Virus record (IMG/VR): IMGVR_UViG_3300030329_003698
Location: 8,517 to 72,516 of that record
Reading direction: 5' to 3' (one strand)
DNA from: a virus
DNA: 64,000 nucleotides
The notes below the pieces were generated by a model that worked only from the letters and a program-made list of their open reading frames with translations, had not been told where the DNA came from and searched no databases. This document shows, piece by piece, positions 1 through 64,000 of the stretch. Position 1 is the first letter of the stretch. Each line of letters starts with the position of its first letter. A program made the position numbers and the translations under genes.

Positions 1-2
1 TC

Positions 3-1895
3 TCTCATAGCGACTGTATGCACCTTTACACGACATACTTTCGCAGCAATCGAACCGATAGTAACGACGCAGTTGGATGTATGGGTCTAGGGAGTAAGTC
101 TCCTTTCGCCTACAGTGATAGTTTTACTGTCGAGTCTTTCTTTAACGGTGAGCATCGTACTTATACCGCTTATAAGAACGAAGACGACGAACCCGTCTTT
201 GCCCTTCTCAACACTCAGATTACCTCTGAACCTAACGGCTTGAGGGTTAGCTTCCCTGTTAAGTGCGAAGGTTACGATAACGATATTCAGGAGTTTAAGA
301 ACGAAGCCGAAGACCTCTATAAGTGGTTTAAGGTTGCTCCTAAGATTACTGGTCAGTCTATTGAGATTGTGCCGGAAAGTTATTTTATCAAAGGTGATGG
401 TTGGGCTGTTCGTAAAATCGACAGGCATGCCGATTACTATGCTGTTGCCGTTATGGGACAGGTCGCCTATCCTATTGAACGAGATAACTTTGACGATGAC
501 AATGAAACTCGTCAAATCCTAAACACTAATATTACTATTCAGTTTGATATTGGTGAACTTAGTGTTACTCCGTCTCGTGAGTCTCTCAGCTACAATAAGC
601 ACACTAAGGAATCTATCGTTAGGAAATGTGTTGAGATTAGAGAGAAAGCTCAACGTGTAGCTGAAGAATCTATCTCAGAGGCAAAGACCCTCTGGGATGC
701 TAGAGTTGCCCATGTTAACATTACCAGAAGTAGTGGCTTGCTTGGTGGACTCTCTAAGACAATTGATGCCACTGGTATTAAGTGGAACAATACTGACCTG
801 TTTGATAACAACTTTGGTCAGATTTATATTGGAGATATTGAAGGCCTCATTGTTAAAGTTTATTACAGGGATGGATGGAAGAAAGCAGTACAAACAGACG
901 ATGTTAGTAAACTGCTGGTAGACCCTAACGCCGCCATCTTTGTTGATGACCTTAAGCGCGGTGGAATCAGTCGCATTAAGCATCATGTTAAGGAGAATAC
1001 CTCCAGCGGCAGGTATGAACGCAATGATAGCAAGTTTAAGGTTTATAGGGTAACTGGTACTGAGGAGGCTATTGCTAAGTTCCGCGAACTGGTGGGGTGT
1101 GATGAAAGTCACATCAACAAGACCTCCGACCTTGATAAGCCTATTAGCAACAGGTCTTACGATACAGAAAAACGCACCAGCGTTGCCAGATGGAACGGTA
1201 GGACTTATAGTTGGAAGAAAGGTCAGAACTGGAGTGATGTTGATATTGACCTTAACGACGGTGGTTATTTCGTAAGGATTGACCGCTATGAACTTACTCA
1301 AACGCACGGAATGTATCCTAACCTTGAAACTCTTAGTGATGTTGTAGACCACCTTAACGCCCTTGGTTACGACATTGATAAAGATAAGATTTATGGTATC
1401 AAGAATGTCGTCTGGAATAGAGCTAAGTTCCAGAAGTTGGTTCACTCGGAAGGTAAATGGGTTGACATTACCCAGCTTGCCCAAAAGGTGGCTAAAAATA
1501 TTAGTGAAGAAGATAAGCAACTTATCGAAGACAGAATGTCTGTCAGGGATATGTTTGGCAATCTTGGGATAGACGTTAAAGAGATTAGGAAAGTTGCTCG
1601 TAAGACCGCTACTGAAAACAATGGTCTTAGACAGATTGTTGCTCTCAAAGAATACTATGATAAGCAACAGGAAGAGAAGAAGGCAGAAGATATTTATCAT
1701 CTGTGCAGGATTTACAAAACCCTGCCTGACAAGGTTGAGAATAAGCACGCACCCCATCTTGAAGCGTGCATTGATAAGTACCCTCTGATTAAAGTTGTGT
1801 CCAAAAGATATTACGGAATTGAAGAGGATATGGTTGAAGAACTCGCTCGTTATGTTGACCTGATTGAGAGAGAGAACAATGCCCAGCTACGTTAA
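3..1895 (+). CDS. rIIA: RIIA-like GHKL ATPase, 5' end cut off by the window
   Basis: The frame is open to the window edge with no stop before the ATG at 18, so the true start lies upstream and the ATG at 18 is internal. The first visible residues carry the lid-region motif GLGSKSPFAYSD, typical of T4 rIIA-type proteins, which belong to the GHKL (gyrase, Hsp90, histidine kinase, MutL) ATPase superfamily. The N-box and first glycine box are missing because they lie outside the window. In T4, rIIA with rIIB acts at the membrane in lysis inhibition and exclusion of other phages. The rIIB homologue follows at 2660, which supports the call. Codon use is strongly biased: TTA, CTA and TCA are rare, leaving a long spurious open frame on the other strand. 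Confidence 0.85.
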   Translation, partial: SHSDCMHLYTTYFRSNRTDSNDAVGCMGLGSKSPFAYSDSFTVESFFNGEHRTYTAYKNEDDEPVFALLNTQITSEPNGLRVSFPVKCEGYDNDIQEFKNEAEDLYKWFKVAPKITGQSIEIVPESYFIKGDGWAVRKIDRHADYYAVAVMGQVAYPIERDNFDDDNETRQILNTNITIQFDIGELSVTPSRESLSYNKHTKESIVRKCVEIREKAQRVAEESISEAKTLWDARVAHVNITRSSGLLGGLSKTIDATGIKWNNTDLFDNNFGQIYIGDIEGLIVKVYYRDGWKKAVQTDDVSKLLVDPNAAIFVDDLKRGGISRIKHHVKENTSSGRYERNDSKFKVYRVTGTEEAIAKFRELVGCDESHINKTSDLDKPISNRSYDTEKRTSVARWNGRTYSWKKGQNWSDVDIDLNDGGYFVRIDRYELTQTHGMYPNLETLSDVVDHLNALGYDIDKDKIYGIKNVVWNRAKFQKLVHSEGKWVDITQLAQKVAKNISEEDKQLIEDRMSVRDMFGNLGIDVKEIRKVARKTATENNGLRQIVALKEYYDKQQEEKKAEDIYHLCRIYKTLPDKVENKHAPHLEACIDKYPLIKVVSKRYYGIEEDMVEELARYVDLIERENNAQLR

Positions 1896-2133
1896 GGGTG
1901 GAGACTTTACCTGTGGTAAAGTGAGATTGTTTGACCCATCTAATTCTCCATACATGAAAAAAGAGAAGGTGGTCAAAAAGGTAATCAGTTTTCTTAATGG
2001 CGCACACAGAAGGAGACAGTTAGAGAAAGCGTTTGCAAAACTAAACATCGACGAAGTTATTATGATTGGAATGTTAACCGAAAAACTGGTTGACAGAAAA
2101 GTAGAAGAAGCACTAAAGGATGTAAGCGAATGA
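1879..2133 (+). CDS. Small basic protein between rIIA and rIIB, unknown function
   Basis: 84 residues with no family recognised. I chose the ATG at 1879 over an upstream TTG at 1864 because it follows a purine-rich GAGAGAGAGA stretch suitable for ribosome binding. The gene overlaps the end of the rIIA-like gene by 17 bases and the next gene by 4, so it is translationally coupled. The middle is basic and probably helical (RRRQLEKAF), followed by an acidic C-terminus. It may be a small partner of the rII proteins, but only position supports that. Confidence 0.7.
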   Translation: MPSYVKGGDFTCGKVRLFDPSNSPYMKKEKVVKKVISFLNGAHRRRQLEKAFAKLNIDEVIMIGMLTEKLVDRKVEEALKDVSE

Positions 2134-2561
2134 CAAAGACCACAATTGTTCTGTCTGCTATTATTGCAACTCTGGTAAACTACACTGTTTATCTTCAGTC
2201 TAAAACATCAAGGCTTGAACATCTAGTTCAAATGTCTGATGCAAGGAGTGGTATCAACCAAGAGTGGGCTGATGAAATTACCCACATTATGCTTAACAAG
2301 CTAAGTCAGGAAAACGAAGAGGGTATGAGAAATCAGGGCAGGATGGAAGGTATTGTTGAGTACCTTACTAACCCCAAGGAATATCATTCCGTTTGGCATG
2401 AGGGTTATCAGCACGGTCTTAACCAGAGTGAAGAAATGGCTAAGATGGAAAAGGGAGAATTGTTCCCTACCGACAAGCCAATGCCGGTTAAGCCCGATGT
2501 TATCAAAAAGCCTGACTTCGATAAGAAGATTGAGAAGACTCAGGATACTGGTGGGGAATAG
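2130..2561 (+). CDS. N-terminally membrane-anchored small protein, unknown function
   Basis: 143 residues. The first ~22 form a hydrophobic segment (VLSAIIATLVNYTVYL) that reads as an N-terminal anchor, followed by a soluble, probably helical region and a proline/lysine-rich tail. The start overlaps the previous stop (ATGA). It lies between the rIIA and rIIB homologues and upstream of a terminator-like hairpin, so it ends that transcription unit. Position and topology suggest an envelope-associated early protein. No homology is recognised. Confidence 0.7.
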   Translation: MTKTTIVLSAIIATLVNYTVYLQSKTSRLEHLVQMSDARSGINQEWADEITHIMLNKLSQENEEGMRNQGRMEGIVEYLTNPKEYHSVWHEGYQHGLNQSEEMAKMEKGELFPTDKPMPVKPDVIKKPDFDKKIEKTQDTGGE

Positions 2562-2567
2562 ATTAGC

Positions 2568-2640
2568 GCGGGGCTTTATGAGCCTCGCTAGGGTAACGGT
2601 CTTACCCCCCCACTCAAGATCACCTAGCGGGGTTCTTTTA
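2568..2640 (+). terminator. Terminator with competing hairpins before rIIB
   Basis: CCTCGCTAGG (2583-2592) can pair with CCTAGCGGGG (2623-2632), giving a 10-bp stem with one wobble, followed by TTCTTTTA. Its 5' arm can alternatively pair with GCGGGGCT (2568-2575). A third hairpin, GGGTAA/TTACCC, lies in the loop (2591-2607). It is probably rho-independent, and the mutually exclusive pairings could allow read-through control of the rIIB gene. Confidence 0.6.
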
Positions 2641-2659
2641 ACACAAGAAAGGTATTGAG

Positions 2660-3514
2660 ATGAATTACATTGTCAGCGGAAACGGAACGATTACTATTGT
2701 TATTGATAACCAGAGTTTCACGGTTGGTTACGACCATCCTAACTACATGGCTATCAAAGAATGTATCGTTAATGACGATGCAGAAAACATTGTTGAACTG
2801 ATTGACATTCCCTCTGCTATCGAAGATTATGCAGAAGGTAAGGTCACTGTTACTGATGGTGTTCTTCGCTATGATGGTGAGGAAATCCACAACAGTCTTA
2901 CTGAGCGCATTATGGGAATGATGCGTAACGGTTTTCCCTTCGAGCCTATGGTTAAGTTCTTGGCTAACGTCTTGGAAAACCATAGTAATCGTGCTGTTCA
3001 AGAACTGTATACGTTCCTTGAGCATAAGAATCTTCCTATCACAGAAGATGGTTGCTTCCTTGCTTATAAGGCTGTGACTAGTGATTATAAGGATAAGTGG
3101 TCTCGCACCATTGATAACAGTGTTGGCGAGACTGTTAGTATGCAGCGTCGTAAGGTTAATGATGACTGTAGCGTTGGCTGTTCTGATGGTCTTCACTGTG
3201 GAGCATTGGAATATGTCGAAGGTTATCGGGCCGAACACGCTGGTGACCGTGTAGTCATCGTTAAGGTTAACCCCAAGGATGTTGTGTCGGTCCCAACTGA
3301 CTGCGAATGTCAGAAGGTCCGAACCTGTGAGTATCAGGTTATTGCTGATTACGAAGGTCCGCTTAAAAGCCTTCTTCACAAGGGAGAAGACGGTGAGGCT
3401 TGGACCGAAGATGAGTTTAACGAGTTTATGTCTAACCTTATGGGTTTGTCCGACGTGGAAGAATCCGACGAGCAGGATTACCTTGAAAGTCCTAACGAGG
3501 GCATGGACAATTAA
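2660..3514 (+). CDS. rIIB: RIIB-like protein
   Basis: 284 residues, close to the T4 rIIB length. The central region contains the family signature around NRAVQELYTFLEH, LPITEDGCFLAYKAV and a later C..GLHCGALEYV segment. I recognise these from rIIB-like proteins of many tailed phages. The acidic C-terminus has no obvious domain. An AAAGG Shine-Dalgarno lies about 8 bases before the ATG. The gene has its own leader after the terminator at 2583-2640, so it may be regulated separately from rIIA. It stops within the start of the next gene. Confidence 0.85.
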   Translation: MNYIVSGNGTITIVIDNQSFTVGYDHPNYMAIKECIVNDDAENIVELIDIPSAIEDYAEGKVTVTDGVLRYDGEEIHNSLTERIMGMMRNGFPFEPMVKFLANVLENHSNRAVQELYTFLEHKNLPITEDGCFLAYKAVTSDYKDKWSRTIDNSVGETVSMQRRKVNDDCSVGCSDGLHCGALEYVEGYRAEHAGDRVVIVKVNPKDVVSVPTDCECQKVRTCEYQVIADYEGPLKSLLHKGEDGEAWTEDEFNEFMSNLMGLSDVEESDEQDYLESPNEGMDN

Positions 3515-3846
3515 TGGTAGAGCCACCTGATGGCTTTAAGGTATCGTGGCCTATATTAATTTGCTTTCTTATATGTTTTGGGATTTCATTTATAAACACA
3601 TTTCTCGAACAGTGTTCTATACCTGACCCCCCAGACTGGCTTTTTGGAACTAAGACAAAACCACCCAAGAAGATTAAGAAAAGGAAGATTGCCAAAACTT
3701 CTACTAAGCTAATTGATGAAGCCGTGTTATTCCTTTGCTGCTTAGGAGAAAAGAAAAGAAATGTTGAGCGTGTGCTTAAAGATTTAAGTACCAAGAAGAA
3801 ATACGATAAAGTAGAAGACTTAATAAAAGGCTTTTACAAATCGTGA
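3514..3846 (+). CDS. Single-pass membrane protein with RuvA-C-like tail, unknown function
   Basis: 110 residues. A hydrophobic segment at about residues 12-30 (ILICFLICFGISFINTF) is followed by a very basic stretch (KPPKKIKKRKIAK), as in a membrane anchor with a cytoplasmic basic side. The C-terminal ~45 residues (EAVLFLCCLGEKKRNVERVL) resemble the small helical RuvA C-terminal/UBA-like domain, which is a weak similarity. The gene overlaps the rIIB stop and is followed by a strong terminator at 3849-3885, so it closes the rIIB unit. Confidence 0.65.
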   Translation: MVEPPDGFKVSWPILICFLICFGISFINTFLEQCSIPDPPDWLFGTKTKPPKKIKKRKIAKTSTKLIDEAVLFLCCLGEKKRNVERVLKDLSTKKKYDKVEDLIKGFYKS

Positions 3847-3848
3847 TT

Positions 3849-3885
3849 GAAAGGGTGGGGGTTTTTACTCTCACCCTTTCTTTTT
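3849..3885 (+). terminator. Rho-independent terminator
   Basis: GAAAGGGTG (3849-3857) pairs perfectly with CACCCTTTC (3872-3880) around a 14-base loop and is followed by TTTTT. The Shine-Dalgarno GGAGGT of the next gene begins only four bases after the T-run. The next gene is therefore expressed either by read-through or from an unseen start. Confidence 0.85.
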
Positions 3886-3896
3886 ATGGAGGTGTT

Positions 3897-4445
3897 ATGA
3901 ACAGACTTAAAGGCATGGCGTGTTATTTGTGCGGCCCAATGGACAGAGTTCCAGATGGTGGTATTGTTTGGCGGGAAGACATAACCCCTCAACTTAAAGA
4001 GTTGGGTGTTGGTGTTCTGGACCCATGCAAGAAGCCAAGCGAGTACGCAACCGAAGATAACGACACTAGAGAGTTAATAGAAAAACACAAAAAAGACCTT
4101 AAGTTTTTTGAGGTTTCTGAGATAATGAAACCGATATGTGCTGTTGACCTCAGAATGGTTGACATAGCACATTTTCTCATTATGTATCTTGACCTAGATG
4201 TTCATATGTGTGGGTCATACCATGAGGCTTTTGTTGCCGTTGGACAGAAGAAGCCCGTGTTAGTTATGTGTAAGCAGGGAAAGCACAATCTACCAAACTG
4301 GATGTTTGGGGCTGTTCCACACCAGATGGTTTTTAGTAACTGGTTTCAATTGATGGAGTATCTACACCACATAAACTCAGACAAACAAGTAGACCATATG
4401 AATCGTTGGAGATTTTTTGACTTTAATAAAGTATACGGAGTATAA
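3897..4445 (+). CDS. Nucleoside 2-deoxyribosyltransferase-like protein
   Basis: 182 residues. I chose the ATG at 3897 because GGAGGT lies five bases upstream; an in-frame GTG at 3843 would start inside the terminator. The N-terminus (YLCGPMDRVPDGGIVWRED) and the later MCGSYHEAFVA segment resemble the nucleoside 2-deoxyribosyltransferase fold, in which a glutamate in a G-T/S-x-x-E motif is catalytic. Such enzymes move or hydrolyse the deoxyribose-base bond and in phages may salvage or edit nucleotides. The family call is moderate and the substrate is unknown. The stop codon lies inside a TATAAT element used by the next unit. Confidence 0.55.
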   Translation: MNRLKGMACYLCGPMDRVPDGGIVWREDITPQLKELGVGVLDPCKKPSEYATEDNDTRELIEKHKKDLKFFEVSEIMKPICAVDLRMVDIAHFLIMYLDLDVHMCGSYHEAFVAVGQKKPVLVMCKQGKHNLPNWMFGAVPHQMVFSNWFQLMEYLHHINSDKQVDHMNRWRFFDFNKVYGV

Positions 4446-4446
4446 T
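4417..4446 (+). promoter_or_regulatory. Sigma70-like promoter overlapping a stop codon
   Basis: TTGACT (4417-4422), an 18-base spacer, then TATAAT (4441-4446), inside the motif GTATAATATACTA. The TAA stop of the upstream gene is contained in the -10 box. The predicted start of transcription is about 4453, at the ATG (4452) of the next gene, so the next message would be leaderless or the promoter serves genes further down. Confidence 0.55.
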
Positions 4447-4451
4447 ATACT

Positions 4452-4694
4452 ATGGCGCGACAAAGACGAGCTAACAGGGTTCCCACAAAACAGGAACCTT
4501 ACAAATACCCCACTAGGTATGGCAGCCACTCTTCTATGATTGATGAAGAAAAAACTGCTGAACTAGAAGATAAAAACATGGTTGTTCTAGAAGACGAACA
4601 CGGGTACTATACAACATACAGAGACAGACTGGACACAGGACTATCAGATCCAAAAAGATATTCGGTTGGTAGATTAAATTTCTACAAAAGTTAA
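4452..4694 (+). CDS. Small basic/acidic protein, unknown function
   Basis: 80 residues, not recognised. The N-terminus is basic (RQRRANR), the middle acidic, and tyrosines are frequent. There is no Shine-Dalgarno; the ATG lies about six bases after the TATAAT at 4441, so leaderless translation or a downstream start is possible. Sixty bases without an obvious signal separate it from the next gene. Confidence 0.6.
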   Translation: MARQRRANRVPTKQEPYKYPTRYGSHSSMIDEEKTAELEDKNMVVLEDEHGYYTTYRDRLDTGLSDPKRYSVGRLNFYKS

Positions 4695-4760
4695 ATTTTG
4701 TCTTTTGAAAACTTTCCTGATGTGGTTCGGATAGTCTGGAACTTTTGAGGGCCAGTGAAA

Positions 4761-5294
4761 ATGGAAACTAAGATAACCCTAAACCCAGCAGAGCAACTAC
4801 TCTGCAAGATGATCGCTTCCGAGAGACACAAAACTGCTCGAAGCGCTGGAGTTAGGAATAGCAGAGTGGGCGATCAGTCCGACGAAGAGACTGACCTTGA
4901 AGGCGTTGCTGCGGAGTTAGCATTTGCCAAGTTTTACGGCCAATATCCAACCGGTGTTTTTGATATTGGGGCTAGATCATCAAAAAAAGGAGAGGACAAG
5001 ACTGGCGATATAACAATCAATGGTTTTATTGTTGATGTTAAAGCCACGACATATTCCAGCGGAAGACTCATAGCCGCTGAATGGAAGGACCATTCTCATA
5101 TTGACTTCTACGCTCTTGTCGTAGGGGTGTTTCCAAAATATGAGATTAAAGGTGTTATGTCTACAGAAGAACTTATCCAGCCAGACAGGCTTAACTATCT
5201 TCCCCGTGGCAGAAACAAAGTTTATCAAGCAACACAACCCGAACTAACATTTCCTGAAGAGTTGGAGAATAAAAATGTTACACATTCAATTTAA
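4761..5294 (+). CDS. PD-(D/E)XK-type nuclease-like protein
   Basis: 177 residues from the ATG at 4761, which has GAGG at good spacing; a GTG six bases earlier is possible. An early glutamate-rich helix (DLEGVAAELAFAKF) is followed by GDITINGFIVDVKAT. This is the E ... D ... D/E-x-K layout of restriction-endonuclease-fold nucleases, with the lysine in DVKAT. Phages use such enzymes for host DNA degradation, repair or packaging. Length and motif order fit; the specific role is unknown. It overlaps the start of the DUF1501 gene by 20 bases, so the two are co-translated. Confidence 0.55.
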   Translation: METKITLNPAEQLLCKMIASERHKTARSAGVRNSRVGDQSDEETDLEGVAAELAFAKFYGQYPTGVFDIGARSSKKGEDKTGDITINGFIVDVKATTYSSGRLIAAEWKDHSHIDFYALVVGVFPKYEIKGVMSTEELIQPDRLNYLPRGRNKVYQATQPELTFPEELENKNVTHSI

Positions 5295-6516
5295 CAGACG
5301 TGACTTCATGAAGGTTGGCGCTGTTGGCGCTGGTCTATCTGCTATGGGCTTGTCAGATGCTCACGCAGACTCAATGCCCATTAACGACAAGTCTGTTATC
5401 TGGGTTTGGTTGGGTGGTGGCGCGACACAAGTTGAAACCTTCGATCCGAAGCCTATGGCTCCTGAAGGCATCAAGGCTGCAAATGGATCTATAATGACTA
5501 GGGGAGATTTTCTCATTGGTGCAGACTTTATGAGATTGTCAACCATAGCGGACAAGATCTCTGTTGTGCGATCATTCAGCCACAAAAATGCCAGCCACAG
5601 AACTGGTACACATTGGGTTATGACCGGACATAATTCAACTGACAATACTCCCCAATCCATGCAGCAAGAGCCGTCCTATGGTTCGATTCTGTCTTCCCTG
5701 TACGGGGCGAATCACCCCCTCTCAGGGATGCCAAGCTACGTCAGGGTCAACGGGATCAGCTTCGACGGTCCAGCGTGGCTGGGGAGCCAATACAAGCCCT
5801 ACGAAGCCAAAGGAGAGGGCGTTGACAACCTCAAATCTCGGATCGAAGGAGACCGGTTTGTCGAACGTAAAGATTTAGTAGGTAGCTTCGACAAGCTCAA
5901 GCTAACTAACGATCTTGAAACTTGGGGAGACCTAAGAAAACAATCGTATAGCCTCATCTTAGGAAAGGCTAGCGAAGCGTTTGATCTAAAAAATGAGCCA
6001 GAACGAACTCGAAAAAGGTATGGAGATGTTGGGATAGCAAAACAACTACTTCTTGCTCGTAGACTCGTTGAGAACGGTACTAAGTTTGTAACACTGCATT
6101 ACGGTGGCTGGGATATGCACAGCAACATCTCAAAGTCCTTACACAACAGAGTCCCTCCGCTTGACCACGCTCTGACTACGTTGATAAACGATCTCGAAGC
6201 AAAGGGGATGACCAAGGATGTACTTCTTGTTGTTACCGGCGAGTTTGGTCGTACTTATCGTATTAATAAAAATGGTGGACGAGATCATTGGCCACAACTT
6301 AGCCCGCTTATGTTTAGCGGTGGCGACTTTGATATGGGTAGAGCAATTGGTGAATCCACATCCAAGGCTGAAAGACCTAAGACAGACGCTTTTGGTCCAA
6401 TGGATGTAACAGCCACACTATTCAGTCACTTTGGTATTGATCCACAAATTCAAAAGACCGACTTTGCCGGTAGGCCCAGATACTTCGTTGACGAAAAAGC
6501 AAGGGTTATTCTATGA
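5275..6516 (+). CDS. DUF1501 family protein with Tat signal
   Basis: 413 residues. The N-terminus NRRDFMKVGAVGAGLSAMGL and the following AHA form a twin-arginine export signal with cleavage near residue 31. Family hallmarks of DUF1501 (alkaline-phosphatase/sulfatase-like fold) are visible: WVWLGGGATQVETFDPKP, SHRTGTHWVMTGH, LHYGGWDMHSN, VVTGEFGRT and GRDHWPQLSP. It would be exported folded to the periplasm of the host. The biochemical activity of the family is not settled. DUF1501 genes are extremely numerous in Planctomycetota, which suggests host origin. It overlaps the nuclease-like gene upstream and the Fe-S carrier gene downstream, so it is embedded in the phage operon and is not a stray insertion. 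Confidence 0.9.
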   Translation: MLHIQFNRRDFMKVGAVGAGLSAMGLSDAHADSMPINDKSVIWVWLGGGATQVETFDPKPMAPEGIKAANGSIMTRGDFLIGADFMRLSTIADKISVVRSFSHKNASHRTGTHWVMTGHNSTDNTPQSMQQEPSYGSILSSLYGANHPLSGMPSYVRVNGISFDGPAWLGSQYKPYEAKGEGVDNLKSRIEGDRFVERKDLVGSFDKLKLTNDLETWGDLRKQSYSLILGKASEAFDLKNEPERTRKRYGDVGIAKQLLLARRLVENGTKFVTLHYGGWDMHSNISKSLHNRVPPLDHALTTLINDLEAKGMTKDVLLVVTGEFGRTYRINKNGGRDHWPQLSPLMFSGGDFDMGRAIGESTSKAERPKTDAFGPMDVTATLFSHFGIDPQIQKTDFAGRPRYFVDEKARVIL

Positions 6517-6839
6517 TAACATTTACAGACGCAGCAGTAGACAAGCTAAAAGAGTTCAGCCAAGACCATCCAACCGCATTGCTCAGAGTCGGTGTGATGG
6601 GTGGCGGCTGTAGCGGCTTTGAATACAAGATGGGGTTTATTGAACAAGAAGAAGTTGACGACAAAACATTCAGCAAGCACAAGCAGGGTGAATTGGATTT
6701 TGTGGTTGACAAAAAAAGCGAGCCGTTTATTCAAGGCTGCACTGTTGATTGGATTGAGGATCTTATGCAAAGGGGATTTAAATTTGATAACCCAAATTCT
6801 CAAAGATCCTGCGGGTGTGGAAAGAGCTTTAGTGTATGA
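6513..6839 (+). CDS. iscA: IscA/HesB-type iron-sulfur cluster carrier
   Basis: 108 residues, the normal length for A-type Fe-S carriers. The three conserved cysteines are present: C33 in GGGCSGF and C100/C102 in SCGCGKSF. A-type carriers hand Fe-S clusters to apo-proteins in the cytoplasm. Homologues are common in marine phages. Possible clients here are the four-cysteine RecB/Cas4-like nuclease at 38859 or host enzymes; that link is inference. The ATG overlaps the DUF1501 stop. Confidence 0.9.
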   Translation: MITFTDAAVDKLKEFSQDHPTALLRVGVMGGGCSGFEYKMGFIEQEEVDDKTFSKHKQGELDFVVDKKSEPFIQGCTVDWIEDLMQRGFKFDNPNSQRSCGCGKSFSV

Positions 6840-7717
6840 ACCCACTGAAGTGGTATGTCTCTAAATTTCCAGAGGCGTTATACCCTTGTTCTAGCGAAAA
6901 TCAACAAGAGTACGCTAAAAAAGTTATACTCGGCAAACAAAAGATGTCTGAGTCTACCGCTGTAATATGCGGTATAGCTAGAGATATATCACAAAACATC
7001 ATAGCTACTATATCTAGGATCGAATGTCTGGGAGAAATGTTTGATGATTATAGAGTAGTTATATATGAAAACGATTCCGTTGATGGGACCGACATAATTT
7101 TCAAAGAATGGGAAGAGTCTAACTACAAAATAAAAATCATCAGTGAAAAACTTGGCGATAAAAAACATGAATCCAGCACCAACACTGACAGGCTTATAGC
7201 TTTAGCCAATTATAGAAACAAGTATTTAACAGAGATATTTAGTAGAACTAGACAACCAGATTATATTATAGTTACAGACTTAGACCTTAAAGGCGGGTGG
7301 AGTTACGAAGGGATATGCAACAGCTTTGGCTATGATCATTGGAGTGTAATGGGTTCCAATGGTTTATTATATGGTTTATCTGAATCTTCTAAGGATGAAG
7401 ACGGAAATCCTATAATGACCAGAGTTTATTATGATTCTTTAGCTTTCAGAAGAACAGGACATCCACATCCACATATAAGCTCTGAAATTAATGCGTTGTA
7501 TTACAACAGAGGCGAAGAACCCCTCAAAGTCGAATCGTGCTTTGGAGGGGTGGCTTTATATAAACACGAAGCATTCAAACACGGGGCGAGATACTCTGGC
7601 CCAGACTGCGACCACGTTGAACTACACAGGAACATGATAGACTTTGGGATACACGACATATATTTAAACCCCAGCCAAATAGTATTGTACTCTGACGTTA
7701 AATACACACAGGTTTAA
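6836..7717 (+). CDS. Glycosyltransferase, GT-A fold (GT69/Cap59-like)
   Basis: 293 residues. CGIARDISQNIIATISRIE, YENDSVDGTDIIF and the acidic TDLDLKGGW motif give a GT-A arrangement like that of the capsule mannosyltransferase Cap59 family, where the D-x-D binds metal and the nucleotide sugar. The C-terminal half has HPHPHISSEINALYY and several cysteines. It starts inside the Fe-S carrier stop and opens the first glycan cluster. Acceptor and donor are unknown. Confidence 0.75.
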   Translation: MNPLKWYVSKFPEALYPCSSENQQEYAKKVILGKQKMSESTAVICGIARDISQNIIATISRIECLGEMFDDYRVVIYENDSVDGTDIIFKEWEESNYKIKIISEKLGDKKHESSTNTDRLIALANYRNKYLTEIFSRTRQPDYIIVTDLDLKGGWSYEGICNSFGYDHWSVMGSNGLLYGLSESSKDEDGNPIMTRVYYDSLAFRRTGHPHPHISSEINALYYNRGEEPLKVESCFGGVALYKHEAFKHGARYSGPDCDHVELHRNMIDFGIHDIYLNPSQIVLYSDVKYTQV

Positions 7718-7720
7718 ATT

Positions 7721-9247
7721 ATGGATTATCTCAAAAACAAAAGATGGGATAACATAGCCCAAACAACAAATGATGTAGAACTAAAAGAGACTATGGTTGC
7801 TGGTCATGGCGAATCAGAAGTCTTGCCACATACAAAATTAGACCTCTTGGTTTCAAAAACAAAGAAATACAAGATTTTAGATTTCGGTTGTGGAACAGGG
7901 AGAAACTTAAAATACTTGAGAGACATCTCGACAGAGCTTCACGCCTACGATCTCCCGTCTATGATTGAGAGATGTAAAGAACTAACCCCAGAGAAGCCAG
8001 ATCTATTAACCGGTGATTGGTCTGTAATACAAAACAATCGCTATGATATGATTGTTGCTATTTTTACATTTCAATTTATAGAAGATGCCGATTATATAAG
8101 AAAATTTCTTGAAGATATGTCTAAGATCACGTCAATCTTGTACGTGATAACTAGATGTTATATCGACTCACCTCAACGTGAAAATCTTGCAAAAATAATA
8201 CAGGAAGACCCTAACTTTGAAATAGTCTTAGAGGGGTGTAGCATAGAAACTTTTGCTAAAGAAGTCTATCCAAGTGACGCTCACGCTGAGTTTATATGCA
8301 GGTCCAAAGCCGACCAAAGACACGTTAACCAGATAATAGAACTTAATCTGAAGTCTCCATTCTATGAATTTGATCCAGACTATCCATTTATATATAAATC
8401 TTATGCCGAAACAGTAAAAGATATAAAACGCTGGTCTGATTCGATTCCAGAAATTAGCGCCGTGGTTGGGATTCCTAGAAGCGGATCTTTTATTGCGGCT
8501 ATAATTTCTGAGTATAGGAATATTCCGCTATTCACTATGGACGGCATACTTAATGATGGCATATGTTGGAGGCCCAGCATATCAAGACCTATAAACAGAC
8601 CAAACGGCCCAGTATTTGTTGTAGACGATACATGCTGGAGCGGATCTTCTCTCAAGAGAACCAAGGCATATTTAAAAAATAAGGGTGATTATATTTATGG
8701 ATCTCTATACATAAAAGATGATCGACAAAACGACGTTGATTATTTTTATGGTATTCTTCCAACTGTATATCACACGTTTGAATGGAGCCTCCTAAGAGAC
8801 CCCCAGTGCGGCTCTTATATATGTGATTTAGATGGAGTGTTTTGTCCAGACCACGACAAATCCACGATTAAAGATGGAAGCAAAGAATATATAGAACACT
8901 TAAAAACAGTCAACCCTTCTCGTTATACTCCCCAATTCCCAGTCATGAAGATTTGCACAGCTAGACTTGAAAAATACAGAAGCATTACTGAGGACTGGCT
9001 GTCGGTACATAAGATTAGATACAAAGAGCTAATCATGAGTCCATACAACTCCGAAGAGGAGAGGCTTGAAAAAGAGGGATTTGGAAAATGGAAGGCTGAA
9101 CACTATCTTGGTACACCAGAGGCATCTCTGTTTGTAGAAAGCGAACACTCACAAGCTATTGATATCTACAATATGACACAGAGGCCGGTGTTCTGCATGG
9201 ACACAATGACTCTTTACGGAGGATTAACTATAGATGTCTCTGATTGA
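7721..9247 (+). CDS. Three-domain fusion: SAM methyltransferase, phosphoribosyltransferase, HAD
   Basis: 508 residues in one frame. Residues ~50-190: class I methyltransferase with ILDFGCGTGRNL. Residues ~245-355: phosphoribosyltransferase with VVGIPRSGSF and the PRPP-loop VFVVDDTCWSGSS. Residues ~368-508: HAD-like domain with CDLDGVFCPD (motif I), ICTAR (motif II) and a later SLFVESE segment. PRT-HAD pairs are known in phage glycan or nucleotide loci; the methyltransferase addition is uncommon. Each domain looks intact. It probably makes or modifies an activated sugar or nucleotide for the surrounding glycosyltransferases, but the substrate cannot be read from sequence. Confidence 0.8.
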   Translation: MDYLKNKRWDNIAQTTNDVELKETMVAGHGESEVLPHTKLDLLVSKTKKYKILDFGCGTGRNLKYLRDISTELHAYDLPSMIERCKELTPEKPDLLTGDWSVIQNNRYDMIVAIFTFQFIEDADYIRKFLEDMSKITSILYVITRCYIDSPQRENLAKIIQEDPNFEIVLEGCSIETFAKEVYPSDAHAEFICRSKADQRHVNQIIELNLKSPFYEFDPDYPFIYKSYAETVKDIKRWSDSIPEISAVVGIPRSGSFIAAIISEYRNIPLFTMDGILNDGICWRPSISRPINRPNGPVFVVDDTCWSGSSLKRTKAYLKNKGDYIYGSLYIKDDRQNDVDYFYGILPTVYHTFEWSLLRDPQCGSYICDLDGVFCPDHDKSTIKDGSKEYIEHLKTVNPSRYTPQFPVMKICTARLEKYRSITEDWLSVHKIRYKELIMSPYNSEEERLEKEGFGKWKAEHYLGTPEASLFVESEHSQAIDIYNMTQRPVFCMDTMTLYGGLTIDVSD

Positions 9248-10196
9248 TAAACAAGACATGATTAACTGTAAGTCTTGGATGAGTCTGGCTGACTGTAATT
9301 ATGAGCTAGACTTCAAAGAAGGTGAAGTTCCAGAATCCTGCGTGGTGTATTGCAACATCGAGCATGTAAAAGGATTCTTTGAGGCTTGCAAACAAACCGA
9401 CAATAAGTATGTATTGATAAGTGGTTTCAGCGACTTTGGTTTGGCTCACCAAGAAGAACATCCCGTGTCTGCGGATATGCTTAAATGGATACCGTTTATA
9501 GAATCTGACATAGCTAAAACTTTGAAATATGACTCACTAAAGATAGCACCAAGATGCGATCTAGACAATTGTGATATCAACGACAGATATTCAGTAAAAT
9601 GCTATAGCTTTACGCATTCTACATTTAACGAAATACCAAAGAACATCATCAAATGGTTTGTTGTTAATCCTATGATTATGAAGAACAACATCCAAGGGAT
9701 ACCAATAGGCGTTGGAAAACACTCTACAGACGCGATAACATCAACAGAGATTCCCCCACATAAGACGGGGTGGCTATATATTAACTGGCAAAACTACACA
9801 ACAGAGAGAGTACACCTAAAACAGTACTTTGAAAACAACAATTGGGACTGGACTACAGTTCACGCCTCCCCAGACAGAAGTCTTGAACAATATTATGCAG
9901 ACTTGGCAAGACATAGGTTTGTAGCATGCCCACCGGGAAACGGAATAGATTGCTATAGAGTGCTGGAGGCTATATATTTAGGTTGTATACCAATAATGGA
10001 AACAAGCCCAACATCCAAATACCTCAATGGCCTTCCAATTATAACCATAGATCATTGGGGACAGATCAACTCTTTAGACACCCTAAAGAGAATGCATGAC
10101 CATATTTACGCGACAGAAAACAGCTACACCCTAGAAAAATCAAGACTATCTTTTTGGGAATCCAAAGTAAGGGAGACGTTTAATGAAGTTTTCTAA
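9234..10196 (+). CDS. Exostosin-like (GT47-type) glycosyltransferase
   Basis: 320 residues. The C-terminal motif RHRFVACPPGNGIDCYRVLEA followed by YLGCIPIM is characteristic of exostosin-family GT-B enzymes (Gly-rich nucleotide-sugar site plus acidic helix). The N-terminal half reads as the acceptor domain. It overlaps the upstream fusion gene by 14 bases. Donor and linkage are unknown. Confidence 0.75.
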   Translation: MSLIDKQDMINCKSWMSLADCNYELDFKEGEVPESCVVYCNIEHVKGFFEACKQTDNKYVLISGFSDFGLAHQEEHPVSADMLKWIPFIESDIAKTLKYDSLKIAPRCDLDNCDINDRYSVKCYSFTHSTFNEIPKNIIKWFVVNPMIMKNNIQGIPIGVGKHSTDAITSTEIPPHKTGWLYINWQNYTTERVHLKQYFENNNWDWTTVHASPDRSLEQYYADLARHRFVACPPGNGIDCYRVLEAIYLGCIPIMETSPTSKYLNGLPIITIDHWGQINSLDTLKRMHDHIYATENSYTLEKSRLSFWESKVRETFNEVF

Positions 10197-10428
10197 CACA
10201 TCAACTATGATAGCGTATAATTACTTTATGTCTTCCAACATAGGATCAACCCACAACATAAACCAATTAAAAAAGCACATGAGGTTGTTAAAAGCAGAAT
10301 CAAAAAATACACACCCATTCATATCATCTTGTACACACCACATGATAAACAACATAGATTGGGATTTCATAGAAAGCGAACTAATTAATGCCCAACAAAC
10401 CAATAAACTTAATAACCCCAATCAATAG
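10183..10428 (+). CDS. Small protein, unknown function
   Basis: 81 residues, not recognised, rich in Asn, His and Ser. It overlaps the upstream glycosyltransferase by 14 bases and the next one by 41, which is long for a real gene here. The ATG at 10183 has only a weak ribosome site (GGGAGA about 11 bases upstream). It could be a small cluster protein or a chance frame. Confidence 0.45.
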   Translation: MKFSNTSTMIAYNYFMSSNIGSTHNINQLKKHMRLLKAESKNTHPFISSCTHHMINNIDWDFIESELINAQQTNKLNNPNQ

Positions 10429-11467
10429 TCTGGGGTATGGCGTAGCCGGTCTAAATATTCTCCTAGAATTAAACAAGATAGCGAATGTGGGTCTCTGGCC
10501 TCTAGGAGAACCCGACGTTGACCGCAGGCACTTTCCTGTGCTAAAAGAGTGTATACAAAACACAGAGATGCCTGATTTTGACGCGCCTTGTCTAAGAATC
10601 TGGCATCAACACGACATGAGTCAGTTTGTTGGTTCTGGTCTCAAGGTAGGTTTTCCCATCTTTGAGTTAGATACTTTTACCGACGCAGAAAAACACCACC
10701 TATCACATCTCGACAAGATCTTTGTCTGCTCAGAATGGGCAAAAGAGGTTGTCCTTCAAAATATCCCCTCTTTTAACAAGTCAGATATCTCCGTCATCCC
10801 TCTTGGGGTTGACAGGGGTGTGTTTGAATATAGTTATAACCAAAGAGAAGAAACGATATTTTTTAATTGTGGAAAGTGGGAGGTTAGAAAAGGTCACGAC
10901 TTTCTGATAGAAGCTTTTCTTGAGGCTTTCACACCGGAAGATAACGTAGAGTTATGGATGATGTGTGAAAACCCCTTCTACAGCGAAGAAGAAAACATGG
11001 CTTGGAGCAACAAGTACAAACAGTCCGCTTTGGGAGACAAGATTAGAATAATTCCTAGACAAACCAGCCAAAAAGATGTGTATAATATAATGCGGCAGGC
11101 TGATTGCGGAGTGTTCCCCAGCAGAGCAGAAGGTTGGAACTTGGAGTTGCTTGAGTTGATGTCTTGTGGTAAACATGTAATTGCAACTGACTATTCTGGT
11201 CACACCCAATTTTGCAGCAAAGAAAACTGTCTGTTGATAAACATAGAAGAAAAGGAAGAGGCTGTGGATGGCAAATGGTTTTTTGGACAGGGTAAATGGG
11301 CGAAGCTGACTGAGAAACAGCTACGACAGACCGCCTACTACATGTCCGCAATCCATAGAGCAAAGAGCAGAGGAAGTTTAGATCCAAACATCAATTGTAT
11401 AGAAACAGCCGAGAAATTTTCTTGGCAAAACACAGCAAGGGAGATTCTCAATGCCATCTCCGAATAG
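10388..11467 (+). CDS. Glycosyltransferase, GT-B fold (GT4-like)
   Basis: 359 residues. NSLGYGVAGLNIL marks the N-terminal Rossmann domain. The C-terminal domain has FNCGKWEVRKGHDFLIEAF, the donor-site segment PSRAEGWNLELLELMSCG and VIATDYSGH, the classic E-x7-E region of family GT4. It transfers a sugar from a nucleotide donor in the cytoplasm. It is part of the 6.8-12.6 kb cluster, and its end overlaps the next gene by 17 bases. Confidence 0.85.
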   Translation: MPNKPINLITPINSLGYGVAGLNILLELNKIANVGLWPLGEPDVDRRHFPVLKECIQNTEMPDFDAPCLRIWHQHDMSQFVGSGLKVGFPIFELDTFTDAEKHHLSHLDKIFVCSEWAKEVVLQNIPSFNKSDISVIPLGVDRGVFEYSYNQREETIFFNCGKWEVRKGHDFLIEAFLEAFTPEDNVELWMMCENPFYSEEENMAWSNKYKQSALGDKIRIIPRQTSQKDVYNIMRQADCGVFPSRAEGWNLELLELMSCGKHVIATDYSGHTQFCSKENCLLINIEEKEEAVDGKWFFGQGKWAKLTEKQLRQTAYYMSAIHRAKSRGSLDPNINCIETAEKFSWQNTAREILNAISE

Positions 11468-11753
11468 CGGCAAATCTAAAGCTGCCTACGAGTACGAAGA
11501 CCCTAAGACTGGAGAGCTTTTTTACTATTCCAGAAAGGGTGTATACAGAAAGAACGGAAGAACTTTAGTATTTAAAAAAAGAACAAGAGGAGAAGCTATG
11601 CCTGATCACATTTTAGACAAAGCTGCACAATCCTACGCCGACAAGAAGGCTGGATATCCCCCCAACTGCAACGAGGGGTATGTTGCGAAAGATGGAAAAT
11701 GTGTTCCGGTCGACGAAGATGAAGCTGGCTATAAGAACAAAAAGAAAAAGTAA
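11451..11753 (+). CDS. Small lysine-rich protein with paired cysteines, unknown function
   Basis: 100 residues. Repeated Tyr/Lys segments and YPPNCNEGYVAKDGKCVPV, with two cysteines that could form a disulfide as in small extracellular or virion modules. The tail is KKKKK. It overlaps the upstream glycosyltransferase by 17 bases. No function assigned. Confidence 0.65.
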   Translation: MPSPNSGKSKAAYEYEDPKTGELFYYSRKGVYRKNGRTLVFKKRTRGEAMPDHILDKAAQSYADKKAGYPPNCNEGYVAKDGKCVPVDEDEAGYKNKKKK

Positions 11754-11756
11754 CAA

Positions 11757-12590
11757 ATGATATCTACTATCATCTTTTCTAAAGATCGCGCTTGCCAACT
11801 AGACCTACTACTAGGTAGCATAGCCAAGAATTGCCCACACCTTTTCGATCTGACTATTATTTACAGTACCTCCAACGAGACATTTCAGCGTGGGTATGAT
11901 AAATTAAAGTCGAAATACTGGGAAATTAATTGGGTTAGACAACAAACACCCCCTTCAGACTTTAGAGAGATTACATTGTCTCAGATAGATAAAGCTGGAG
12001 ACTATCTCTGCTTTTTCGTAGATGATAATATAATCTATAGAAAACTTGATTGTAAAGAACAAGATGTAAAAGAGGTATTTAATTGTGGTTATGATTTGTG
12101 TTGTTTGTCGCTTAGGCTTGGAACCAACACCCTAATTCAAAACGAATATACAGGAACGGAAAGTCCAACACCAGCAGAAGTTGCTCTGTTTAACGACAAA
12201 TACATCATATGGAGTTGGGAAAATCTCCCAGAACACACAAACTTTGCCTACCCTTTTTCTGTGGATGGACACATATACAAAAAACAAACCGTTCTGGACA
12301 TTGTAGATTATGACTTTGACACACCAAACGGTTTTGAGGGGAGAGGAAAAAGAGACGGGATGCCTAAGTTCATGTCCTGCCCTATAGAAAGTGTGGTTGT
12401 CAACAGCCCCGTCAACCTCGTTGGCTCATCACAAAATAGCGCAGGTCTGAAATATGGAGTCTCGCTGGAAGAACTGAACGATATGTTTTTATCAGGACGC
12501 GCCATAGATTTGGATTCTATGGACTTCTCTAATGTGAGAGGATGTCATCAAGAGATTGAATATAAATTTACTGGAGAAGTAACATGCTAG
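11757..12590 (+). CDS. Glycosyltransferase-like protein, GT-A type
   Basis: 277 residues. ISTIIFSKDRACQLDLLLGSI is a GT-A-like N-terminus and CFFVDDNIIYR supplies the acidic metal-site motif. The rest is less conserved, with FSVDGHIY and a C-terminal FSNVRGCHQEIEY. It resembles nucleotide-diphospho-sugar transferases seen in phage glycan loci. It is last in the first glycan cluster and overlaps the cysteine-rich peptide gene by 7 bases. Confidence 0.65.
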   Translation: MISTIIFSKDRACQLDLLLGSIAKNCPHLFDLTIIYSTSNETFQRGYDKLKSKYWEINWVRQQTPPSDFREITLSQIDKAGDYLCFFVDDNIIYRKLDCKEQDVKEVFNCGYDLCCLSLRLGTNTLIQNEYTGTESPTPAEVALFNDKYIIWSWENLPEHTNFAYPFSVDGHIYKKQTVLDIVDYDFDTPNGFEGRGKRDGMPKFMSCPIESVVVNSPVNLVGSSQNSAGLKYGVSLEELNDMFLSGRAIDLDSMDFSNVRGCHQEIEYKFTGEVTC

Positions 12591-12796
12591 ACTTTGTTAA
12601 AAAACATTACCTATGTCTTGGAATCGGAATGGGCATTGGCTACTGCCTACACTTCTGTCCGATTCTATGTAACTGCGCTGGCAAGTGTCCTGTCGCTGGT
12701 GGCGAAAAGACCGCCTGCGCCTGTGATGGCTGTGCTTGCGATGTATGTAAATGTGATGATGGTGGTTGCAATTGCGGGGCGTGTCTCGTAAAATAA
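12584..12796 (+). CDS. Cysteine-rich metallothionein-like small protein
   Basis: 70 residues. The last ~27 are dominated by Cys-x-Cys and Cys-x2-Cys pairs (CACDGCACDVCKCDDGGCNC), the pattern of metal-thiolate clusters in metallothioneins. The N-terminal half is hydrophobic with further cysteines (LGIGMGIGYCLHFCPILCNC), so the protein may be membrane-attached. It could buffer Zn, Cu or Cd, or be a thiol-rich redox protein. The start overlaps the upstream gene. Composition is seen directly; metal binding is inference. Confidence 0.6.
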   Translation: MLDFVKKHYLCLGIGMGIGYCLHFCPILCNCAGKCPVAGGEKTACACDGCACDVCKCDDGGCNCGACLVK

Positions 12797-12835
12797 CCGC
12801 TAAGATTTAACGTAAGAACTAAAGGAAGGATAACG
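12797..12835 (+). promoter_or_regulatory. Repeated 5' leader, copy 1
   Basis: Directly after the stop codon, CCGCTAA begins a 39-base leader ending AAAGGAAGGATAACG before the ATG. A closely similar leader occurs at 20086-20122 (CCGCTAA ... AAAGGAAGGATTCCG). The shared parts include a strong Shine-Dalgarno. Confidence 0.45.
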
Positions 12836-13045
12836 ATGAGTCCGACAATGAAGGCTGCTAGAGAACATTTTCACGCCAAGGCTGCGGAGGCTAGAGTAAG
12901 ACTTGACCTGTATTCCCACCACCCACTAGCGGTTGGGGATCATTCCAACGTGGTTGAAGAAGTTATCAATGCGACACAGGACTACGAAAGCGCCGTAAGC
13001 TGTATCGAAATTCTAGATGCGGTGGCTGGCGAAAACGCGGTGTAA
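12836..13045 (+). CDS. Small helical protein, unknown function
   Basis: 69 residues with a strong AAAGGAAGGA ribosome site. The sequence is mainly helical with many Ala and Glu (AAREHFHAKAAEARVRLDLY). It has the same leader as the serine protease gene at 20123, which suggests similar, probably high, expression. No family recognised. Its end touches the next start. Confidence 0.6.
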   Translation: MSPTMKAAREHFHAKAAEARVRLDLYSHHPLAVGDHSNVVEEVINATQDYESAVSCIEILDAVAGENAV

Positions 13046-13434
13046 TGCTAAGATACAAAGTCAGAGTTCATTTAGGTATTTTTTGCACCACCCTTAGAAA
13101 TCAACAAGAATACAAAATGCTTGTTGATGAAAATGGCGGTATACCTAGTGAGCTACTCTACGGCCCACATGAAGTTGGCGATGCTCTTAGGAAGATCAGC
13201 AACAAGTATCTTTCTGTTGATGCAGACTGGCTAGATATAAGGTTTTCCAACATAGCAAATAGAGATGTGGGGGACGACCGAGAACTACACATTAACTATG
13301 GTGTTGCAATCCCCGAAGATCTACACTTAAAGTCTGGCAAGTGGGTCAGCCTAGAAGAATGCTTAAAGGAACATGTGTATGTAGATAAAAATTATCATGA
13401 AATCCTATCTAACTTAAGCCTTATGATGATATGA
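13045..13434 (+). CDS. Unknown protein
   Basis: 129 residues, not recognised. A mixed alpha/beta composition (RYKVRVHLGIFC, WLDIRFSNIANRDVGDD) suggests a globular soluble protein. Its start overlaps the preceding stop and its end overlaps the next start by 4 bases. It belongs to a run of four small unknown genes (12.8-14.4 kb) before a sigma factor. Confidence 0.6.
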   Translation: MLRYKVRVHLGIFCTTLRNQQEYKMLVDENGGIPSELLYGPHEVGDALRKISNKYLSVDADWLDIRFSNIANRDVGDDRELHINYGVAIPEDLHLKSGKWVSLEECLKEHVYVDKNYHEILSNLSLMMI

Positions 13435-13781
13435 ATGACTACGTAGACCCACCTATTCCAGAGAATATAAACTGCTCCATGTCTTTTTATGTAGATGACG
13501 AAGACAATATTTGGGTGTCGGCAGAATGGACAGAGACCGAAGAAGGCTTAGACAAGTTTGCTGAGTTTATGTTTAAACTTAACTCTGGGCTAATGCTTTC
13601 TGACAGTCTAGGATTTCTAAAAGAAGAGTGCTACTCCCAAGGAAAGATTGATACATACAAAAGGTTTATGTTAAAATTAAACGATCTGTATGATGACGTG
13701 ATACAAGAAGGCCACAAAGACGCAAAAGCCAAAGAGCGTCCGGTGGTCAGACCTACCAAAGTTAAAAACCTTGGCTACTAA
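13431..13781 (+). CDS. Unknown acidic protein
   Basis: 116 residues with an acidic N-terminal beta-rich part (SFYVDDEDNIWVSAEW) and a basic, proline-containing tail (RPVVRPTKVKN). The ATG overlaps the previous stop by 4 bases. No homologue recognised. Confidence 0.6.
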   Translation: MNDYVDPPIPENINCSMSFYVDDEDNIWVSAEWTETEEGLDKFAEFMFKLNSGLMLSDSLGFLKEECYSQGKIDTYKRFMLKLNDLYDDVIQEGHKDAKAKERPVVRPTKVKNLGY

Positions 13782-13790
13782 GAGGTTATA

Positions 13791-14444
13791 ATGCATAGAA
13801 AAACTGTAGCTTGGGAAAAATGGGAAGAGGACGCTCCTGATAGTCATATAGATGTAACAAACTTTTCCCCAGAGGTTAACACTTCTAGTACAGAGTTTAG
13901 CCCATCAGAGGAAATGCCGTCAGAATTTTATGATTTGAGTAGTGTTTTTGAAAGCATTCCAAAGATGGTCAACACTCCTATGGGGTGGTTTCAAATAAAC
14001 GACAAGATGTCCCCAAGCAATCAGTTTGACTGCTGGATAGGTCATGCTAATTTTGATATCACGCCTTCTGTAAGAGATGCTTTAGAGGAAATAGCAGGAG
14101 TTGAAGTTCTTGTCATATTGACTAGATATAGATTTTTCATTGGCATAGGAAGAATGTTTAACTTCAGAGATGTCAGAGTCACAATTGAAAAGGAAATTCT
14201 CAGCGACGGCTACTCTGGGCCGGAAGGAGAGATAGACTCTTCACACGCCACAGAACTGGTCGAAGAAATCAAACAGTCTTTAGTGGGCTATAACCACTGG
14301 GCAATCTTCGTATTTCCAAACGGAGAAGTTGATTACATCAGCGCAGACAACCCTGAAGATAAACACTACAAAGACACGCTTGCCCTTTACAGAAATGCCA
14401 AAATAATAACTGGAGGCTTGTTAATAAAATCAGATGACAAGTAG
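13791..14444 (+). CDS. Unknown protein
   Basis: 217 residues. The N-terminal ~55 are Ser/Thr/Glu-rich and probably disordered. The C-terminal part looks globular, with WFQINDKMSPSNQFDCWIGH, YRFFIGIGRMFNF and HWAIFVFPNGEVDYI. AGAGGTT lies just upstream of the ATG. No known family. Confidence 0.6.
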   Translation: MHRKTVAWEKWEEDAPDSHIDVTNFSPEVNTSSTEFSPSEEMPSEFYDLSSVFESIPKMVNTPMGWFQINDKMSPSNQFDCWIGHANFDITPSVRDALEEIAGVEVLVILTRYRFFIGIGRMFNFRDVRVTIEKEILSDGYSGPEGEIDSSHATELVEEIKQSLVGYNHWAIFVFPNGEVDYISADNPEDKHYKDTLALYRNAKIITGGLLIKSDDK

Positions 14445-14464
14445 ATTATATTAATGGAGAAGGA

Positions 14465-14965
14465 ATGAAGGAGAAGGAAATAAACAACGAGGACTTTTTA
14501 GAGGCTTTAAAAGATATTAACAACTTAAAAATAATGAACAAGGTTTGCAGCTTTTATCAAAACATTTTGTCACAAGACGAATTGCACAGGTGTAAATTAT
14601 TGGCATTATGGAAGGCGATGTGCAAATTTGACCCCTCCTGTGGAAAAAAGTTTACTTCTTATCTTTACAATAGCGTAAAGTGGGAGTGTCAAAAAGAATT
14701 ATATTGCGTTAATAAATATAGAAGAGGATCTTCATATAGCGATTCTCTGTTCGAGTGTTTCGACAGATACGATACAGATATAATAGACGCCATAGAAAAG
14801 CTTCCAAATAAACTCAGCAAAGTTATAAAGCAGAAGTTTTTTGACAGCATGACGATGGAAGAGATTGGCTTAAAAAATCATTACAGTAGGGAGACCGCTA
14901 GACGAAATGTTAAAAGAGGTTTGGAAAAACTGAAAGAAATATGCAAATCGAGTTGGCGTGTGTAG
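14465..14965 (+). CDS. Phage sigma factor (sigma70 family, regions 2 and 4)
   Basis: 166 residues. Residues ~38-80 resemble region 2 (LALWKAMCKFD ... FTSYLYNSVKWECQKEL). Residues ~108-160 resemble region 4 (IEKLPNKLSKVIKQKFF, then MTMEEIGLKNHYSRETARRNV) with a helix-turn-helix. Such short two-domain factors direct host RNA polymerase to phage middle or late promoters. AGGAAGGAG-like sequence lies before the ATG. A second, different sigma factor is at 52158. The GTATAATAT elements that lack a -35 are possible targets. Confidence 0.75.
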   Translation: MKEKEINNEDFLEALKDINNLKIMNKVCSFYQNILSQDELHRCKLLALWKAMCKFDPSCGKKFTSYLYNSVKWECQKELYCVNKYRRGSSYSDSLFECFDRYDTDIIDAIEKLPNKLSKVIKQKFFDSMTMEEIGLKNHYSRETARRNVKRGLEKLKEICKSSWRV

Positions 14966-15588
14966 ACAGAACAAGTAAGCACGATCTGATACTGGAAACT
15001 ATTTTTTTAGCTTCAGACGAAAGGGTCTCGTGTGTTGCGCTACCATCAAGCTTCCTTGGTATGGTGGACTCAGACTTTAAAGATCACGCAACCTTCTCAT
15101 CCGTAATAGATTTTCCTTACGGAATAAGCGATACATCTGTAAGGCTTCACGAAATCATTCTGTCTGTCAGGAGGTCTGCTTCTATAATAGATTTGGTACT
15201 AAACCCAAACTACATAGAAAATGGCGACTGGAAAAACATAAGAAAAGATATCAGATCTTGTCTTGCCATCTGCAATGAAAACAGCGTGGAGCTTAGACCT
15301 GTAATAGAGTACAGGTTATTCGACCAAAAGACTATAATTGAAACTTGCAGACTTCTATATGACTTAGGAGTCTACTCTATCGTAACTTCAACAGGGGCTA
15401 TGGTAGACGACATTTCTGATAACGCGATCATATCCCACCAAATAACCTCAAAATCCGGTCTAAATGTAACAGCCTGTTCAAATATCTTCAAGCCAGATCA
15501 GATTTCCATATTCGAGTATATTGGCGTCCAAGGAATAAGAGTTCCCTCCCTTAAAACAGCGCAGATTCTTCTTGATAATGGTGTATAA
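14941..15588 (+). CDS. DeoC-like TIM-barrel protein lacking the Schiff-base lysine
   Basis: 215 residues. The order of elements follows deoxyribose-phosphate aldolase: VALPSSFLG, VIDFPYGISDTSVRLHEI, IIDLVLNPNYI, LRPVIEYRLFD and YSIVTSTG. The catalytic lysine, normally K in F-I/V-K-T-S-T-G, is replaced by valine, and no second-lysine G-F-K-P motif is seen; the aspartate of I-D-V is kept (IIDLVLN). It is therefore probably not a normal aldolase. It may bind a sugar phosphate or have another activity. Its start overlaps the sigma factor by 25 bases. Confidence 0.65.
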   Translation: MQIELACVDRTSKHDLILETIFLASDERVSCVALPSSFLGMVDSDFKDHATFSSVIDFPYGISDTSVRLHEIILSVRRSASIIDLVLNPNYIENGDWKNIRKDIRSCLAICNENSVELRPVIEYRLFDQKTIIETCRLLYDLGVYSIVTSTGAMVDDISDNAIISHQITSKSGLNVTACSNIFKPDQISIFEYIGVQGIRVPSLKTAQILLDNGV

Positions 15589-15592
15589 TATA
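15583..15592 (+). promoter_or_regulatory. GTATAATAT phage promoter element, copy 2
   Basis: GTATAATATACTAGG contains TATAAT at 15584-15589 and includes the upstream TAA stop. No TTGACA-like -35 is seen 16-18 bases upstream, so an alternative sigma or an activator may be used. The next gene starts at 15659, giving a leader of about 60 bases. Confidence 0.5.
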
Positions 15593-15658
15593 CTAGGATT
15601 GGACTTTTATTAATCAGGACAAATAGGATGATAGCCATGCACAGAAAGGTGTTTTACA

Positions 15659-16228
15659 ATGGCTACAACTACAGTATCAGGTACAGGCACAAAGAACAAT
15701 GGTGGAACTGTTCTAGGTGTCACTTCTCAAACCACCACAACGGCAGGCTCTCCTGTAACAAGAACTCTTCAAGTAAGCGACCTTGCTGTTTCTGAAACTC
15801 CAGATATTGGTTATGGAGCCAAGATTGTTGCTCTAACTGGTAGCAAGTGGAAGCCCGGAGTTCAGACCGCCAAGGGTTCTGGCACTCTGGCTTACCAACC
15901 CACAGCCGACGATCCTCAGTTCTTGATTCGTGGCCATTCTTCCAAGATCAACAACGTTGCCTCAACCCTGTTGACCTTCCCCGGAAGCGAAACTGGCGAG
16001 CGCGTTGCCATTCACGATTTGTCTGAAACTGAACGAATTCACATTACTAGCATCAATTACGTCACCGGTATCGCAACCGATGGTGGAAATGCTGGCGACA
16101 ATGTTTCGTTCAACGCCGATAACGCTGCCACACCTACTCGTGCAGTTCCCGGCGAATTCACCATTCTGGAAGACTTTGTTACGTTTACGAACAACAACAA
16201 AGACTATCCCGCCAAGACTGGTGGCTAA
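15659..16228 (+). CDS. Ser/Thr-rich protein, probable abundant virion or decoration protein
   Basis: 189 residues with a Thr/Ser/Gly-rich N-terminus (MATTTVSGTGTKNNGGTVLG) and a beta-rich remainder. It has no cysteine and contains a repeated-looking T-G-I-A-T-D-G-G-N-A-G-D turn. It stands alone between a promoter element (15583) and a strong terminator (16253), a layout expected for a highly expressed single gene, and its codon use is richer in GC-ending codons than its neighbours. A tail-tube, head-decoration or other major structural role is inferred. No homology is recognised. Confidence 0.65.
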   Translation: MATTTVSGTGTKNNGGTVLGVTSQTTTTAGSPVTRTLQVSDLAVSETPDIGYGAKIVALTGSKWKPGVQTAKGSGTLAYQPTADDPQFLIRGHSSKINNVASTLLTFPGSETGERVAIHDLSETERIHITSINYVTGIATDGGNAGDNVSFNADNAATPTRAVPGEFTILEDFVTFTNNNKDYPAKTGG

Positions 16229-16252
16229 TCAGACCTTGATATGCCTTTAACC

Positions 16253-16290
16253 GGAGGGGTCGGCGGTCAACAACCTCGACCCCTCCTTTT
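16253..16290 (+). terminator. Strong rho-independent terminator
   Basis: GGAGGGGTCG (16253-16262) pairs perfectly with CGACCCCTCC (16277-16286) and is followed by TTTT. It ends the monocistronic gene at 15659-16228. Confidence 0.9.
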
Positions 16291-16304
16291 ACCTTGGAGA
16301 TAAC

Positions 16305-16625
16305 ATGGAGTCAACTCTTTTTTCAGCCCCGTCGTTGGCGGCAATAGTTGCTATAGTCATGGGTCTAGGAAAGGTTATTGAAATACTTATATTAAAATCA
16401 GTACCACAAAAATCCGTACTGATGGATGACGAAAGAGCGTGGATGCAACATACTTATAAGGTTATATCAAAGCAGGATGCTGATGGAACTCCTTTGGTTT
16501 ATGTCCCAAGAAGTTGGGCAGAAACTCAAAAAGAGATGCAACACATCATGACACAAATCGTGAATGATCAAAGAAGGATCGCTGATATATTAGATAGAAT
16601 AGAAAAAAAATTAGAGAACGATTAA
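16305..16625 (+). CDS. N-anchored membrane protein, holin-like candidate
   Basis: 106 residues. A hydrophobic N-terminal segment (LAAIVAIVMGLGKVIEILIL) is followed by a charged, helical C-terminus (QKEMQHIMTQIVNDQRRIADILDRIEKK) likely to form a coiled coil. It lies directly before a papain-like hydrolase. A small membrane protein next to a candidate cell-wall enzyme suggests a lysis role, but topology alone does not prove a holin. Confidence 0.6.
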   Translation: MESTLFSAPSLAAIVAIVMGLGKVIEILILKSVPQKSVLMDDERAWMQHTYKVISKQDADGTPLVYVPRSWAETQKEMQHIMTQIVNDQRRIADILDRIEKKLEND

Positions 16626-17216
16626 ATGTTATTAGTCCCCTACCGCGAAGCAATGTCCCAAATTCAAGAGGCAGATGTTTTACTGTTTCGCGGTGAGGGG
16701 CTAGTTTCTTGGCTGATTAAAAGATATGGCAGCGGAGTTCACAGCCACGCTGCAATGGCGCACTGGGATGACGATGATCTACAGTGTGTAGAGTTTAGAG
16801 AGTTTAAAGGTGGGAGAGCCGTGTCTATGAAATCGCAGGTGGAAACCCACCCCGACAACATAGATGTTTTTAGAGCGGCTAACTATCTTGAGTTTGAAAA
16901 TGTTGGACACAGATTAACAAAAGATGTGGCTAACGAAATAACAGATGTCATGGGAGGCATCACAGGCTTGCCATACGGATGGGCAAACTTTTGGAAATTA
17001 GGGAAACACTATTTGCCATTTTGCAGGCTGGCAGAACAAAACATGAAAGACAACGACCCCACCAATGTGTTTGTTTGTAGTACAGCCGTAGCCTACGCTT
17101 ACAGACAGGCGTACATAGACCCTGTACCATATCTTGCCGATTCTGCGGTTACTCCTGCGGATCTTGCGAGGTCTTGTCTTTTCAAATATAAATTTACCAT
17201 CAAAAAAGACTGGTAA
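16626..17216 (+). CDS. Papain-like (YiiX/NlpC-P60 type) cysteine hydrolase, lysis candidate
   Basis: 196 residues. ADVLLFRG, WLIKRYGSGVHSHAAMA (His) and FVCSTAVAYAYRQA (Cys) match the permuted NlpC/P60-YiiX fold. In that fold a Cys-His pair cleaves amide bonds such as those of peptidoglycan or lipids, and in the permuted form the His precedes the Cys, as here. The start immediately follows the stop of the membrane protein upstream. It could be an endolysin or an envelope-remodelling enzyme; no signal peptide is visible, so a holin or another route would be needed. Confidence 0.65.
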   Translation: MLLVPYREAMSQIQEADVLLFRGEGLVSWLIKRYGSGVHSHAAMAHWDDDDLQCVEFREFKGGRAVSMKSQVETHPDNIDVFRAANYLEFENVGHRLTKDVANEITDVMGGITGLPYGWANFWKLGKHYLPFCRLAEQNMKDNDPTNVFVCSTAVAYAYRQAYIDPVPYLADSAVTPADLARSCLFKYKFTIKKDW

Positions 17217-17316
17217 ATGCAACTTCAGGATTTAGGGACTGTATTTTTAGGATTTGTAATTTCAATTATATTTTAGGCGCTACGACGAAGGTCAAGAGCG
17301 ATTGAGGAACACAACC

Positions 17317-19281
17317 ATGAAAAAGCTTCTATTCTTAGCGGCTCTATTTCTTGGAGTCGCACTCAATACAGCTACAGCGAATGCTCAACGTCTCACCATA
17401 GACCAGTCGCTAGAAGCTGTTTGCAGAGTGAACACCAGCAGTGGTCGCGGAAGCGGCACAGTTTTTGCGGAAGATGAAGAGAATTACTACATTATGACTA
17501 ATGGTCATGTAGTTGGGAGATCATCAAGAGGAACAGTTGAGTTTTTTCAAGATGGTTATAAGTCTTCCAACATACCATTCAAGACAGAATACACTGCTTA
17601 CAAAGATGGCACGGCATTAGACTTAGCAGTTCTATCTGTCAAAAAACAGTTTTTTGGAAGATACCCTCCCAGAGTAATTCCGCTAGCTCCTCGTGGGACA
17701 AAAATTAAAGCTAACGATTTAGTTCAAGCTGGAGGTTGTCCATCAGCACAATGGGCCTGCGCTTGGAAAGGGAGAGTTCTAAGAAACGCTGGAGCAGTCA
17801 TAAGCTTTAATGCCGCCCCAATAGGTGGTCAATCAGGAAGCGGAGTACTTATCGTTATTAAAGACGAGAAAGGCGAAGAACAAACTCGTATCGGCATCCT
17901 CTTAGCTTGGAGAGTAGGAGACGGAGCCTACACCGATGACGGCCCAACAGATTATGGTGCTGGTCTATCTTTAAAACAAATCTATGCAATTTTAGATGGA
18001 AACGGCCAAGGACATCCAATTGAAACATCTTACAAAATTATTTCTGATGTCCCTAAACAGGCCAAGCCAGAAAGACTTAGTAAGATTTGCCCAAACTGTG
18101 GAAAAAAGATTGAAGACCATGTTATCATCCCCAAGGACGGCGGTCTTATGAGAACGGAAAAGGGAGAGTTTATGTTCTGCCCTGAGCTTAAGTTTGCAGA
18201 TGGAGGCATTGCAGACACGGCTCGATATTACAAGGGGATAAAAGTTGGAGAGCTATACGATGGAAACGGTCTGTTTCCTTGGTGTCCTCTCAACCCGTGT
18301 CCTCCTCCCAATCGACCTCAACCACCACAACCCGGACCTCAGCCGCCAAATGGCGGGGGAAATGGGGGCGGCGGCGGATTTAACCCTTGGCCGGGACGAC
18401 CAGATCCCGACAATGGTGGACCCACAGATCCTCCCAGCAACGATTTTGAAAAAGAGAAACAACAGTATCTTGACAAAATTGCCGAACTTCAAGAAAAGCT
18501 TACTAATTTAGAAGCTCTATCTGAAAGCCTAAAGGCCGAATTGTCTGGCACTACTGGAAACTTACAAAAATCTCAGGATGAAATTAGTGGTCTCAGAGAT
18601 CTTCTTGGTAGAGTTGAAGGTGAAAAAACTAATTTACAGATTAGAATTACAGAATTAATTAATACACTTCAACAAAAAGAGGATCTCTTAGATAATTCAG
18701 GACATTACCTAGACGAAGCTACCGGGGGAAATGGAAACACCGTAGAGAACGTTAGTTTTACCCTCGGTGGAGCTAGCTTGGGAATGCTTGCATTAAAGTA
18801 TGGTGTCCCCTTTCTACTTAGGAGGAGAAGAAAAAAGAAAAAAGAGGATGACGAAAACGACGATGATGGGTATGATATTGATAGGAAACCACCGTCCGAC
18901 GACGGTTGCGGAGACCACGTACAAAAGCATGTTCATGAACATCAACACTACGGTATTCCAGATTGTGGACCCGTGAGACCATCAGAACATCCAGAAGAGT
19001 ACGTTATGGATAGACGAGATCTTCCCAGAGGAAGAAGCGTAGACGAGATGCCTAACGATTTTCTCCCTTACGGATTAAGGACAACACCAGTATCGACCCC
19101 CGGACTAGCACCACAATTGCCACATGTACCATTTGGTTCAAGGAAGTCTATTGGCTCAGAGCAGATTATGACTACTCTGGGAGAATTGGTAAACGAGTAC
19201 GGAGACGATCACACTATGACCGCTTTTCAGATTGACACTTTGTTACGACAAAGACTTAAGAAGAAGTATAATATCGAGTAA
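17317..19281 (+). CDS. Secreted, membrane-anchored trypsin-like serine protease
   Basis: 654 residues. I chose the ATG at 17317, which has GAGG nine bases upstream and begins the signal peptide (KKLLFLAALFLGVALNTA, then ANA). The protease domain has a full triad: H64 in NGHVV, D102 in LDLAVL and S173 in GGQSGSG. A zinc-ribbon-like CPNCGKK follows, then a Pro/Gly-rich linker, a coiled coil (~residues 370-450), a transmembrane segment near GASLGMLALKYGVPFLL with a basic stop (RRRRKKKK), and a His-rich HVHEHQH stretch. It may act in the host periplasm or be a virion-linked protease. The layout resembles HtrA-type enzymes only in the catalytic part. Confidence 0.8.
   Translation: MKKLLFLAALFLGVALNTATANAQRLTIDQSLEAVCRVNTSSGRGSGTVFAEDEENYYIMTNGHVVGRSSRGTVEFFQDGYKSSNIPFKTEYTAYKDGTALDLAVLSVKKQFFGRYPPRVIPLAPRGTKIKANDLVQAGGCPSAQWACAWKGRVLRNAGAVISFNAAPIGGQSGSGVLIVIKDEKGEEQTRIGILLAWRVGDGAYTDDGPTDYGAGLSLKQIYAILDGNGQGHPIETSYKIISDVPKQAKPERLSKICPNCGKKIEDHVIIPKDGGLMRTEKGEFMFCPELKFADGGIADTARYYKGIKVGELYDGNGLFPWCPLNPCPPPNRPQPPQPGPQPPNGGGNGGGGGFNPWPGRPDPDNGGPTDPPSNDFEKEKQQYLDKIAELQEKLTNLEALSESLKAELSGTTGNLQKSQDEISGLRDLLGRVEGEKTNLQIRITELINTLQQKEDLLDNSGHYLDEATGGNGNTVENVSFTLGGASLGMLALKYGVPFLLRRRRKKKKEDDENDDDGYDIDRKPPSDDGCGDHVQKHVHEHQHYGIPDCGPVRPSEHPEEYVMDRRDLPRGRSVDEMPNDFLPYGLRTTPVSTPGLAPQLPHVPFGSRKSIGSEQIMTTLGELVNEYGDDHTMTAFQIDTLLRQRLKKKYNIE
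19266..19274 (+). promoter_or_regulatory. GTATAATAT promoter element, copy 3
   Basis: GTATAATATCGAG at the end of the protease gene carries TATAAT at 19267-19272. The stop codon TAA follows at 19279. An AAAGGAGA ribosome site and the ATG of the next gene come about 10-20 bases downstream. Position relative to a gene end matches the other copies, but it is also ordinary coding sequence (Tyr-Asn-Ile), so confidence is low. Confidence 0.3.
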
Positions 19282-19293
19282 AGGAGATATAAT

Positions 19294-20085
19294 ATGTCTG
19301 ATAATTTATCAACCCCTACCCACGACGCAATCATCCCTTATATGTTTGAGGGTGTAAAGTGGGCTATCCCCAATGTAGGGGACAACAAAGAGACTCACAA
19401 CCTAGCTCTAGGCCGGTTGTTTGACAAGATTGGCGAGCATCTACAGGCGTTTTCTGTTAGAACAGACTGCTTCGTTCCCGGTCCCCCAACACTTGGGGCC
19501 GTGAAGCATTTTCACAATATGTTTGTTCGTCTAAACGATCTTATTGATGTTAACACTAAGAGAGATAATGTGGAGCGTCTTGAAGCTCACCATATTACGC
19601 ACGAGCGTAGAGCATTCAAGGTCTACCCCATTAGATATTTTGATGTCAAGAATGACTACTGCCGTCGATGGATCGAGCTTTGCTTGCAAGCTATGAGCAA
19701 TATTGTTCAGCTTAGTGAGAACACTTGGTCAAACGACTGGAGTGAGTCTACCGCCATTGAAATCAAAAAACTATTCCGTGAGGCGTATCGCCTAATGTGT
19801 GTAGAACTCTTTAGAGTTCCTTATGCCGACGCTGAAAAAGTTTTTGATAACAACACCCCGTTCTTCTTGACATCAGAACATTTTTCTGGTTATGATGTCT
19901 CTCACATTCCCACTATCGAATGGATTAAACATCCGGCTCTCGGTAGTGAGTTTACAGAAGACGAACTTAGACCTATTTCCACCAACAATGTTCCAGTCGC
20001 TCCCGGCGTTGTCGAGAATGATGGAAACTCTCCCCAGCGCGAACTCGAAAGACGTATGCAGGGTGGTGGCGAAGTGGTCAACTAG
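19294..20085 (+). CDS. Unknown protein, possibly virion-associated
   Basis: 263 residues with no recognised family. A long central helical region (RRWIELCLQAMSNIVQL) and aromatic-rich segments suggest a compact globular protein. The tail is disordered (Gly, Asn, Arg). It has a strong AAAGGAGA ribosome site and well-expressed-looking codon use. It sits between two serine proteases and could be their substrate or partner, or a structural protein; only position supports that. Confidence 0.6.
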   Translation: MSDNLSTPTHDAIIPYMFEGVKWAIPNVGDNKETHNLALGRLFDKIGEHLQAFSVRTDCFVPGPPTLGAVKHFHNMFVRLNDLIDVNTKRDNVERLEAHHITHERRAFKVYPIRYFDVKNDYCRRWIELCLQAMSNIVQLSENTWSNDWSESTAIEIKKLFREAYRLMCVELFRVPYADAEKVFDNNTPFFLTSEHFSGYDVSHIPTIEWIKHPALGSEFTEDELRPISTNNVPVAPGVVENDGNSPQRELERRMQGGGEVVN

Positions 20086-20122
20086 CCGCTAATTACACTA
20101 GGATATAAAAGGAAGGATTCCG
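20086..20122 (+). promoter_or_regulatory. Repeated 5' leader, copy 2
   Basis: CCGCTAA right after the stop codon, then AGGATATAAAAGGAAGGATTCCG before the ATG. It shares CCGCTAA and AAAGGAAGGAT with the leader at 12797-12835. GGATATAAAAG also contains a TATA-like box. Confidence 0.45.
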
Positions 20123-21070
20123 ATGAAGAGGACTATTTGTATCGCTGCGTTTTTTGTAGCTTTGTTTGCTACCGCTGCAAACGCACAGGACAACGCACTC
20201 TATCAACATCTGCAAGACGTTTCTGTTACCGTAAAGGCGTCAGGTGGGGAAGGCTCTGGCATTATCGTAACACGAGAAGTCGAAGTCTCCCCAAACGTCA
20301 AGCAGAAGGTCAATTTTGTTTGGACTGCGGCTCATGTTGTAGACGGCCTTAGATCAGCTAGGGTTGTCATTAAAAATGGAAAACCTACAACAGTCGTAGA
20401 GTTTAAGGACGCTCAAATTGTTAAAGAATTAGTAGAGGATGGTCGCAGGGTTGGCGAATTCAAGATGGAAGCCAAAGTAATCAAATACTCCGACGCTGAA
20501 AACGGAGAAGACTTGGCTCTCTTGATGGTTAGGAAGAAGGGGTTTATTGATAAGACCACTACTTTCTACAAAGATTCTGGCAAGCCAGTCGCTATTGGTA
20601 CTGAGCTATATCATGTTGGCTCTCTACTAGGCCAAGTTGGAAGTAACTCGATGACGCGAGGCATTTGCTCTCAAGTTGGTAGAGTTCTTGATCTTGGCAC
20701 TGGGGATGGAGTAGTCTTCGACCAAACAACAGTAACAGCATTTCCCGGTTCTAGTGGTGGTGGAGTATTCCTTAGCGAACGTAGCAAGGAAAAAGCCGGT
20801 CAATATGTGGGAATGCTTGTTCGTGGTGCTGGGGAAACTTTCAATCTGATTGTCCCCGTAAGGCGAATGAGGTCTTATGCAAAGAAAGAGGGGGTTTTGT
20901 GGGCCATTGACACAAATATCAAGGTTCCCACCATTCAAGATATCTCATCTTTGTCAGCAGAAGGCCCGAAGGCGCAGCAAACGCCCGGAACCAAAGCCAC
21001 TAAAGACGCTGTTAAATTTCCCGTTCTTCCACTAAGAAGTGGTGAAAAAAATGAGATCAAGAGGAAGTAA
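20123..21070 (+). CDS. Secreted trypsin-like serine protease
   Basis: 315 residues. The signal peptide is RTICIAAFFVALFATAANA with probable cleavage after ANA. Triad: H71 in TAAHVVD, D130 in GEDLALL and S211 in PGSSGGG. The fold is the trypsin/HtrA protease type without a visible PDZ domain; the C-terminal ~60 residues are Pro/Lys-rich. It has a strong AAGGAAGG ribosome site and a leader shared with 12836. Having two exported proteases close together suggests envelope remodelling or processing of host surface proteins. Confidence 0.8.
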   Translation: MKRTICIAAFFVALFATAANAQDNALYQHLQDVSVTVKASGGEGSGIIVTREVEVSPNVKQKVNFVWTAAHVVDGLRSARVVIKNGKPTTVVEFKDAQIVKELVEDGRRVGEFKMEAKVIKYSDAENGEDLALLMVRKKGFIDKTTTFYKDSGKPVAIGTELYHVGSLLGQVGSNSMTRGICSQVGRVLDLGTGDGVVFDQTTVTAFPGSSGGGVFLSERSKEKAGQYVGMLVRGAGETFNLIVPVRRMRSYAKKEGVLWAIDTNIKVPTIQDISSLSAEGPKAQQTPGTKATKDAVKFPVLPLRSGEKNEIKRK

Positions 21071-21383
21071 TTTAGTATTGGCGTTTTTAGCTTGCACCAT
21101 AGCGAACATAGGTTTAACATTATACTATTTTGAGTATATACCAAAAAGACAAGTTGAACAAACAACATCCCCCAAATCGCTAGTCGACACGACTGTTTTA
21201 GCCGCTGGCATAGAGAGCGCTAACAGACAAGGTGTTATGAGGGATACAGTTATACTTCAACAAGTCTTGAAGGTTCAACACCAGCTTGATATGCACAAGA
21301 CCCAAAGAATTGCTATGTGTCCAAGTTGTTCAGGTGGGTCTACCCATACGAAGTTTAACTACACCAAGGATGATATTCAATGA
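21051..21383 (+). CDS. Small N-anchored protein with CPSC motif, unknown function
   Basis: 110 residues from the ATG at 21051 (two GTGs precede it). The N-terminal hydrophobic segment is NLVLAFLACTIANIGLTLYYF, followed by a helical region and MCPSCSGG near the end. It overlaps the protease gene by 20 bases. It could be a spanin-like or chaperone-like membrane protein. No family assigned. Confidence 0.6.
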   Translation: MRSRGSNLVLAFLACTIANIGLTLYYFEYIPKRQVEQTTSPKSLVDTTVLAAGIESANRQGVMRDTVILQQVLKVQHQLDMHKTQRIAMCPSCSGGSTHTKFNYTKDDIQ

Positions 21384-21419
21384 AATGGATTTCGTATACT
21401 TTTTTATCGGAGAAAAGAG

Positions 21420-21593
21420 ATGTCTGACAAGCTCGCTGTTCTATTTAAGTCCCGAAGATTTTGGGTCGCGGTCGCTGGAGTTGTCATAACGACAACCAAT
21501 ATTTTTGGCTTAGACCTAAACCCTGACCAAGTCCAGAACATCGTCGTCATCGGCGGCGCTTGGATTGTTGGCGACAGTCTAAGGACTACGTAA
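21420..21593 (+). CDS. 57-residue membrane protein, probable holin-type peptide
   Basis: A short gene with GGAG eight bases before the ATG. It has a hydrophobic stretch (FWVAVAGVVIT) and a second one (IVVIGGAWIVGDSL) separated by DLNPDQVQN. This two-helix pattern with a short acidic hairpin occurs in small phage holin-like proteins. It lies in the lysis/envelope block after the protease and CPSC protein genes. The holin role is inference. Confidence 0.6.
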   Translation: MSDKLAVLFKSRRFWVAVAGVVITTTNIFGLDLNPDQVQNIVVIGGAWIVGDSLRTT

Positions 21594-21603
21594 GGATTTT
21601 ATA

Positions 21604-22566
21604 ATGGGCATAGATGCCGACAGTAGGATTTTGGTAACAGGCGGAAAAGGATTTCTTGGAAGGGTCGTCTGTGAGAAGCTTAAAGCTGTTGGTTACAATA
21701 GAGTGATAGACCTTCCGGGTTCTCGCGCGCCAATGTCTCTTGACCTGACTAGGCACGTAGATGTAGCACATTTATTCAACTATCATAAGCCTGACATAGT
21801 AGTGCATTTAGCTGCTAGGGTTGGTGGTATTGGAGCGAACAAAGAGAACCCCGGAAGGTTTTTTTACGACAACATGGCTATGGGGCTTCATCTGATAGAA
21901 GAAGCAAGAAAGAACAATTGTGAAAAGTTTTTATTAACTAGCACAGTTTGCTCTTACCCAAAATTCACTCCGGTTCCATTTAAAGAATCTGATATATGGG
22001 ATGGGTATCCAGAAGAAACAAACGCTCCATACGGCATAGCAAAAAAAGCTCTCATGGAGATGCTTCAGGCTTACAGAAACCAATATGGGTTTAACGGAAT
22101 AACTCTCATTCCAGTTAACATGTATGGCCCCGGAGATAATTTTGATCCAAACAGCAGCCACGTTATACCTGCCCTGATACTCAAATTCAAAAAGGCTGTA
22201 GCGAATGGCGAAAAAGAGGTTGTTGTTTGGGGTACTGGAAGCGCAAGTCGAGAATTCTTATATGTAGATGATTGCGCTGACGCAATTGTCGCGGCTCTAG
22301 AAAAGTATGAAGAGCCTTACCCTGTCAATATAGGGACAGGCCAAGAAGTCACCATTAAAGATTTAGCCACTATGATTGCAGAGATCTGTGGTTTTGGGGG
22401 AGAAATTGTCTGGGACTCGTCTAAACCAGACGGTCAACCAAGAAGATGCCTCGACACACAAATGGCAAAATCATATTTTGGCTTTGAAGCTTCTATGGAT
22501 CTAAGACAAGGACTTATAAACACCGTGAAGTGGTTCGATGAAAGTAATATTCTCAACAGTTATTAG
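21604..22566 (+). CDS. fcl: GDP-L-fucose synthase-like epimerase/reductase
   Basis: 320 residues, the usual length of Fcl. The NADP-binding motif GGKGFLG is near residue 13. The short-chain-dehydrogenase triad is visible as LTSTVCSYP (Ser) and YGIAKKAL (Tyr-x3-Lys). VHLAARVGGIGANK and NMYGPGDNFDP are typical of GDP-4-keto-6-deoxymannose epimerase-reductases, which make GDP-L-fucose. It would supply activated sugar to the glycosyltransferases in this window. Its end overlaps the next gene by 29 bases. Confidence 0.85.
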   Translation: MGIDADSRILVTGGKGFLGRVVCEKLKAVGYNRVIDLPGSRAPMSLDLTRHVDVAHLFNYHKPDIVVHLAARVGGIGANKENPGRFFYDNMAMGLHLIEEARKNNCEKFLLTSTVCSYPKFTPVPFKESDIWDGYPEETNAPYGIAKKALMEMLQAYRNQYGFNGITLIPVNMYGPGDNFDPNSSHVIPALILKFKKAVANGEKEVVVWGTGSASREFLYVDDCADAIVAALEKYEEPYPVNIGTGQEVTIKDLATMIAEICGFGGEIVWDSSKPDGQPRRCLDTQMAKSYFGFEASMDLRQGLINTVKWFDESNILNSY

Positions 22567-23449
22567 AGCAGCCAAACAAGGCGATGTTCACGGCGGGTTG
22601 TATGTTGTAGATCTATTCAACAATGTACCCTTGGTACACATTCCCTATGAAAAAGCTTTCGTAAACGACAACGAGCGTGGGGGAGAGAGAGGTCTAAGGG
22701 GCGTTATTGTTTTAGATGACAGAGTGATAGTTGCTGACGCCAACGGTCTATTAGAATTAGACAAAGAAACGCTACAAATAACAAAAGTCCTGCAAGACAG
22801 AAACATCTTTAAATCTGTACATGAAATTTGTTATTACGATAAAAGCATATGGGTTACTTCAACCGGATACGACGCGATAGTCAGGGTTGGCTTGGACCTG
22901 CAAGTTTTAGAGTTCTGGGAGATCTTGGGCGAAAGCAAAGAAGATCATAAGCTGTTTACAGGAAAGCAACAGATAGATCCCAGCAAAGCTAGCGAAGATG
23001 ACAAATACCACATCAACTCAATATCATCTTTCAATGGAAGGCTTGTATTCTCGGGCCTGATAACCCCGCTGTATGATTTTCATACAATGGAAGTCGTAAG
23101 TCCAATGCCCACTATAAATGGAGTAAAAAGCTTTCAACATAATTTCTATGAATACGAAGACTGCACATTAATTAACATGACCAGTCTTAAACACGTTGGA
23201 ATAATAAAAGACGGACAGGAAATCTTTATTCCAGTGCCTGCTACAAACCTAGCCCACTTTTCTGTGGATAAGATAGCAGAAAATAACTGGAATAGAGGGT
23301 TGACTAGACATCAAAATCTTGCTATAATAGGGTCTTCTCCCGCAAGATTGATGGTGTTGGATATGGATACTGGACAGTTCGTACACCACGTCCAGTTGGA
23401 AAAAGATGTCAGACACGCAATCCACGGTTTAGAAATTTTAGAGGTGTAA
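22538..23449 (+). CDS. Beta-propeller-like protein (DUF4915/TIGR03032-like)
   Basis: 303 residues with repeated short beta motifs (RGVIVLDDRVIVAD, ICYYDKSIWVTSTGYD, INSISSFNGRLVFSG, NLAIIGSSPARLMVLD) separated by about 40-50 residues. This suggests a propeller fold. It resembles the DUF4915/TIGR03032 group found near glycan genes, weakly. It is probably in one unit with the Fcl-like gene, which it overlaps. Confidence 0.55.
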   Translation: MKVIFSTVIRAAKQGDVHGGLYVVDLFNNVPLVHIPYEKAFVNDNERGGERGLRGVIVLDDRVIVADANGLLELDKETLQITKVLQDRNIFKSVHEICYYDKSIWVTSTGYDAIVRVGLDLQVLEFWEILGESKEDHKLFTGKQQIDPSKASEDDKYHINSISSFNGRLVFSGLITPLYDFHTMEVVSPMPTINGVKSFQHNFYEYEDCTLINMTSLKHVGIIKDGQEIFIPVPATNLAHFSVDKIAENNWNRGLTRHQNLAIIGSSPARLMVLDMDTGQFVHHVQLEKDVRHAIHGLEILEV

Positions 23450-23451
23450 AA

Positions 23452-23928
23452 ATGCAACGCAGAGAGTTTTTAAAAATTGGCGCGATGGCTGCGGCAACCG
23501 TTCCATTTATTAGTGCTGATACTTCAGAGGCCGCCGATGTTCAAATCTTTGTGCGAAACATCGAACATTCCATAGACACTCATAGACTTAATAAATCGGC
23601 ACATTTATATATTAATCAGTTTTATCATCCAAGCCCAATGATTTGGGTGTGGACTCCTCATGGCTGGACTGTCCAAGCTCAACCAGTCTATTATAGAAGC
23701 AACCTAAGCTTCCAAGGACATCTACAGGGCTATCACCAATTAGTCCAACGAAGAGACAATATCAAACAGATTACAATACACGACGCTGACTGTATTTATA
23801 TACTAGAAGATGGAACTATTAAAGTTTACGACAGAAAAAAGAGGGCGGTTACTTCATCTTCGGTAATTCCTAACTACGCCGCCGGTCTTGGGAGGATAGA
23901 TGCACACTACAGAAGTAGATCTAGGTAG
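23452..23928 (+). CDS. Second Tat-signal protein, unknown function
   Basis: 158 residues. MQRREFLKIGAMAAATVPFI is a textbook twin-arginine signal (R-R-E-F-L-K), with likely cleavage near SEA (residue ~27). The mature part is beta-rich (MIWVWTPHGWTVQAQ) with aromatics. It would be exported by the host Tat system. No family recognised. Two Tat substrates in one phage window is unusual. Confidence 0.7.
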   Translation: MQRREFLKIGAMAAATVPFISADTSEAADVQIFVRNIEHSIDTHRLNKSAHLYINQFYHPSPMIWVWTPHGWTVQAQPVYYRSNLSFQGHLQGYHQLVQRRDNIKQITIHDADCIYILEDGTIKVYDRKKRAVTSSSVIPNYAAGLGRIDAHYRSRSR

Positions 23929-24271
23929 CTGGGACAAACCAGTAAACCGGATAGTAGACCATTTTGGATTTCAAGGTGGGAAAAAACAGACTTTACTAAA
24001 AGACGTAGCTCTGTTTAAAAACCTTGAGTCCAAATATGGTCGCTTCGGATTCAACGGAATCACAAGAATCTTAGAGATCAACAAGAGTGATGTAAACTCT
24101 CTATCTGTTGCAGCAAAAATTCTAGGATTCCGAGGAGAATATAAAGTGTGCAAACCGGATAATGTGGGTAGAGTGTCTGACAAAGAGTTTGACATCTGCA
24201 TCGTAAGAAAACAAAACCACGTCAATTTAGCAAAGACTATTGATGCTACATACCTTTTAAGAGCATTCTAA
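23900..24271 (+). CDS. Unknown soluble protein
   Basis: 123 residues overlapping the Tat protein by 29 bases. Segments such as KYGRFGFNGITRILEIN and VAAKILGFRGEYKV suggest a small alpha/beta protein. Not recognised; the N-terminal overlap may mean a later start. Confidence 0.55.
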   Translation: MHTTEVDLGSWDKPVNRIVDHFGFQGGKKQTLLKDVALFKNLESKYGRFGFNGITRILEINKSDVNSLSVAAKILGFRGEYKVCKPDNVGRVSDKEFDICIVRKQNHVNLAKTIDATYLLRAF

Positions 24272-24272
24272 C

Positions 24273-24380
24273 ATGGGCAAAACAGTACGCAAACAAACCA
24301 AAAAAGAAAAACGTCAGCAAAAGCTTAAGAGACAAGCAAGGCAGAAAAGACGTGTTGCAGAACCGGCCAAATTGGGATGA
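24273..24380 (+). CDS. 35-residue, extremely basic peptide
   Basis: ATG at 24273 to TGA at 24380. About half the residues are Lys or Arg (KKEKRQQKLKRQARQKRR), so it would bind nucleic acid if made. It overlaps the dCMP deaminase start by 29 bases, a coupling common here. There is no clear Shine-Dalgarno. Confidence 0.45.
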   Translation: MGKTVRKQTKKEKRQQKLKRQARQKRRVAEPAKLG

Positions 24381-24837
24381 GTACTTTTTGGGTATGGCAC
24401 ATTATGTGTCTATCCGAAGTCACGACTCACAGACTAAAGTTGGATGTGTAATAGTAGGCAGCCCTAATGTTGTTGTTGGGGTTGGATACAATGGCTTTTG
24501 TACAAATGTAAAAGAGGATGGTCTCCCTACCACCAGACCTGAAAAATACCCTTTTATTGTACACGCAGAAGCTAACGCATTAGCCAACTTAGTTGTCAGG
24601 CAGATTGTTGATTACAAGGCATATATAACACACATGCCTTGCGCCAACTGCGCAAAGCTGCTATGGCAGAGTGGTGTTTATACGTGGTTTGTTCCAAAAG
24701 GCTCAAAAGCGCATGGAGAAAAAGAAGAAGACAGGATTGTCTATTCACATCTAATGGAAAACGGACTGTCGATATCGTATATGGATTTTAATGATAAGTC
24801 TTTTTTTGCAGAATATTTGCCTCACGATAGTGTATAA
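24352..24837 (+). CDS. dCMP deaminase
   Basis: 161 residues. The start is GTG (24352) or TTG (24355), because the conserved RPNWDEYFLGMA segment begins at once and no earlier ATG fits. Zinc-site motifs HAEANA and PCANCAK are intact. The enzyme turns dCMP into dUMP, the ThyX substrate, matching the thyX (38236), dUTPase (27772) and dNMP kinase (37517) genes. The TAA stop lies within a TATAAT element. Confidence 0.85.
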   Translation: MLQNRPNWDEYFLGMAHYVSIRSHDSQTKVGCVIVGSPNVVVGVGYNGFCTNVKEDGLPTTRPEKYPFIVHAEANALANLVVRQIVDYKAYITHMPCANCAKLLWQSGVYTWFVPKGSKAHGEKEEDRIVYSHLMENGLSISYMDFNDKSFFAEYLPHDSV

Positions 24838-24841
24838 TATG
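24832..24841 (+). promoter_or_regulatory. GTATAATAT phage promoter element, copy 4
   Basis: GTATAATATGTTATGG with TATAAT at 24833-24838, overlapping the dCMP deaminase stop. A second box, TATAAATA (T4 late-promoter consensus), lies at 24854-24861. No -35 is seen. Transcription would enter the structured leader at 24889-24992. Confidence 0.5.
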
Positions 24842-24888
24842 TTATGGTTGGGATATAAATAGCCCACTCCTTTTTAAAGGCTGGAGCT

Positions 24889-24992
24889 AGAGCGGCACTT
24901 TCTCAACCTGCCATTGAGCAGTTACGCATTAAATTCATCTTATAGTGTCAACATTGGTATAGCGTGTGTAACTTTTCTTTAGGTGTCGCTCT
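24889..24992 (+). ncRNA. Candidate structured leader RNA (three-way junction)
   Basis: Closing stem AGAGCGGCACTT (24889-24900) pairs with AGGTGTCGCTCT (24981-24992) with a few wobbles. Inside it are a 5-bp hairpin CTCAA/TTGAG (24902-24918) and a 9-bp stem GTTACGCAT/GTGTGTAAC (24921-24972, wobbles). TTTTAAC follows the closing stem. It lies between a promoter element and the SNase gene, whose ATG has no close Shine-Dalgarno. It may be a leader that controls that gene, a terminator/attenuator, or a free small RNA. The pairing is seen by eye, not computed. Confidence 0.45.
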
Positions 24993-25003
24993 TTTAACAT
25001 ACA

Positions 25004-25441
25004 ATGGCAACAAGAATATTTCATAATGGCCCTCCTTTGAGGATGAGGAAAACAGTCATGCAAGAGCCTCCCAAGGGAATAACCACTGACTGCAAAGTTG
25101 TACGGGTCGTTGACGGAGATACGGTAGATATAGAGATCACAAGAACCCTCCGTATCAGGCTTCTTGATTGCTGGGCGCCAGAAACTCGCTCTTCAGATCC
25201 TAATGAAAAAGCTAAAGGTTATGACTCTAAGAAATATTTGCACAACCTTTTAAACGAAAAGTTTTACAACGATCTGGCAGCTAGAAAATCTAAACAGGTG
25301 ACCCTTTTCATACCGGCTGACGAAAAAGGCGAAATAAAAGACAACTTCACCTTTAGTAGAGTCCTCGGCAGATTGTTTGTCGACGGGCAAGATGTTTCTG
25401 AGTTAATGGTTAAGGCCGGAAAGGCTACAGAAAAAAAATGA
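25004..25441 (+). CDS. Staphylococcal nuclease-like (SNase/TNase) protein
   Basis: 145 residues. VVRVVDGDTVDIEI, RIRLLDCWAPE and GRLFVDGQDVSELMV are the SNase motifs: the calcium-binding Asp/Thr and the catalytic Arg in the OB-fold core. It would hydrolyse DNA or RNA phosphodiesters, for example host DNA. Unlike most SNases it has no signal peptide, so it acts in the cytoplasm. It follows the structured leader candidate. Confidence 0.85.
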   Translation: MATRIFHNGPPLRMRKTVMQEPPKGITTDCKVVRVVDGDTVDIEITRTLRIRLLDCWAPETRSSDPNEKAKGYDSKKYLHNLLNEKFYNDLAARKSKQVTLFIPADEKGEIKDNFTFSRVLGRLFVDGQDVSELMVKAGKATEKK

Positions 25442-25599
25442 ACCTCAAAGGAATAAAAAGCGACAAACCATACACAATGCGGCTAGCCGATGGAAGAGAA
25501 AAATCTTTCGGAACCGGTTACGATTTATGGAAGTGGTACAATAAGTATCGCTCTCAAGGACAAATAAAAAATAGGCGCAAAAAGGCAAAGACAAATTAA
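25438..25599 (+). CDS. 53-residue basic protein, unknown
   Basis: ATG overlaps the SNase stop (ATGA). The sequence has MRLADGREKSFGTGYDLWKWY and a basic tail (NRRKKAK), suggesting nucleic-acid contact. It is too short for family assignment. It ends two bases before the RNR gene. Confidence 0.55.
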   Translation: MNLKGIKSDKPYTMRLADGREKSFGTGYDLWKWYNKYRSQGQIKNRRKKAKTN

Positions 25600-25601
25600 T
25601 A

Positions 25602-27785
25602 ATGTCTGTAAAAGAATTAGAAGGCTACACTTTTGTTTCTAAATACGCACGATGGATACCAGAAAAGAAGAGAAGGGAGACTTGGAAAGAATCAGTTGAT
25701 CGCGTCAAAGGGATGATGCTTGAATCTTATCCAGATGCTAAAGAAGATATTGAGTGGGCTTACGACATGATGCACAAAAAGAGAGTCTTAGGCTCTCAAA
25801 GGGCTTTACAATTTGGTGGATCACCCATCCTAAAGCACAACGCCCGTGTTTATAATTGTATCGCGTCATTCATAGATCGTCCAAGATTCTTTCAAGAGTG
25901 CATGTATCTTCTCTTATGTGGTTGTGGAACAGGGTTCTCTGTCCAGAAACACCATGTGGACAAACTTCCTAAGATTGTTCACAAGAAAGAGGGCAGCAAG
26001 AAATTCACCATCCCAGACACAATAGAGGGGTGGTCTGATGCTGTTGGAGTTTTAGTCAGTAGCTACCTAGAAAACTCTGGCTTGTTTCCAGAGTATGAAG
26101 GAAAGAGTGTAACCTTTGATTACTCCGAGATCAGACCAGCAGGCTCCTTCCTAAGCTCAAGCTCTGGAAAAGCCCCCGGTCCAGAACCTCTGAAAAAAGC
26201 CCTAACTAACATCAAGAAGGTTTTAGACAAGGCGATGAAGGATGGTCTTTTTTCAAATAGAAAGCTGAGACCTATAGATGTCTACGATGTTGTTATGCAT
26301 GCTGCTGATGCTGTTATTTCTGGCGGGGTACGTCGAAGTGCTACGATTTGCCTTTTTTCGGCAGACGACCAAGAAATGGCATTGGCCAAGACTGGCAATT
26401 GGTTTCATGATAATCCTCAACGTGGTCGCTCTAATAATTCTGCTCTCTTGCTCAGGGGTGAAACCACTGCTGAACAATTCTCCTCTTTGATGAAGTCTGT
26501 CAGAGAGTTTGGAGAGCCGGGGTTTGTGTGGTCGGATTCAACAGAGTTTGTCGTCAACCCGTGTGTGGAAATTGGGCTATATCCTGTAGACGAAGAGACA
26601 GGAGAAACAGGGTGGCAAGCGTGCAATCTAAGCACAATTAACTGTGCAAAAATAAAAAACAAGGAAGACTTTCTGGAGTCTTGCAAAGCTGCTTCCATTA
26701 TTGGAACTCTGCAAGCTGGTTTCACTGATCTCCCCTATCTTGGGGAAACCACCGAAAGAATACTACGCAGAGAAGCCCTCCTTGGTGTGTCCATGACAGG
26801 AATCATGGAGCAACACGAGATATGTTTAAACCCGGATATCCAAAAGGAAGGAGCTAGATTTGTCAAGTCGGTCAACAAAGAAACAGCTAAAAAGATCGGA
26901 ATCAGTCAGGCTTCCAGAACGACTTGTGTTAAGCCTGAAGGTACTGCTAGTTGCATCCTCGGCACTAGTTCTGGGATTCATCCTCATCACGCCAAGCGTT
27001 ACATCAGGCGGGTCCAAGCCAACAAAATGGAAAACATCTACCAGCACTTTAAAAAAGAAAACCCCCGTGCCTGTGAAGAGTCGGTATGGTCTGCCAATGA
27101 TTCTGATGATGTTGTCTCTTTTTGTATAGAAGTTCCAGACGGTTCAAAACTAAAGAACCAAGTTGGAGCCATAGGTCTTTTGGGGTTTGTAAAAAGCACT
27201 CAGCAAAACTGGGTAATGGTTGGCAAAACAGATTCTTTATGCGTTCAGCCATATTTGCAGCACAATGTTTCTAATACCATCAACGTCAAGCCTGAAGAGT
27301 GGGAACAGGTAGAAAAGTTTATATATAAGAATCGCAAATATTTCTGTGGTGTTTCCCTGCTTCCTCTTAGCGGCGACAAGGATTACCCACAAGCTCCGTT
27401 CACGACAGTGTATCTTCCCAGTGAAATGGTGTCGCACTACGGTGACGGCGCCATGTTTGTTAGTGGACTTATAGAAGTTGCACTTAATTTATGGGAAGAT
27501 AATTTATGGGCGGCTTGTGATTCATTACTAGGGCTTGGTAAAAAAATAAAAGGTAATGGAAAACAAGAGTGGGCAGACAGATGTCAGCGCTTTGCCAACA
27601 AATATATGAAAGGCGATATAAAAAGGCTGACGTACTGTATGAAGGATGTTTATAACTGGAAGGAGTGGGTGGATATCAAGAGATCTTACAAGTCTGTAGA
27701 TTACACCCTGTGTATAGAAGAGCAGGACAACACAAAACCCGAGCAGGAATTAGCCTGTGCAGGAGGTGTCTGTGAAATTATTTAA
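25602..27785 (+). CDS. nrdJ: Class II (B12-dependent) ribonucleotide reductase
   Basis: 727 residues, like the monomeric cobalamin-dependent ribonucleoside-triphosphate reductase of Lactobacillus. Seen: NARVYNCIAS (redox Cys), NPCVEIGL and CNLSTINCAKI (radical/active-site region), GTASCILGTSSGIHPHHAKR, and the C-terminal thiol pair CAGGVC for reduction by thioredoxin. It reduces NTPs to dNTPs without oxygen dependence, so it works in oxic and anoxic hosts. It starts the dNTP module. Its end overlaps the dUTPase gene. The host must provide or import cobalamin. Confidence 0.93.
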   Translation: MSVKELEGYTFVSKYARWIPEKKRRETWKESVDRVKGMMLESYPDAKEDIEWAYDMMHKKRVLGSQRALQFGGSPILKHNARVYNCIASFIDRPRFFQECMYLLLCGCGTGFSVQKHHVDKLPKIVHKKEGSKKFTIPDTIEGWSDAVGVLVSSYLENSGLFPEYEGKSVTFDYSEIRPAGSFLSSSSGKAPGPEPLKKALTNIKKVLDKAMKDGLFSNRKLRPIDVYDVVMHAADAVISGGVRRSATICLFSADDQEMALAKTGNWFHDNPQRGRSNNSALLLRGETTAEQFSSLMKSVREFGEPGFVWSDSTEFVVNPCVEIGLYPVDEETGETGWQACNLSTINCAKIKNKEDFLESCKAASIIGTLQAGFTDLPYLGETTERILRREALLGVSMTGIMEQHEICLNPDIQKEGARFVKSVNKETAKKIGISQASRTTCVKPEGTASCILGTSSGIHPHHAKRYIRRVQANKMENIYQHFKKENPRACEESVWSANDSDDVVSFCIEVPDGSKLKNQVGAIGLLGFVKSTQQNWVMVGKTDSLCVQPYLQHNVSNTINVKPEEWEQVEKFIYKNRKYFCGVSLLPLSGDKDYPQAPFTTVYLPSEMVSHYGDGAMFVSGLIEVALNLWEDNLWAACDSLLGLGKKIKGNGKQEWADRCQRFANKYMKGDIKRLTYCMKDVYNWKEWVDIKRSYKSVDYTLCIEEQDNTKPEQELACAGGVCEII

Positions 27786-28242
27786 CTGGACAGGAGAAAA
27801 CATGGGAGGAAATCCAGAGGTGGGTTCAATTGAAGTTCAAAAACTTAGGCCAACGGCAAAGCTTCCTTCAAAGGCCCATAACACAGACGCTGGCTTTGAT
27901 CTGTACGCAGACAGAGCCTACGACATTGAGGTGGGTCGTACAATACTCATCTCCACCGGCATCTCAATGGCAATCCCAAGAGGCTATGCAGGAATGATCT
28001 GGGACAGGTCTTCCATGGGAGTAAAGGGGTTGCACAGATTTGCTGGGGTTATTGACTCGGATTACAGAGGCGAAATTAAAGTGTGTATACACAATGCCTC
28101 TGGAGACCATTATAAAATAGCCGAAGGCGATAAAGTGGCGCAGCTTGTTATACAATCCGTGCCATCATTTTTCTTGAGACAAGTGGATACATTGGAGGAA
28201 ACAGAACGTGGTAACAAAGGGTTTGGTAGTTCTGGCAAATAG
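27772..28242 (+). CDS. dut: dUTPase (dUTP nucleotidohydrolase)
   Basis: About 156 residues. All five trimeric-dUTPase motifs can be followed: AGFDLYA, WDRSSMG, GVIDSDYRGEIKV, GDKVAQLVI and RGNKGFGSSG. The start is GTG 27772 (AGGAGG five bases upstream); ATG 27802 with AGGAG is nearly as good. It converts dUTP to dUMP, keeping uracil out of DNA and feeding ThyX. Confidence 0.92.
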   Translation: MKLFNWTGENMGGNPEVGSIEVQKLRPTAKLPSKAHNTDAGFDLYADRAYDIEVGRTILISTGISMAIPRGYAGMIWDRSSMGVKGLHRFAGVIDSDYRGEIKVCIHNASGDHYKIAEGDKVAQLVIQSVPSFFLRQVDTLEETERGNKGFGSSGK

Positions 28243-28253
28243 AAAAAACACCT

Positions 28254-28892
28254 ATGAAAAGAGGTCCAAAGAGATCACTAAAACCAAAAACCCCAAATCA
28301 GGCTGAATATATTAGAGCGATATCGGAAAATGATATTACATTTTGCGAAGGTCCAGCGGGGTCTGGTAAAACTAGCGTAGCTGTAGGATTGGCTTGCCAA
28401 TATCTAAAAGAGGGAAGGGTTCAAAAGATTATAATAACTAGACCGGTTGTTGAGTCTGGAAGAACAGGGTTGGGATTTTTACCGGGAAGCTTTAAAGAAA
28501 AGATACACCCATATCTTGTTCCTGTACTAGAAGAAATGAAACTATATCTGACAGAAGCGCAGGTAAAAAAGTTTCTTGATGATAATACTATAGAAATCGT
28601 TCCATTAGAATATATGAGAGGTAGAAACTTTCATAATTGTTTTATGATTTTGGATGAAGCTCAGAACACAACGCATGAGCAAATCAAAATGTTCATAACT
28701 CGTATAGGTAGAAAGTCTAAAGCGGTTGTGAACGGGGATATAGAACAGAGCGACCTACCTCCCAATGCTAGAGGGGCTTTGGAAAATTGCTTAGACAAGT
28801 TAGAAGACACTAATTTGGTTGGAATAGTAGAATTGACAGAAGATGATATTGTTAGAAATAGAATTATATCTGCAATATTATCCAGATTATAA
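28254..28892 (+). CDS. phoH: PhoH-like ATPase
   Basis: 212 residues. Walker A GPAGSGKT, the conserved RPVVESG and GFLPGS loops, Walker B MILDEAQN and GDIEQSDL are typical of PhoH-like P-loop proteins, very common in marine phages. The biochemical role is unsettled (RNA helicase/nuclease-associated). Its stop codon is immediately followed by the tRNA gene. Confidence 0.9.
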   Translation: MKRGPKRSLKPKTPNQAEYIRAISENDITFCEGPAGSGKTSVAVGLACQYLKEGRVQKIIITRPVVESGRTGLGFLPGSFKEKIHPYLVPVLEEMKLYLTEAQVKKFLDDNTIEIVPLEYMRGRNFHNCFMILDEAQNTTHEQIKMFITRIGRKSKAVVNGDIEQSDLPPNARGALENCLDKLEDTNLVGIVELTEDDIVRNRIISAILSRL

Positions 28893-28966
<74 letters not shown>

Positions 28967-29012
28967 CGTGCATCTACGTCCTCTGGACGGTATGATATAG
29001 AGGAGAAGAAAG

Positions 29013-29420
29013 ATGGAAGATCCGTTAAAGAGATTAATAGTAGACTGCGACGGAGTTATAGCTGATAAAAACCACGGTGGCGATTATTCTAAAGCTGGCC
29101 CCCTACAACACGGTATAGACCAAGTTAATAAGCTCTATGACATGGGCTATACTATTGTTCTGTATACTGCGAGATACGGAGATAGGGAAAAAGGTAATAT
29201 ACATCGTCAGTACGAGCGTGGCTATAGAGAGTGGACCGATTGGCTAGAAACACACGGGGTGAAATACCACCATGCTTATATGGGAAAGCCCGCTGGTGTA
29301 ATTTATATAGATGACAAGGCCGCCAGAGTTCGTGGAGACGACCAGTCTGGATGGTCTGAAGTATGGAAAGAAGTGTCTGACTTAGAAGGAAAAGATAGAT
29401 ACGGAAATCCGACCCAATGA
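29013..29420 (+). CDS. HAD-superfamily phosphatase-like protein
   Basis: 135 residues. LIVDCDGVIADKN (motif I, nucleophile Asp), VLYTAR (motif II) and GKPAGVIYIDDKA (motifs III/IV) are present with a minimal cap. Such short HADs are phosphatases of sugar or nucleotide phosphates. AGAGGAG lies before the ATG. It could serve the glycan clusters. Confidence 0.8.
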   Translation: MEDPLKRLIVDCDGVIADKNHGGDYSKAGPLQHGIDQVNKLYDMGYTIVLYTARYGDREKGNIHRQYERGYREWTDWLETHGVKYHHAYMGKPAGVIYIDDKAARVRGDDQSGWSEVWKEVSDLEGKDRYGNPTQ

Positions 29421-29749
29421 GTTTTGCCAAACTGTTTCATAAATATGCTTACCCCTTTGCTTTTGCACAGCTATGGATTTTTATTGGCGTGGCTTCTGCT
29501 GCTGATCTTTATATCTCTATCAAAACACGGGAATATCTATACGAAATGGAGATGAATCCCATTGGCAGATTCTTAATAGAGGCCGATGATGGAGATGTAG
29601 CCCTGTTTATGGGAATCAAGTGTGCTGGAACAGTTATAGCTTTAGGTATACTGATTTTGCTATACCACTTTAAAAGAAGATGGGCTTGGTATTCTGTTTA
29701 TTCTCTGACATTTATGCAGCTTGGTGTTTTAGCCATGTTGGGAAGCTAG
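29417..29749 (+). CDS. Multi-pass small membrane protein
   Basis: 110 residues with three hydrophobic segments: FAFAQLWIFIGVASAADLYI, ALFMGIKCAGTVIALGILIL and WYSVYSLTFMQLGVLAML. EMNPIGRFLIE lies between the first two. It overlaps the previous stop. Unknown function; envelope location expected. Confidence 0.65.
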   Translation: MSFAKLFHKYAYPFAFAQLWIFIGVASAADLYISIKTREYLYEMEMNPIGRFLIEADDGDVALFMGIKCAGTVIALGILILLYHFKRRWAWYSVYSLTFMQLGVLAMLGS

Positions 29750-29751
29750 CC

Positions 29752-30024
29752 ATGTTTAGTTTTTGGAAAACCCAAAAGAAACTAAAAAACAAAAAGTATA
29801 TACAGCAGACTCTAGCTGGAAAACCTTTTAGAATTTTTGGCATAGAACAACTACAGCAAATTAAAGATATTGCACAGACTAGCAACATGATAGGTGGCAA
29901 CGTAGTATTCACATTGTCAGACAACTTGGAAAATGTTAGAAATGTTTGTGAGCAGATCTGCGAAAACAAAGACAACAACAAGGCGTTACAAGAGATTATA
30001 TCCGACTTAGAAAAGATGTTGTAA
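29752..30024 (+). CDS. Small protein, unknown function
   Basis: 90 residues from the ATG at 29752, with GGAAGC upstream; earlier in-frame starts would lie inside the membrane protein gene. Basic N-terminus (KTQKKLKNKK), helical C-terminus. Not recognised. Confidence 0.6.
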   Translation: MFSFWKTQKKLKNKKYIQQTLAGKPFRIFGIEQLQQIKDIAQTSNMIGGNVVFTLSDNLENVRNVCEQICENKDNNKALQEIISDLEKML

Positions 30025-30398
30025 TGCCTACATACCAGTACCAATGTGACAACTGCGACCACTATTTTGAAATAGTCCAGTCGATGAAGGATAAAAAAAA
30101 GAAGACGTGTCCAGAATGCAAAAAGCCAAAGCTCAAAAGGCTTCTAGGCCAGCCGATGATTTTTGTAAAAGGCGAGCCAAGCACGATTGGGCATTGGGCT
30201 GAGAGAAACACAGAAAAGATGGGCAGGTACGAGCTAGGGGATAGAACAGGACAGCAAAAAGAGGCAAACGAAAAAGCCAAAAAACAACCTTCTGAAAAAC
30301 AGCCTTGGTATAAAAAACATCAGACGGCTTCCAATTCAGAAGTTTCAAAGATGAGCGAGTCGCAGAAGCAGCGGTATATTAAAGATGGGAAGAAATAA
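30024..30398 (+). CDS. FmdB-type zinc-ribbon protein
   Basis: 124 residues. The N-terminal zinc ribbon begins MPTYQYQCDNCDHYFE and closes with CPECKKPKLKRLLG, which is the FmdB/CxxC-CxxC family signature. The C-terminal half is polar, charged and probably disordered. FmdB-like proteins occur often in large phages with unknown roles, possibly transcriptional. Confidence 0.8.
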   Translation: MPTYQYQCDNCDHYFEIVQSMKDKKKKTCPECKKPKLKRLLGQPMIFVKGEPSTIGHWAERNTEKMGRYELGDRTGQQKEANEKAKKQPSEKQPWYKKHQTASNSEVSKMSESQKQRYIKDGKK

Positions 30399-30622
30399 TG
30401 GCAAAAGGTGAAGCTCCTCATAAAGCTCTAGTAAGAATGACCATTAGTGTACACGAGGTCTTGAAAAACGGAGAGTGTTCTGGTACAGTGATGCCTCTAG
30501 AAGAATTGCAGAAGTATGGATTCAATAGTGATACAATCTCGGTAATGGTTAATGGTAGAGACAAATATGATTGTCTCAAGAGACTAATGAACAAGATAAG
30601 AGAGTTTCACGACGGAGATTAG
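30398..30622 (+). CDS. Small protein, unknown function
   Basis: 74 residues. KALVRMTISVHEVLKNGE suggests a small alpha/beta domain. Starts at the last base of the preceding stop codon. Not recognised. Confidence 0.6.
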   Translation: MAKGEAPHKALVRMTISVHEVLKNGECSGTVMPLEELQKYGFNSDTISVMVNGRDKYDCLKRLMNKIREFHDGD

Positions 30623-30624
30623 TT

Positions 30625-30927
30625 ATGGACTTTTTTGAAAAAGAGAAGCCCCGTAAAGAGAACGCAGAACCGCCGCCAGAACTTGTTGAAACTTTGTTTG
30701 ACTGTATTAATTGCGGAAGACTCCTTCTCAAAACACTAAAAGCAAAATCAGTAGATTCCACCACTAAAGTCAGAGCATACTGTAGTGAGTGTCAGGAGTT
30801 CAGTTTTGCCAAAGATGTTTCTGGAGCTTTTTTTGTTGCTCCAGCAGAGGGTATTAAAATAATAAACGCAGAAACATCCAAAGACAATAAAATACACACA
30901 ATATATACGGAGGCTCATGATGTCTAG
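30625..30927 (+). CDS. Zinc-ribbon protein, unknown function
   Basis: 100 residues from the ATG at 30625 (GGAG eight bases upstream). Cysteine pairs CINC and CSEC about 35 residues apart form a probable zinc ribbon. It is the second ribbon protein within 1 kb, suggesting nucleic-acid or polymerase-binding accessory factors. Confidence 0.6.
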   Translation: MDFFEKEKPRKENAEPPPELVETLFDCINCGRLLLKTLKAKSVDSTTKVRAYCSECQEFSFAKDVSGAFFVAPAEGIKIINAETSKDNKIHTIYTEAHDV

Positions 30928-31276
30928 ACATGAGAATGAGCAAATAGATTTTAAAGCTCCTGATGCGTGGGACTCTTTGGCTTCTGGCTTTACCAAAGAG
31001 GGGGAAGACTGCGACGTAGATAATCTAAAATGCTATGCAAAAAAGGTGTACAAGTGGAGGGGCGACGAAAGCTCAACAATCTATTATTTAAAGTTTGCCA
31101 GAGGGCGGATTTTCGACCCTTGGGGAACATTCGCTGGTAGAGAACGGTCTGCTGATCTGGAATGGAAGAAAGTTTCTTCTGGGGTCTTTGAACAATACCA
31201 CAAGTATCTGTGTAATAGAAATAGCAGACATCTAACACAGGCTGAAAGGATAATCATAGATGCCAACCAAAAATAA
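30920..31276 (+). CDS. Unknown protein
   Basis: 118 residues. CGGAGG favours the second of two ATGs (30920). RGRIFDPWGTFAGRE and SRHLTQAERI are visible but no family is recognised. Overlaps neighbours at both ends. Confidence 0.6.
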   Translation: MSRHENEQIDFKAPDAWDSLASGFTKEGEDCDVDNLKCYAKKVYKWRGDESSTIYYLKFARGRIFDPWGTFAGRERSADLEWKKVSSGVFEQYHKYLCNRNSRHLTQAERIIIDANQK

Positions 31277-31595
31277 AGGACCGTTGACAAAAGTAGAAAA
31301 GTTCTACATAGAAAACAACAAGGATTTCCCAGCAAAGAAAATTGCTGAAGATCTAGGTAGATCCACCAAAGCGGTATCAAAACACCTTGACTCTGTTGAG
31401 AAAGAGAGAGTTGGCAGTGTTGCAAAAAGCAAAGATGAAACTCCTGACACAAACTCGGCGGGAGAATTGATGAGTAGAAATGAAAAATATGGTGTAACTG
31501 TGATGAACGAGTCAGCGTCAATGGCTGGCGAGTCATCGAAAGGTCCAAAGAATAATTTTAATCCAAACATCATGTATAAGATAAAGGACGATTAA
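31260..31595 (+). CDS. Small protein with helix-turn-helix-like N-terminus
   Basis: 111 residues. FYIENNKDFPAKKIAEDLGR and STKAVSKHL read as a helix-turn-helix of the resolvase/LuxR-like type. The rest is polar and disordered. It could be a DNA-binding regulator; the evidence is the motif only. Confidence 0.55.
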   Translation: MPTKNKGPLTKVEKFYIENNKDFPAKKIAEDLGRSTKAVSKHLDSVEKERVGSVAKSKDETPDTNSAGELMSRNEKYGVTVMNESASMAGESSKGPKNNFNPNIMYKIKDD

Positions 31596-32071
31596 TGGCT
31601 TACGTTTGTACTGCGCCTGATCTACACACGGCCCAACTGGTAGAGGCAGGCACAATATGGATGGCAGAACTGTCAAACGGAGAAACTGTATATCAGGACG
31701 ATGGCAGAAAAGATGTTGAACCAGAAAGTGCTTGGATTAGACTTGGGATGTACTGCAAGGATAACAACGTCCATATAACTTGCTTTACAATCCAAAACGG
31801 AACAAACACCGTTCAAATCAAAGAAGACGCCGATGGTTACTTCTTTTGCAAAGGGGCTGGAGGCTTCCTGTTTACATCAGACGGCGAGACATATCAGTCG
31901 TATATAATCGGAACTTTGAACGATGGTCTTTTGCGGGTTCACACATACAATGTACCAGAATTAACTCTACATCTTTCTGAGAATAGAGATCCGGCAGAAG
32001 CCGGGGAGTGTTTGATAACAAAACAAGGTGTATTAAGTGGCGAAAAACAGAAGCGAGAAGAGCAGGTATAA
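31595..32071 (+). CDS. Unknown beta-rich protein
   Basis: 158 residues, with beta-rich segments such as TIWMAELSNGETVYQDD and SAWIRLGMYCKD. No known family. Overlaps the next gene by 35 bases. Confidence 0.6.
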   Translation: MAYVCTAPDLHTAQLVEAGTIWMAELSNGETVYQDDGRKDVEPESAWIRLGMYCKDNNVHITCFTIQNGTNTVQIKEDADGYFFCKGAGGFLFTSDGETYQSYIIGTLNDGLLRVHTYNVPELTLHLSENRDPAEAGECLITKQGVLSGEKQKREEQV

Positions 32072-32477
32072 ATCACCTTCAACCGGAGAATATTGCACAG
32101 CGGCACAGTACATAGCGGAATTGATGTGTCAGAGAATGGCCGAAAAGGAAAACAAAGGATCTCTGGCTTACAAGTTCTGGAATACAGACAAGTGGAAAAA
32201 CGCTTACAAACACCAGTTGGTGCTTGCTAATAGGCTGGTGAAAAAACACGATGAGAGGGCTATTATAAAAGCCTTACAAAGTAATCGTGGTCGCAATATA
32301 TTCTCACTTAGATTCCCCAAGCTTGAACAAATGATCAATCAAGCTGAGAAGGAGATAAAAAAGCTGGATGAAAAGGCCGACGTAATAAAACACGAAGAAA
32401 ACAGAACACATGTAAAAAGAAAGCGGTTCGGGAAAGAGAGCGAACTGTCAAAGCTAAGGAAGCTAGACGATGAATGA
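32037..32477 (+). CDS. Unknown basic helical protein
   Basis: 146 residues, GTG start with AAGG eight bases upstream. Highly charged and helical, with coiled-coil-like KLEQMINQAEKEIKKLDEKA. It lies directly before recA and could be a recombination accessory protein or nucleic-acid binder by position only. Confidence 0.55.
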   Translation: MAKNRSEKSRYKSPSTGEYCTAAQYIAELMCQRMAEKENKGSLAYKFWNTDKWKNAYKHQLVLANRLVKKHDERAIIKALQSNRGRNIFSLRFPKLEQMINQAEKEIKKLDEKADVIKHEENRTHVKRKRFGKESELSKLRKLDDE

Positions 32478-33504
32478 ATATTACGAAAAGGTAGAGAAGG
32501 ATATAATTAAAAAGTATGGCGAGATCATGATCGATTCTAATCTTGTCATAGAAGAAGATATTTTTACTATCCCTGTTAGCCCTGCAATAGATATTGGGTT
32601 GAATGGAGGAATCCCAGAAGGTAGCTGGGTCATTCTGTCTGGCGCGCCAAAATGTGGAAAGACCACGACAGCCTTGCAGATAGCCGCCAACTGTCAAACT
32701 GAAGAAGCTGGTGGCAGAATGGTTTACTATTTGAACGCCGAGGGTAGGTTTAAAAAGATGAACCTAAGTGGCGTAGAGGGGTTAAATCCCGATAAATTAA
32801 AAGTAATACAATCCACCCAAGGCAACATCTTAACAGCAGAAGACTTTTTGACTATTGCTACAAACATTATTAAAGATCATCCGGGCTGCGTAGTCATAAT
32901 AGACTCCGCTTCCGCCCTGTCTCCAGAAAAGGAGATGCTCAACGAGATTAATGGTCAAACCAGAGCAGGCACTCCCAAGCTGTTGTCCTCTTTTTGCAAA
33001 CAAATGGGGACCGTTGTTCCTATCCAAAACACCATCATTATTATTATTCAACACCTGATAGCTAACACCAGTGGTTATGGAAAAGCTTATATTGAAGACG
33101 GTGGTCAGAAAATCAAATACCAGTCTGACATCAAGCTAAGAGCCAAGGGTGTAAAAAGATGGAATGTTGGAAACTCTGATACACCAATTGGCCAGATAGT
33201 TTCTTGGGCCGTGGAACACTCGGCCTTGGGACCACCGGGAGCAGTGGTGGATAGCTATTTGAGATATGGAAAAGGAATTGATAGTGTTTATGAGTGGATC
33301 AACTTGGCGGCAGATTTTGGTCTGATCTCCAAGGCTGGAGCTTGGTTTAAATGCAACTTCATGGAAAACCACGAGGAAGAAGCCAAGGCTATGGAGTTTG
33401 ACCCTACTACTAAATTTCAGGGTCAAGAAAAGTTGTACAAGTTTCTACAAGAAAATCCTAAGCTTCTAGAGTTGTTAGAAGCTGATATTAAGTCCATGCT
33501 ATGA
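32470..33504 (+). CDS. recA: RecA/UvsX-type recombinase
   Basis: 344 residues. Walker A is GAPKCGKTT, Walker B VVIIDSASAL, and the catalytic-Glu segment is YYLNAEGRF. IIIIIQHLIANTSGYGK stands in the L2 region. It is diverged from bacterial RecA, so a phage recombinase like UvsX is likely. It forms filaments for strand exchange in recombination-dependent replication. It is followed by a nuclease-like gene, DnaB and primase, in one unit. Confidence 0.9.
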   Translation: MNEYYEKVEKDIIKKYGEIMIDSNLVIEEDIFTIPVSPAIDIGLNGGIPEGSWVILSGAPKCGKTTTALQIAANCQTEEAGGRMVYYLNAEGRFKKMNLSGVEGLNPDKLKVIQSTQGNILTAEDFLTIATNIIKDHPGCVVIIDSASALSPEKEMLNEINGQTRAGTPKLLSSFCKQMGTVVPIQNTIIIIIQHLIANTSGYGKAYIEDGGQKIKYQSDIKLRAKGVKRWNVGNSDTPIGQIVSWAVEHSALGPPGAVVDSYLRYGKGIDSVYEWINLAADFGLISKAGAWFKCNFMENHEEEAKAMEFDPTTKFQGQEKLYKFLQENPKLLELLEADIKSML

Positions 33505-33902
33505 AAGTAACAGGGCTAGATGGTAAAACATATACGTGGAACTTGACTAATCATGTTCCTTACAAGGATGACGATAGGCCACGCTCAAAACACCATATAC
33601 GAGCAAGATCTCTCTTGACTGGAGAGTTTCCCTACGATAGAATCTTGGAAGAGGTCTCCCTGCCGGGGTGCGGGCTGTTCGCAGACTTCTATATTCCAAA
33701 GAGAAAACTAATGGTTGAAGTTCATGGATCTCAACATTATGAGTTTAACTCCTTCTTCTATAAGAGTAAAGCTGACTTTTACAAGGCTCAGGCTAGAGAC
33801 AGAAAAAAGATTAACTGGGCAGATCTGAACGGTATAACATACGTAGAACTTCCATACACAGAGAGTGATGATGAGTGGAGACAAAGAATTCTCAACAGCT
33901 AA
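33501..33902 (+). CDS. Vsr/DUF559-like endonuclease
   Basis: 133 residues. FADFYIPKRKLMVEVHGSQHYEF places Asp and Glu-x-(His) in the PD-(D/E)XK/Vsr arrangement, and ARDRKKINWADLNGITYVEL is the usual DUF559-like continuation. It may resolve or repair recombination intermediates. It overlaps the recA stop. Confidence 0.7.
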   Translation: MKVTGLDGKTYTWNLTNHVPYKDDDRPRSKHHIRARSLLTGEFPYDRILEEVSLPGCGLFADFYIPKRKLMVEVHGSQHYEFNSFFYKSKADFYKAQARDRKKINWADLNGITYVELPYTESDDEWRQRILNS

Positions 33903-34371
33903 GGAAAACCTTGCTCACTTTGAAAAGCTTATTGATTCATATCTGACCAAACAGGGAATCCACAACATACAGTACAACGAGGAAGCCCTCAAAATACTAA
34001 ACATGAAGACTTTCGAGCTAAAGGCTTTAACCAGCATAGAATGCGGAGAGCTATCCTTCGCCCTTTCACAGTACGCACTATATGTTCAGCAGCAACTCAA
34101 CGAACAAACCACAAGAGTAAACTGGGCAAAAAGTAAGATCAGGAGCATGGTCGCCAAGAATTCTGGAAGTTTTGATCGTTACACAAAGTACGAGGAAAAG
34201 GAAGGTTTTGTGGTTCAGAACAATGAATACGCCGCCAAGCTCAACGACATACTTTGCTACGCCCAAGCAGTTTTAGACAGACTTTCTTACATGGCTGGCA
34301 GAATACAGTCTTTAAGTGCGACTCTTACAGAACTACAAAGAAGTAAGAGGAGAGTAGATAATGTCAATTAA
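33868..34371 (+). CDS. Unknown helical protein
   Basis: About 168 residues with long heptad-like helical stretches (LSQYALYVQQQLNEQ, AAKLNDILCYAQAVLDRL). Start among GTG 33865 and ATG 33868/33871. It sits between a nuclease-like and a zinc-finger gene in the replication unit. No family. Confidence 0.6.
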   Translation: MMSGDKEFSTAKENLAHFEKLIDSYLTKQGIHNIQYNEEALKILNMKTFELKALTSIECGELSFALSQYALYVQQQLNEQTTRVNWAKSKIRSMVAKNSGSFDRYTKYEEKEGFVVQNNEYAAKLNDILCYAQAVLDRLSYMAGRIQSLSATLTELQRSKRRVDNVN

Positions 34372-34852
34372 TAAAAGATGGCTTGAATCTTTAATAGACT
34401 TCCAAAACGCAGTTAGACGAGGTGTTATAAGTGGAGATATTGAGTTGGTCAAACAGGCTTGGGAAGAATTCACAGGCGAGACAATAGTAGATGAAGAGAA
34501 GGCTTTAGACGAGGAACCTGAAGAAAGGACTGAGAGAGACAATCAAAAAGAAGAAGAGTCCTTTGAGATGCCAAAGGTAGAGAAAAAGAAGGGAAAACAA
34601 AGGCTGGCCAGTAAACAACAAATAAATACTGAGTCCGCAAGAGAGAATGAATTTTCAGATGACGGAACTCTGGGTTTAGATGAGGCTGGGGCGGATATAA
34701 TTAATGATTCTGCCAAACCCCCAACAAAGAGAACAAGAACCCCAGCCAAAACCCCCATAGACGCGATGTGCTATGTCTGTGGAAGACCAGAAAAAGTGCA
34801 TCCTTCACAATATCGAGAACATTACAGGTGCAGCAATTGCTGTAGAGGTTAG
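34361..34852 (+). CDS. Zinc-finger protein of the replication operon
   Basis: 163 residues. Acidic, disordered middle. The C-terminus CYVCGRPEKVHPSQY and YRCSNCC give a four-cysteine zinc finger. Position just before the DnaB gene suggests a helicase-loader or primosome role, but this is inference. Confidence 0.6.
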   Translation: MSINKRWLESLIDFQNAVRRGVISGDIELVKQAWEEFTGETIVDEEKALDEEPEERTERDNQKEEESFEMPKVEKKKGKQRLASKQQINTESARENEFSDDGTLGLDEAGADIINDSAKPPTKRTRTPAKTPIDAMCYVCGRPEKVHPSQYREHYRCSNCCRG

Positions 34853-34855
34853 GGT

Positions 34856-36316
34856 ATGCAAAACATTCTCAACGACGCAGCGGCGGAAAGGGCTGTGTTG
34901 TCGGGGTTATGTCAATATGGTTCTCAGGCTTTTGTAGATGTAGACGACGTAATAACGTCAACCTCATTTGTTCACGAATCAAATCAGGCGATATACAAAT
35001 GTCTTTGCAAGTCTCTGGAACACAGCGACCAAATTGATTTATCTTCGATACTTTCCGCTGCTACAGAATTAAACTTACACGAAGCTCTCAACGACAAGAA
35101 GGAGCTAGAGTACTTAAGATCTATATTCAACTTCCCTATACATCTTGAAAATGTTCGCAAACACGCTATCAAGATTAGGAAGTTAGAATTTGCCAGACAG
35201 ATACAAAAACAAGTAAAGCAAATCTACACAGATGTCTCCGAAATATCAGGAGATGAGACGGTAGATGAAATTCTGTCTTTGGCTGAAAACCCAATATTTG
35301 AACTCTCCAACACTGTTAATAGTGGAAAGTCTGATAAGCCGGTATCGCTTGGAGAAGACGTAGAAGAGTACATACAACACCTTTTGGACAACCCCATGCA
35401 AATGATGGGGATTCCTAGTGGCTTTGGCAGGTATGACACCGCTATTGGGGGTGGCTTCAGAAGAAAATGTGTGGACCTGATAGCCGCCAGACCCAAGGTT
35501 GGCAAGAGTATGTTTGCTGACAATGTGGCGATGTATATCGCTTCAGAGCTAAACATACCCGTCTTAATGCTTGACACAGAGATGTCCAAGGAAGACCACC
35601 TCAACAGGATACTCGCTGGCCTGAGTGGTATGGATATCAACTACATAGCGACTGGAAAATTTTCTAACAGCGCCATAGACACCGAGAAGCTTGAGAGAGC
35701 GTCTGAAAAGCTCAAGAACATTCCATACGAGTACATAAGTATCGCTGGAAAGTCCTTTGAGGAAACCCTTTCTGTCATGCGTCGTTGGATAGCCCAGACT
35801 GTTGGCTTTGATGAAAACGGCAGAACAAACGACTGCATGATCATATACGACTATTTGAAACTGATGACATCCGACAGTATCAGTTCTAGTCTACAAGAAT
35901 TCCAAGTTCTTGGTTTTCAAATCACCTCTTTACACAACTTCTGTGTTCAGTACGACTGCCCCTGTCTCTCCTTTGTGCAGCTAAACAGGGACGGCATCAC
36001 CAAAGAATCAACAGATGTGGTCAGCGGGTCTGACCGACTTATCTGGCTGTGTACAAGCTTCTCCATATTCAAAAACAAATCAGAAGAAGAGGTGGCAGAA
36101 GACGGCCCAGAAAACGGGAATAGGAAGCTAGTCCCTCTTGTGGCTAGGCATGGGTCTGGCCTCTCTGATGGCGATTACATCAATGTGAAAATGAGAGGAG
36201 AGGTTGGAAAAATTGAAGAAGGTGTAACCAGAAACGAGTTGAAAAAATCATCAAGAAAAAATGACACCGGTTATGTTGTAGACGAAGAAACAGATGAAGA
36301 CAAGCCCCCATTCTAA
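34856..36316 (+). CDS. dnaB: DnaB-type replicative helicase
   Basis: 486 residues. N-terminal DnaB domain (AERAVLSGLCQYG) and a RecA-like C-terminal domain with Walker A ARPKVGKSMFADNVA, Walker B MIIYDYLKL, LMLDTEMSKEDHLNR and the arginine-finger region SGSDRLIWL. It unwinds DNA 5' to 3' at the fork with the primase encoded next. The acidic tail overlaps the primase start by 23 bases. Confidence 0.92.
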   Translation: MQNILNDAAAERAVLSGLCQYGSQAFVDVDDVITSTSFVHESNQAIYKCLCKSLEHSDQIDLSSILSAATELNLHEALNDKKELEYLRSIFNFPIHLENVRKHAIKIRKLEFARQIQKQVKQIYTDVSEISGDETVDEILSLAENPIFELSNTVNSGKSDKPVSLGEDVEEYIQHLLDNPMQMMGIPSGFGRYDTAIGGGFRRKCVDLIAARPKVGKSMFADNVAMYIASELNIPVLMLDTEMSKEDHLNRILAGLSGMDINYIATGKFSNSAIDTEKLERASEKLKNIPYEYISIAGKSFEETLSVMRRWIAQTVGFDENGRTNDCMIIYDYLKLMTSDSISSSLQEFQVLGFQITSLHNFCVQYDCPCLSFVQLNRDGITKESTDVVSGSDRLIWLCTSFSIFKNKSEEEVAEDGPENGNRKLVPLVARHGSGLSDGDYINVKMRGEVGKIEEGVTRNELKKSSRKNDTGYVVDEETDEDKPPF

Positions 36317-37340
36317 CAGAAACGCAATCAAAATGCTCTCCTCAAAATTGATGGAGAGGATCACAGACCTCTTAGACTATTTTGAAATAGATCATGAGGT
36401 TTACGATAATAGAATAGCGTTTGCATGCCCAATTCATGGTGGAGATAACCCCAATGGTCTTACCATATTCACCACGGGCGACCACTCAGTCGGCAATTGG
36501 AAATGCTGGACGCATCAATGCGAACAGGAATACAAACAGGATATATTAGGGTTTGTTCAAGGTGTGTTGTCTTTACAATCTGAAGAAGATGTCGGGTTTG
36601 GACACACCTTAAGGTTCGTCGATAATTTTCTAGGGTCTCCTTCAACCGAAAATCTACCAGAGACTGACAGCAAACAAGATTTTGTAGACCTTGCCAATAA
36701 AATCTTTTACAAAGAAGTTAAGCAAAAATCCGGTATCAGCCGCGAAGAGATAAAAAGCAGAATAGAAATCCCGGCTCAGTATTATGTTAACAGGGGATTC
36801 TTGCCAGAAACATTAAAAAAGTTTGACGTAGGATTATGTACAGCGCGGGGCAAACCAATGAGCGGCAGGGTCGTGGTTCCTGTCTATGACGATGATAAGG
36901 ATCGTATGATAGGGTGCGTTGGAAGGTCGGTGAGTGACACCCTCAACCCAAAGTGGCTAAACAGCAAGGGCTTCAATTCAGGGGCTTCTTTGTATAATTA
37001 TTGGCACGCAAAAGACCATATTTCGGAAACCAACACGGTCGTTTTGGTAGAAGGTCAAGGAGATGTGTGGAGATTGGACGAGGCTGGTATATATAATGTA
37101 GTGGGTATGTTTGGCTGTTCTCTAGGCGAGCAACAGCGAATCATTCTAGAACGATCTGGCGCGTTAAATCTAGTCGTCATGACAGACGCTGACGAGGCTG
37201 GCCAGAAAGCAAAAGAAAAAATTTTTCAACAGTGCGACAGAATGTACAACATTCAATTCGTTGATCTTCCACAAAAAGACGTGGGAGACATGAGCGTGGA
37301 AGAAATAAATAATTATATTAAACCGCAATTAGGAATCTAG
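36294..37340 (+). CDS. dnaG: DnaG-like primase
   Basis: 348 residues. Zinc-binding N-terminus FACPIHGGDN and CWTHQC; catalytic Toprim domain VLVEGQGDVWRLDEAG with VVMTDADEAGQKA. It is shorter than bacterial DnaG (~580) and seems to lack the C-terminal helicase-binding domain, as in many phage primases. It partners the DnaB encoded upstream. Confidence 0.88.
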   Translation: MKTSPHSNRNAIKMLSSKLMERITDLLDYFEIDHEVYDNRIAFACPIHGGDNPNGLTIFTTGDHSVGNWKCWTHQCEQEYKQDILGFVQGVLSLQSEEDVGFGHTLRFVDNFLGSPSTENLPETDSKQDFVDLANKIFYKEVKQKSGISREEIKSRIEIPAQYYVNRGFLPETLKKFDVGLCTARGKPMSGRVVVPVYDDDKDRMIGCVGRSVSDTLNPKWLNSKGFNSGASLYNYWHAKDHISETNTVVLVEGQGDVWRLDEAGIYNVVGMFGCSLGEQQRIILERSGALNLVVMTDADEAGQKAKEKIFQQCDRMYNIQFVDLPQKDVGDMSVEEINNYIKPQLGI

Positions 37341-37520
37341 ATGTCCAGACTTGATATGAGGTTAGGATTTAGCTATAGGGCTACTGCCCATTTGTGTACT
37401 TGGGCTGCATTGATTTTTTCTGTTCTAGATGGCTTTCAGCCTTCCCACTTTACTGAAGTATGCCTATGGGCGTCTATCACTTTTTTTGTGCTTGATAAAC
37501 CAGCAAGGCTTATAAAATGA
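37341..37520 (+). CDS. 59-residue two-segment membrane protein
   Basis: Starts immediately after the primase stop and ends overlapping the next ATG (ATGA). Hydrophobic stretches ATAHLCTWAALIFSVLDG and ITFFVLDK. Unknown; real by tight packing. Confidence 0.6.
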   Translation: MSRLDMRLGFSYRATAHLCTWAALIFSVLDGFQPSHFTEVCLWASITFFVLDKPARLIK

Positions 37521-38239
37521 CTCAAAAAATTCTAGCTATCAGTGGACACAAAAGGGCGGGCAAGACAACGTGCATTAACTTTCTACATGGTTATGAATTA
37601 CAGAGAAATCAAGTAATTGAAAAGTTCTCTTTGGATGAGAGGGGCAAGCTGTTAGTCAACGCCGTTTTCATGGACGAAAAAGGTCAAGAGGTTCAGCAAA
37701 TGGGTAGGCTGGACCTAGACAACAGGGAGCCAAGGTTTGTTAAGTATTGTTCTTCCAATGTCTGGCCCTATGTCAAGTCATATAATTTTGCAGACTCTCT
37801 CAAATCAATTGCTATCAACTTTTTTGGGTTAACCTATGAACAGTGTTATGGGTCTGAGAAAGACAAAAATAGCCCCTCTCCAATAAAAGATTATACAGCC
37901 AGAGAGTTTCTACAATACTTTGGAACAGATGTTTGTCGCTCTTTAAAAGAAGATGTATGGGTGGATTTTTGTATTAACCAAATCCAGTCAGAACAAAGTT
38001 CTCTAGCTCTTGTTGGTGACTGCCGGTTTCCAGACGAGGTGGAAGCCATCCAGAACGCTGGTGGCAAGGTCATACGCCTCACAAGAACGCCACACGAAGA
38101 TTCTCACGCAAGTGAGGTGGCCTTGGATACCTACGACGGGTTTGACGCTATGATTGACAACGAGGACATGACCGTTGAAGAGCAATCAAAAGAGTTACTA
38201 GAAATAATGAAGGGTTGGGGGTGGCTGGAGTCGATATGA
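37517..38239 (+). CDS. Deoxynucleoside monophosphate kinase
   Basis: 240 residues. Walker [31 protein letters not shown] and [10 protein letters not shown] are the T4 gene 1-type dNMP kinase features, with an inserted segment near residues 35-80. It phosphorylates dNMPs for DNA synthesis and complements RNR, dUTPase, dCMP deaminase and ThyX here. Overlaps thyX by 4 bases. Confidence 0.85.
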
Positions 38240-38868
38240 AAGTTAAGCTTATTTCTATTACTCCTGACGCAGAAAAAACCATCGGATACTGCGCCAGAGT
38301 TAGCAACCCTAAGAATCAAGACAACCCAGACGTAGCTGGGCTGTTGAAGTTTTGCATCAAACATGGCCACTGGTCTATATTTGAGATGGCTAACATGGTG
38401 GTTGAAATTAACACCACCAGAGGAATAGCCGCTCAGATTTTAAGACACAGAAGTTTTTCATTTCAAGAGTTCAGCCAGAGATACGCAAAAGCACAAGGGT
38501 TTGAATATGTCAAGCCAAGAAGACAAGACAACAAGAACAGGCAAAACTCTTTTGACGATTTGTCTGAAGACGATAGAACTTGGTTTGAATATACACATCA
38601 AAGAATTCAAGACGCAACAAGCGCATTTTACGAAGAAGCCCTAGAAAGAGGTATAGCCAAAGAAACCGCTAGGTTCATGTTGCCGCTTAGTACCAAGACG
38701 CGCATGTATATGAATGGAACAGTTAGAAGCTGGATTCATTACATAAAACTGCGAACAGATCCATCAACTCAGAAAGAGCATCAGGACATTGCAAATGAAA
38801 TCAAGGGCATCTTTAGGGAAGAACTTCCTGTCATATCAGAAGCCTTGGAGTGGAATGAATGCTCGTAG
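38236..38868 (+). CDS. thyX: Flavin-dependent thymidylate synthase ThyX
   Basis: 210 residues from the ATG at 38236 (GGAG upstream). The ThyX signature [14 protein letters not shown] is perfect; ISFxxN-like and [21 protein letters not shown] segments follow. It makes dTMP from dUMP using FAD and methylene-tetrahydrofolate. It is independent of host ThyA. Confidence 0.93.
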
Positions 38869-39881
38869 CTTATATACGAAGCTCATCATATAATAGTTAT
38901 GATTACTGTCAACAACAGTATTATATAAATTATGTTTTGGGGTTTCCGTCAACATCAGGCAAAAAAGCCCAACAGGGAACCATCGTCCACAAGGTGATGG
39001 AGTGTCTGTCCGCTTGCAAGAAAAGACTACAAAATCTCCCCGAGTCTAGTTTGATGAGCGTGACAGATGACGCGCTTGGAAGAATCACATTCACCCACAG
39101 CAAACTATACTCAGATGAATTTGTTGATAAATTAGTGGATAAAAGTTTTGAACATTATACTTCTAATTGCGTCCATGATTATACAGATAAAGAAGAGAGG
39201 GAGTGTCGCAAATGGACGTGGATGGGTCTACATTACAATGACGGCCAATTTGATCCTAGAAACAGAACCATTGTAGACACAGAACCACACTTTGACATCG
39301 AGATAGATGAACCTTGGGCAGAGTATGACTACACCCTTGATGATGGGACAAGACTAAAAGGTAAATTAGCCATCAAGGGGACTATAGATCTAGTTACCGA
39401 GGTGGAAAACGGGGTCATAGAAGTTGTAGATTGGAAGACTGGAAGAAGAATTAATTGGGCCACAGGTGAAGAAAAAGACTATAATAAACTAGAGACTGAC
39501 CCACAACTGCTTCTCTACTATTATGCTATATCAAAGCTATACCCTGATTACGATCAGGCTATAATGACCATTTTCTATATCAAAGACGGAGGACCATTCT
39601 CACTGTGCTATGACGATGGGGCTAAAGAGTTATTTCTTAATATGCTAAGAAAGAGATTCAACCAAATAAAAAATAACAAATCCCCAATGTTATTGTCTCA
39701 GAACCAATCGCACTGGAAGTGTACTAAACTTTGCGATTACTATAAGAACAACTGGGAAGGTACGGATACTAATATTTGTAAATATGTACAACAACATATT
39801 AAGCAAAACGGTATCGAAAGGACAACGCAAGATTGTACCAAACCAGACTTTAACATAGGGTATTATGATGCTCCCGGTTAA
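38859..39881 (+). CDS. RecB/Cas4-like nuclease
   Basis: 340 residues. N-terminal [20 protein letters not shown] is the usual RecB/Cas4 start with a Cys. The active site is [12 protein letters not shown] and [10 protein letters not shown] (D-x-K). A C-terminal Cys cluster (CTKLC ... NICKY) could, with the N-terminal Cys, bind a 4Fe-4S cluster as in AddB/Cas4; the phage IscA could serve it. Probable 5'-3' exonuclease in recombination. It overlaps the next gene by 17 bases. Confidence 0.8.
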
Positions 39882-40812
39882 ATATTTTAACAATAAAGAG
39901 ATCGCGGAACTACTCTCAGTTCCAGAGTGTGTAGAGCTTGTAGAAGACCTTTTTCTAAATTTTGACGACACCCAGATGCCGCCCAAAGTATACATGAATG
40001 TTCCCAACGGGGACTTCAGGGCTATGCCAGCGGTTGTGGGCAAAACGGCGGGAATTAAGTGGGCTGGACTCAACATCAAGGAAGAGGGCAAGATCAACAT
40101 CTTTGCTATGGTGATGATCAATGATATTGAAACTGGAGACCTGCTAGCAGTTTTAGACGCAGAAACACTTACGGCTATTAGAACGGCGGCTGTGACAGGT
40201 GTTGCTACTAGACACATGTCTCCGTCTTATGCCAAAACAGCGGCATTCATAGGTTGTGGACATCAGACGCTCAGACAAATTCGGGCGGTAGCGCATGTCA
40301 GAGATATAGAAACTATAAAGCTTTTTGACCTGAGTGAAGATAGAGCAAACTCGGTAAAAGAAGCCCTTCAGTATAAAGACAACTATTATCAGTCGCAGGG
40401 AATTGCGGTAGAGGTTTGTGAAAGCCTAGAACAATGTTTGTGGGATTCTGATATTGTTACGACTTTAACACCATCACGAACACCTTTTATAAAATATAAA
40501 GATTTAAAACCTATAGTTCATATTAATGCCGTTGGCGCTGACGCAGAGGGAAAAAGAGAATTGCACTCCTGCGTCCTTGAAAATGTTGATATGGTCTCCT
40601 ACGATGAGTGGGTCCAGTGTTCCCATTCTGGAGAGATACAATACGCCAAGAAAAGCAAAATCTCACAGATATGGTCGCCATTATCAGAAATAGTGCAAGG
40701 AAGAGTTGAAAAAAGTGGCGCGTTGAGGACTCTGTTTGACGCCACAGGGCTTGCTATAGAAGACGTTGCCACAGCCCGATATATCTACGAAAAGTTTAAC
40801 AGGAAAAAATAA
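39865..40812 (+). CDS. Ornithine cyclodeaminase/mu-crystallin family protein
   Basis: 315 residues. NDIETGDLLAVLDAETLTAIRTAAVTGVATRH and FIGCGHQTLRQIRAV are hallmark segments of the family; the NAD-binding Rossmann core follows. Members convert ornithine to proline or reduce cyclic ketimines such as piperideine-carboxylate. It lies just upstream of the split polymerase N-half and close to the lysine/arginine cassette. Substrate is unresolved. Confidence 0.85.
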   Translation: MMLPVKYFNNKEIAELLSVPECVELVEDLFLNFDDTQMPPKVYMNVPNGDFRAMPAVVGKTAGIKWAGLNIKEEGKINIFAMVMINDIETGDLLAVLDAETLTAIRTAAVTGVATRHMSPSYAKTAAFIGCGHQTLRQIRAVAHVRDIETIKLFDLSEDRANSVKEALQYKDNYYQSQGIAVEVCESLEQCLWDSDIVTTLTPSRTPFIKYKDLKPIVHINAVGADAEGKRELHSCVLENVDMVSYDEWVQCSHSGEIQYAKKSKISQIWSPLSEIVQGRVEKSGALRTLFDATGLAIEDVATARYIYEKFNRKK

Positions 40813-40850
40813 CCTAATCGGTTAGGATCTTGATCGTATAGGAAGCTAAA

Positions 40851-42767
40851 ATGCCTATCTGGACACCGTTGCATCTACACACTCACTACAGTTTGCTCGA
40901 CGGACTTTCAAAACCCGCTCAGGTTGCTGCGCGTTGCGAAGAACTTGGGTATGACTCATGCGCCTTAACAGACCATGGGACAATTTCAGGGTCCATCTCT
41001 TTTGTTAGAGCTATGAAAGAGAAAAACATAAAGCCTATTTTGGGTTGTGAGTTCTATCTATGTGATCAAGACCCTTGTATTAAAGATAAAACAAACAGAC
41101 GGCTTAGTCATCTAGTAGTGTTGGCTAAGAATTTTGAAGGATGGAAAAAATTAATAGAGGCCACGTCAGCTAGCAACGACGAAGAGGTCTTTTACCACAA
41201 GCCTCGTCTAGACCTGAACACCTTGGCAGAATACTGTGATGGCAACCTGATAAGTTTTTCGGGCCATCTTGGTAGTCAACTTGCAGATATCATCTTTTCA
41301 GATGCCAGATCTGCCTATGGAGCTAAAACATACGAAGAAGCAAAATCGTTCGTGGACCCGGACTGGGTTAGCAAAACTACCCAGCTTGCTGAGAAATACC
41401 GCGAGATATTTGGCAAGGATAATTTCTTCCTTGAGATACAACTTATTGACCAAGATATGGCTCCGGCACAGAGGATTACAGCAGAGGGGCTAAGATATGT
41501 AAGTAAGTTAACAGGAATACCCTGTGTAGCTACAGCAGACTCTCATTACCCATCCTCAGAGGATGCAGCCGATCAGCGCGTTCTACTTTGTTCGTCTCTC
41601 AGAACTACGCTAAAAAAAGTCAGCGAGAAGATGAACAACGACGAGGAGATAGGTCTTGGCGGATTCTTTCGCTCTAACAAATACCACATTCCCACACAAG
41701 AAGAAATAGCTGCTATAAATTCCGAGGCTGAGATAGCCAACACCAGAAGAATCAGTGATATGTGCGAGTCTTATGAAGTCTTGGGAAAACCAATGCTTCC
41801 TAAGTTCGACTGTCCTGATGGAATGGGTGAATATGAATATCTAACGCAACTGTGTAGACATGGTTGGGTGGACAGGCTAGCGTCTCTTGGAAAGGTTGAT
41901 GACCAGAACAAGAGCAACGAATATTCCGAAAGGATCAAGAAAGAGCTTTCTGTGATAAAAGAGGCAGACCTCTCTGGATACTTTCTTATCGTCCAAGATA
42001 TCGTTAACCATGTTAGGCAAGAAAACTGGTTGCCGGGGCCGGGAAGAGGGTCGGCGGCAGGTTGTCTTATTTCCTATCTGATTGGTATAACAGAAGTAGA
42101 CCCCATACAGTATAATTTAATTTTTGAGAGATTTTATAACGCTGGTCGGAACACAGAGGGTCATGTATCCTTGCCTGATATTGATATCGACGTTCCCACA
42201 ACAAAGCGGGAACAAGTAATAGAATATATGCGGGTAAAATACGGAAGAGAAAAAGTCGGCCAGATGGTAACTTTTGGGCGTATGCAGGGTAGAACTTCTA
42301 TCAAAGAGGTTCTTAGGGTTCACGATGCTTGTAGCTACGACGAGATGAATGAGATAACAAGGAACATCCCTTCCGAAGCTGAGATTTCTGACCAGCTACA
42401 AGAAATGGACGATCCCTCAATTATTAGATGGGCATTAATGAACACGCCAGACCAATTAAAAGATTGGTGTAGACTTGAGGATGACGGCACAATTACTGGC
42501 GAACTAGGCAAGCTTTTTGAACAAGCTATCAGACTAGAAGGAACATACAAATCTCAGGGCAAGCATGCAGCAGGGGTTGTGATCGGCTCTGAGAAACTCA
42601 ACGAGGTGTGTCCGATGGTCAGAGAAAAAAGAGGACACGAGAAGATTGCGGGATTGGAAATGCAAGACTTAGAAGCAATGGGTCATGTAAAGTTTGATGT
42701 TCTGGGCATTAGTTTTTTGGACAAAATCATGGGAGTATCTAACCAACTAGACAGTGGAAAAATATAA
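40851..42767 (+). CDS. dnaE-N: DNA polymerase III alpha, N-terminal half (PHP and catalytic palm)
   Basis: 638 residues. PHP domain with LHLHTHYSLLDG and LTDHG. Palm with GPGRGSAAGCL, LPDIDIDV (aspartates near residues 443-447) and KFDVLG (D616), together the three catalytic carboxylates of C-family polymerases. The protein stops about 20 residues after D616 with a normal stop codon. The missing C-half is encoded at 49543-51216. No intein motifs are seen at the end. GGAAGC is a weak ribosome site; a short hairpin CCTAA/TTAGG (40813-40826) is in the leader. Confidence 0.93.
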   Translation: MPIWTPLHLHTHYSLLDGLSKPAQVAARCEELGYDSCALTDHGTISGSISFVRAMKEKNIKPILGCEFYLCDQDPCIKDKTNRRLSHLVVLAKNFEGWKKLIEATSASNDEEVFYHKPRLDLNTLAEYCDGNLISFSGHLGSQLADIIFSDARSAYGAKTYEEAKSFVDPDWVSKTTQLAEKYREIFGKDNFFLEIQLIDQDMAPAQRITAEGLRYVSKLTGIPCVATADSHYPSSEDAADQRVLLCSSLRTTLKKVSEKMNNDEEIGLGGFFRSNKYHIPTQEEIAAINSEAEIANTRRISDMCESYEVLGKPMLPKFDCPDGMGEYEYLTQLCRHGWVDRLASLGKVDDQNKSNEYSERIKKELSVIKEADLSGYFLIVQDIVNHVRQENWLPGPGRGSAAGCLISYLIGITEVDPIQYNLIFERFYNAGRNTEGHVSLPDIDIDVPTTKREQVIEYMRVKYGREKVGQMVTFGRMQGRTSIKEVLRVHDACSYDEMNEITRNIPSEAEISDQLQEMDDPSIIRWALMNTPDQLKDWCRLEDDGTITGELGKLFEQAIRLEGTYKSQGKHAAGVVIGSEKLNEVCPMVREKRGHEKIAGLEMQDLEAMGHVKFDVLGISFLDKIMGVSNQLDSGKI

Positions 42768-42997
42768 TGGATGAAATCGCAGAGCTTTACAAGACAGTAT
42801 TAATAGATGGCTCATCTGTGGAATGTCAAAAACTTTCCCTTTGCTGTCTTAACGACTACTATCCTAGATTTAAAACTTTAAAATACCAAGTAGATTGTGA
42901 CGACTACAGACTAAAGTTTTCACAAATATATGATGGACCTCAACTTGGTCAAGCTATAAGTAAATATCTAGAGATAAAAAGAAAGCTGTATAAATGA
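42767..42997 (+). CDS. Small protein, unknown
   Basis: 76 residues directly after the dnaE-N stop (overlap one base). Helical with cysteines (CQKLSLCCLNDYYPRF). Possibly a linker or assembly factor for the polymerase, or the first gene of the inserted cassette. Not recognised. Confidence 0.6.
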   Translation: MDEIAELYKTVLIDGSSVECQKLSLCCLNDYYPRFKTLKYQVDCDDYRLKFSQIYDGPQLGQAISKYLEIKRKLYK

Positions 42998-43518
42998 GGC
43001 TAGACCACATAGCTTACAGAGTTGCCGACAGAAAAGAGGCTGCCAGCTTTCTAAACTCAATACTTGAGTATAAGGTTGGAACTGAGTTTGATATCGTTTT
43101 TGACGATGGGTCAAAGGCTGAATGCATTGCAATGATCCCTAGAGAAAAAATGGACAATGTCCCACCAATAGAAGCCGGGGGATTTCGACATCTTGCTCCA
43201 GAAATATTCATATCGGACGGGGACGAGAATTCAATTGTTGGTCAGTGGGTTGCCGAAAGAGGTGGTGTTGGAGGGGTTCACCATTTTGCATACCAAGTGT
43301 TTGGAATAGATCGGGTAGTAAAAGATTGGCGAGAAAAAGGCGTAGAATTTCTCACAGAAGACGTAATCGACTGTCCTGAAGACGACCTAAAACAAATCTT
43401 CACAAAACCCCTTGCACAATTGGGCGGGGTGATCATAGAACTCATAGAGCGGGGCCAAAAGGGTTTCTGCCAAAACTCAGTAAAAAATCTAATGGAATCT
43501 ACTAAGGAAGCAAAATGA
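42994..43518 (+). CDS. VOC-fold protein, HPPD/glyoxalase-like
   Basis: 174 residues. LDHIAYRVADRKEAASFLNSILEY begins a vicinal-oxygen-chelate module; HHFAYQVF supplies a second metal His; the end ELIERGQKGFC resembles 4-hydroxyphenylpyruvate dioxygenases. Only one pair of modules fits, so it is shorter than HPPD (~350). It may be an epimerase or dioxygenase on an amino-acid-derived keto acid. It begins the cassette. Confidence 0.75.
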   Translation: MRLDHIAYRVADRKEAASFLNSILEYKVGTEFDIVFDDGSKAECIAMIPREKMDNVPPIEAGGFRHLAPEIFISDGDENSIVGQWVAERGGVGGVHHFAYQVFGIDRVVKDWREKGVEFLTEDVIDCPEDDLKQIFTKPLAQLGGVIIELIERGQKGFCQNSVKNLMESTKEAK

Positions 43519-45005
43519 CGACTTATCAAATCGCCAAAGGCATGCATTACATCAACGGTGAGTTTGTAGAAGGAAACGAAGAAAGTTTATTCGACAGTAT
43601 TAACCCAGCAACAGGGAGAATCATTGGGTCTTTTCCCCAAGCTACATCAGCAGAGATTTCTTCAGCGTACAACGCTGCCAAGTCCGCTTTTCCAGAGTGG
43701 AGAAACTTAAGTAGATTTCAACGCGGCGATTATTTTCTCAGGGTGGCAGAACTTCTAGAAAACAACAAGGAAGATATCGCCGCTATTATTAGCCAAGAAA
43801 CAGGAAAAGTTTTCAACGAGTCTATTGCAGAGGTCAACGAGGCTTTGCACATGGCTCAATACGCTTTTAGCACAGGAAGAATGCCTTATGGAGAAGCAAT
43901 CGCGTCTGAGCTACCTGAAAAAGACGCTTTTATGCTCAGGAAGCCCAAGGGTGTTGTTGCTATTGTTGCTCCTTTTAACTTTCCTTTCGCTATTGGAGGC
44001 TTCTGGTGTGCTGCACCGGCTCTTGTCGAAGGTAATACTGTCGTTCTAAAGCCCAGCGAAGACGTTGCGTGGGTTGGGCAAATTATTGCGGAGCTATACA
44101 AAGAGGCTGGTTTTCCTCCGGGTGTGTTTAACATGGTTCACGGAGATGGAGAGGTTGGCGATAAATTGATCCATGAAGATGTAGACCACATTTGCTTTAC
44201 CGGAAGCGCCGATGTAGGAATGCATGTTCGTAAAGTGTGTGCTGAAAGCTGGCACAAAACTTGTTCTTGTGAAATGGGAAGTAAATCAGCAGTAATTATC
44301 CATGAAGACGCTAATTATGACCTCGCAATGGCAGCATGCCTTGCCAGCGCTTTCAAACTATCTGGTCAACGTTGCGTGTCTGCTGGCCGGATGATTGTCC
44401 ACCGATCTCTATACGACAGATTCGCAAAAGATTTTGCTTCTCTTGCTGCTAACGCCGTAACAGGAGATCCGTTTGACGACAACACATTTTATGGAAGTCT
44501 AATTAATGAACCCCAACTCCAAAGGGTTGAAGGGTTTAACAAAATGGTAGAAGAAGATCCAGAAGCAGAAGTGCTGTTGATGGGAGAACGCTTGGAGGGC
44601 GACGGTTTATTCTTGACGCCCACTGTCTACAAGACTGAGTGGAGAGATGTCCCTTATCTCAAGCAGGAGGTATTTGGACCTCATGTCTCTATTATTCCTT
44701 ACGACACAGTAGATGATGCTATTCGCATTTACAATGATACGGACTATGGACTTTCACTAGGAGTAGTAACGGAGAACTTTAAAATTGCCAGACGTATCCG
44801 TAATGAATGTGATTTTGGTCTTGGTTATTGGAACGGCGGGAGCATTGCTGCTGAGAGCCATCTGGGATTCGGAGGAGTGAAGAAGTCTGGAAACGGACAA
44901 CCTAGCGCAGCCCGAACCTTCAGATCTGTTACCCACGAAGTAGCTTGGACTGTAAACCATGGTGATTCATTAAACTTCCCACAAGGCATGAACACCGGTA
45001 GCTGA
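43515..45005 (+). CDS. Aldehyde dehydrogenase (aminoadipate-semialdehyde type candidate)
   Basis: 496 residues, full length. APFNFPFAIGGFW and VVLKPSEDVAW (NAD site), CFTGSADVG, the catalytic Glu region CEMGSKSAVI, the catalytic Cys in SGQRCVSAGR, and EVFGPHVSI are present. With lysine 6-aminotransferase at 45784, oxidation of aminoadipate semialdehyde to 2-aminoadipate is the natural reading. Sequence alone does not fix the substrate. Confidence 0.9.
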   Translation: MTTYQIAKGMHYINGEFVEGNEESLFDSINPATGRIIGSFPQATSAEISSAYNAAKSAFPEWRNLSRFQRGDYFLRVAELLENNKEDIAAIISQETGKVFNESIAEVNEALHMAQYAFSTGRMPYGEAIASELPEKDAFMLRKPKGVVAIVAPFNFPFAIGGFWCAAPALVEGNTVVLKPSEDVAWVGQIIAELYKEAGFPPGVFNMVHGDGEVGDKLIHEDVDHICFTGSADVGMHVRKVCAESWHKTCSCEMGSKSAVIIHEDANYDLAMAACLASAFKLSGQRCVSAGRMIVHRSLYDRFAKDFASLAANAVTGDPFDDNTFYGSLINEPQLQRVEGFNKMVEEDPEAEVLLMGERLEGDGLFLTPTVYKTEWRDVPYLKQEVFGPHVSIIPYDTVDDAIRIYNDTDYGLSLGVVTENFKIARRIRNECDFGLGYWNGGSIAAESHLGFGGVKKSGNGQPSAARTFRSVTHEVAWTVNHGDSLNFPQGMNTGS

Positions 45006-45805
45006 TGACTGAAATACTAGTATGTAAGCCAACATATTTTGGTATAGAATATGAAATAAACCCTTGGATGAGCATGAATAAAGATGCTGATCCAGAGTTT
45101 GCGATGTTTCAATGGGATCGTATGTGCGACCGTCTCAAAAAGGCGGGTGCTAGGATTAGGTACATCGAACCGCAGCGTGGTTTACCAGACATGGTATTCA
45201 CAGCTAATGCTGGCTTAGTTTACAAAAACACTGTAATTCTATCAAACTTTAGACACCAAGAACGACGAGAAGAAAAAAAACTCTTTAAAGAATGGTTCTT
45301 GCGAAATGGGTACAGGGTTGTCGAACTTCCAGAAAGCGTATGTTTTGAGGGAGAAGGAGACGCTCTTTTTTTTAAGGGTGTGCTGTTTATGGGTTCTGGC
45401 TTCAGAACTGACCCAGACGCACATTCGATAATAGGCCGAGCGCTTGATATAGATGTTGTTAGCTGTGAATTAGTTGACCCAAGGTTCTATCACCTAGACA
45501 CCTGTTTTCTTCCTTTAAAAGATAGAATTGTTTATTACAGAGATGCGTTTTCTAAGTTCAGTCAACATATAATGATACAAAAGCTGATAGAGATTGGTTA
45601 CAATAGTGGGACTTTGGATGTCTTAAACGTACACGAGGACCAAGCTAAAGAGTTTATTTGTAACAGCATTGAGATAGACGAAACTGTTGTAACTCCTACA
45701 GATATGTTTTCTCTATCATTTTCTGGTAAAAAGACGCTGGTTAGCAATATGTCAGAATTTATGAAATCTGGAGGAGCCGTAAAATGTCTAACTCTCAGAC
45801 TATAG
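45005..45805 (+). CDS. Arginine dihydrolase/DDAH-like guanidine hydrolase
   Basis: 266 residues. The N-terminus CKPTYFGIEYEINPWM and LPDMVFTANAGLV are family features of the amidinotransferase/DDAH superfamily, closest by eye to the N-terminal domain of cyanobacterial AgrE/ArgZ. FEGEGDAL, FYHLDTCF (His) and the terminal GGAVKCLTL (Cys) give the Cys-His-acid site. It would hydrolyse arginine or citrulline-like guanidines. Stop overlaps the aminotransferase start. Confidence 0.8.
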   Translation: MTEILVCKPTYFGIEYEINPWMSMNKDADPEFAMFQWDRMCDRLKKAGARIRYIEPQRGLPDMVFTANAGLVYKNTVILSNFRHQERREEKKLFKEWFLRNGYRVVELPESVCFEGEGDALFFKGVLFMGSGFRTDPDAHSIIGRALDIDVVSCELVDPRFYHLDTCFLPLKDRIVYYRDAFSKFSQHIMIQKLIEIGYNSGTLDVLNVHEDQAKEFICNSIEIDETVVTPTDMFSLSFSGKKTLVSNMSEFMKSGGAVKCLTLRL

Positions 45806-46992
45806 ACACTTTACAAAAATACATCCTTGTTGACGGATTTCATATTGTAGTAGACACAAGGAGGAGTGTCGGTAGCTGGATTGTCGATGTAGACATGGGC
45901 AATAGATATTTGGACTGCTACTCTCAATTTGCCAGCCAAGCACTGGGCTGGAAAGACCCAGCTATGATATCCGCACAAAGGGAGATGGGTCGGGTTGGCA
46001 TGACAAAGATTGCCAACAGTGATATGTACTCAGAAGAATACGCAAGGTTTGTTGAAAGTTTTGCGTCCATCACTCCTGATTTTGAACATTACTTTTTTAT
46101 TGACGGTGGAGCTTTAGCAGTAGAGAACGCGCTAAAAGCCGCGTTTGATTGGAAGGCTCAAAAACTGGGGTACAGCCACACTGTTGATATCAACAATCTA
46201 GACATCTTCCATCTCAAGAATGCATTTCACGGGCGAACAGGATACACCCTTTCTCTCACCAATACAACCCCCGAAAAGACCGCGCTTTTTCCCAAGTTTA
46301 GATGGACTACCGTAGAGCCTGATTGGGAAGATATTGAACGCCGTATGCATAAAGAGGTTGCTGCCATCATCGTGGAACCGATCCAAGGTGAAGGTGGAGA
46401 CAACCATTTTCCTACAGAGTTTTTCCAGAACCTTAGACGCATAGCAAACGAACACGATTGCCTTCTTATATTTGATGAAGTGCAAACAGGTATGGGGCTG
46501 ACCGGAAAGATGTGGGCTTATGAACATTTCGATGTTGTCCCAGACATGATGTGCTTCGGCAAGAAAACTCAAGTGTGTGGAGTCTGTTCCACAAACAGGA
46601 TAGACGAGGTAGAGAGCAATGTCTTCAGTACTTCCGGTCGTGTTAATTCTACTTGGGGTGGCAATATTGTGGATATGGTTAGATCTAGATACATAATAGA
46701 TGCTATTCAACAACGAGATTTAGTAGAAAACGCATCGAAAGTTGGCCAAGATCTTCTTAGGCAGTTGAGAAAACTTCCAGTAATAGACAATGTTCGTGGT
46801 AGAGGTCTTATGATTGCGTTTGACTTGCCGGATGAGCAAACGCGAGACGGGATGATGTCACTTCTACAAGAGAACATGCTTGCTCTTAAGTCTGGCAATC
46901 GTTCAATTAGACTAAGACCACCGCTGACATTTTCTTTTGAGGATGCGGAGTCGGCAAAGAACTTCATCTATGAGGCCATTACAAAACTATGA
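45784..46992 (+). CDS. lat: L-lysine 6-aminotransferase
   Basis: 402 residues, PLP class III aminotransferase. The LAT-specific segments VDGFHIVVD, FFIDGGALAVENALKAAFDWK, FHGRTGYTLSLTN and the PLP lysine in FGKKTQVCG (Lys ~260) are intact, as is the PLP-holding Asp in IFDEVQTG. It moves the epsilon-amino group of lysine to 2-oxoglutarate giving aminoadipate semialdehyde and glutamate. It neighbours an aldehyde dehydrogenase and a saccharopine-dehydrogenase-like gene. Confidence 0.9.
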   Translation: MSNSQTIDTLQKYILVDGFHIVVDTRRSVGSWIVDVDMGNRYLDCYSQFASQALGWKDPAMISAQREMGRVGMTKIANSDMYSEEYARFVESFASITPDFEHYFFIDGGALAVENALKAAFDWKAQKLGYSHTVDINNLDIFHLKNAFHGRTGYTLSLTNTTPEKTALFPKFRWTTVEPDWEDIERRMHKEVAAIIVEPIQGEGGDNHFPTEFFQNLRRIANEHDCLLIFDEVQTGMGLTGKMWAYEHFDVVPDMMCFGKKTQVCGVCSTNRIDEVESNVFSTSGRVNSTWGGNIVDMVRSRYIIDAIQQRDLVENASKVGQDLLRQLRKLPVIDNVRGRGLMIAFDLPDEQTRDGMMSLLQENMLALKSGNRSIRLRPPLTFSFEDAESAKNFIYEAITKL

Positions 46993-47828
46993 AAATAAGA
47001 AACGTAGGAATAGTAGGGCAGGGCTTTGTTGGGACGGCTTTAAGAGAAGTGTTCTCGTGTTACAACAAAGTGTATACTTATGATAAAGCTCATAAAGATC
47101 TCTCCACGCATAAAGGAATATCCGATCTATCATACTCTTGTGATGTGATTTTTGTTTGCGTTCCAACGCCAATGAAGCCAGACGGATCATGCGACACATC
47201 AATTGTTGAGACGGTTTGTTTAGATGCTTGCAAAACCGGAAGACAAAATATCATTGTCATCAAGTCTACGGTTCCTCCGGGGACCACCAAAAAAATCAAC
47301 GAAAAATGCATTGATTCCCAAGTAGTCTTTAACCCTGAGTTTCTTCTGGAAAGAAACGCCACTGAAGACTTTCGTAATACCAGTCGTGTTATTCTAGGTG
47401 GGCCAAGGCCAGCTACGACTAGACTAAGATCATTCTACGCAAACGTTTTCCCCAAAGCCTCCATTGTAAAGACAGACTCAACTATAGCGGAGTACGTGAA
47501 ATATCTCACCAATTGCTTCTTATCTGTGAAGGTTTCCCTAGCCAACGAAATCTCGTCGATGTGCAAGGAGGACGGGGTTGACTACGACAAGGTGATCGAA
47601 TATGCTATACACGACAACAGATTGGGGGATTCTCACTGGTCGGTTCCCGGCCCGGACGGCAATCTGGGATTTGGAGGGAGTTGTTTTCCAAAAGATCTCA
47701 ACGCTTTAATACAACACGCAATAAATGCTGGCGTACCTCCAAACACTATGATCGGCGCTTGGAATACCAATCTAACAGTAAGACCACAAAAAGACTGGGA
47801 ACAGCTTAAAGGAAGGGCTGTACAATGA
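46989..47828 (+). CDS. Short UDP-glucose/GDP-mannose dehydrogenase-like protein
   Basis: 279 residues. Rossmann GIVGQGFVGTAL, VCVPTPMKPDGSCD, KSTVPPGTT, NPEFLLERNA and the active-site Cys in GFGGSCFPKD are present, so the NAD-binding and central domains are complete. The C-terminal UDP-binding domain of ordinary enzymes (~400-450 residues) is missing. It could act on another sugar or need a partner. It seems out of place in an amino-acid cassette. Confidence 0.8.
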   Translation: MKIRNVGIVGQGFVGTALREVFSCYNKVYTYDKAHKDLSTHKGISDLSYSCDVIFVCVPTPMKPDGSCDTSIVETVCLDACKTGRQNIIVIKSTVPPGTTKKINEKCIDSQVVFNPEFLLERNATEDFRNTSRVILGGPRPATTRLRSFYANVFPKASIVKTDSTIAEYVKYLTNCFLSVKVSLANEISSMCKEDGVDYDKVIEYAIHDNRLGDSHWSVPGPDGNLGFGGSCFPKDLNALIQHAINAGVPPNTMIGAWNTNLTVRPQKDWEQLKGRAVQ

Positions 47829-48895
47829 GAGCAGCTATAATTGGCGTGGGAAACATGGGTCAAGCTGTAGCTTGGTCTATGGATGAACTTGGCTTTGATT
47901 TAACGCTTGTTGACTCTTCGGAAAAAGCTCTCGAAGAGTGTAACCAGCTTTTACAAAAACCCGCTAACCTACAACATAGTTATACTCTAGGGCTTGGCAA
48001 TCCAGACGTAGTTATATCTTGTCTTCCGTACAGCGAAAACACTTTACTAGCACAGTACTGCATCAAAAACAGACTAAGGTATTGTGATCTTGGCGGAAAC
48101 GTAAAAATCAGCGAAGACATCAACGAATTCGCCAGTAGATCCGCTAAAGCCCCAATTATGACTGACCTCGGCCTTGCTCCGGGTTTTGTTAACATTGTTC
48201 TTGAAGAGTTTTTCAGACAGGCGTCGGAAGCGGAAGACCAACTGAAGACTCCAGAAAATGTCAATGTTATGGTTGGTGGTATCCCTCAAAGCCGAGTACC
48301 ATCAGATTATTTTAATTATAACTGCACTTGGTCTGTGGACGGCTTGATCAACGAATATACGGAAGACTGCATCCTTGTTCAGAACGGGGTAAAGATTGTA
48401 TCTCCACCACTCCTTGGTTTAGTAAAACTAATGACAAAAAATCTTGGAGAACTAGAAGCCTTTTACACAAGCGGTGGGTCTGCCCATAGCGTAAATAGAA
48501 TGATAGAGCTTGGGGTTTCTAATTTTTCATACAGGACATTACGCTGGCCGGGACACCACTGGACCATAAATCTACTGATCAATAAATGCGATCTAAATAA
48601 AGATCAGCTTAAGCACATATTTACAAAAAACTGTAGCACACCAACAAATGATGACTGTGTTGCTATTTATATGAGTGTGGATGACAAGATTCAAGAGATG
48701 GTCATATATCCACAAAGAGGGTTTACAGCCATGCAAGTTGGCACTGGATACTCAGCCGCAGTAGTAGCCTCTCTACTTGCGAGGGGAGACTTCGACGACA
48801 AGAAGACTGTAAAATATGAAGACATAAATTTTGAAACTTTTACTGAAGTTCTAGACAAACTTGTAAGCACAGAGAACGATAATGAATTACAATGA
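47825..48895 (+). CDS. Saccharopine dehydrogenase-like protein
   Basis: 356 residues. NAD site IIGVGNMGQAVAW; VVISCLPYSEN; YCDLGGN and TDLGLAPGFVN are typical of saccharopine/lysine 6-dehydrogenase-type enzymes. It would oxidise or reduce a lysine-derived secondary amine near the lysine 6-aminotransferase. It overlaps the exonuclease start by 14 bases, tying the cassette to the replisome genes. Confidence 0.85.
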   Translation: MRAAIIGVGNMGQAVAWSMDELGFDLTLVDSSEKALEECNQLLQKPANLQHSYTLGLGNPDVVISCLPYSENTLLAQYCIKNRLRYCDLGGNVKISEDINEFASRSAKAPIMTDLGLAPGFVNIVLEEFFRQASEAEDQLKTPENVNVMVGGIPQSRVPSDYFNYNCTWSVDGLINEYTEDCILVQNGVKIVSPPLLGLVKLMTKNLGELEAFYTSGGSAHSVNRMIELGVSNFSYRTLRWPGHHWTINLLINKCDLNKDQLKHIFTKNCSTPTNDDCVAIYMSVDDKIQEMVIYPQRGFTAMQVGTGYSAAVVASLLARGDFDDKKTVKYEDINFETFTEVLDKLVSTENDNELQ

Positions 48896-49562
48896 TATTT
48901 GCGTTTTCGATTTTGAGACCGGGAGTAGAAACCCACACACAACACAGCCAATACAAGTGGCTGCTGTAATGATTCATGGCAGAAAACTGACCATACAACC
49001 AGACGGATATTTCGAATCTCTTATAAAACCAATGGGAGATGAAAAAGCTGTGGCCGCTGGTGTGGACCCGCTAGAAGACGAGGCTCTTCAAATAAACGGC
49101 AAGACCAGAGCAGAGCTTTCAAAAGCTCCACACGCCAAAACTGTGTGGGAAAGATTTGCAAACTTTGTAAACAAGTTTAACTACAAAGGGGGTTCTTGGA
49201 CCGCCCCCATAGCCGCTGGTCACAATATAGACAATTTCGATATGATTATTGCCGAAAGACTATGCAAATCATACGGACCAATAGATAAGAAGAGGAATGT
49301 TCAGGCCGTCTTTCATCCAATCCATAGGCTAGACTTGATGAGAGAGGTTTGGATGTGGACAGAAAATAACAAAGACATCAGAAGTATAAGCATGGACTCT
49401 ATTAGAGACTGGCTTGGTATGTCTAAAGAAAATGCCCACGACGCCCTACAAGATGTAAAAGACACCGCCGCTGTATTGATTAAGTTTATGAAACTTTATC
49501 GTCATTACGCACCCAAGGTTAAGTTTGAAAAGGCTTTTGCCAATGACGGATTACCGGTTTGA
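48882..49562 (+). CDS. DnaQ-like 3'-5' exonuclease (proofreading)
   Basis: 226 residues, DEDDh type: VFDFETGS, AAGHNIDNFD, HRLDLMRE and HDALQDVKDT supply the acidic residues and His. It lies directly before the polymerase C-half, which it overlaps by 20 bases, so it is the likely epsilon-type proofreading subunit. Confidence 0.88.
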   Translation: MNYNDICVFDFETGSRNPHTTQPIQVAAVMIHGRKLTIQPDGYFESLIKPMGDEKAVAAGVDPLEDEALQINGKTRAELSKAPHAKTVWERFANFVNKFNYKGGSWTAPIAAGHNIDNFDMIIAERLCKSYGPIDKKRNVQAVFHPIHRLDLMREVWMWTENNKDIRSISMDSIRDWLGMSKENAHDALQDVKDTAAVLIKFMKLYRHYAPKVKFEKAFANDGLPV

Positions 49563-51216
49563 TTGCGGTTGTAGCTTCTCTGTTAAAGATCCGAAGCACC
49601 CTATTACTCTATCCCAAACGGGTTTGCCATCTGTAGACTTTAAAATAAGAGAGTCTCCATATGATTGTAGAATGACTTGGGACTTAATCAAGGAAGGGAA
49701 AACAAAAGGTGTATTTCAACTTGAAAGTAATTTAGGAAAATCTTGGGCAAAAAGGATTCGCCCAAACAACATCGAAGAATTAGCCGCTCTAACGGCCTTG
49801 ATCAGACCCGGATGCCTCAAGGCAATCATTGACGGCAAGTCGATGACTCAGAGGTACGTCGACAGAAAGAATGGCACAGAGGAGTTAACGTACTTACACG
49901 ACTCCCTAGAGCCAATATTGGAGTCCACGCAAGGGGTTCTGGTATACCAAGAGCAGAGCATGCAGATAGCGCAAGTTATCGCGGGTTTTGATCTTCAACA
50001 AGCCGACTCTTTAAGAAAGGCTATTGGTAAGAAAAACGCCAGCTTGATGTCAGAGGTAAAGGATTCTTTTTTAGACGGGGCCGACAGCAAAGGACTCGTT
50101 ACTAGAGAAATTGCGGAAGAAATTTTTGGGTGGATTGAGAAATCCAACAGGTACGCTTTCAATAAAAGCCACGCCGTTTCTTATGCCATTTGTGGATACT
50201 GGTCAGCTTACGCTAAAGCTCATTTCCCAATTAATTTCTACTGTAACTACCTCTATTTTGCTGACGGAAAACAAGATACACAATCCGAGATCAGAGAGGT
50301 TGTGAGTGACGCTAGAATTCACGGCGTTGAGATAGCCGCACCCTCCATAGTCAATATGAACCACAAATTTAATATAAACAATAGGATTATACACTTTGGG
50401 TTTAATGACATTAAGTCTGTCGGGGCAAAGCAGGTTGAAAAGCTGGTCTCTACAATTTCTGAGATCGAAGAATTTCTAGAAAAGCCTGTTGTGGATTGGT
50501 CTTGGTATCAATTCCTGATAAATGCCTCTCACAAGATTAATAGTAAAGTTTGCAACGCCCTAGCGTCTGTTGGGGCGTTTTCTTGTTTTGGTATCTCCCG
50601 AAACAGAATGATCTACGAGATTGATGTTTGGTCCAAGCTAACGGACAAAGAAAGAGCTTGGATAATAGAACGGCAAAAGAGTTGGGACGAGATAATACCA
50701 GCTTTGACAGAACTGTCTCCTACCAAAAAAATGGGTGGCGGAACGTTTAATGGTACAAGAAGCGAGATTGTCAGAAGTCTTGTTTTGATGCTGGAAGACC
50801 CGCCATACTCTCTTGACGATTCTCCAAGCTGGTCTTCTAGGGTTGAAAAAGAATATCTCGGAATACCCATTAGTTATTCTGAAGTTGATTCCTGTGACAC
50901 CAGTGCGGCCACCGCCACTTGCAAAGAGTTTTTCGATGGAATCAAAGGTGATGTCACCTTGGCTGTCCAGATTATAGACCTGAAAGAATATAAATTAAAA
51001 AAGGGTCAAAATAAGGGCAGGAATATGGCTTTTCTTACGGTTGAAGATGGTACAGGATCTATTGATAATGTGACAGTCTTTTGTGATGATTGGGAAAAAC
51101 ACAACACAACTTTATACGAAGGAAACACCGTTTTGTTGTACGGAGGTCGCTCAGACAGATCGCAAGCCAACAGAGGAAACGACGGTTTTGTTGTCAAAAA
51201 AGTTGTGCAAATCTGA
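49543..51216 (+). CDS. dnaE-C: DNA polymerase III alpha, C-terminal half
   Basis: 557 residues from the ATG at 49543 (AAAGG upstream; a TTG at 49525 is less likely). After a short CGCSF-containing lead it resumes the DnaE chain at TWDLIKEGKTKGVFQLES, then ALTALIRPG, VYQEQSMQIAQVIAGF, ADSLRKAIGKK and NRYAFNKSHAVSYA (fingers). The tail has an HhH-like segment and an OB fold (VTLAVQIIDLKEY). It has none of the catalytic aspartates, which are on the N-half. Both halves sum to ~1195 residues, the length of one complete alpha subunit. Confidence 0.93.
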   Translation: MTDYRFDCGCSFSVKDPKHPITLSQTGLPSVDFKIRESPYDCRMTWDLIKEGKTKGVFQLESNLGKSWAKRIRPNNIEELAALTALIRPGCLKAIIDGKSMTQRYVDRKNGTEELTYLHDSLEPILESTQGVLVYQEQSMQIAQVIAGFDLQQADSLRKAIGKKNASLMSEVKDSFLDGADSKGLVTREIAEEIFGWIEKSNRYAFNKSHAVSYAICGYWSAYAKAHFPINFYCNYLYFADGKQDTQSEIREVVSDARIHGVEIAAPSIVNMNHKFNINNRIIHFGFNDIKSVGAKQVEKLVSTISEIEEFLEKPVVDWSWYQFLINASHKINSKVCNALASVGAFSCFGISRNRMIYEIDVWSKLTDKERAWIIERQKSWDEIIPALTELSPTKKMGGGTFNGTRSEIVRSLVLMLEDPPYSLDDSPSWSSRVEKEYLGIPISYSEVDSCDTSAATATCKEFFDGIKGDVTLAVQIIDLKEYKLKKGQNKGRNMAFLTVEDGTGSIDNVTVFCDDWEKHNTTLYEGNTVLLYGGRSDRSQANRGNDGFVVKKVVQI

Positions 51217-51243
51217 ACAACAGATGGTACTTTAGATAGGCGA

Positions 51244-51768
51244 ATGGAAGAGAGAATCATAAAATTTCTGAAAGACCACCACTACATGGTCAAGGTCTTT
51301 CACGCCGAGGAAAACGGTTGTAGCGCATATTTTCCATCTAGATACGTAATTGATCCAGATGTGAACGAAAATATTTGTGTATACACTTTACAAAACGACG
51401 ACACAAGACCGGGAATACATTACTATTCAACAGAACTAAACTATACAAGTTTTGTAGAGTGTCCTATATATGCGGCCCGAATAGTAATATTCCAAGACAT
51501 TTTAATGAAGACTGAGAGACTCGGATTATCAACCAAGTTCATTAGCTACTTTGACGAAAACGACAACGAGCTAGAGGACGCAACGTTTGTTGATCTAATT
51601 GCACCCCCAGAAGACCCAAAAGAAGTAAAGTTAGAGGAAAAGTTGGCAGAAATATTCTATGAAGCATATCCAACTTTTTCAAAAGAATTTCAAGAACTAG
51701 CAGAACAGTATGGTGTAGCTAAAGGCTACGAACTAATTAACCTAGCTTTCGTTATGGAAGGACTCTAA
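51244..51768 (+). CDS. Unknown protein
   Basis: 174 residues. Begins MEERIIKFLKDHHYMVKVFH, with acidic C-terminal half. Lies between polymerase and SSB genes, so a replication role is plausible. Not recognised. Confidence 0.6.
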   Translation: MEERIIKFLKDHHYMVKVFHAEENGCSAYFPSRYVIDPDVNENICVYTLQNDDTRPGIHYYSTELNYTSFVECPIYAARIVIFQDILMKTERLGLSTKFISYFDENDNELEDATFVDLIAPPEDPKEVKLEEKLAEIFYEAYPTFSKEFQELAEQYGVAKGYELINLAFVMEGL

Positions 51769-51772
51769 TCTG

Positions 51773-52171
51773 ATGTCGATGAACAATTGCAATTTTATTG
51801 GTCGTCTTGTTGCCGATCCCGAACTAAACGACGTTAATGACACAAGCGTCGTGAGGTTTACTCTGGCTATCAACGAATACCGAAAGTCCAGAGACGGCGA
51901 AAAGAACAAGAACGTCAGTTATCTAGATTTTGAAGCTTGGGACACAGGAGCGACCACAATTGGCAAGCATTGTCGCAAGGGCGATGAAATTGCTGTATTG
52001 GCTTCTGCTCGTCAGGACAAGTGGACTGACAAGGAGGGCAACCGTCGCTCAAAGGTCAAGTTTAGAGTGAACAAGTTCAAGTTGTTTAATTATAACAATA
52101 ACAATAACAACGACAGGCAAAAGGAAGAGACTCAAAAAGTAGCTGTTGCGGAGAGCGATGCCCCGTTCTAA
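51773..52171 (+). CDS. ssb: Single-stranded DNA-binding protein
   Basis: 132 residues. The OB fold begins NNCNFIGRLVADPEL, with VVRFTLAINEYRKS and VSYLDFEAWDTGA as in bacterial SSB. A polar asparagine-rich linker leads to the C-terminal AESDAPF, the partner-docking tip (compare DDIPF). It coats ssDNA at the fork. Overlaps the sigma factor by 14 bases. Confidence 0.92.
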   Translation: MSMNNCNFIGRLVADPELNDVNDTSVVRFTLAINEYRKSRDGEKNKNVSYLDFEAWDTGATTIGKHCRKGDEIAVLASARQDKWTDKEGNRRSKVKFRVNKFKLFNYNNNNNNDRQKEETQKVAVAESDAPF

Positions 52172-52673
52172 GAATTCAAATAAAGACTCTAAAGAGACAA
52201 AAGAGCTTGAGGAACAGCTAGTCCATACTCATTATGGATTGGTTGTTTCTCAGGCTCTTCGTTTTTCTAACAACAGGAGTTATATAGAAGATTACATACA
52301 GGTGGGATTGATAGGTCTGTTAAAGGCTATCAGAAATTACGATTCAGAAAAAAGTAAATTTTCAACCTTCGCTACCGTTTGCATAAGAAACGAAATATTT
52401 AGATATACAAGAAAAAATAAGCCAAAGACAATCCCTGTAGACGCAAAAATCAAAAATGTTATAAACAGGACCGACGACTGGTACGTTCCTGTAGAGGGAA
52501 TATGGGAGTACATCCCAGACAGCTTGACTGAAAAAGAAAGGCTGGTGTTGCAAATGAAGTTTGAAAACTACACACATAAAGAAATAGCAGATACAATATG
52601 TTGCTCAAAAGGAAGAGTAAAAAACATCCTTAAAAAAATCATATCCTTATTGCAAAGAGCCAATGGCGAATAG
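52158..52673 (+). CDS. Second phage sigma factor
   Basis: 171 residues from the ATG at 52158. Region 2: VVSQALRFSNNRSYIEDYIQ, VGLIGLLKAIRNYD and FSTFATVCIRNEIFRYTRKN. Region 4: LTEKERLVLQMKF and HKEIADTICCSKGRVKNIL. It looks like a sporulation/SigF-like short sigma. It is unlike the factor at 14465, so the phage may run two late regulons. Confidence 0.85.
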   Translation: MPRSKNSNKDSKETKELEEQLVHTHYGLVVSQALRFSNNRSYIEDYIQVGLIGLLKAIRNYDSEKSKFSTFATVCIRNEIFRYTRKNKPKTIPVDAKIKNVINRTDDWYVPVEGIWEYIPDSLTEKERLVLQMKFENYTHKEIADTICCSKGRVKNILKKIISLLQRANGE

Positions 52674-54342
52674 AAAAAAAAGAATCCTCTTGTGCAACGA
52701 GGCTTCATTCCTAAATACTGGTTATGCTACTTATGGCCGAGAGGTCATGAAAAGATGGCATGCGTCCGGTAAATACGATGTAGCAGAGCTATCTGTCTAT
52801 GCTCATCCGGCAGACGAGAGACTTAATGAAATACCGTGGCCTACATATCCAAACTCTCCGCTACCAAACAATTCAGAAGCATTCAACGAGTACCACTCCA
52901 TCCCAACCAACCAATTTGGAGAATGGAGATTTGAGGATGTCTGCTTAGACTTTAAACCTGATATCGTGGTAGATATCAGAGACTTCTGGATGCTGGAGTT
53001 TGAAGAGAGGTCGCCTTTTAGAGATCTGTTTTATTGGTTCATCATGCCCACCGTTGACGCAGAAGGGCAAAACGAGCAATGGTTGGCAACCTACGCAAAC
53101 GCTGACGTAGTCTTCACATATTCAGACTTTGCTGGCGAGACACTAAAACAAGAAAGCGGAGGGTGTATCAACTATGTTGGCACTGCTCCACCTTCAGCGG
53201 ACTCAGTATATCGACCGGCAGAAGATAGAGATGAACACAAAAAGCGCCTTGGTCTGAAACCAGAAACAAAGATCATCGGCACGGTGATGCGCAACCAGCG
53301 TAGAAAACTGTTCCCAGACCTATTCGAAACCTTTAGAAAGTTCCTAGATCTCACCGACAACCCAAACATCTTTCTATATTGCCATACAAGCTACCCTGAT
53401 GTTGGGTGGGATCTCCCAAAGCTGATAAAGAAGTTCGGCTTGGCCAGCAGGTTGTTATTCACCTATGTATGCGAAGAATGTAACTGGTGTTTTCCTTCGT
53501 TTTTTGTTGACTCTATCACAAGTTGTTCGAGGTGCGGTGGCCATAAGTGTGGTTTGTCGAACGTTAACAGAGGGGTTTCTACAGAATACCTTGCTGACAT
53601 CATGAACACGTTTGACCTGTATATACAGTACGCCAACAGCGAAGGGTTTGGTTTGCCGCAAGTGGAGGCGGCGGCCTGCGGAGTACCAGTCATGTCTGTT
53701 GACTACTCTGCTATGAGTAGCGCTGTTAGAAAAATAAATGGCACACCTATCCAGCTAAAGACAAAATATCTAGAACTGGAAACGGGATGTTATAGGGCCA
53801 TACCAGACAATGATTACACCGTTGAGAAACTGGTTGAATTCTTCAAACTAAGCAAAGAAGAGCAGCACGCCTTGGGGGACAACTCTAGAAAGGGTTTTGA
53901 GGAAAATTATTCCTATGACAAAACTGCTGAAATTTGGGAGAGAGAGTTTGACAACGCCCCCATAAGAGAGGGGATCTGGGATTCCCCACCCAAGCTACAT
54001 AATCCGTCTACGGAGATTCCTAAAAATTTAACAAACAAAGAGATTGCCAAGTGGTTGATAGTAAATGTCCTTGGCGATCCTTCTAAGCTGGATAGCTACA
54101 TGGAGGCTAGGCTAACCAGAGACCTGAACTACGGAGTCTTTATAGAAGGTACTGGTAGCCTGTATTTTAACGAAGATTGCTATGCTTACAACAAACCCTC
54201 GTTTCAGAAATTTGACGTTCAAGAGGCTTACAACCAGCTAGCCGGAATGAGAGGAAAAATTAACTACTGGGAGCAAAGAAGGCTTGGTCAAATTCAAGCT
54301 CCCAGACCGAAATGGATGCCCAACAATGTTCCCAGTATTTAA
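52663..54342 (+). CDS. GT4-type glycosyltransferase with inserted zinc ribbon
   Basis: 559 residues. The N-terminal Rossmann domain has CNEASFLNTGYATYGREVM. The donor-site region is ANSEGFGLPQVEAAACGVP. Between them (~residues 270-300) lies a four-to-six-cysteine zinc ribbon (CEECNWC ... SCSRCGGHKC), unusual in GT-B enzymes. The C-terminal ~120 residues are extra. It starts the second glycan cluster right after the sigma factor gene. Confidence 0.8.
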   Translation: MANRKKRILLCNEASFLNTGYATYGREVMKRWHASGKYDVAELSVYAHPADERLNEIPWPTYPNSPLPNNSEAFNEYHSIPTNQFGEWRFEDVCLDFKPDIVVDIRDFWMLEFEERSPFRDLFYWFIMPTVDAEGQNEQWLATYANADVVFTYSDFAGETLKQESGGCINYVGTAPPSADSVYRPAEDRDEHKKRLGLKPETKIIGTVMRNQRRKLFPDLFETFRKFLDLTDNPNIFLYCHTSYPDVGWDLPKLIKKFGLASRLLFTYVCEECNWCFPSFFVDSITSCSRCGGHKCGLSNVNRGVSTEYLADIMNTFDLYIQYANSEGFGLPQVEAAACGVPVMSVDYSAMSSAVRKINGTPIQLKTKYLELETGCYRAIPDNDYTVEKLVEFFKLSKEEQHALGDNSRKGFEENYSYDKTAEIWEREFDNAPIREGIWDSPPKLHNPSTEIPKNLTNKEIAKWLIVNVLGDPSKLDSYMEARLTRDLNYGVFIEGTGSLYFNEDCYAYNKPSFQKFDVQEAYNQLAGMRGKINYWEQRRLGQIQAPRPKWMPNNVPSI

Positions 54343-54610
54343 AAACAGAGCCGGATTTGAAATAACGTTCAATAATGAGGTTACAGTCTTTGTAGAATGG
54401 GATTCTTCCAGTGGTAACCTTGCCTCTGCGAGAGCTTCTCACTCTAAAGCTGGAGATTTACACGTCACAAGTTTTGAGAAAAAGTACACGGAAGGCAACT
54501 ACACTATTAAAGATTTGTCGCCTGAAGAGCTTCTTAAATTTTTGAACAAGTCTTGCAGCATGCGTTTTACAGAAGAGGGCGAACAGTGCGTAGCCTTTTT
54601 TGACTTTTAA
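54326..54610 (+). CDS. Small protein, unknown
   Basis: 94 residues from the ATG at 54326. Beta-rich (AGFEITFNNEVTVFVEWD), possibly a small jelly-roll or accessory domain. Overlaps the glycosyltransferase by 17 bases. Not recognised. Confidence 0.55.
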   Translation: MFPVFKNRAGFEITFNNEVTVFVEWDSSSGNLASARASHSKAGDLHVTSFEKKYTEGNYTIKDLSPEELLKFLNKSCSMRFTEEGEQCVAFFDF

Positions 54611-54623
54611 ATAGATAGAAGAA

Positions 54624-55754
54624 ATGAAAGTATTATTTATAGGCTGTTATAGAGATGGTACTGGCTGGGCAAAAGCAGCCGGTGACTATATTCTGGCAAT
54701 GGATGCCGCCGGAATAGATGTGGTGTGCAGACCTTTGAAGTTGAATGATAACAATATGCGAATCCATCCTAGATTGATGGAGTTAGAACAAAAAAGTCTT
54801 CGTGGTAGCGACATCTGTATTCAAAACCTTCTACCACACCACATGGATTACAATGGCTTGTTTGATAAAAACATAGCGCTTTATTTTACAGAAACCGATA
54901 GGTTTACGGAATCAACTTGGGCCAACAAAATCAATTTGATGGATGAGGCTTGGGTTGCTTGCAGCCAAATGGTGGAAGCCTCAGAGAGAAGCGGGGTTAA
55001 TGTACCTATAAAGGTTATCCCATGTGCGTCAGATGAAAACAAATATATGACGCCCAGACCAAAGCTACAGATACCAGAACTACAAGAAAAATTCTCCTTC
55101 TACTTTATTGGCGACAGTACAAGAAGAAAAAACCTTGTGGCCTTACTAAAAGCCTACCACCTAGAATTTGAGACGCACGAACAAGTCGCCCTTGTGGTAA
55201 AAACCACCAAGTATGGAGAACACCCAGACCAGACTCTAGAAAACCTTAAAAATATCTGCAACACGGTGAAGGCTAACCTCAAGCTGTACCCTTCATTGGA
55301 CAAATATAATTATGAACTATTAATCACTGAACACATATCTGAAGAAGAATTGAATAGCTTGCATGCCTCTTGCCACTGCTTTGTCATGCCTAGTTTCGGA
55401 GAAGCTTGGTGTATACCCGCCTTTGATGCCATGGGGTTTGGCAGCACGCCTATTTGCTCAGACGTGGGTGGCCCGAGAGACTTCTTACAAGACGCAGGTT
55501 TTTTGATTGAGTGTACCGAAGAACCAGTCTTTGGTATGACAGATACGTTTTCAGACATATATGTGGGTCGTGAAAACTGGTGGAGCATCAATATTAATTC
55601 TCTCAGGAAGAAGATGAGAGAAGTGTACGAATTGTGGAAAGATAACGGGACAGAGTACGCCGACTTGCAGGATAGAGGCTTGCAGAGAGCCAAAGAGTAT
55701 TCCTATGAGAAGGTCGGACAAATGATCAAGCGGGAGCTAGAGAATGCCAGTTAA
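54624..55754 (+). CDS. Glycosyltransferase, GT-B fold (GT4-like)
   Basis: 376 residues. FIGCYRDGTGWAKAAGDYI, FTETDRF, FYFIGDSTRRKNLVALLKAY and PSFGEAWCIPAFDAMGFG give the usual two-domain GT4 layout. It ends overlapping the next glycosyltransferase. Confidence 0.85.
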   Translation: MKVLFIGCYRDGTGWAKAAGDYILAMDAAGIDVVCRPLKLNDNNMRIHPRLMELEQKSLRGSDICIQNLLPHHMDYNGLFDKNIALYFTETDRFTESTWANKINLMDEAWVACSQMVEASERSGVNVPIKVIPCASDENKYMTPRPKLQIPELQEKFSFYFIGDSTRRKNLVALLKAYHLEFETHEQVALVVKTTKYGEHPDQTLENLKNICNTVKANLKLYPSLDKYNYELLITEHISEEELNSLHASCHCFVMPSFGEAWCIPAFDAMGFGSTPICSDVGGPRDFLQDAGFLIECTEEPVFGMTDTFSDIYVGRENWWSININSLRKKMREVYELWKDNGTEYADLQDRGLQRAKEYSYEKVGQMIKRELENAS

Positions 55755-56742
55755 TCCAGTCTCTTCTATTACAAGAGCGGCTACTAGGTCTCCAGACGAA
55801 CCGCTAAATGTTCTAACCTTCGTGACACACGAAAGATATGAACCCAACCTCTGTAGAACGAACCACAACTTCTACGCTATCACTGGACAGGGAATAAGAA
55901 ACTGGAACACCCAATACGCACCCATTCCAAAAAACTACCATATATTGGATGGGCGGCTTGAAGAAGAACAAGTCCCAGTTCATTTGGATATAGACGTTGT
56001 TCTTTGTCAAAATGTAATGGCTCATTACCCACTCGCTCACCAGTTTGCCCAAATGCACCGGCTACCGTTGGTTAACCTGTGGCATCTACTACCCCCTACA
56101 GACTGGAGCAAAGAAGAGTTCGACTACTTCACCAGTCTAGATGCAGATGTCGATGTGTTTATTTCTGAATACAACAAGGAAGTATGGAACAAACCCAACG
56201 GGAAGGTGATATATCATGGTATGGATACAGACTTCTGGAAGCCGTCGCAGGTAGAAAGAAAACAACAGGCTCTGTCTGTGGTAAACGATTGGATCAACAG
56301 AGATTGGTGTTGTGGTTTTAGTATCTGGGATAGAGTAACCCAAAACTTACCAACATACGTTATAGGCGATACTCCGGGCTTGTCTAAGCCAGCAGAATCT
56401 CTTGAAGAATTGAGAGACTCTTATTGTGAATCACAGGTGTTTATCAACACATCAACACATTCTCCCATACCTTGTTCCTTGCTTGAAGCTATGTCGTGTG
56501 GGTGTGCGGTAGTTTCTACTGCAACGTGTCTGATCCCAGAGGTGATAGAAAACGGAGTCAATGGGTTTTTGTCAAACGACGAAGACGAACTAAGACAGTA
56601 TACAGTTGACCTTTTGAATGACCCGGAACTCGCGGCTAAAGTGGGTCAGGAAGCCAGAAAGACAATTGAAAATATGTTCAACATGGACAGATTTGTCTCA
56701 GAGTGGGACGATATATTGAGAGGCGTTGCAGATTATGCATGA
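55744..56742 (+). CDS. Glycosyltransferase, GT-B fold (GT4-like)
   Basis: 332 residues. The donor motif is SPIPCSLLEAMSCGCAVVST with VIENGVNGFL next, a typical GT4 C-terminus. The N-terminus is shorter than usual. It overlaps a methyltransferase-like gene by 8 bases. Confidence 0.82.
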   Translation: MPVNPVSSITRAATRSPDEPLNVLTFVTHERYEPNLCRTNHNFYAITGQGIRNWNTQYAPIPKNYHILDGRLEEEQVPVHLDIDVVLCQNVMAHYPLAHQFAQMHRLPLVNLWHLLPPTDWSKEEFDYFTSLDADVDVFISEYNKEVWNKPNGKVIYHGMDTDFWKPSQVERKQQALSVVNDWINRDWCCGFSIWDRVTQNLPTYVIGDTPGLSKPAESLEELRDSYCESQVFINTSTHSPIPCSLLEAMSCGCAVVSTATCLIPEVIENGVNGFLSNDEDELRQYTVDLLNDPELAAKVGQEARKTIENMFNMDRFVSEWDDILRGVADYA

Positions 56743-57457
56743 AGATAAAATACATTCTTTGTTGTATAAGTTTAGAACATTTGGTATAATCTCTCATTGG
56801 ATGCCCAACGCAATAGGGTTGTGGCCCAACGAACAAGAGTGCATACTGTGGCTCTCTCTGAATTCTGACCCTAAAGCAAACTGGATGGAGATAGGGTCTT
56901 TTTGTGGGGGTTCAGCAGTTCTTTTATGTCTTGCTAGAAGGCTTGTTGGAGGCCAACCAAGCGTCTATTCCGTAGACATGGATTTTGAAGCCTATGGAAT
57001 GTTTGATAATAATGTGTATAACAAGGGAGGATTTGCTGATCTGTCTAAAAAAATAGAATGTGACAGCAGCGATCTATCTTCGTATTATAGTGGAGACCCT
57101 CTCAGCTTTGTATTTATAGATGGTTTTCATTCTTTCAAACAGGTCGTAAAAGATTTTGAAACTGTGAAGCCATGGCTAACAAAAGATGCTATTGTTGCTT
57201 TTCACGATATATCTCCAGACCTTGAGTCGAGAGTGGAGACAGAGTACGACTACGAAGAGCTTTTTCAGAGAGAAGACGAAGACTTTATGCTGGATGAAGC
57301 TGTAGCATATATATTACAAAACAACGACGATTTCCAGTTAATGGATATTCCCGTCAAAAAACAAATTAGACACTTTGAGGAAACTGGTAGACGATCTTGG
57401 GTGAGAGGAAAAACCAGCCCCTTCAACGCCGTTGGCGCAATCAGGAGAATAGGATGA
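56735..57457 (+). CDS. Class I SAM methyltransferase (CmcI-like)
   Basis: 240 residues from the ATG at 56735. WMEIGSFCGGSAVLLC is motif I; VYSVDMDF and FVFIDGFHSF match CmcI/cephalosporin-hydroxylase-type methyltransferases found in glycan loci. It may methylate a sugar or a cap group. Confidence 0.78.
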   Translation: MHEDKIHSLLYKFRTFGIISHWMPNAIGLWPNEQECILWLSLNSDPKANWMEIGSFCGGSAVLLCLARRLVGGQPSVYSVDMDFEAYGMFDNNVYNKGGFADLSKKIECDSSDLSSYYSGDPLSFVFIDGFHSFKQVVKDFETVKPWLTKDAIVAFHDISPDLESRVETEYDYEELFQREDEDFMLDEAVAYILQNNDDFQLMDIPVKKQIRHFEETGRRSWVRGKTSPFNAVGAIRRIG

Positions 57458-57924
57458 AAGTTAATCTAATGTGGGGTCAAGGACACCCTCTATCTGGATA
57501 TCTAAACGTAGACCCTCACACATACGGTGTAGAAGGGGTAAACACCGGAGATGTGACAGATCTAGATGGTTATGTAAATGACTCTGAGGCAACAGAAATA
57601 TTAGCATTGGATATCATAGATTTTTTGCCACTGGACATTGCCGGAAAGGCTATTCATAACTGGGTTCAAAAATTGAGGCACGGGGGAAGGATCGTCGTTG
57701 GAGGAACAGACGTGGCTCTTGTCTGTATGATGTTCAACAAGAAGGAGATGGATCTTACAGAATTTAATAAGATCATGCACGGCGAACAGACCGCAGGTTG
57801 GGACTTTAAAGCCAGTCACCTTAGCATAAAAGAGCTTGCAGAATTACTAGAGGGTCTTGGGCTGAAGATCTTAAAAAAGAGGCACTCTAAATTCAAAATG
57901 TCGGTGGAGGCACAGAGACCATGA
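57454..57924 (+). CDS. Methyltransferase-like protein
   Basis: 156 residues from the ATG at 57454 (AGGAG upstream). SGYLNVDPHT and HNWVQKLRHGGRIVVGGTD recall the C-terminal part of class I methyltransferases; the glycine-rich SAM motif is not clear. Function uncertain. Confidence 0.6.
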   Translation: MKVNLMWGQGHPLSGYLNVDPHTYGVEGVNTGDVTDLDGYVNDSEATEILALDIIDFLPLDIAGKAIHNWVQKLRHGGRIVVGGTDVALVCMMFNKKEMDLTEFNKIMHGEQTAGWDFKASHLSIKELAELLEGLGLKILKKRHSKFKMSVEAQRP

Positions 57925-58715
57925 CCAACGAAAAAGAAAAAGTAATCATGTCCTGCAAAGGATGTGTGTTCGCAAACAAAATCGGTATCACTCAGGTGGG
58001 GTGTGATCTAAATAATATAGAAACATTTAGGGATTCTGGAACCAACGTTGTTGAAGGATACGACGATGACGAGGAGTTCTACATCATCGAAAGATTGTGT
58101 CAATTTTACAGAGATGAAAACTGGTCTAAAAATGTTTCAGACCCCAAACAACAAGTGGAAAAAGAAGTAGAGATTTCCTGCGGATTTATTATACTTCACG
58201 AATATGGAAAACCTTTGGATGACATAAAGGATACATTCAAGGGGATACAACAACAAGAAGTGGCTCCGAGATATGTGACCCTTGTTGTATCAAAAAAAGA
58301 AGACAACCCCTTCAACATAAGGCATGTATGCCACGAGCATTTTGATTACCCAAACGTAGAAAAAAACATACCATTTAATATTGTAACAATGCTTAACTTA
58401 GATGCCACAGATCTAGAAATGGTAGATGAAGCTTTTGAAAAATCTCTAAATGGATACTACGTTATTTTTAGATCTGGGCAAAAAATTCCTCAGAACCTTA
58501 CAGCTAAACTGAACGAATCCGTAAACACAAAACTAGATCAACTCAGTATGGTCAGAGCCAAGGATGATAAAATGAATGGGTTGACCGTACAGTGTGTGGT
58601 TCACAAGTTCTTGGCAGGAAACAGGACTCTTCCTCTGGAAGAGAAGATTGAAATATTCGCAGAGGAAACAAAGAGAACCTCTTTCATAAAAGACTGGGAT
58701 GAAGTATATGGATAA
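57921..58715 (+). CDS. Cysteine-motif protein of the glycan cluster
   Basis: 264 residues. N-terminal cysteines (SCKGCVFA, VGC, RLCQF) could bind a metal or Fe-S. The central part (ISCGFIILHEYGKPLDDI, PRYVTLVVSKKEDNP) recalls a GT-A fold. Overlaps the next glycosyltransferase start by 17 bases. No firm family. Confidence 0.55.
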   Translation: MTNEKEKVIMSCKGCVFANKIGITQVGCDLNNIETFRDSGTNVVEGYDDDEEFYIIERLCQFYRDENWSKNVSDPKQQVEKEVEISCGFIILHEYGKPLDDIKDTFKGIQQQEVAPRYVTLVVSKKEDNPFNIRHVCHEHFDYPNVEKNIPFNIVTMLNLDATDLEMVDEAFEKSLNGYYVIFRSGQKIPQNLTAKLNESVNTKLDQLSMVRAKDDKMNGLTVQCVVHKFLAGNRTLPLEEKIEIFAEETKRTSFIKDWDEVYG

Positions 58716-59529
58716 CCTCCCGTTAATCACCATTGTTATTGCTAACTATAACTATGGACAATATATCAACACAGCTATAGGCAGTGCGCTAAATCAAGAT
58801 TATCCGGGGCCACTGCAAATCTGTGTTGTTGATGATGGGTCAACTGATGATTCTTGGGAGAAGATTCAAAATATAGTAGACACAGACACAACAAAAAAGG
58901 ACGATCTAGAGATAGCAGAAAAGGTTATAGTCCGTCCCGATGGCTGTGAGATTAACGTTATAGCTATCAAAAGACCGAATGGTGGAGCCAGCGTGGCTAG
59001 GAACACCGCCATCAACTACGCATGGGAAGAGACCAGCGCTTTCGCCATTCTTGACGCAGACGATGAATACTATCCTAACAAAGTTTCAAAAATGGTTAGG
59101 AAGATGATGGACGACCCATCGAGAATTGGCGTCGTTTATGCAGATTATGAAATCCACGATCACAACAGTGGAAAAGTCGTAAGAGAGTTTAAACAGCCAT
59201 ATAATAGAAACGTGCTGATGAACGAGTGTATTGTTCATAGTAATGCGTTGATCAGCAAACGAGCGTTCTCAGCAGTCAAAGAAGAGAGAGGGTTCTACGA
59301 CCCCAATCTGCATGGTCCGGGCGGTGGAGAATTTATTGGTTGCGCTGAAGATTACGATCTTTGGATAAGGATCAGTGAGCAGTTTATGATAGTGCATATC
59401 CCAGAATCACTAGCTGTGGCCAACATAACTGGATTAAATCAAACAACGAATGTCAATCCTGAAGTGTTTAGTAAGAACTGGCATTACATAATGTCGAAAG
59501 TTAAAAACAGACTTAATGCCCAAAAATAA
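58699..59529 (+). CDS. Family GT2 glycosyltransferase
   Basis: 276 residues. ITIVIANYNYGQYINTAIGSAL, VDDGSTDDSW, GGASVARNTAI and ILDADDEYY (D-x-D) are a perfect GT2 set. GGGEFIGCAEDYDLWIRI supplies the C-terminal acceptor/catalytic Asp motif. Inverting transferase using a nucleotide sugar. The start could be 58708. Confidence 0.92.
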   Translation: MKYMDNLPLITIVIANYNYGQYINTAIGSALNQDYPGPLQICVVDDGSTDDSWEKIQNIVDTDTTKKDDLEIAEKVIVRPDGCEINVIAIKRPNGGASVARNTAINYAWEETSAFAILDADDEYYPNKVSKMVRKMMDDPSRIGVVYADYEIHDHNSGKVVREFKQPYNRNVLMNECIVHSNALISKRAFSAVKEERGFYDPNLHGPGGGEFIGCAEDYDLWIRISEQFMIVHIPESLAVANITGLNQTTNVNPEVFSKNWHYIMSKVKNRLNAQK

Positions 59530-60253
59530 TTCTAGATTTACAGTTCCAGCAAAGAAAACTGCGTCTGGAACAGCAAAACATGATAAGCTTACTGTTATCA
59601 TACCTGTGGCGGGAATGGGACACAGGATGAAATCGTATGGCCCGAAGTGTCTATTCCCAACCTCTAAAAACAGAACAATCATTGAACGATTGATTGGTAA
59701 TGTAAAAAAAGTTTTTCCTTACTCTGAGATAATTGTCGTAGTGGGCTTCGAGGCAAATAAAATAATTAGCACTCTACCATCTCATGTAAGGGTAGTAGAA
59801 AACCAACTATACGAAGAAACAAATATTGTAGAAAGTCTCAGGCTTGCTCTAAACAACTCGGTGCATGATAATATATTAATTATCCACGGAGATCTAATCT
59901 TTAATGTATATACCTTACACGGTATAACTTCCGATAGCTCATGCGCCATTGTTGATACCAAAGATAGATTTGGAAAAAACGAAATAGGCGTCAATATTTT
60001 TGAAAACAAGATAACAAATTTTTCGTATGGCCTACAAAATAAATGGGCGCAGATAATATATCTAACAGGACATGAGCTTGAGATATTTAAGAGCCTTTGT
60101 TCTGAGAGAGACAAAAATAAGATGTATATGTTTGAAATACTAAACATGGTTATAGATAAAAACGGATTAATAGAAGCAAGAGAACCAAAAGGTATGCAAA
60201 TACTAGAAGTGGATTCTCTTAAAGATCTTCCAAATTGGGGAAAATCTGTATGA
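59516..60253 (+). CDS. Sugar-1-phosphate nucleotidyltransferase-like
   Basis: 245 residues. VIIPVAGMGHRMKSYGPKCL is the G-x-G-x-R-x9-K nucleotide-binding signature. IIHGDLIFNVYT holds the metal Asp. It probably makes NDP-sugar or a CDP-alcohol for the cluster. Short lead of ~22 residues. Confidence 0.85.
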   Translation: MPKNNSRFTVPAKKTASGTAKHDKLTVIIPVAGMGHRMKSYGPKCLFPTSKNRTIIERLIGNVKKVFPYSEIIVVVGFEANKIISTLPSHVRVVENQLYEETNIVESLRLALNNSVHDNILIIHGDLIFNVYTLHGITSDSSCAIVDTKDRFGKNEIGVNIFENKITNFSYGLQNKWAQIIYLTGHELEIFKSLCSERDKNKMYMFEILNMVIDKNGLIEAREPKGMQILEVDSLKDLPNWGKSV

Positions 60254-61311
60254 AGATAATGATTTCAAGCGACGGCCCACACGCCCACTTCTTCATAAGA
60301 ACAGGATGGGCTAGAGTTCTCTCTGCTCTGGGACACAATGTACAACTTTGGGATATCCAAGAAAAGAATCCGTTCGACGCTTTTGACGAGTTTGAACCGG
60401 ACATGTTCTTTGGGCAAACATACAATCTTAATAACTCCCTTTTCAAATGTATAAAAGAACGCCCACACCTCAAAGTCATGATGAAGGCTGCGGATTGGGG
60501 CGATATGCAAAAGGAAATAGACCCAGAAAAGTACGGAGTTTTGTTTGCCACCGAAGATGAAAAAAAATTAGTCGAAGCTCTCAAAGAGCAGACCGGAAAA
60601 CCAGACTTCTTGCACATCTATTATCCAGAGTCCTGTGTTGATTCTACGCACAACGGATGGAAAGAGGCGGGATGCAGGACTGTGTCGGTGATGAACGGCG
60701 CTGATCTCTTTGTGTATGCTGGGGGGAATAGAAAGCCGCAGTATGAATGCGATGTATCTTTTGTTGGCGGGTATTGGCCATACAAAGCCCAAAATATGGA
60801 TAAGTATCTGATGCCATTGACACATCCTGTTGGCAAATACAATGTTAAATTTTTTGGAAACCAAGGGTGGCCCGGATGTCATTACATGGGGTGGATTCCA
60901 GACGAAGAAGTCAAACACCTGATGAAGTCCTCAAAAATCTGTCCAAACATCAGCGAACCACACGCAACAGAATTTGGTTTTGATGTAAACGAAAGAACTT
61001 TCAAAATATTAGCCAACGAGTGTTTTTGCATCTCAGATTATGTTGAATCGATGGCAAAGGAAGTGTACACAAACGACGAAGTTGTTTTTGCCAAAACACC
61101 AGAAGAGTTTCACGAACTCGTACACCACTTTGTTAAATATCCAGACGAAAGAATCCCCTATATGAAAAGGGGATACCAAACCGTGATGAATAATCACACA
61201 TACTTCCATAGGGTGTCAAAAATGCTTGAGGAATTTGACATGCCGGAGGAAGCAGAGAGATGCTTAGATATGTATGCGAAAGTTAAGCCAGAGATAGGCG
61301 TGGTAGCTTGA
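60250..61311 (+). CDS. CgeB-like glycosyltransferase
   Basis: 353 residues from the ATG at 60250. GPHAHFFIRTGWARVLSAL, CDVSFVGGYWPYK, NISEPHATEFGFDVNERTFKI and CFCISDYVESM recall CgeB-type GT-B enzymes. Overlaps neighbours at both ends. Confidence 0.75.
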   Translation: MKIMISSDGPHAHFFIRTGWARVLSALGHNVQLWDIQEKNPFDAFDEFEPDMFFGQTYNLNNSLFKCIKERPHLKVMMKAADWGDMQKEIDPEKYGVLFATEDEKKLVEALKEQTGKPDFLHIYYPESCVDSTHNGWKEAGCRTVSVMNGADLFVYAGGNRKPQYECDVSFVGGYWPYKAQNMDKYLMPLTHPVGKYNVKFFGNQGWPGCHYMGWIPDEEVKHLMKSSKICPNISEPHATEFGFDVNERTFKILANECFCISDYVESMAKEVYTNDEVVFAKTPEEFHELVHHFVKYPDERIPYMKRGYQTVMNNHTYFHRVSKMLEEFDMPEEAERCLDMYAKVKPEIGVVA

Positions 61312-62048
61312 ATTTTACATTCGGTATAGTTACATATAGTGGACACGATGGCAAAGATAACGTTGTCAAAGTCAACAATATTATTGACGCTATTGAAAGC
61401 GAAAACATACCTGAATATGAAATAATTGTTGTTGGAGATTTTGCGTGGCAGAGAAAAAACACGCGGGTAATCAAGTTTGACGAGACGGTGAAAAAGGGTT
61501 GGATAACTCGCAAAAAAAATATCATTACAGAAGAAGCCAAGAATGACATTGTGGTCTACACACACGATTACATTGCGCCAGTGAAAGGATTTTACAAAGG
61601 CTGGCTAAAGTTTGGAGAGGACTGGGACATTGCGATGAACGTGGTATTAAATGGGGATGGAACAAGGTACAGAGATTGGGTAGTCTTAGATGACCCACTC
61701 GTAAAGCCCGGATGGGTTCAACAAGAGCCTTGGTGTCCCCCGGAAGGTAAAATCAGAGAAGGAAGATCATTCTTTCCTTCCTATGAATATAAAAACACGC
61801 GGCGCATGTATATTTCTGGTGGCTATTGGGTGGCCAAAAAGAAAGTTATGGAAGAAGAACCTCTGGACGAGAGTATTGTTTGGGGGCAAGCTGAAGATGT
61901 CGAGTGGTCAGACAGAGTTCGTTCAAAGTACAAGTACGTGATGAACACATATTCTGCGGTGCAGCTAGACCACTACAAAGACCCCATTCTTCCGGTGTTT
62001 GATTACAGCATGATGAGTCAACGGTACGCGACGAAAGATCTGGTATGA
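61308..62048 (+). CDS. Glycosyltransferase-like protein (GT-A)
   Basis: 246 residues, TTG start overlapping the upstream stop. NFTFGIVTYSGHDGKDN, YEIIVVGDF and VVYTHDYIAP resemble GT-A enzymes; GGYWVAKKKVMEEEPLDES and AEDVEWSDRV are typical acceptor-side motifs. Donor unknown. Confidence 0.75.
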   Translation: MNFTFGIVTYSGHDGKDNVVKVNNIIDAIESENIPEYEIIVVGDFAWQRKNTRVIKFDETVKKGWITRKKNIITEEAKNDIVVYTHDYIAPVKGFYKGWLKFGEDWDIAMNVVLNGDGTRYRDWVVLDDPLVKPGWVQQEPWCPPEGKIREGRSFFPSYEYKNTRRMYISGGYWVAKKKVMEEEPLDESIVWGQAEDVEWSDRVRSKYKYVMNTYSAVQLDHYKDPILPVFDYSMMSQRYATKDLV

Positions 62049-63424
62049 TTAAGCTAGTTATTTTTGATTTGGATGGTGTTCTAGTAGAAGCTAGAGATAT
62101 ACACTACCACGCCCTAAATAGAGCTTTGGCGTCCATTGACGAACAATACATAGTCCAGAGAGAAGAGCATCTCTCCACATACGACGGTTTGCCAACACAA
62201 AAAAAGCTTGAAATACTGACAAAAGAAAAAGGGCTTCCCGAACAGGCTCATAAAGAGGTGTGGTCGAGGAAACAGGAGTGTACGGCTGATGTTATCAAAG
62301 ACACGGTAAAGCCAGAAGACCATTCAGACATTAGTAATACTTTGTCATACCTAAAAGACAGGGGTCTTAAAGTATATTGTGCATCCAACTCTATAAGAAG
62401 TAGCGTAAAATTAATGCTGTTTCACGCAGGATACATAGAGTACATTGATGAATATTTTTCTAATGAGGACGTAGACAACCCCAAACCTCACGCTGAGATA
62501 TACCTGCGCTGCATGATAAAGGCTGGTGTTAATCCCAAGGAGACTTTAATAGTAGAAGACTCTCATATTGGCAGAAAAGCAGCCCACGAGTCTGGCGCAC
62601 ATGTTATGGGTGTTAAAGGCTTAGAAGATGTAACTTATCAGAACGTAATACAAGCCATCAAAGACGCAAACAAAAAGAATGAAGTCAAGTTTCTAAAACC
62701 TAAATGGCAGGGTGGGAAGATGAAAGTTCTAATTCCAATGGCCGGGGCTGGTTCAAGATTTGAAAAAGCTGGGTATACATTTCCTAAACCTCTGATAGAG
62801 GTCAACGGAAAACCAATGATCCAGCTTGTGGTTGAAAATATCAATGTAGACGCAGAACACATTTTCATAGTCCAAAAGGAACACTATGAAAAGTACAACC
62901 TGAAACATTTGTTACACCTAATATCTCCTAGTTGCAAAATTGTACAGGTGGATGGTATGACAGAGGGGGCGGCGTGTACGACGTTGCTGGCCAAAGAATT
63001 TATTGATAACGATGAACCTCTCTTGACAGCAAACTCCGATCAATTTGTAGAATGGGATAGCAACGAGTTTTTGTACGCCATGCAGGCAGACGGAGTTGAC
63101 GGAGGTATCCTAACTTTTGATTCTGTTCACCCAAAGTGGAGTTTTGCCAAGGTTGACGAAACCGGATTCGTCACCGAGGTCGCAGAAAAGAAACCTATTT
63201 CAAACAACGCCACTGTTGGTATCTATTATTGGTCTAAGGGTAGTGATTACGTAAAATATGCGGAGCAAATGATAGCTAGTAACAGGCGTGTGAACAATGA
63301 GTTCTATGTGTGTCCTGTTTTTAACGAAGCTATACAAGACGATAAGAAGATAAGAATTTTCCCAATTGAAAAAATGTGGGGCTTGGGAACCCCAGAAGAT
63401 CTGGACATCTTTCTGAAGAAGTAA
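62045..63424 (+). CDS. HAD phosphatase-nucleotidyltransferase fusion
   Basis: 459 residues. Residues 1-220: HAD with IFDLDGVLVE, ASNS and VEDSHIG. Residues ~228-459: nucleotidyltransferase with LIPMAGAGSRFEKAGYTFPKPL and TANSDQFVEWD. One chain would remove a phosphate and then activate the sugar, or make and activate a sugar-1-phosphate, feeding the glycosyltransferases. Confidence 0.88.
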   Translation: MIKLVIFDLDGVLVEARDIHYHALNRALASIDEQYIVQREEHLSTYDGLPTQKKLEILTKEKGLPEQAHKEVWSRKQECTADVIKDTVKPEDHSDISNTLSYLKDRGLKVYCASNSIRSSVKLMLFHAGYIEYIDEYFSNEDVDNPKPHAEIYLRCMIKAGVNPKETLIVEDSHIGRKAAHESGAHVMGVKGLEDVTYQNVIQAIKDANKKNEVKFLKPKWQGGKMKVLIPMAGAGSRFEKAGYTFPKPLIEVNGKPMIQLVVENINVDAEHIFIVQKEHYEKYNLKHLLHLISPSCKIVQVDGMTEGAACTTLLAKEFIDNDEPLLTANSDQFVEWDSNEFLYAMQADGVDGGILTFDSVHPKWSFAKVDETGFVTEVAEKKPISNNATVGIYYWSKGSDYVKYAEQMIASNRRVNNEFYVCPVFNEAIQDDKKIRIFPIEKMWGLGTPEDLDIFLKK

Positions 63425-63425
63425 A

Positions 63426-63866
63426 ATGAAGTTTATATCACATCGCGGAAATCTGGCAGGTGCTGATCCGGGCAAAGAGAACAGACCTTCTTATATCAAG
63501 GAGGCTATGAGGGCTGGTTATGATGTTGAGATAGATGTCTGGTTTTTTAACGGGGCTTGGTTCTTGGGACACGACGACCCAACCCACGCTATCGAACTAG
63601 ACTTTTTAATGAACAACAAGCTGCTTTGTCACGCCAAAAACTTAGCCGCCCTTGATAAGATGCTAGTCCACACAAACATACATTGTTTTTGGCATCAGGA
63701 AGACCATTACAGCATCACAAGCAATGGCTATATAGTCAGCTACCCCGGATATGACACGACCAAAAAGACAATCTGTATGAAACCAGAACTGGTATCTGAA
63801 GAGTCAGTTAACGACTGCTACGCCATTTGTTCTGACTATATTCAAAAATGGGGGGCAAATGTCTGA
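63426..63866 (+). CDS. Glycerophosphodiester phosphodiesterase-like protein
   Basis: 146 residues. FISHRGNLAG, ENRPSYIKEAMRAGYDVEIDVW and FLGHDDPTH match the N-terminal GDPD motifs (His, Glu/Asp metal ligands). It is shorter than full GDPD (~250), perhaps a minimal form. It may trim a glycerol-phosphate modification of a glycan. Confidence 0.75.
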   Translation: MKFISHRGNLAGADPGKENRPSYIKEAMRAGYDVEIDVWFFNGAWFLGHDDPTHAIELDFLMNNKLLCHAKNLAALDKMLVHTNIHCFWHQEDHYSITSNGYIVSYPGYDTTKKTICMKPELVSEESVNDCYAICSDYIQKWGANV

Positions 63867-64000
63867 AATCTGCATCACCTTTCTTCAACATAGAAGAAAT
63901 TTTATAGACCTGTTTATGCATTTTGTAAACAGGATCAAGCCAGAGAACAAAAAGCTTCTCAGCATCAACTTTATGATGACCGACAATCTAGATCTAAGTG
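63859..64000 (+). CDS. Partial gene cut by window end, unknown
   Basis: The ATG at 63859 opens a frame to the window edge (47 residues): CITFLQHRRNFIDLFMHFVN. It overlaps the GDPD-like stop by 8 bases. GT-like N-terminus is possible but unproved. Confidence 0.5.
   Translation, partial: MSEICITFLQHRRNFIDLFMHFVNRIKPENKKLLSINFMMTDNLDLS

Follow-up and report, generated by a model that had tools for sequence, protein, structure and literature searches.

A large group of uncultured bacterial viruses carries one to four copies of DUF1501, and the sequences of these proteins are those expected of products built for export to the cell surface during infection. The example examined here lies in a 64,000-nucleotide stretch of an IMG/VR virus record (the window). 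DUF1501 is without a known function, although one planctomycete genome searched has 72 copies and another 112. We know of no substrate or activity for any DUF1501 protein, and none was found for any member of the family. The phages hold up to four copies of this presumably exported protein, which are under strong purifying selection and must therefore help infection. They thus narrow the DUF1501 question to a compact, testable set. To our knowledge few planctomycete phages are known, and the repeated captures described below are a strong lead to such phages.

A DUF1501 protein with a Tat-type leader in a phage operon

The window gene is an intact open reading frame (ORF) of 413 amino acids with an ATG start. 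It overlaps the ORFs on both sides, by 20 bases upstream and by 4 bases downstream.

4755..5294, + strand: upstream overlapping gene, DUF5843 (PF19161, E 2.4e-12; phrog_18407), phage-like
5275..6516, + strand: DUF1501 protein, class A; Tat-type leader at residues 1-31, domain at 39-412
5296..5301, + strand: codons of the twin arginine R8-R9, invariant in 21/21 viral rows
6513..6839, + strand: downstream overlapping gene, HesB/IscA-type Fe-S protein (PF01521)

The protein belongs to Pfam family PF07394 (E 3.6e-74; 250.7 bits against a cut-off of 27), and the match covers residues 39-412 and profile positions 2-386 of 390, which is the full length of the domain. The leader, MLHIQFNRRDFMKVGAVGAGLSAMGLSDAHA (followed by DS), has a twin arginine in the context NRRDFMK, then a hydrophobic stretch and an A-x-A motif; the Pfam TAT_signal model scores it at 20.3 bits, slightly below its cut-off of 22.7. 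A preliminary description of this DNA had claimed a full-length DUF1501 protein, a twin-arginine signal and overlaps with both neighbors, and these claims are borne out. A HesB/IscA-type gene (PF01521) lies close to viral DUF1501 in 19 loci.

The genome carrying the gene is clearly that of a tailed phage. The source record, a 77,182-base IMG/VR fragment with a single DUF1501 copy, encodes rIIA and rIIB homologues, a DnaB-like helicase, a primase, a split DNA polymerase and ribonucleotide reductase, and the window also holds ThyX, dUTPase and PhoH genes; this set makes the phage identity clear. When ten related records were searched for the terminase large subunit, six long ones matched (E 3e-20 to 1e-24). 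A match in the window's own record (1e-7) was discounted, as it falls on the PhoH gene. A chimeric contig is ruled out, because the same gene order is kept across independent contigs (L003, L005-L010, L012-L016).

18..1895, + strand: rIIA homologue (phrog_612, E 8.4e-85)
2660..3514, + strand: rIIB homologue (phrog_609, E 3.7e-75)
20123..21070, + strand: secreted trypsin-like protease, of a family that adjoins DUF1501 in L029, L033, L039, L071 and L072
28893..28967, + strand: tRNA-Arg(TCT), which served for the host comparison

The window encodes two trypsin-like peptidases (PF13365), at 17302-19281 and 20123-21070, the second with a signal peptide. The B-family DNA polymerase is split between genes at 40851-42767 and 49525-51216, which cover phrog_405 positions 44-607 and 624-1067 and are separated by 6.7 kb. 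In relatives (e.g. L019, L032 and L056), the halves are parted mainly by one small RNase_T-type exonuclease gene (c40). Between and beside the halves in the window (39865-48892) lies a set of amino-acid metabolism genes, comprising ornithine cyclodeaminase, aldehyde dehydrogenase, a dimethylarginine dimethylaminohydrolase-like protein, class III aminotransferase, UDP-glucose dehydrogenase and saccharopine dehydrogenase. Together they resemble an arginine/ornithine/lysine pathway carried by the phage.

Viral DUF1501 genes form ordered arrays

A profile of the class found 177 encoding stretches in uncultured viral contigs, and a single-sequence query found 114. A search for further phage DUF1501 genes, which the preliminary description had proposed, thus returned many. 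That description had presented a single gene; the gene is real, but the account understated the case, since paralogs occur in sets in most of the loci read. We read 81 loci, the window included, and found 165 DUF1501 ORFs, 156 of them full-length reading frames. One copy is present in 32 loci, two in 25, three in 13 and four in 11, so that 49/81 hold two to four paralogs. The 81 loci include near-duplicate contigs, and many contigs end near the array, which makes copy numbers in clipped loci lower bounds; where at least 3 kb is available on either side, 29 of 43 loci have at least two copies. Four classes, A to D, occur in the order A-C-B-D with some members missing, and one exception was seen among the 81 loci.

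Searched by tblastn against 50,697 phage records, the window protein (class A) had no relative at E 0.01, class D had none, and class C had one weak, partial match. The literature on DUF1501 in phages gave just one weak 61-residue match, in a table of a Pseudomonas phage. Neither the literature nor the phage records searched yielded a phage family built around DUF1501.

Repeated capture from planctomycete-type bacteria

Among the matches listed from a scan of 84,980 species genomes, the closest cellular relatives are in Planctomycetota and Verrucomicrobiota. The exception is L090, a phage contig in a SAR202 bin that is identical to viral locus L018. In targeted searches the nearest cellular protein was about 50% identical for class A, 65% for class B (G916), 77% for class C (L119) and 68% for class D (G917).

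An IQ-TREE tree of 70 proteins, whose cellular rows for classes B and D come only from ten Planctomycetota and Verrucomicrobiota genomes, places classes A, B and C each as one group within different Planctomycetota clades. Class D is split between two positions, of which the lone one is weakly supported. A single viral origin was rejected when all viral rows were held in one clade (lnL difference 921, p-AU 9e-46). The nesting in different clades and the rejection of the one-clade tree together indicate at least four separate captures by these phages; a fifth is possible. Lying in phage genomes and nested among cellular homologues, the viral genes class as host-derived phage genes, or auxiliary metabolic genes. 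The planctomycete link of the family, raised in the preliminary description, is upheld by the nesting of all four viral classes in Planctomycetota clades and by the 72 and 112 copies in the two genomes searched.

Host of the phages

The repeated captures argue that the ancestors of these phages infected Planctomycetota, and we consider a planctomycete host probable. The tRNA-Arg, a comparison also suggested in the preliminary description, leans the same way within the two groups compared, Planctomycetota and the SAR202 order: matches at E 1e-17 occur in roughly one in ten of the 294 Planctomycetota genomes as against 3 of 247 SAR202-order genomes, and the best match is 97% over 61 nt in Planctomycetota versus 87% in the SAR202 order.

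The host clue thus finds backing in the donor clades and the tRNA-Arg, while other evidence tells against it. Phage GC is 42%, as against 54-61% in donor genomes, and the tetranucleotide profile of the phage is nearer SAR202. The phage primase was found in 0/392 Planctomycetota genomes, in a search that lacked a positive control and is uninformative; it was found in one SAR202-order genome, the bin holding the phage contigs. This bin (isolate OSU_TB57) contains two different phage contigs of the lineage, C7 and C13, both with DUF1501 arrays, and its phage contigs (L090 / G001, VFHP01000007.1) match IMG/VR contigs L018 and L061. Composition alone may explain this co-binning, as the GC of the bin, about 40%, is close to the phage value. 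SAR202 was rejected as an owner of DUF1501, because, of the seven matches in the bin, all but one partial match are on the two phage contigs.

Selection and conserved residues

Viral pairs that are 84-97% identical, and for which dS could be measured, gave dN/dS of 0.025-0.060, values that indicate strong purifying selection. These are the closer pairs; between the window gene and its nearest relatives dS was saturated. The export motif RR.[FL] is present in 21/21 viral rows, and the twin arginine also in 48/49 cellular rows. Residues kept in at least 95% of both viral and cellular rows are R8, R9, G48, G49, H108, W279, D280, H282, E323, R326, N331, G335, R336, D337 and H338. GRDH[WFY] is present in all 70 rows, viral and cellular.

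Predicted fold and active site

An AlphaFold2 model built with 26 viral sequences (mean pLDDT 78, pTM 0.81; leader disordered) was compared with known structures; no solved DUF1501 structure was found by sequence. Foldseek and VIA-align matched the model to sulfatases, NPP phosphodiesterases, PafA phosphatase and the LtaS/YejM envelope enzymes. The VIA-align matches have Z of 17-19 over about 245 residues (rmsd 3.1-4.6), with Z up to 18.9 against NPP, choline sulfatase and PafA. DUF1501 is thus predicted to have the alkaline-phosphatase superfamily fold.

The catalytic features of that superfamily are another matter. The formylglycine (fGly) signature C/S-x-P-x-R is absent from the window protein, and among 21 viral rows C.P.R occurs in none and [CS].P.R in one. 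A type I sulfatase, which this signature would mark, was accordingly rejected. No [ST]DHG motif occurs in the 21 viral rows, and beta-1 ends in GG, not Asp. In NPP and sulfatase motifs the nucleophile lies nine residues ahead of the T of a TG motif. At this register (x8-TG) most DUF1501 rows, viral and cellular, have an invariant His (H108), a placement made by register, not by superposition. The usual superfamily nucleophile (Ser, Thr or fGly) is not recognizable in the sequence; D280, H282, H338 and E323 could belong to a two-metal ligand set. With the sulfatase signature absent and His at the nucleophile register, we therefore place DUF1501 in the fold superfamily without calling it a sulfatase or a phosphatase. 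Of the description "sulfatase-like", the fold stands and the catalytic signature does not.

Sugar genes near DUF1501 and a proposed role

Downstream of the window DUF1501 is a run of sugar and methyltransferase genes.

6836..11467, + strand: glycosyltransferase/methyltransferase block
6836-7717, + strand: CAP59-like gene, in this block
7721-9247, + strand: methyltransferase, in this block
9234-10196, + strand: RXYLT1/exostosin-like gene, in this block
10388-11467, + strand: GT4 glycosyltransferase, in this block

Exostosin and GT4 genes cluster downstream of DUF1501 in most near relatives as well, and further glycosyltransferases and sugar-nucleotide genes lie elsewhere in the window. A second glycosyltransferase block, at 52663-63866, has methyltransferase, cytidylyltransferase-like and fused HAD-nucleotidyltransferase genes; its content suggests that the phage has a surface-sugar pathway. 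A cytidylyltransferase-like gene (GFTCSCFDLFHAGHV...) occurs as two near-copies, L082:2466-2909 and L083:2323-2736, at opposite ends of the 77-kb record.

Our reading, offered tentatively and as somewhat short of probable, is that DUF1501 remodels envelope glycan of infected cells, as an exported, host-derived phospho- or sulfo-ester enzyme. The protein would be made during infection, fold in the cytoplasm and leave it through the Tat system of the host. Its site of action would be the periplasm or the cell surface, where, together with the glycosyltransferases that the phage encodes, it would serve as a hydrolase or transferase of phospho- or sulfo-esters on envelope polysaccharide, with classes A-D each acting on different substrates. 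The altered surface or receptors might serve against superinfection or ease release. This reading draws on the leader, the conserved residues and low dN/dS, the fold shared with LtaS/YejM, the adjoining glycosyltransferases and the PAP2-type phosphatase beside class D. It also draws on an independent tie of DUF1501 to polysaccharide, its joint transfer with chitin synthase genes among other bacteria (PMC5122149). Counting against it are a larger subclade in which DUF1501 adjoins replication or ribonucleotide reductase genes, not glycosyltransferases; the lack of significant overall enrichment of exported proteins around viral DUF1501 (p 0.23); and the missing canonical catalytic features (fGly, [ST]DHG and the beta-1 Asp).

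Some DUF1501 neighbors are exported or membrane proteins. At L018:12698-15440 and similar loci, small exported proteins without Pfam matches lie between or after the paralogs; they are Cys-rich (c38), Pro/His-rich (c23) or membrane-anchored with a C-P-x-C motif (c21), and are followed by a PAP2 phosphatase (c42). A PAP2-type phosphatase adjoins class D in several loci.

Two other roles appear unlikely, though both deserve weighing. DUF1501 might be an exported hydrolase (phosphatase, phosphodiesterase or sulfatase) that supplies phage production with phosphate or sulfate released from organic esters. Its fold superfamily is common to PafA and NPP, the PAP2 phosphatase lies near class D, and in two cyanophages the alkaline phosphatase gene phoA, proposed to scavenge phosphate, adjoins pstS (PMC3037559). 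Against such scavenging, neither pstS nor another phosphate-uptake gene was recognized among the annotated window genes, the usual phosphatase nucleophile is not recognizable, and four classes side by side suggest several substrates, not bulk supply.

We are equally doubtful of a non-catalytic or planctomycete-specific role, in which a secreted protein would bind the host envelope or an exported partner and serve as a decoy or dominant-negative. Altered canonical catalytic residues would fit, and so would gene context. Some planctomycete DUF1501 genes adjoin DUF1553-like genes. A cytochrome-motif gene upstream of cellular class-D relatives, which we take to be DUF1553-like, has no recognized counterpart beside the phage copies. 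The invariant charged and metal-type residues, however, are those expected of an enzyme. Neutral cargo, meaning host genes acquired by chance and functionless in the phage, might follow from several captures from DUF1501-rich genomes but is highly improbable and in practice refuted by purifying selection (dN/dS 0.02-0.06), with the conserved A-C-B-D order and 156/165 full-length ORFs also against it.

The envelope-glycan reading can be taken further, into a speculation that we rate as improbable: planctomycete phages would keep the serially captured A-C-B-D array of Tat-exported enzymes, with His at the nucleophile place, as a surface-remodeling guard against competing phages. If true, this would reveal the function of DUF1501, of which planctomycete genomes have come to carry about a hundred copies.

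Comparison with known systems

The viral proteins share with Planctomycetota DUF1501 (PF07394) the full-length domain, the Tat-type leader and the invariant GWDxH, GEFGR and GRDHW motifs, and their nearest cellular relatives are 50-77% identical. They differ in lying in phage operons and in number, one to four as against 72 and 112 per genome; class A also stands on a long branch of its own, and most of its members have His in place of D57. Type I sulfatases, NPP phosphodiesterases and LtaS/YejM share the fold, but DUF1501 is only 8-15% identical to them and is without the fGly signature, SDHG or a recognizable nucleophile.

Cyanophage PhoA is likewise a host-derived enzyme carried by a phage, but it is of another family and is encoded beside pstS (PMC3037559), whereas DUF1501 is without recognized phosphatase catalytic residues. 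One phage protein was already annotated as DUF1501, A0A6J5M742 of an uncultured Caudovirales phage (BFVD), which has 489 amino acids and is 13% identical to the window protein in a structural alignment; it is a lone annotation, around which no described family or array was found. The alkaline phosphatase PhoA of cyanophages belongs to the same fold superfamily as DUF1501. Phages with exported enzymes taken from a host are already known as a kind; what is new, as far as our searches show, is the ordered array of as many as four paralogs from a planctomycete family, acquired one after another.

What the first reader, a model, noticed from the sequence alone, without database searches (positions are those of the whole stretch)
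40851..51216. DNA polymerase III alpha encoded as two separate genes with a metabolic cassette between them
The N-half (PHP, PDIDID and KFD catalytic aspartates) ends with a normal stop at 42767. The chain resumes in a separate gene with its own ribosome site at 49543, which carries fingers, HhH and OB parts. About 6.8 kb lies between, of which ~5.9 kb is amino-acid and sugar metabolism and the rest a small gene and a DnaQ-like exonuclease. The two proteins must reassemble without an intein, which I cannot see. A split replicase wrapped round a catabolic cassette is, as far as I know, not a described arrangement.
Basis: partly seen in the sequence, partly recalled or inferred. Interest (0 to 1): 0.9.

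Follow-up and report, generated by a model that had tools for sequence, protein, structure and literature searches.

The report
Phage replicase in two gene pieces
This uncultivated phage, and every close relative found, builds its only detectable DNA-copying enzyme from two separately encoded proteins with no intein to join them, and in this phage and one sister lineage a ready-made set of amino-acid-metabolism genes has moved into the gap between the two halves.

Summary
DnaE-type polymerase III alpha is encoded as polN (40851-42767: PHP, palm, all three catalytic Asp) and polC (49543-51216: fingers, HhH, OB). The break lies at the palm/fingers boundary (E. coli residues about 564-580), so no conserved block is lost. 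There is no intein or intron at the junction. No PolA or PolB was found in the record or in seven larger relatives. It is not an assembly error. All 162 fetched IMG/VR loci with both halves are split (73 clusters at 80% identity, one clade), almost always ordered polN - small protein - DnaQ-like exonuclease - polC - SSB. So the split is an old property of this phage group and does not depend on the cassette. The cassette (VOC-ALDH-DDAH-LAT-UGDH, plus SDH) is itself a phage cassette. In 11 relatives it sits behind a HAD-phosphatase gene; here that gene is intact at 29013-29420 with nothing behind it. The cassette apparently relocated once, in the ancestor of this phage and its sister, into a gap that takes different cargo in other lineages. 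Most likely polN and polC assemble non-covalently; this was not testable here. Rossellomorea phage phiT1 already has the same break in GenBank, so this is a new variant of a known kind.

The parts
39865..40812 (+). Ornithine cyclodeaminase / mu-crystallin family gene just upstream of polN; associated amino-acid gene
   Evidence: PF02423 1e-67; also upstream of polN in L005, L009, L062, L081, L082, L083, L084, L086
40851..42767 (+). polN: PHP + palm half of DnaE, 638 aa, with PDIDID and VKFD catalytic Asp
   Evidence: AlphaFold2 pLDDT 89.7; Foldseek to Taq/E. coli Pol III alpha
42767..42997 (+). Small conserved protein (~76 aa), function unknown, found in most of the relatives examined between polN and the exonuclease
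   Evidence: no Pfam or PHROG match
42994..43518 (+). VOC/glyoxalase-fold protein, first cassette gene
   Evidence: PF13669 2e-6
43515..45005 (+). Aldehyde dehydrogenase
   Evidence: PF00171 2e-130
45005..45805 (+). DDAH / arginine-dihydrolase-like protein
   Evidence: NF052232 1e-75, below cut-off; PF19420 2e-16
45784..46992 (+). Class III aminotransferase, nearest L-lysine 6-transaminase
   Evidence: TIGR03251 484 bits, cut-off 521
46989..47828 (+). Short nucleotide-sugar (UDP-glucose) dehydrogenase-like protein
   Evidence: TIGR03026 194 bits
47825..48895 (+). Saccharopine-dehydrogenase-like oxidoreductase
   Evidence: PF16653 6e-20
48882..49562 (+). DnaQ-like 3'-5' exonuclease (DEDDh residues conserved), probable proofreading subunit, between the polymerase halves throughout the clade
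   Evidence: PF00929 1e-12; phrog_192 4e-25; alignment A3
49543..51216 (+). polC: fingers + HhH + OB half of DnaE, 557 aa (ORF open from TTG 49525)
   Evidence: AlphaFold2 pLDDT 83.9; Foldseek to Pol III alpha
51773..52171 (+). Gene that follows the polymerase operon throughout the clade, taken as single-stranded DNA-binding protein
   Evidence: Synteny; identified by sequence inspection only, not scanned against families
29013..29420 (+). HAD phosphatase gene behind which the cassette sits in 11 related contigs; here nothing is inserted (presumed ancestral, now empty site)
   Evidence: TIGR01689 1e-14, below cut-off

Best explanation
The phage replicates with a two-subunit C-family polymerase. 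polN supplies PHP and the complete palm active site; polC supplies fingers, HhH and OB. The break falls in the poorly conserved stretch between palm and fingers, so both chains can fold as separate domains and associate through the palm-fingers interface without peptide ligation (inferred). The exonuclease encoded between them, in overlapping frame with polC, is the likely proofreading partner (inferred). The split is ancestral to the phage clade (supported by the tree). Because the gene was already in two pieces, the gap tolerated insertions. In the ancestor of this phage and its sister, a phage-borne cassette moved from its usual place behind the HAD phosphatase gene into the gap between the small gene and the exonuclease (supported by an empty site and synteny). 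It is now probably co-expressed with the replicase (inferred from overlapping genes), and probably diverts host arginine/lysine nitrogen and carbon during replication (weak inference).
For: Domains and full profile coverage with only about 8 columns missing; E. coli alpha aligned to 563/564 by polN and from 580 by polC. Catalytic Asp invariant in 16 diverse rows. Confident separate folds with best PDB hits to Pol III alpha. All 162 clade loci split, none fused; 64 more loci, partly the same contigs, all split; one clade, support 0.80. Only one palm domain, one fingers domain and no PolA/PolB in eight records of 77-173 kb. No intein motif or Rfam match at the junction, while the same scan detects inteins in L131/L132. 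Cassette elsewhere in 11 relatives, behind the homologue of 29013-29420; single LAT copy in the own record.
Against: No complex was predicted or measured: a heterodimer could not be modelled with these tools. polN and polC distances correlate 0.86, no higher than with SSB (0.85-0.88), so this shows co-inheritance, not contact. The record is a 77 kb fragment, so another polymerase outside it is possible. Clade support is moderate, and relatives were ranked by similarity, so distant fused ones could be missed. Cassette function rests on family names, several below curated cut-offs.
Confidence: 0.8

Rival explanations
1. Assembly or binning artefact that joined pieces of different genomes.
For: Single metagenomic record; read coverage could not be inspected.
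Against: Same junctions at 49-85% protein identity on contig 3300025267_002024, and the left part on 3300025282_002619; about 160 loci with the halves apart; seamless overlapping genes.
Confidence: 0.01
2. The halves are joined covalently by a split intein or RNA trans-splicing that was not recognised.
For: Relatives L131/L132/L145 do carry a split intein, but inside polN.
Against: polN ends 16-43 residues after the catalytic KFD and polC has 16-66 residues before its conserved TKGxFQ, leaving no room for a typical Int-N; no intein or intron family match and no intein motif at the window junction.
Confidence: 0.03
3. polN and polC are decaying remnants and the phage uses the host polymerase or another replicase.
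For: A subclade has degenerate PHP motifs.
Against: Palm and finger motifs invariant across the clade, long open frames throughout, no other polymerase found.
Confidence: 0.04
4. The cassette was acquired independently from a host at this site rather than relocated within the phage lineage.
For: The SDH-like gene is only 49% identical to that of the sister phage, so at least that gene may have a separate history.
Against: VOC-ALDH-DDAH-LAT-UGDH in the same order at 49-83% identity in relatives, against at most 51% for bacterial LAT and no bacterial synteny beyond ALDH-LAT.
Confidence: 0.1
5. The cassette makes a sugar or amino-acid decoration (of capsid, cell surface or DNA) rather than feeding catabolism.
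For: UGDH-like gene, capsule-type HAD phosphatase next to the ancestral site, glycosyltransferase-like genes in the window.
Against: DDAH, LAT, ALDH, SDH and OCD families fit arginine/lysine breakdown more directly.
Confidence: 0.3

Closest known systems
Rossellomorea phage phiT1 (PV767480) gp20/gp18, annotated twice as DNA polymerase III subunit alpha
   Same: Break at the same palm/fingers point (...VKFDLLGLKTLKVI / MFDILDIPLDDAKTY...), with a small gene between.
   Different: About 31-38% identity, outside the clade in the tree; only a 49 aa gene between, no exonuclease or cassette.
Other split phage DnaE (KLEB27-3 with HNH gene; Rie18; BpsS-140; Cellulophaga phi13:1)
   Same: DnaE-type polymerase encoded in two ORFs.
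   Different: Break elsewhere: inside the fingers or upstream in the PHP-palm part; sporadic.
Methanothermobacter thermautotrophicus PolB
   Same: Replicative polymerase encoded by two polypeptides (PMC7776575).
   Different: B family, in an archaeon.
Cyanobacterial split DnaE with DnaE intein
   Same: DnaE in two distant genes (own knowledge).
   Different: Trans-spliced by a split intein; break later, in the FNKSHA region (own knowledge); none here.
Fractured genes with split inteins (Dassa et al. 2009, cited in PMC7090010; content from own knowledge, paper not held)
   Same: Split genes in metagenomic phages with a gene in between; seen inside polN of L131/L132/L145.
   Different: The window junction has no intein and no homing endonuclease.
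Phage auxiliary metabolic gene cassettes
   Same: Bacterial-type metabolic enzymes in a phage genome.
   Different: Inserted between two parts of the replicase; this particular set of genes was not found described.

Membership tests
C-family DNA polymerase (DnaE) | PHP, palm with three catalytic Asp, fingers, HhH, OB | tested here: met
   the OB match is below Pfam's cut-off, but phrog_405 covers the region
C-family DNA polymerase (DnaE) | Single polypeptide | tested here: not met
   Two ORFs in the window and in all 162 clade loci
C-family DNA polymerase (DnaE) | C-terminal tau-binding domain (present in cellular replicative DnaE) | tested here: not met
   polC match to PRK05673 ends at column 1049 of 1146
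C-family DNA polymerase (DnaE) | Template-dependent DNA synthesis | not testable with these tools
   Needs biochemistry
Split-intein trans-spliced DnaE | Int-N after the N half and Int-C before the C half | tested here: not met
   positive control L131/L132
Fractured gene with homing endonuclease | Endonuclease gene between the parts | tested here: not met
   All genes in the gap assigned to other families, or a conserved small protein without match
Non-covalent two-subunit polymerase | Stable polN-polC complex | not testable with these tools
   No multimer modelling available
Phage auxiliary metabolic cassette | Bacterial-type metabolic genes recurrent in phage contigs | tested here: met

The most novel reading that the evidence does not exclude
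A large uncultivated phage lineage replicates obligately with a two-subunit C-family polymerase divided at the palm/fingers boundary, with a separately encoded exonuclease and small protein as further subunits. The divided operon acts as a recurrent landing site for lineage-specific cargo, here a relocated amino-acid-metabolism cassette co-expressed with the replicase.
Probability: 0.6. Interest if true: 0.68.

Novelty: new variant of a known kind. Interest (0 to 1): 0.58.

Why it matters
Pol III alpha is normally a single chain with the active site spread over palm and fingers. A whole phage clade that has kept it in two chains, without ligation, would be a natural experiment on how far a replicase can be divided, and a possible source of split polymerases. 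The gap between the halves also shows how phages can place metabolic genes under the same expression as the replicase.

Tried and rejected
Assembly error (rejected: independent diverged contigs). Intein/intron (rejected: no motif, no Rfam match, no room for a typical Int-N). A hidden second polymerase (PolA, PolB and further DnaE sought in eight records, none found). Host origin of the cassette: the first genome scan with the SDH-like protein found nothing; the second with LAT found only distant homologues, at best 51% identity, with ALDH-LAT neighbours. Mobile-element marks at the cassette ends: no direct repeats. Promoter and terminator scans were at chance level. Isolated phages of this clade: none; the terminase of a relative gives only about 23-32% matches and the exonuclease none. 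Fused relatives: only outside the clade. The LAT gene in the 595 kb phage LR756511 has no other cassette gene near it. The one 'split' call for Pseudomonas phage Y1 (L224) is a script artefact; it is fused.

Full report
What is there. The window lies in an IMG/VR virus record of 77,182 bases. polN (40851-42767) has PHP and palm; polC (49543-51216, frame open from TTG 49525) has fingers, HhH and OB. polN covers DnaE profile TIGR00594 to column 569 and polC starts at 577. Against E. coli alpha, polN aligns to residue 563/564 and polC from 580. From my own knowledge of the E. coli structure, this is the palm/fingers boundary. E. coli has 52 residues between D555 and VFQLES; in the clade polN continues 16-43 residues after KFD and polC has 16-66 before TKGxFQ, so nothing is missing. 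All ten genes from polN to polC overlap by 1-22 bp.

Fold and constraint. AlphaFold2 gives polN mean pLDDT 89.7, pTM 0.87, and polC 83.9, pTM 0.75. Foldseek finds Pol III alpha first for both: polN TMq 0.76 to 2hpi; polC TMq 0.52 to 2hpi and 0.65 to 7pu7. Catalytic motifs are invariant in 16 diverse polN sequences and fingers motifs in 16 polC sequences. The exonuclease keeps its DEDDh residues. In eight records of 77-173 kb there is one palm and one fingers domain, and no PolA or PolB; the records may be incomplete.

Relatives. tblastn of both halves over fetched viral contigs gives the order polN - (small gene) - exonuclease - polC - SSB nearly throughout. One search counted 166 split loci; leaving out L219, L220, L232 and the artefact L224 gives 162, some of them the same contig fetched twice, none fused. 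Reduced at 80% identity they give 73 representatives, which form one clade (support 0.80) without any fused member. A separate scan from polN gave 64 loci with both halves, all split, partly the same contigs. Fused DnaE occurs outside, at about 30-36% identity. The same break occurs in Rossellomorea phage phiT1; its distant relative L317 is also in two ORFs, with an RNase HII-like gene between (identified by eye). Whether these share the origin of the split is unresolved. Other phages are split at other points.

No ligation device. No intein family or motif and no Rfam match at the junction. As a positive control, L131 and L132 have a split intein inside polN: GPGRG/CFLPDSRV (in L131 TIGR01445 35.5 bits, cut-off 24.5) and YNIEGI[GA]VHN/S, with a putative endonuclease ORF between; L145 has the same N-part. 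In those phages the polymerase is in three pieces, two of which should be trans-spliced.

The cassette. LAT-based search of viral contigs and mapping show VOC-ALDH-DDAH-LAT-UGDH as a phage cassette. In L177, L178, L180, L181, L182, L184, L185, L186, L187, L191 and L216 it lies directly or closely behind the homologue (75-87% identity) of window gene 29013-29420, a HAD phosphatase; L181 lacks a detected VOC gene. In the window that gene is followed by an unrelated gene at 29417. Several of these contigs also carry the split polymerase elsewhere, for example L184 and L002 (3300032006_002122), L186 and L119 (3300025277_002331), L191 and L012 (3300030419_004857), L216 and L007 (3300025274_001348). 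Only the window and L082/L001 have the whole cassette between the halves (L084/L183 shows it up to UGDH); the window and L082 are sisters in the tree. A single move within the lineage is the simplest account. Bacterial LAT is at most 51% identical, and beside ALDH no other cassette gene is syntenic.

The gap as an insertion site. In other lineages it holds different genes: epimerase-like and sugar genes (L076), a UGDH-like gene (L073/L074), ThyX-like and pseudopilin-like genes (L127/L130) and a methyltransferase-like gene (L130), assorted genes in L118, L322 and L332. These names come partly from reading the translations and were not all scanned.

Inference. Shown: two genes, conserved split, intact motifs, no other polymerase found, cassette relocation by synteny. 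Inferred: non-covalent assembly, the role of the exonuclease and small protein, operon co-expression, and arginine/lysine catabolism. Nothing here measures a complex or an activity.

Noticed in passing
L131:6044-9120, L132:6059-9148, L145:6059-7468: polN further fractured by a split intein at the GPGRG/S motif with a putative endonuclease ORF between, giving a three-piece polymerase.
   Followed up: partly
L039, L042, L046, L052, L060, L073, L078 polN: A subclade with polN of about 520-545 aa has lost much of the PHP domain and its metal-binding motifs, while palm motifs stay intact.
   Followed up: partly
window 42767-42997 and L002, L005, L006, L009, L011, L016, L017, L030, L060, L076, L081, L082: Conserved small protein of about 70-90 aa between polN and the exonuclease, without family match; possible replicase subunit.
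   Followed up: partly
L127:7374-9838, L130:6358-9850: Between exonuclease and polC lie ThyX-like and pseudopilin-like (FTLVELLVVIAIIGVL) genes, in L130 also a methyltransferase-like gene; the pseudopilin-like one recalls Planctomycetes proteins and may hint at the host.
   Followed up: no
L345:10792-12696: polC frame ends after about 315 aa and is followed by an ORF that may be a homing-endonuclease-type gene; possibly a further break in polC.
   Followed up: no
L317:3099-7533: A distant DnaE (about 30% identical) is also split near the palm/fingers boundary, with an RNase HII-like gene between.
   Followed up: partly
window 47825-48895: The SDH-like gene is only 49% identical to that of the sister phage, while the other cassette genes are 71-85%; it may have been replaced.
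   Followed up: no
window 52663-56742: Consecutive glycosyltransferase-like genes by sequence inspection, downstream of the SSB gene.
   Followed up: no
L098 (LR756511.1) and L193-L215: Very large phage contigs and other viral contigs carry LAT homologues (47-57%) without the rest of the cassette.
   Followed up: partly
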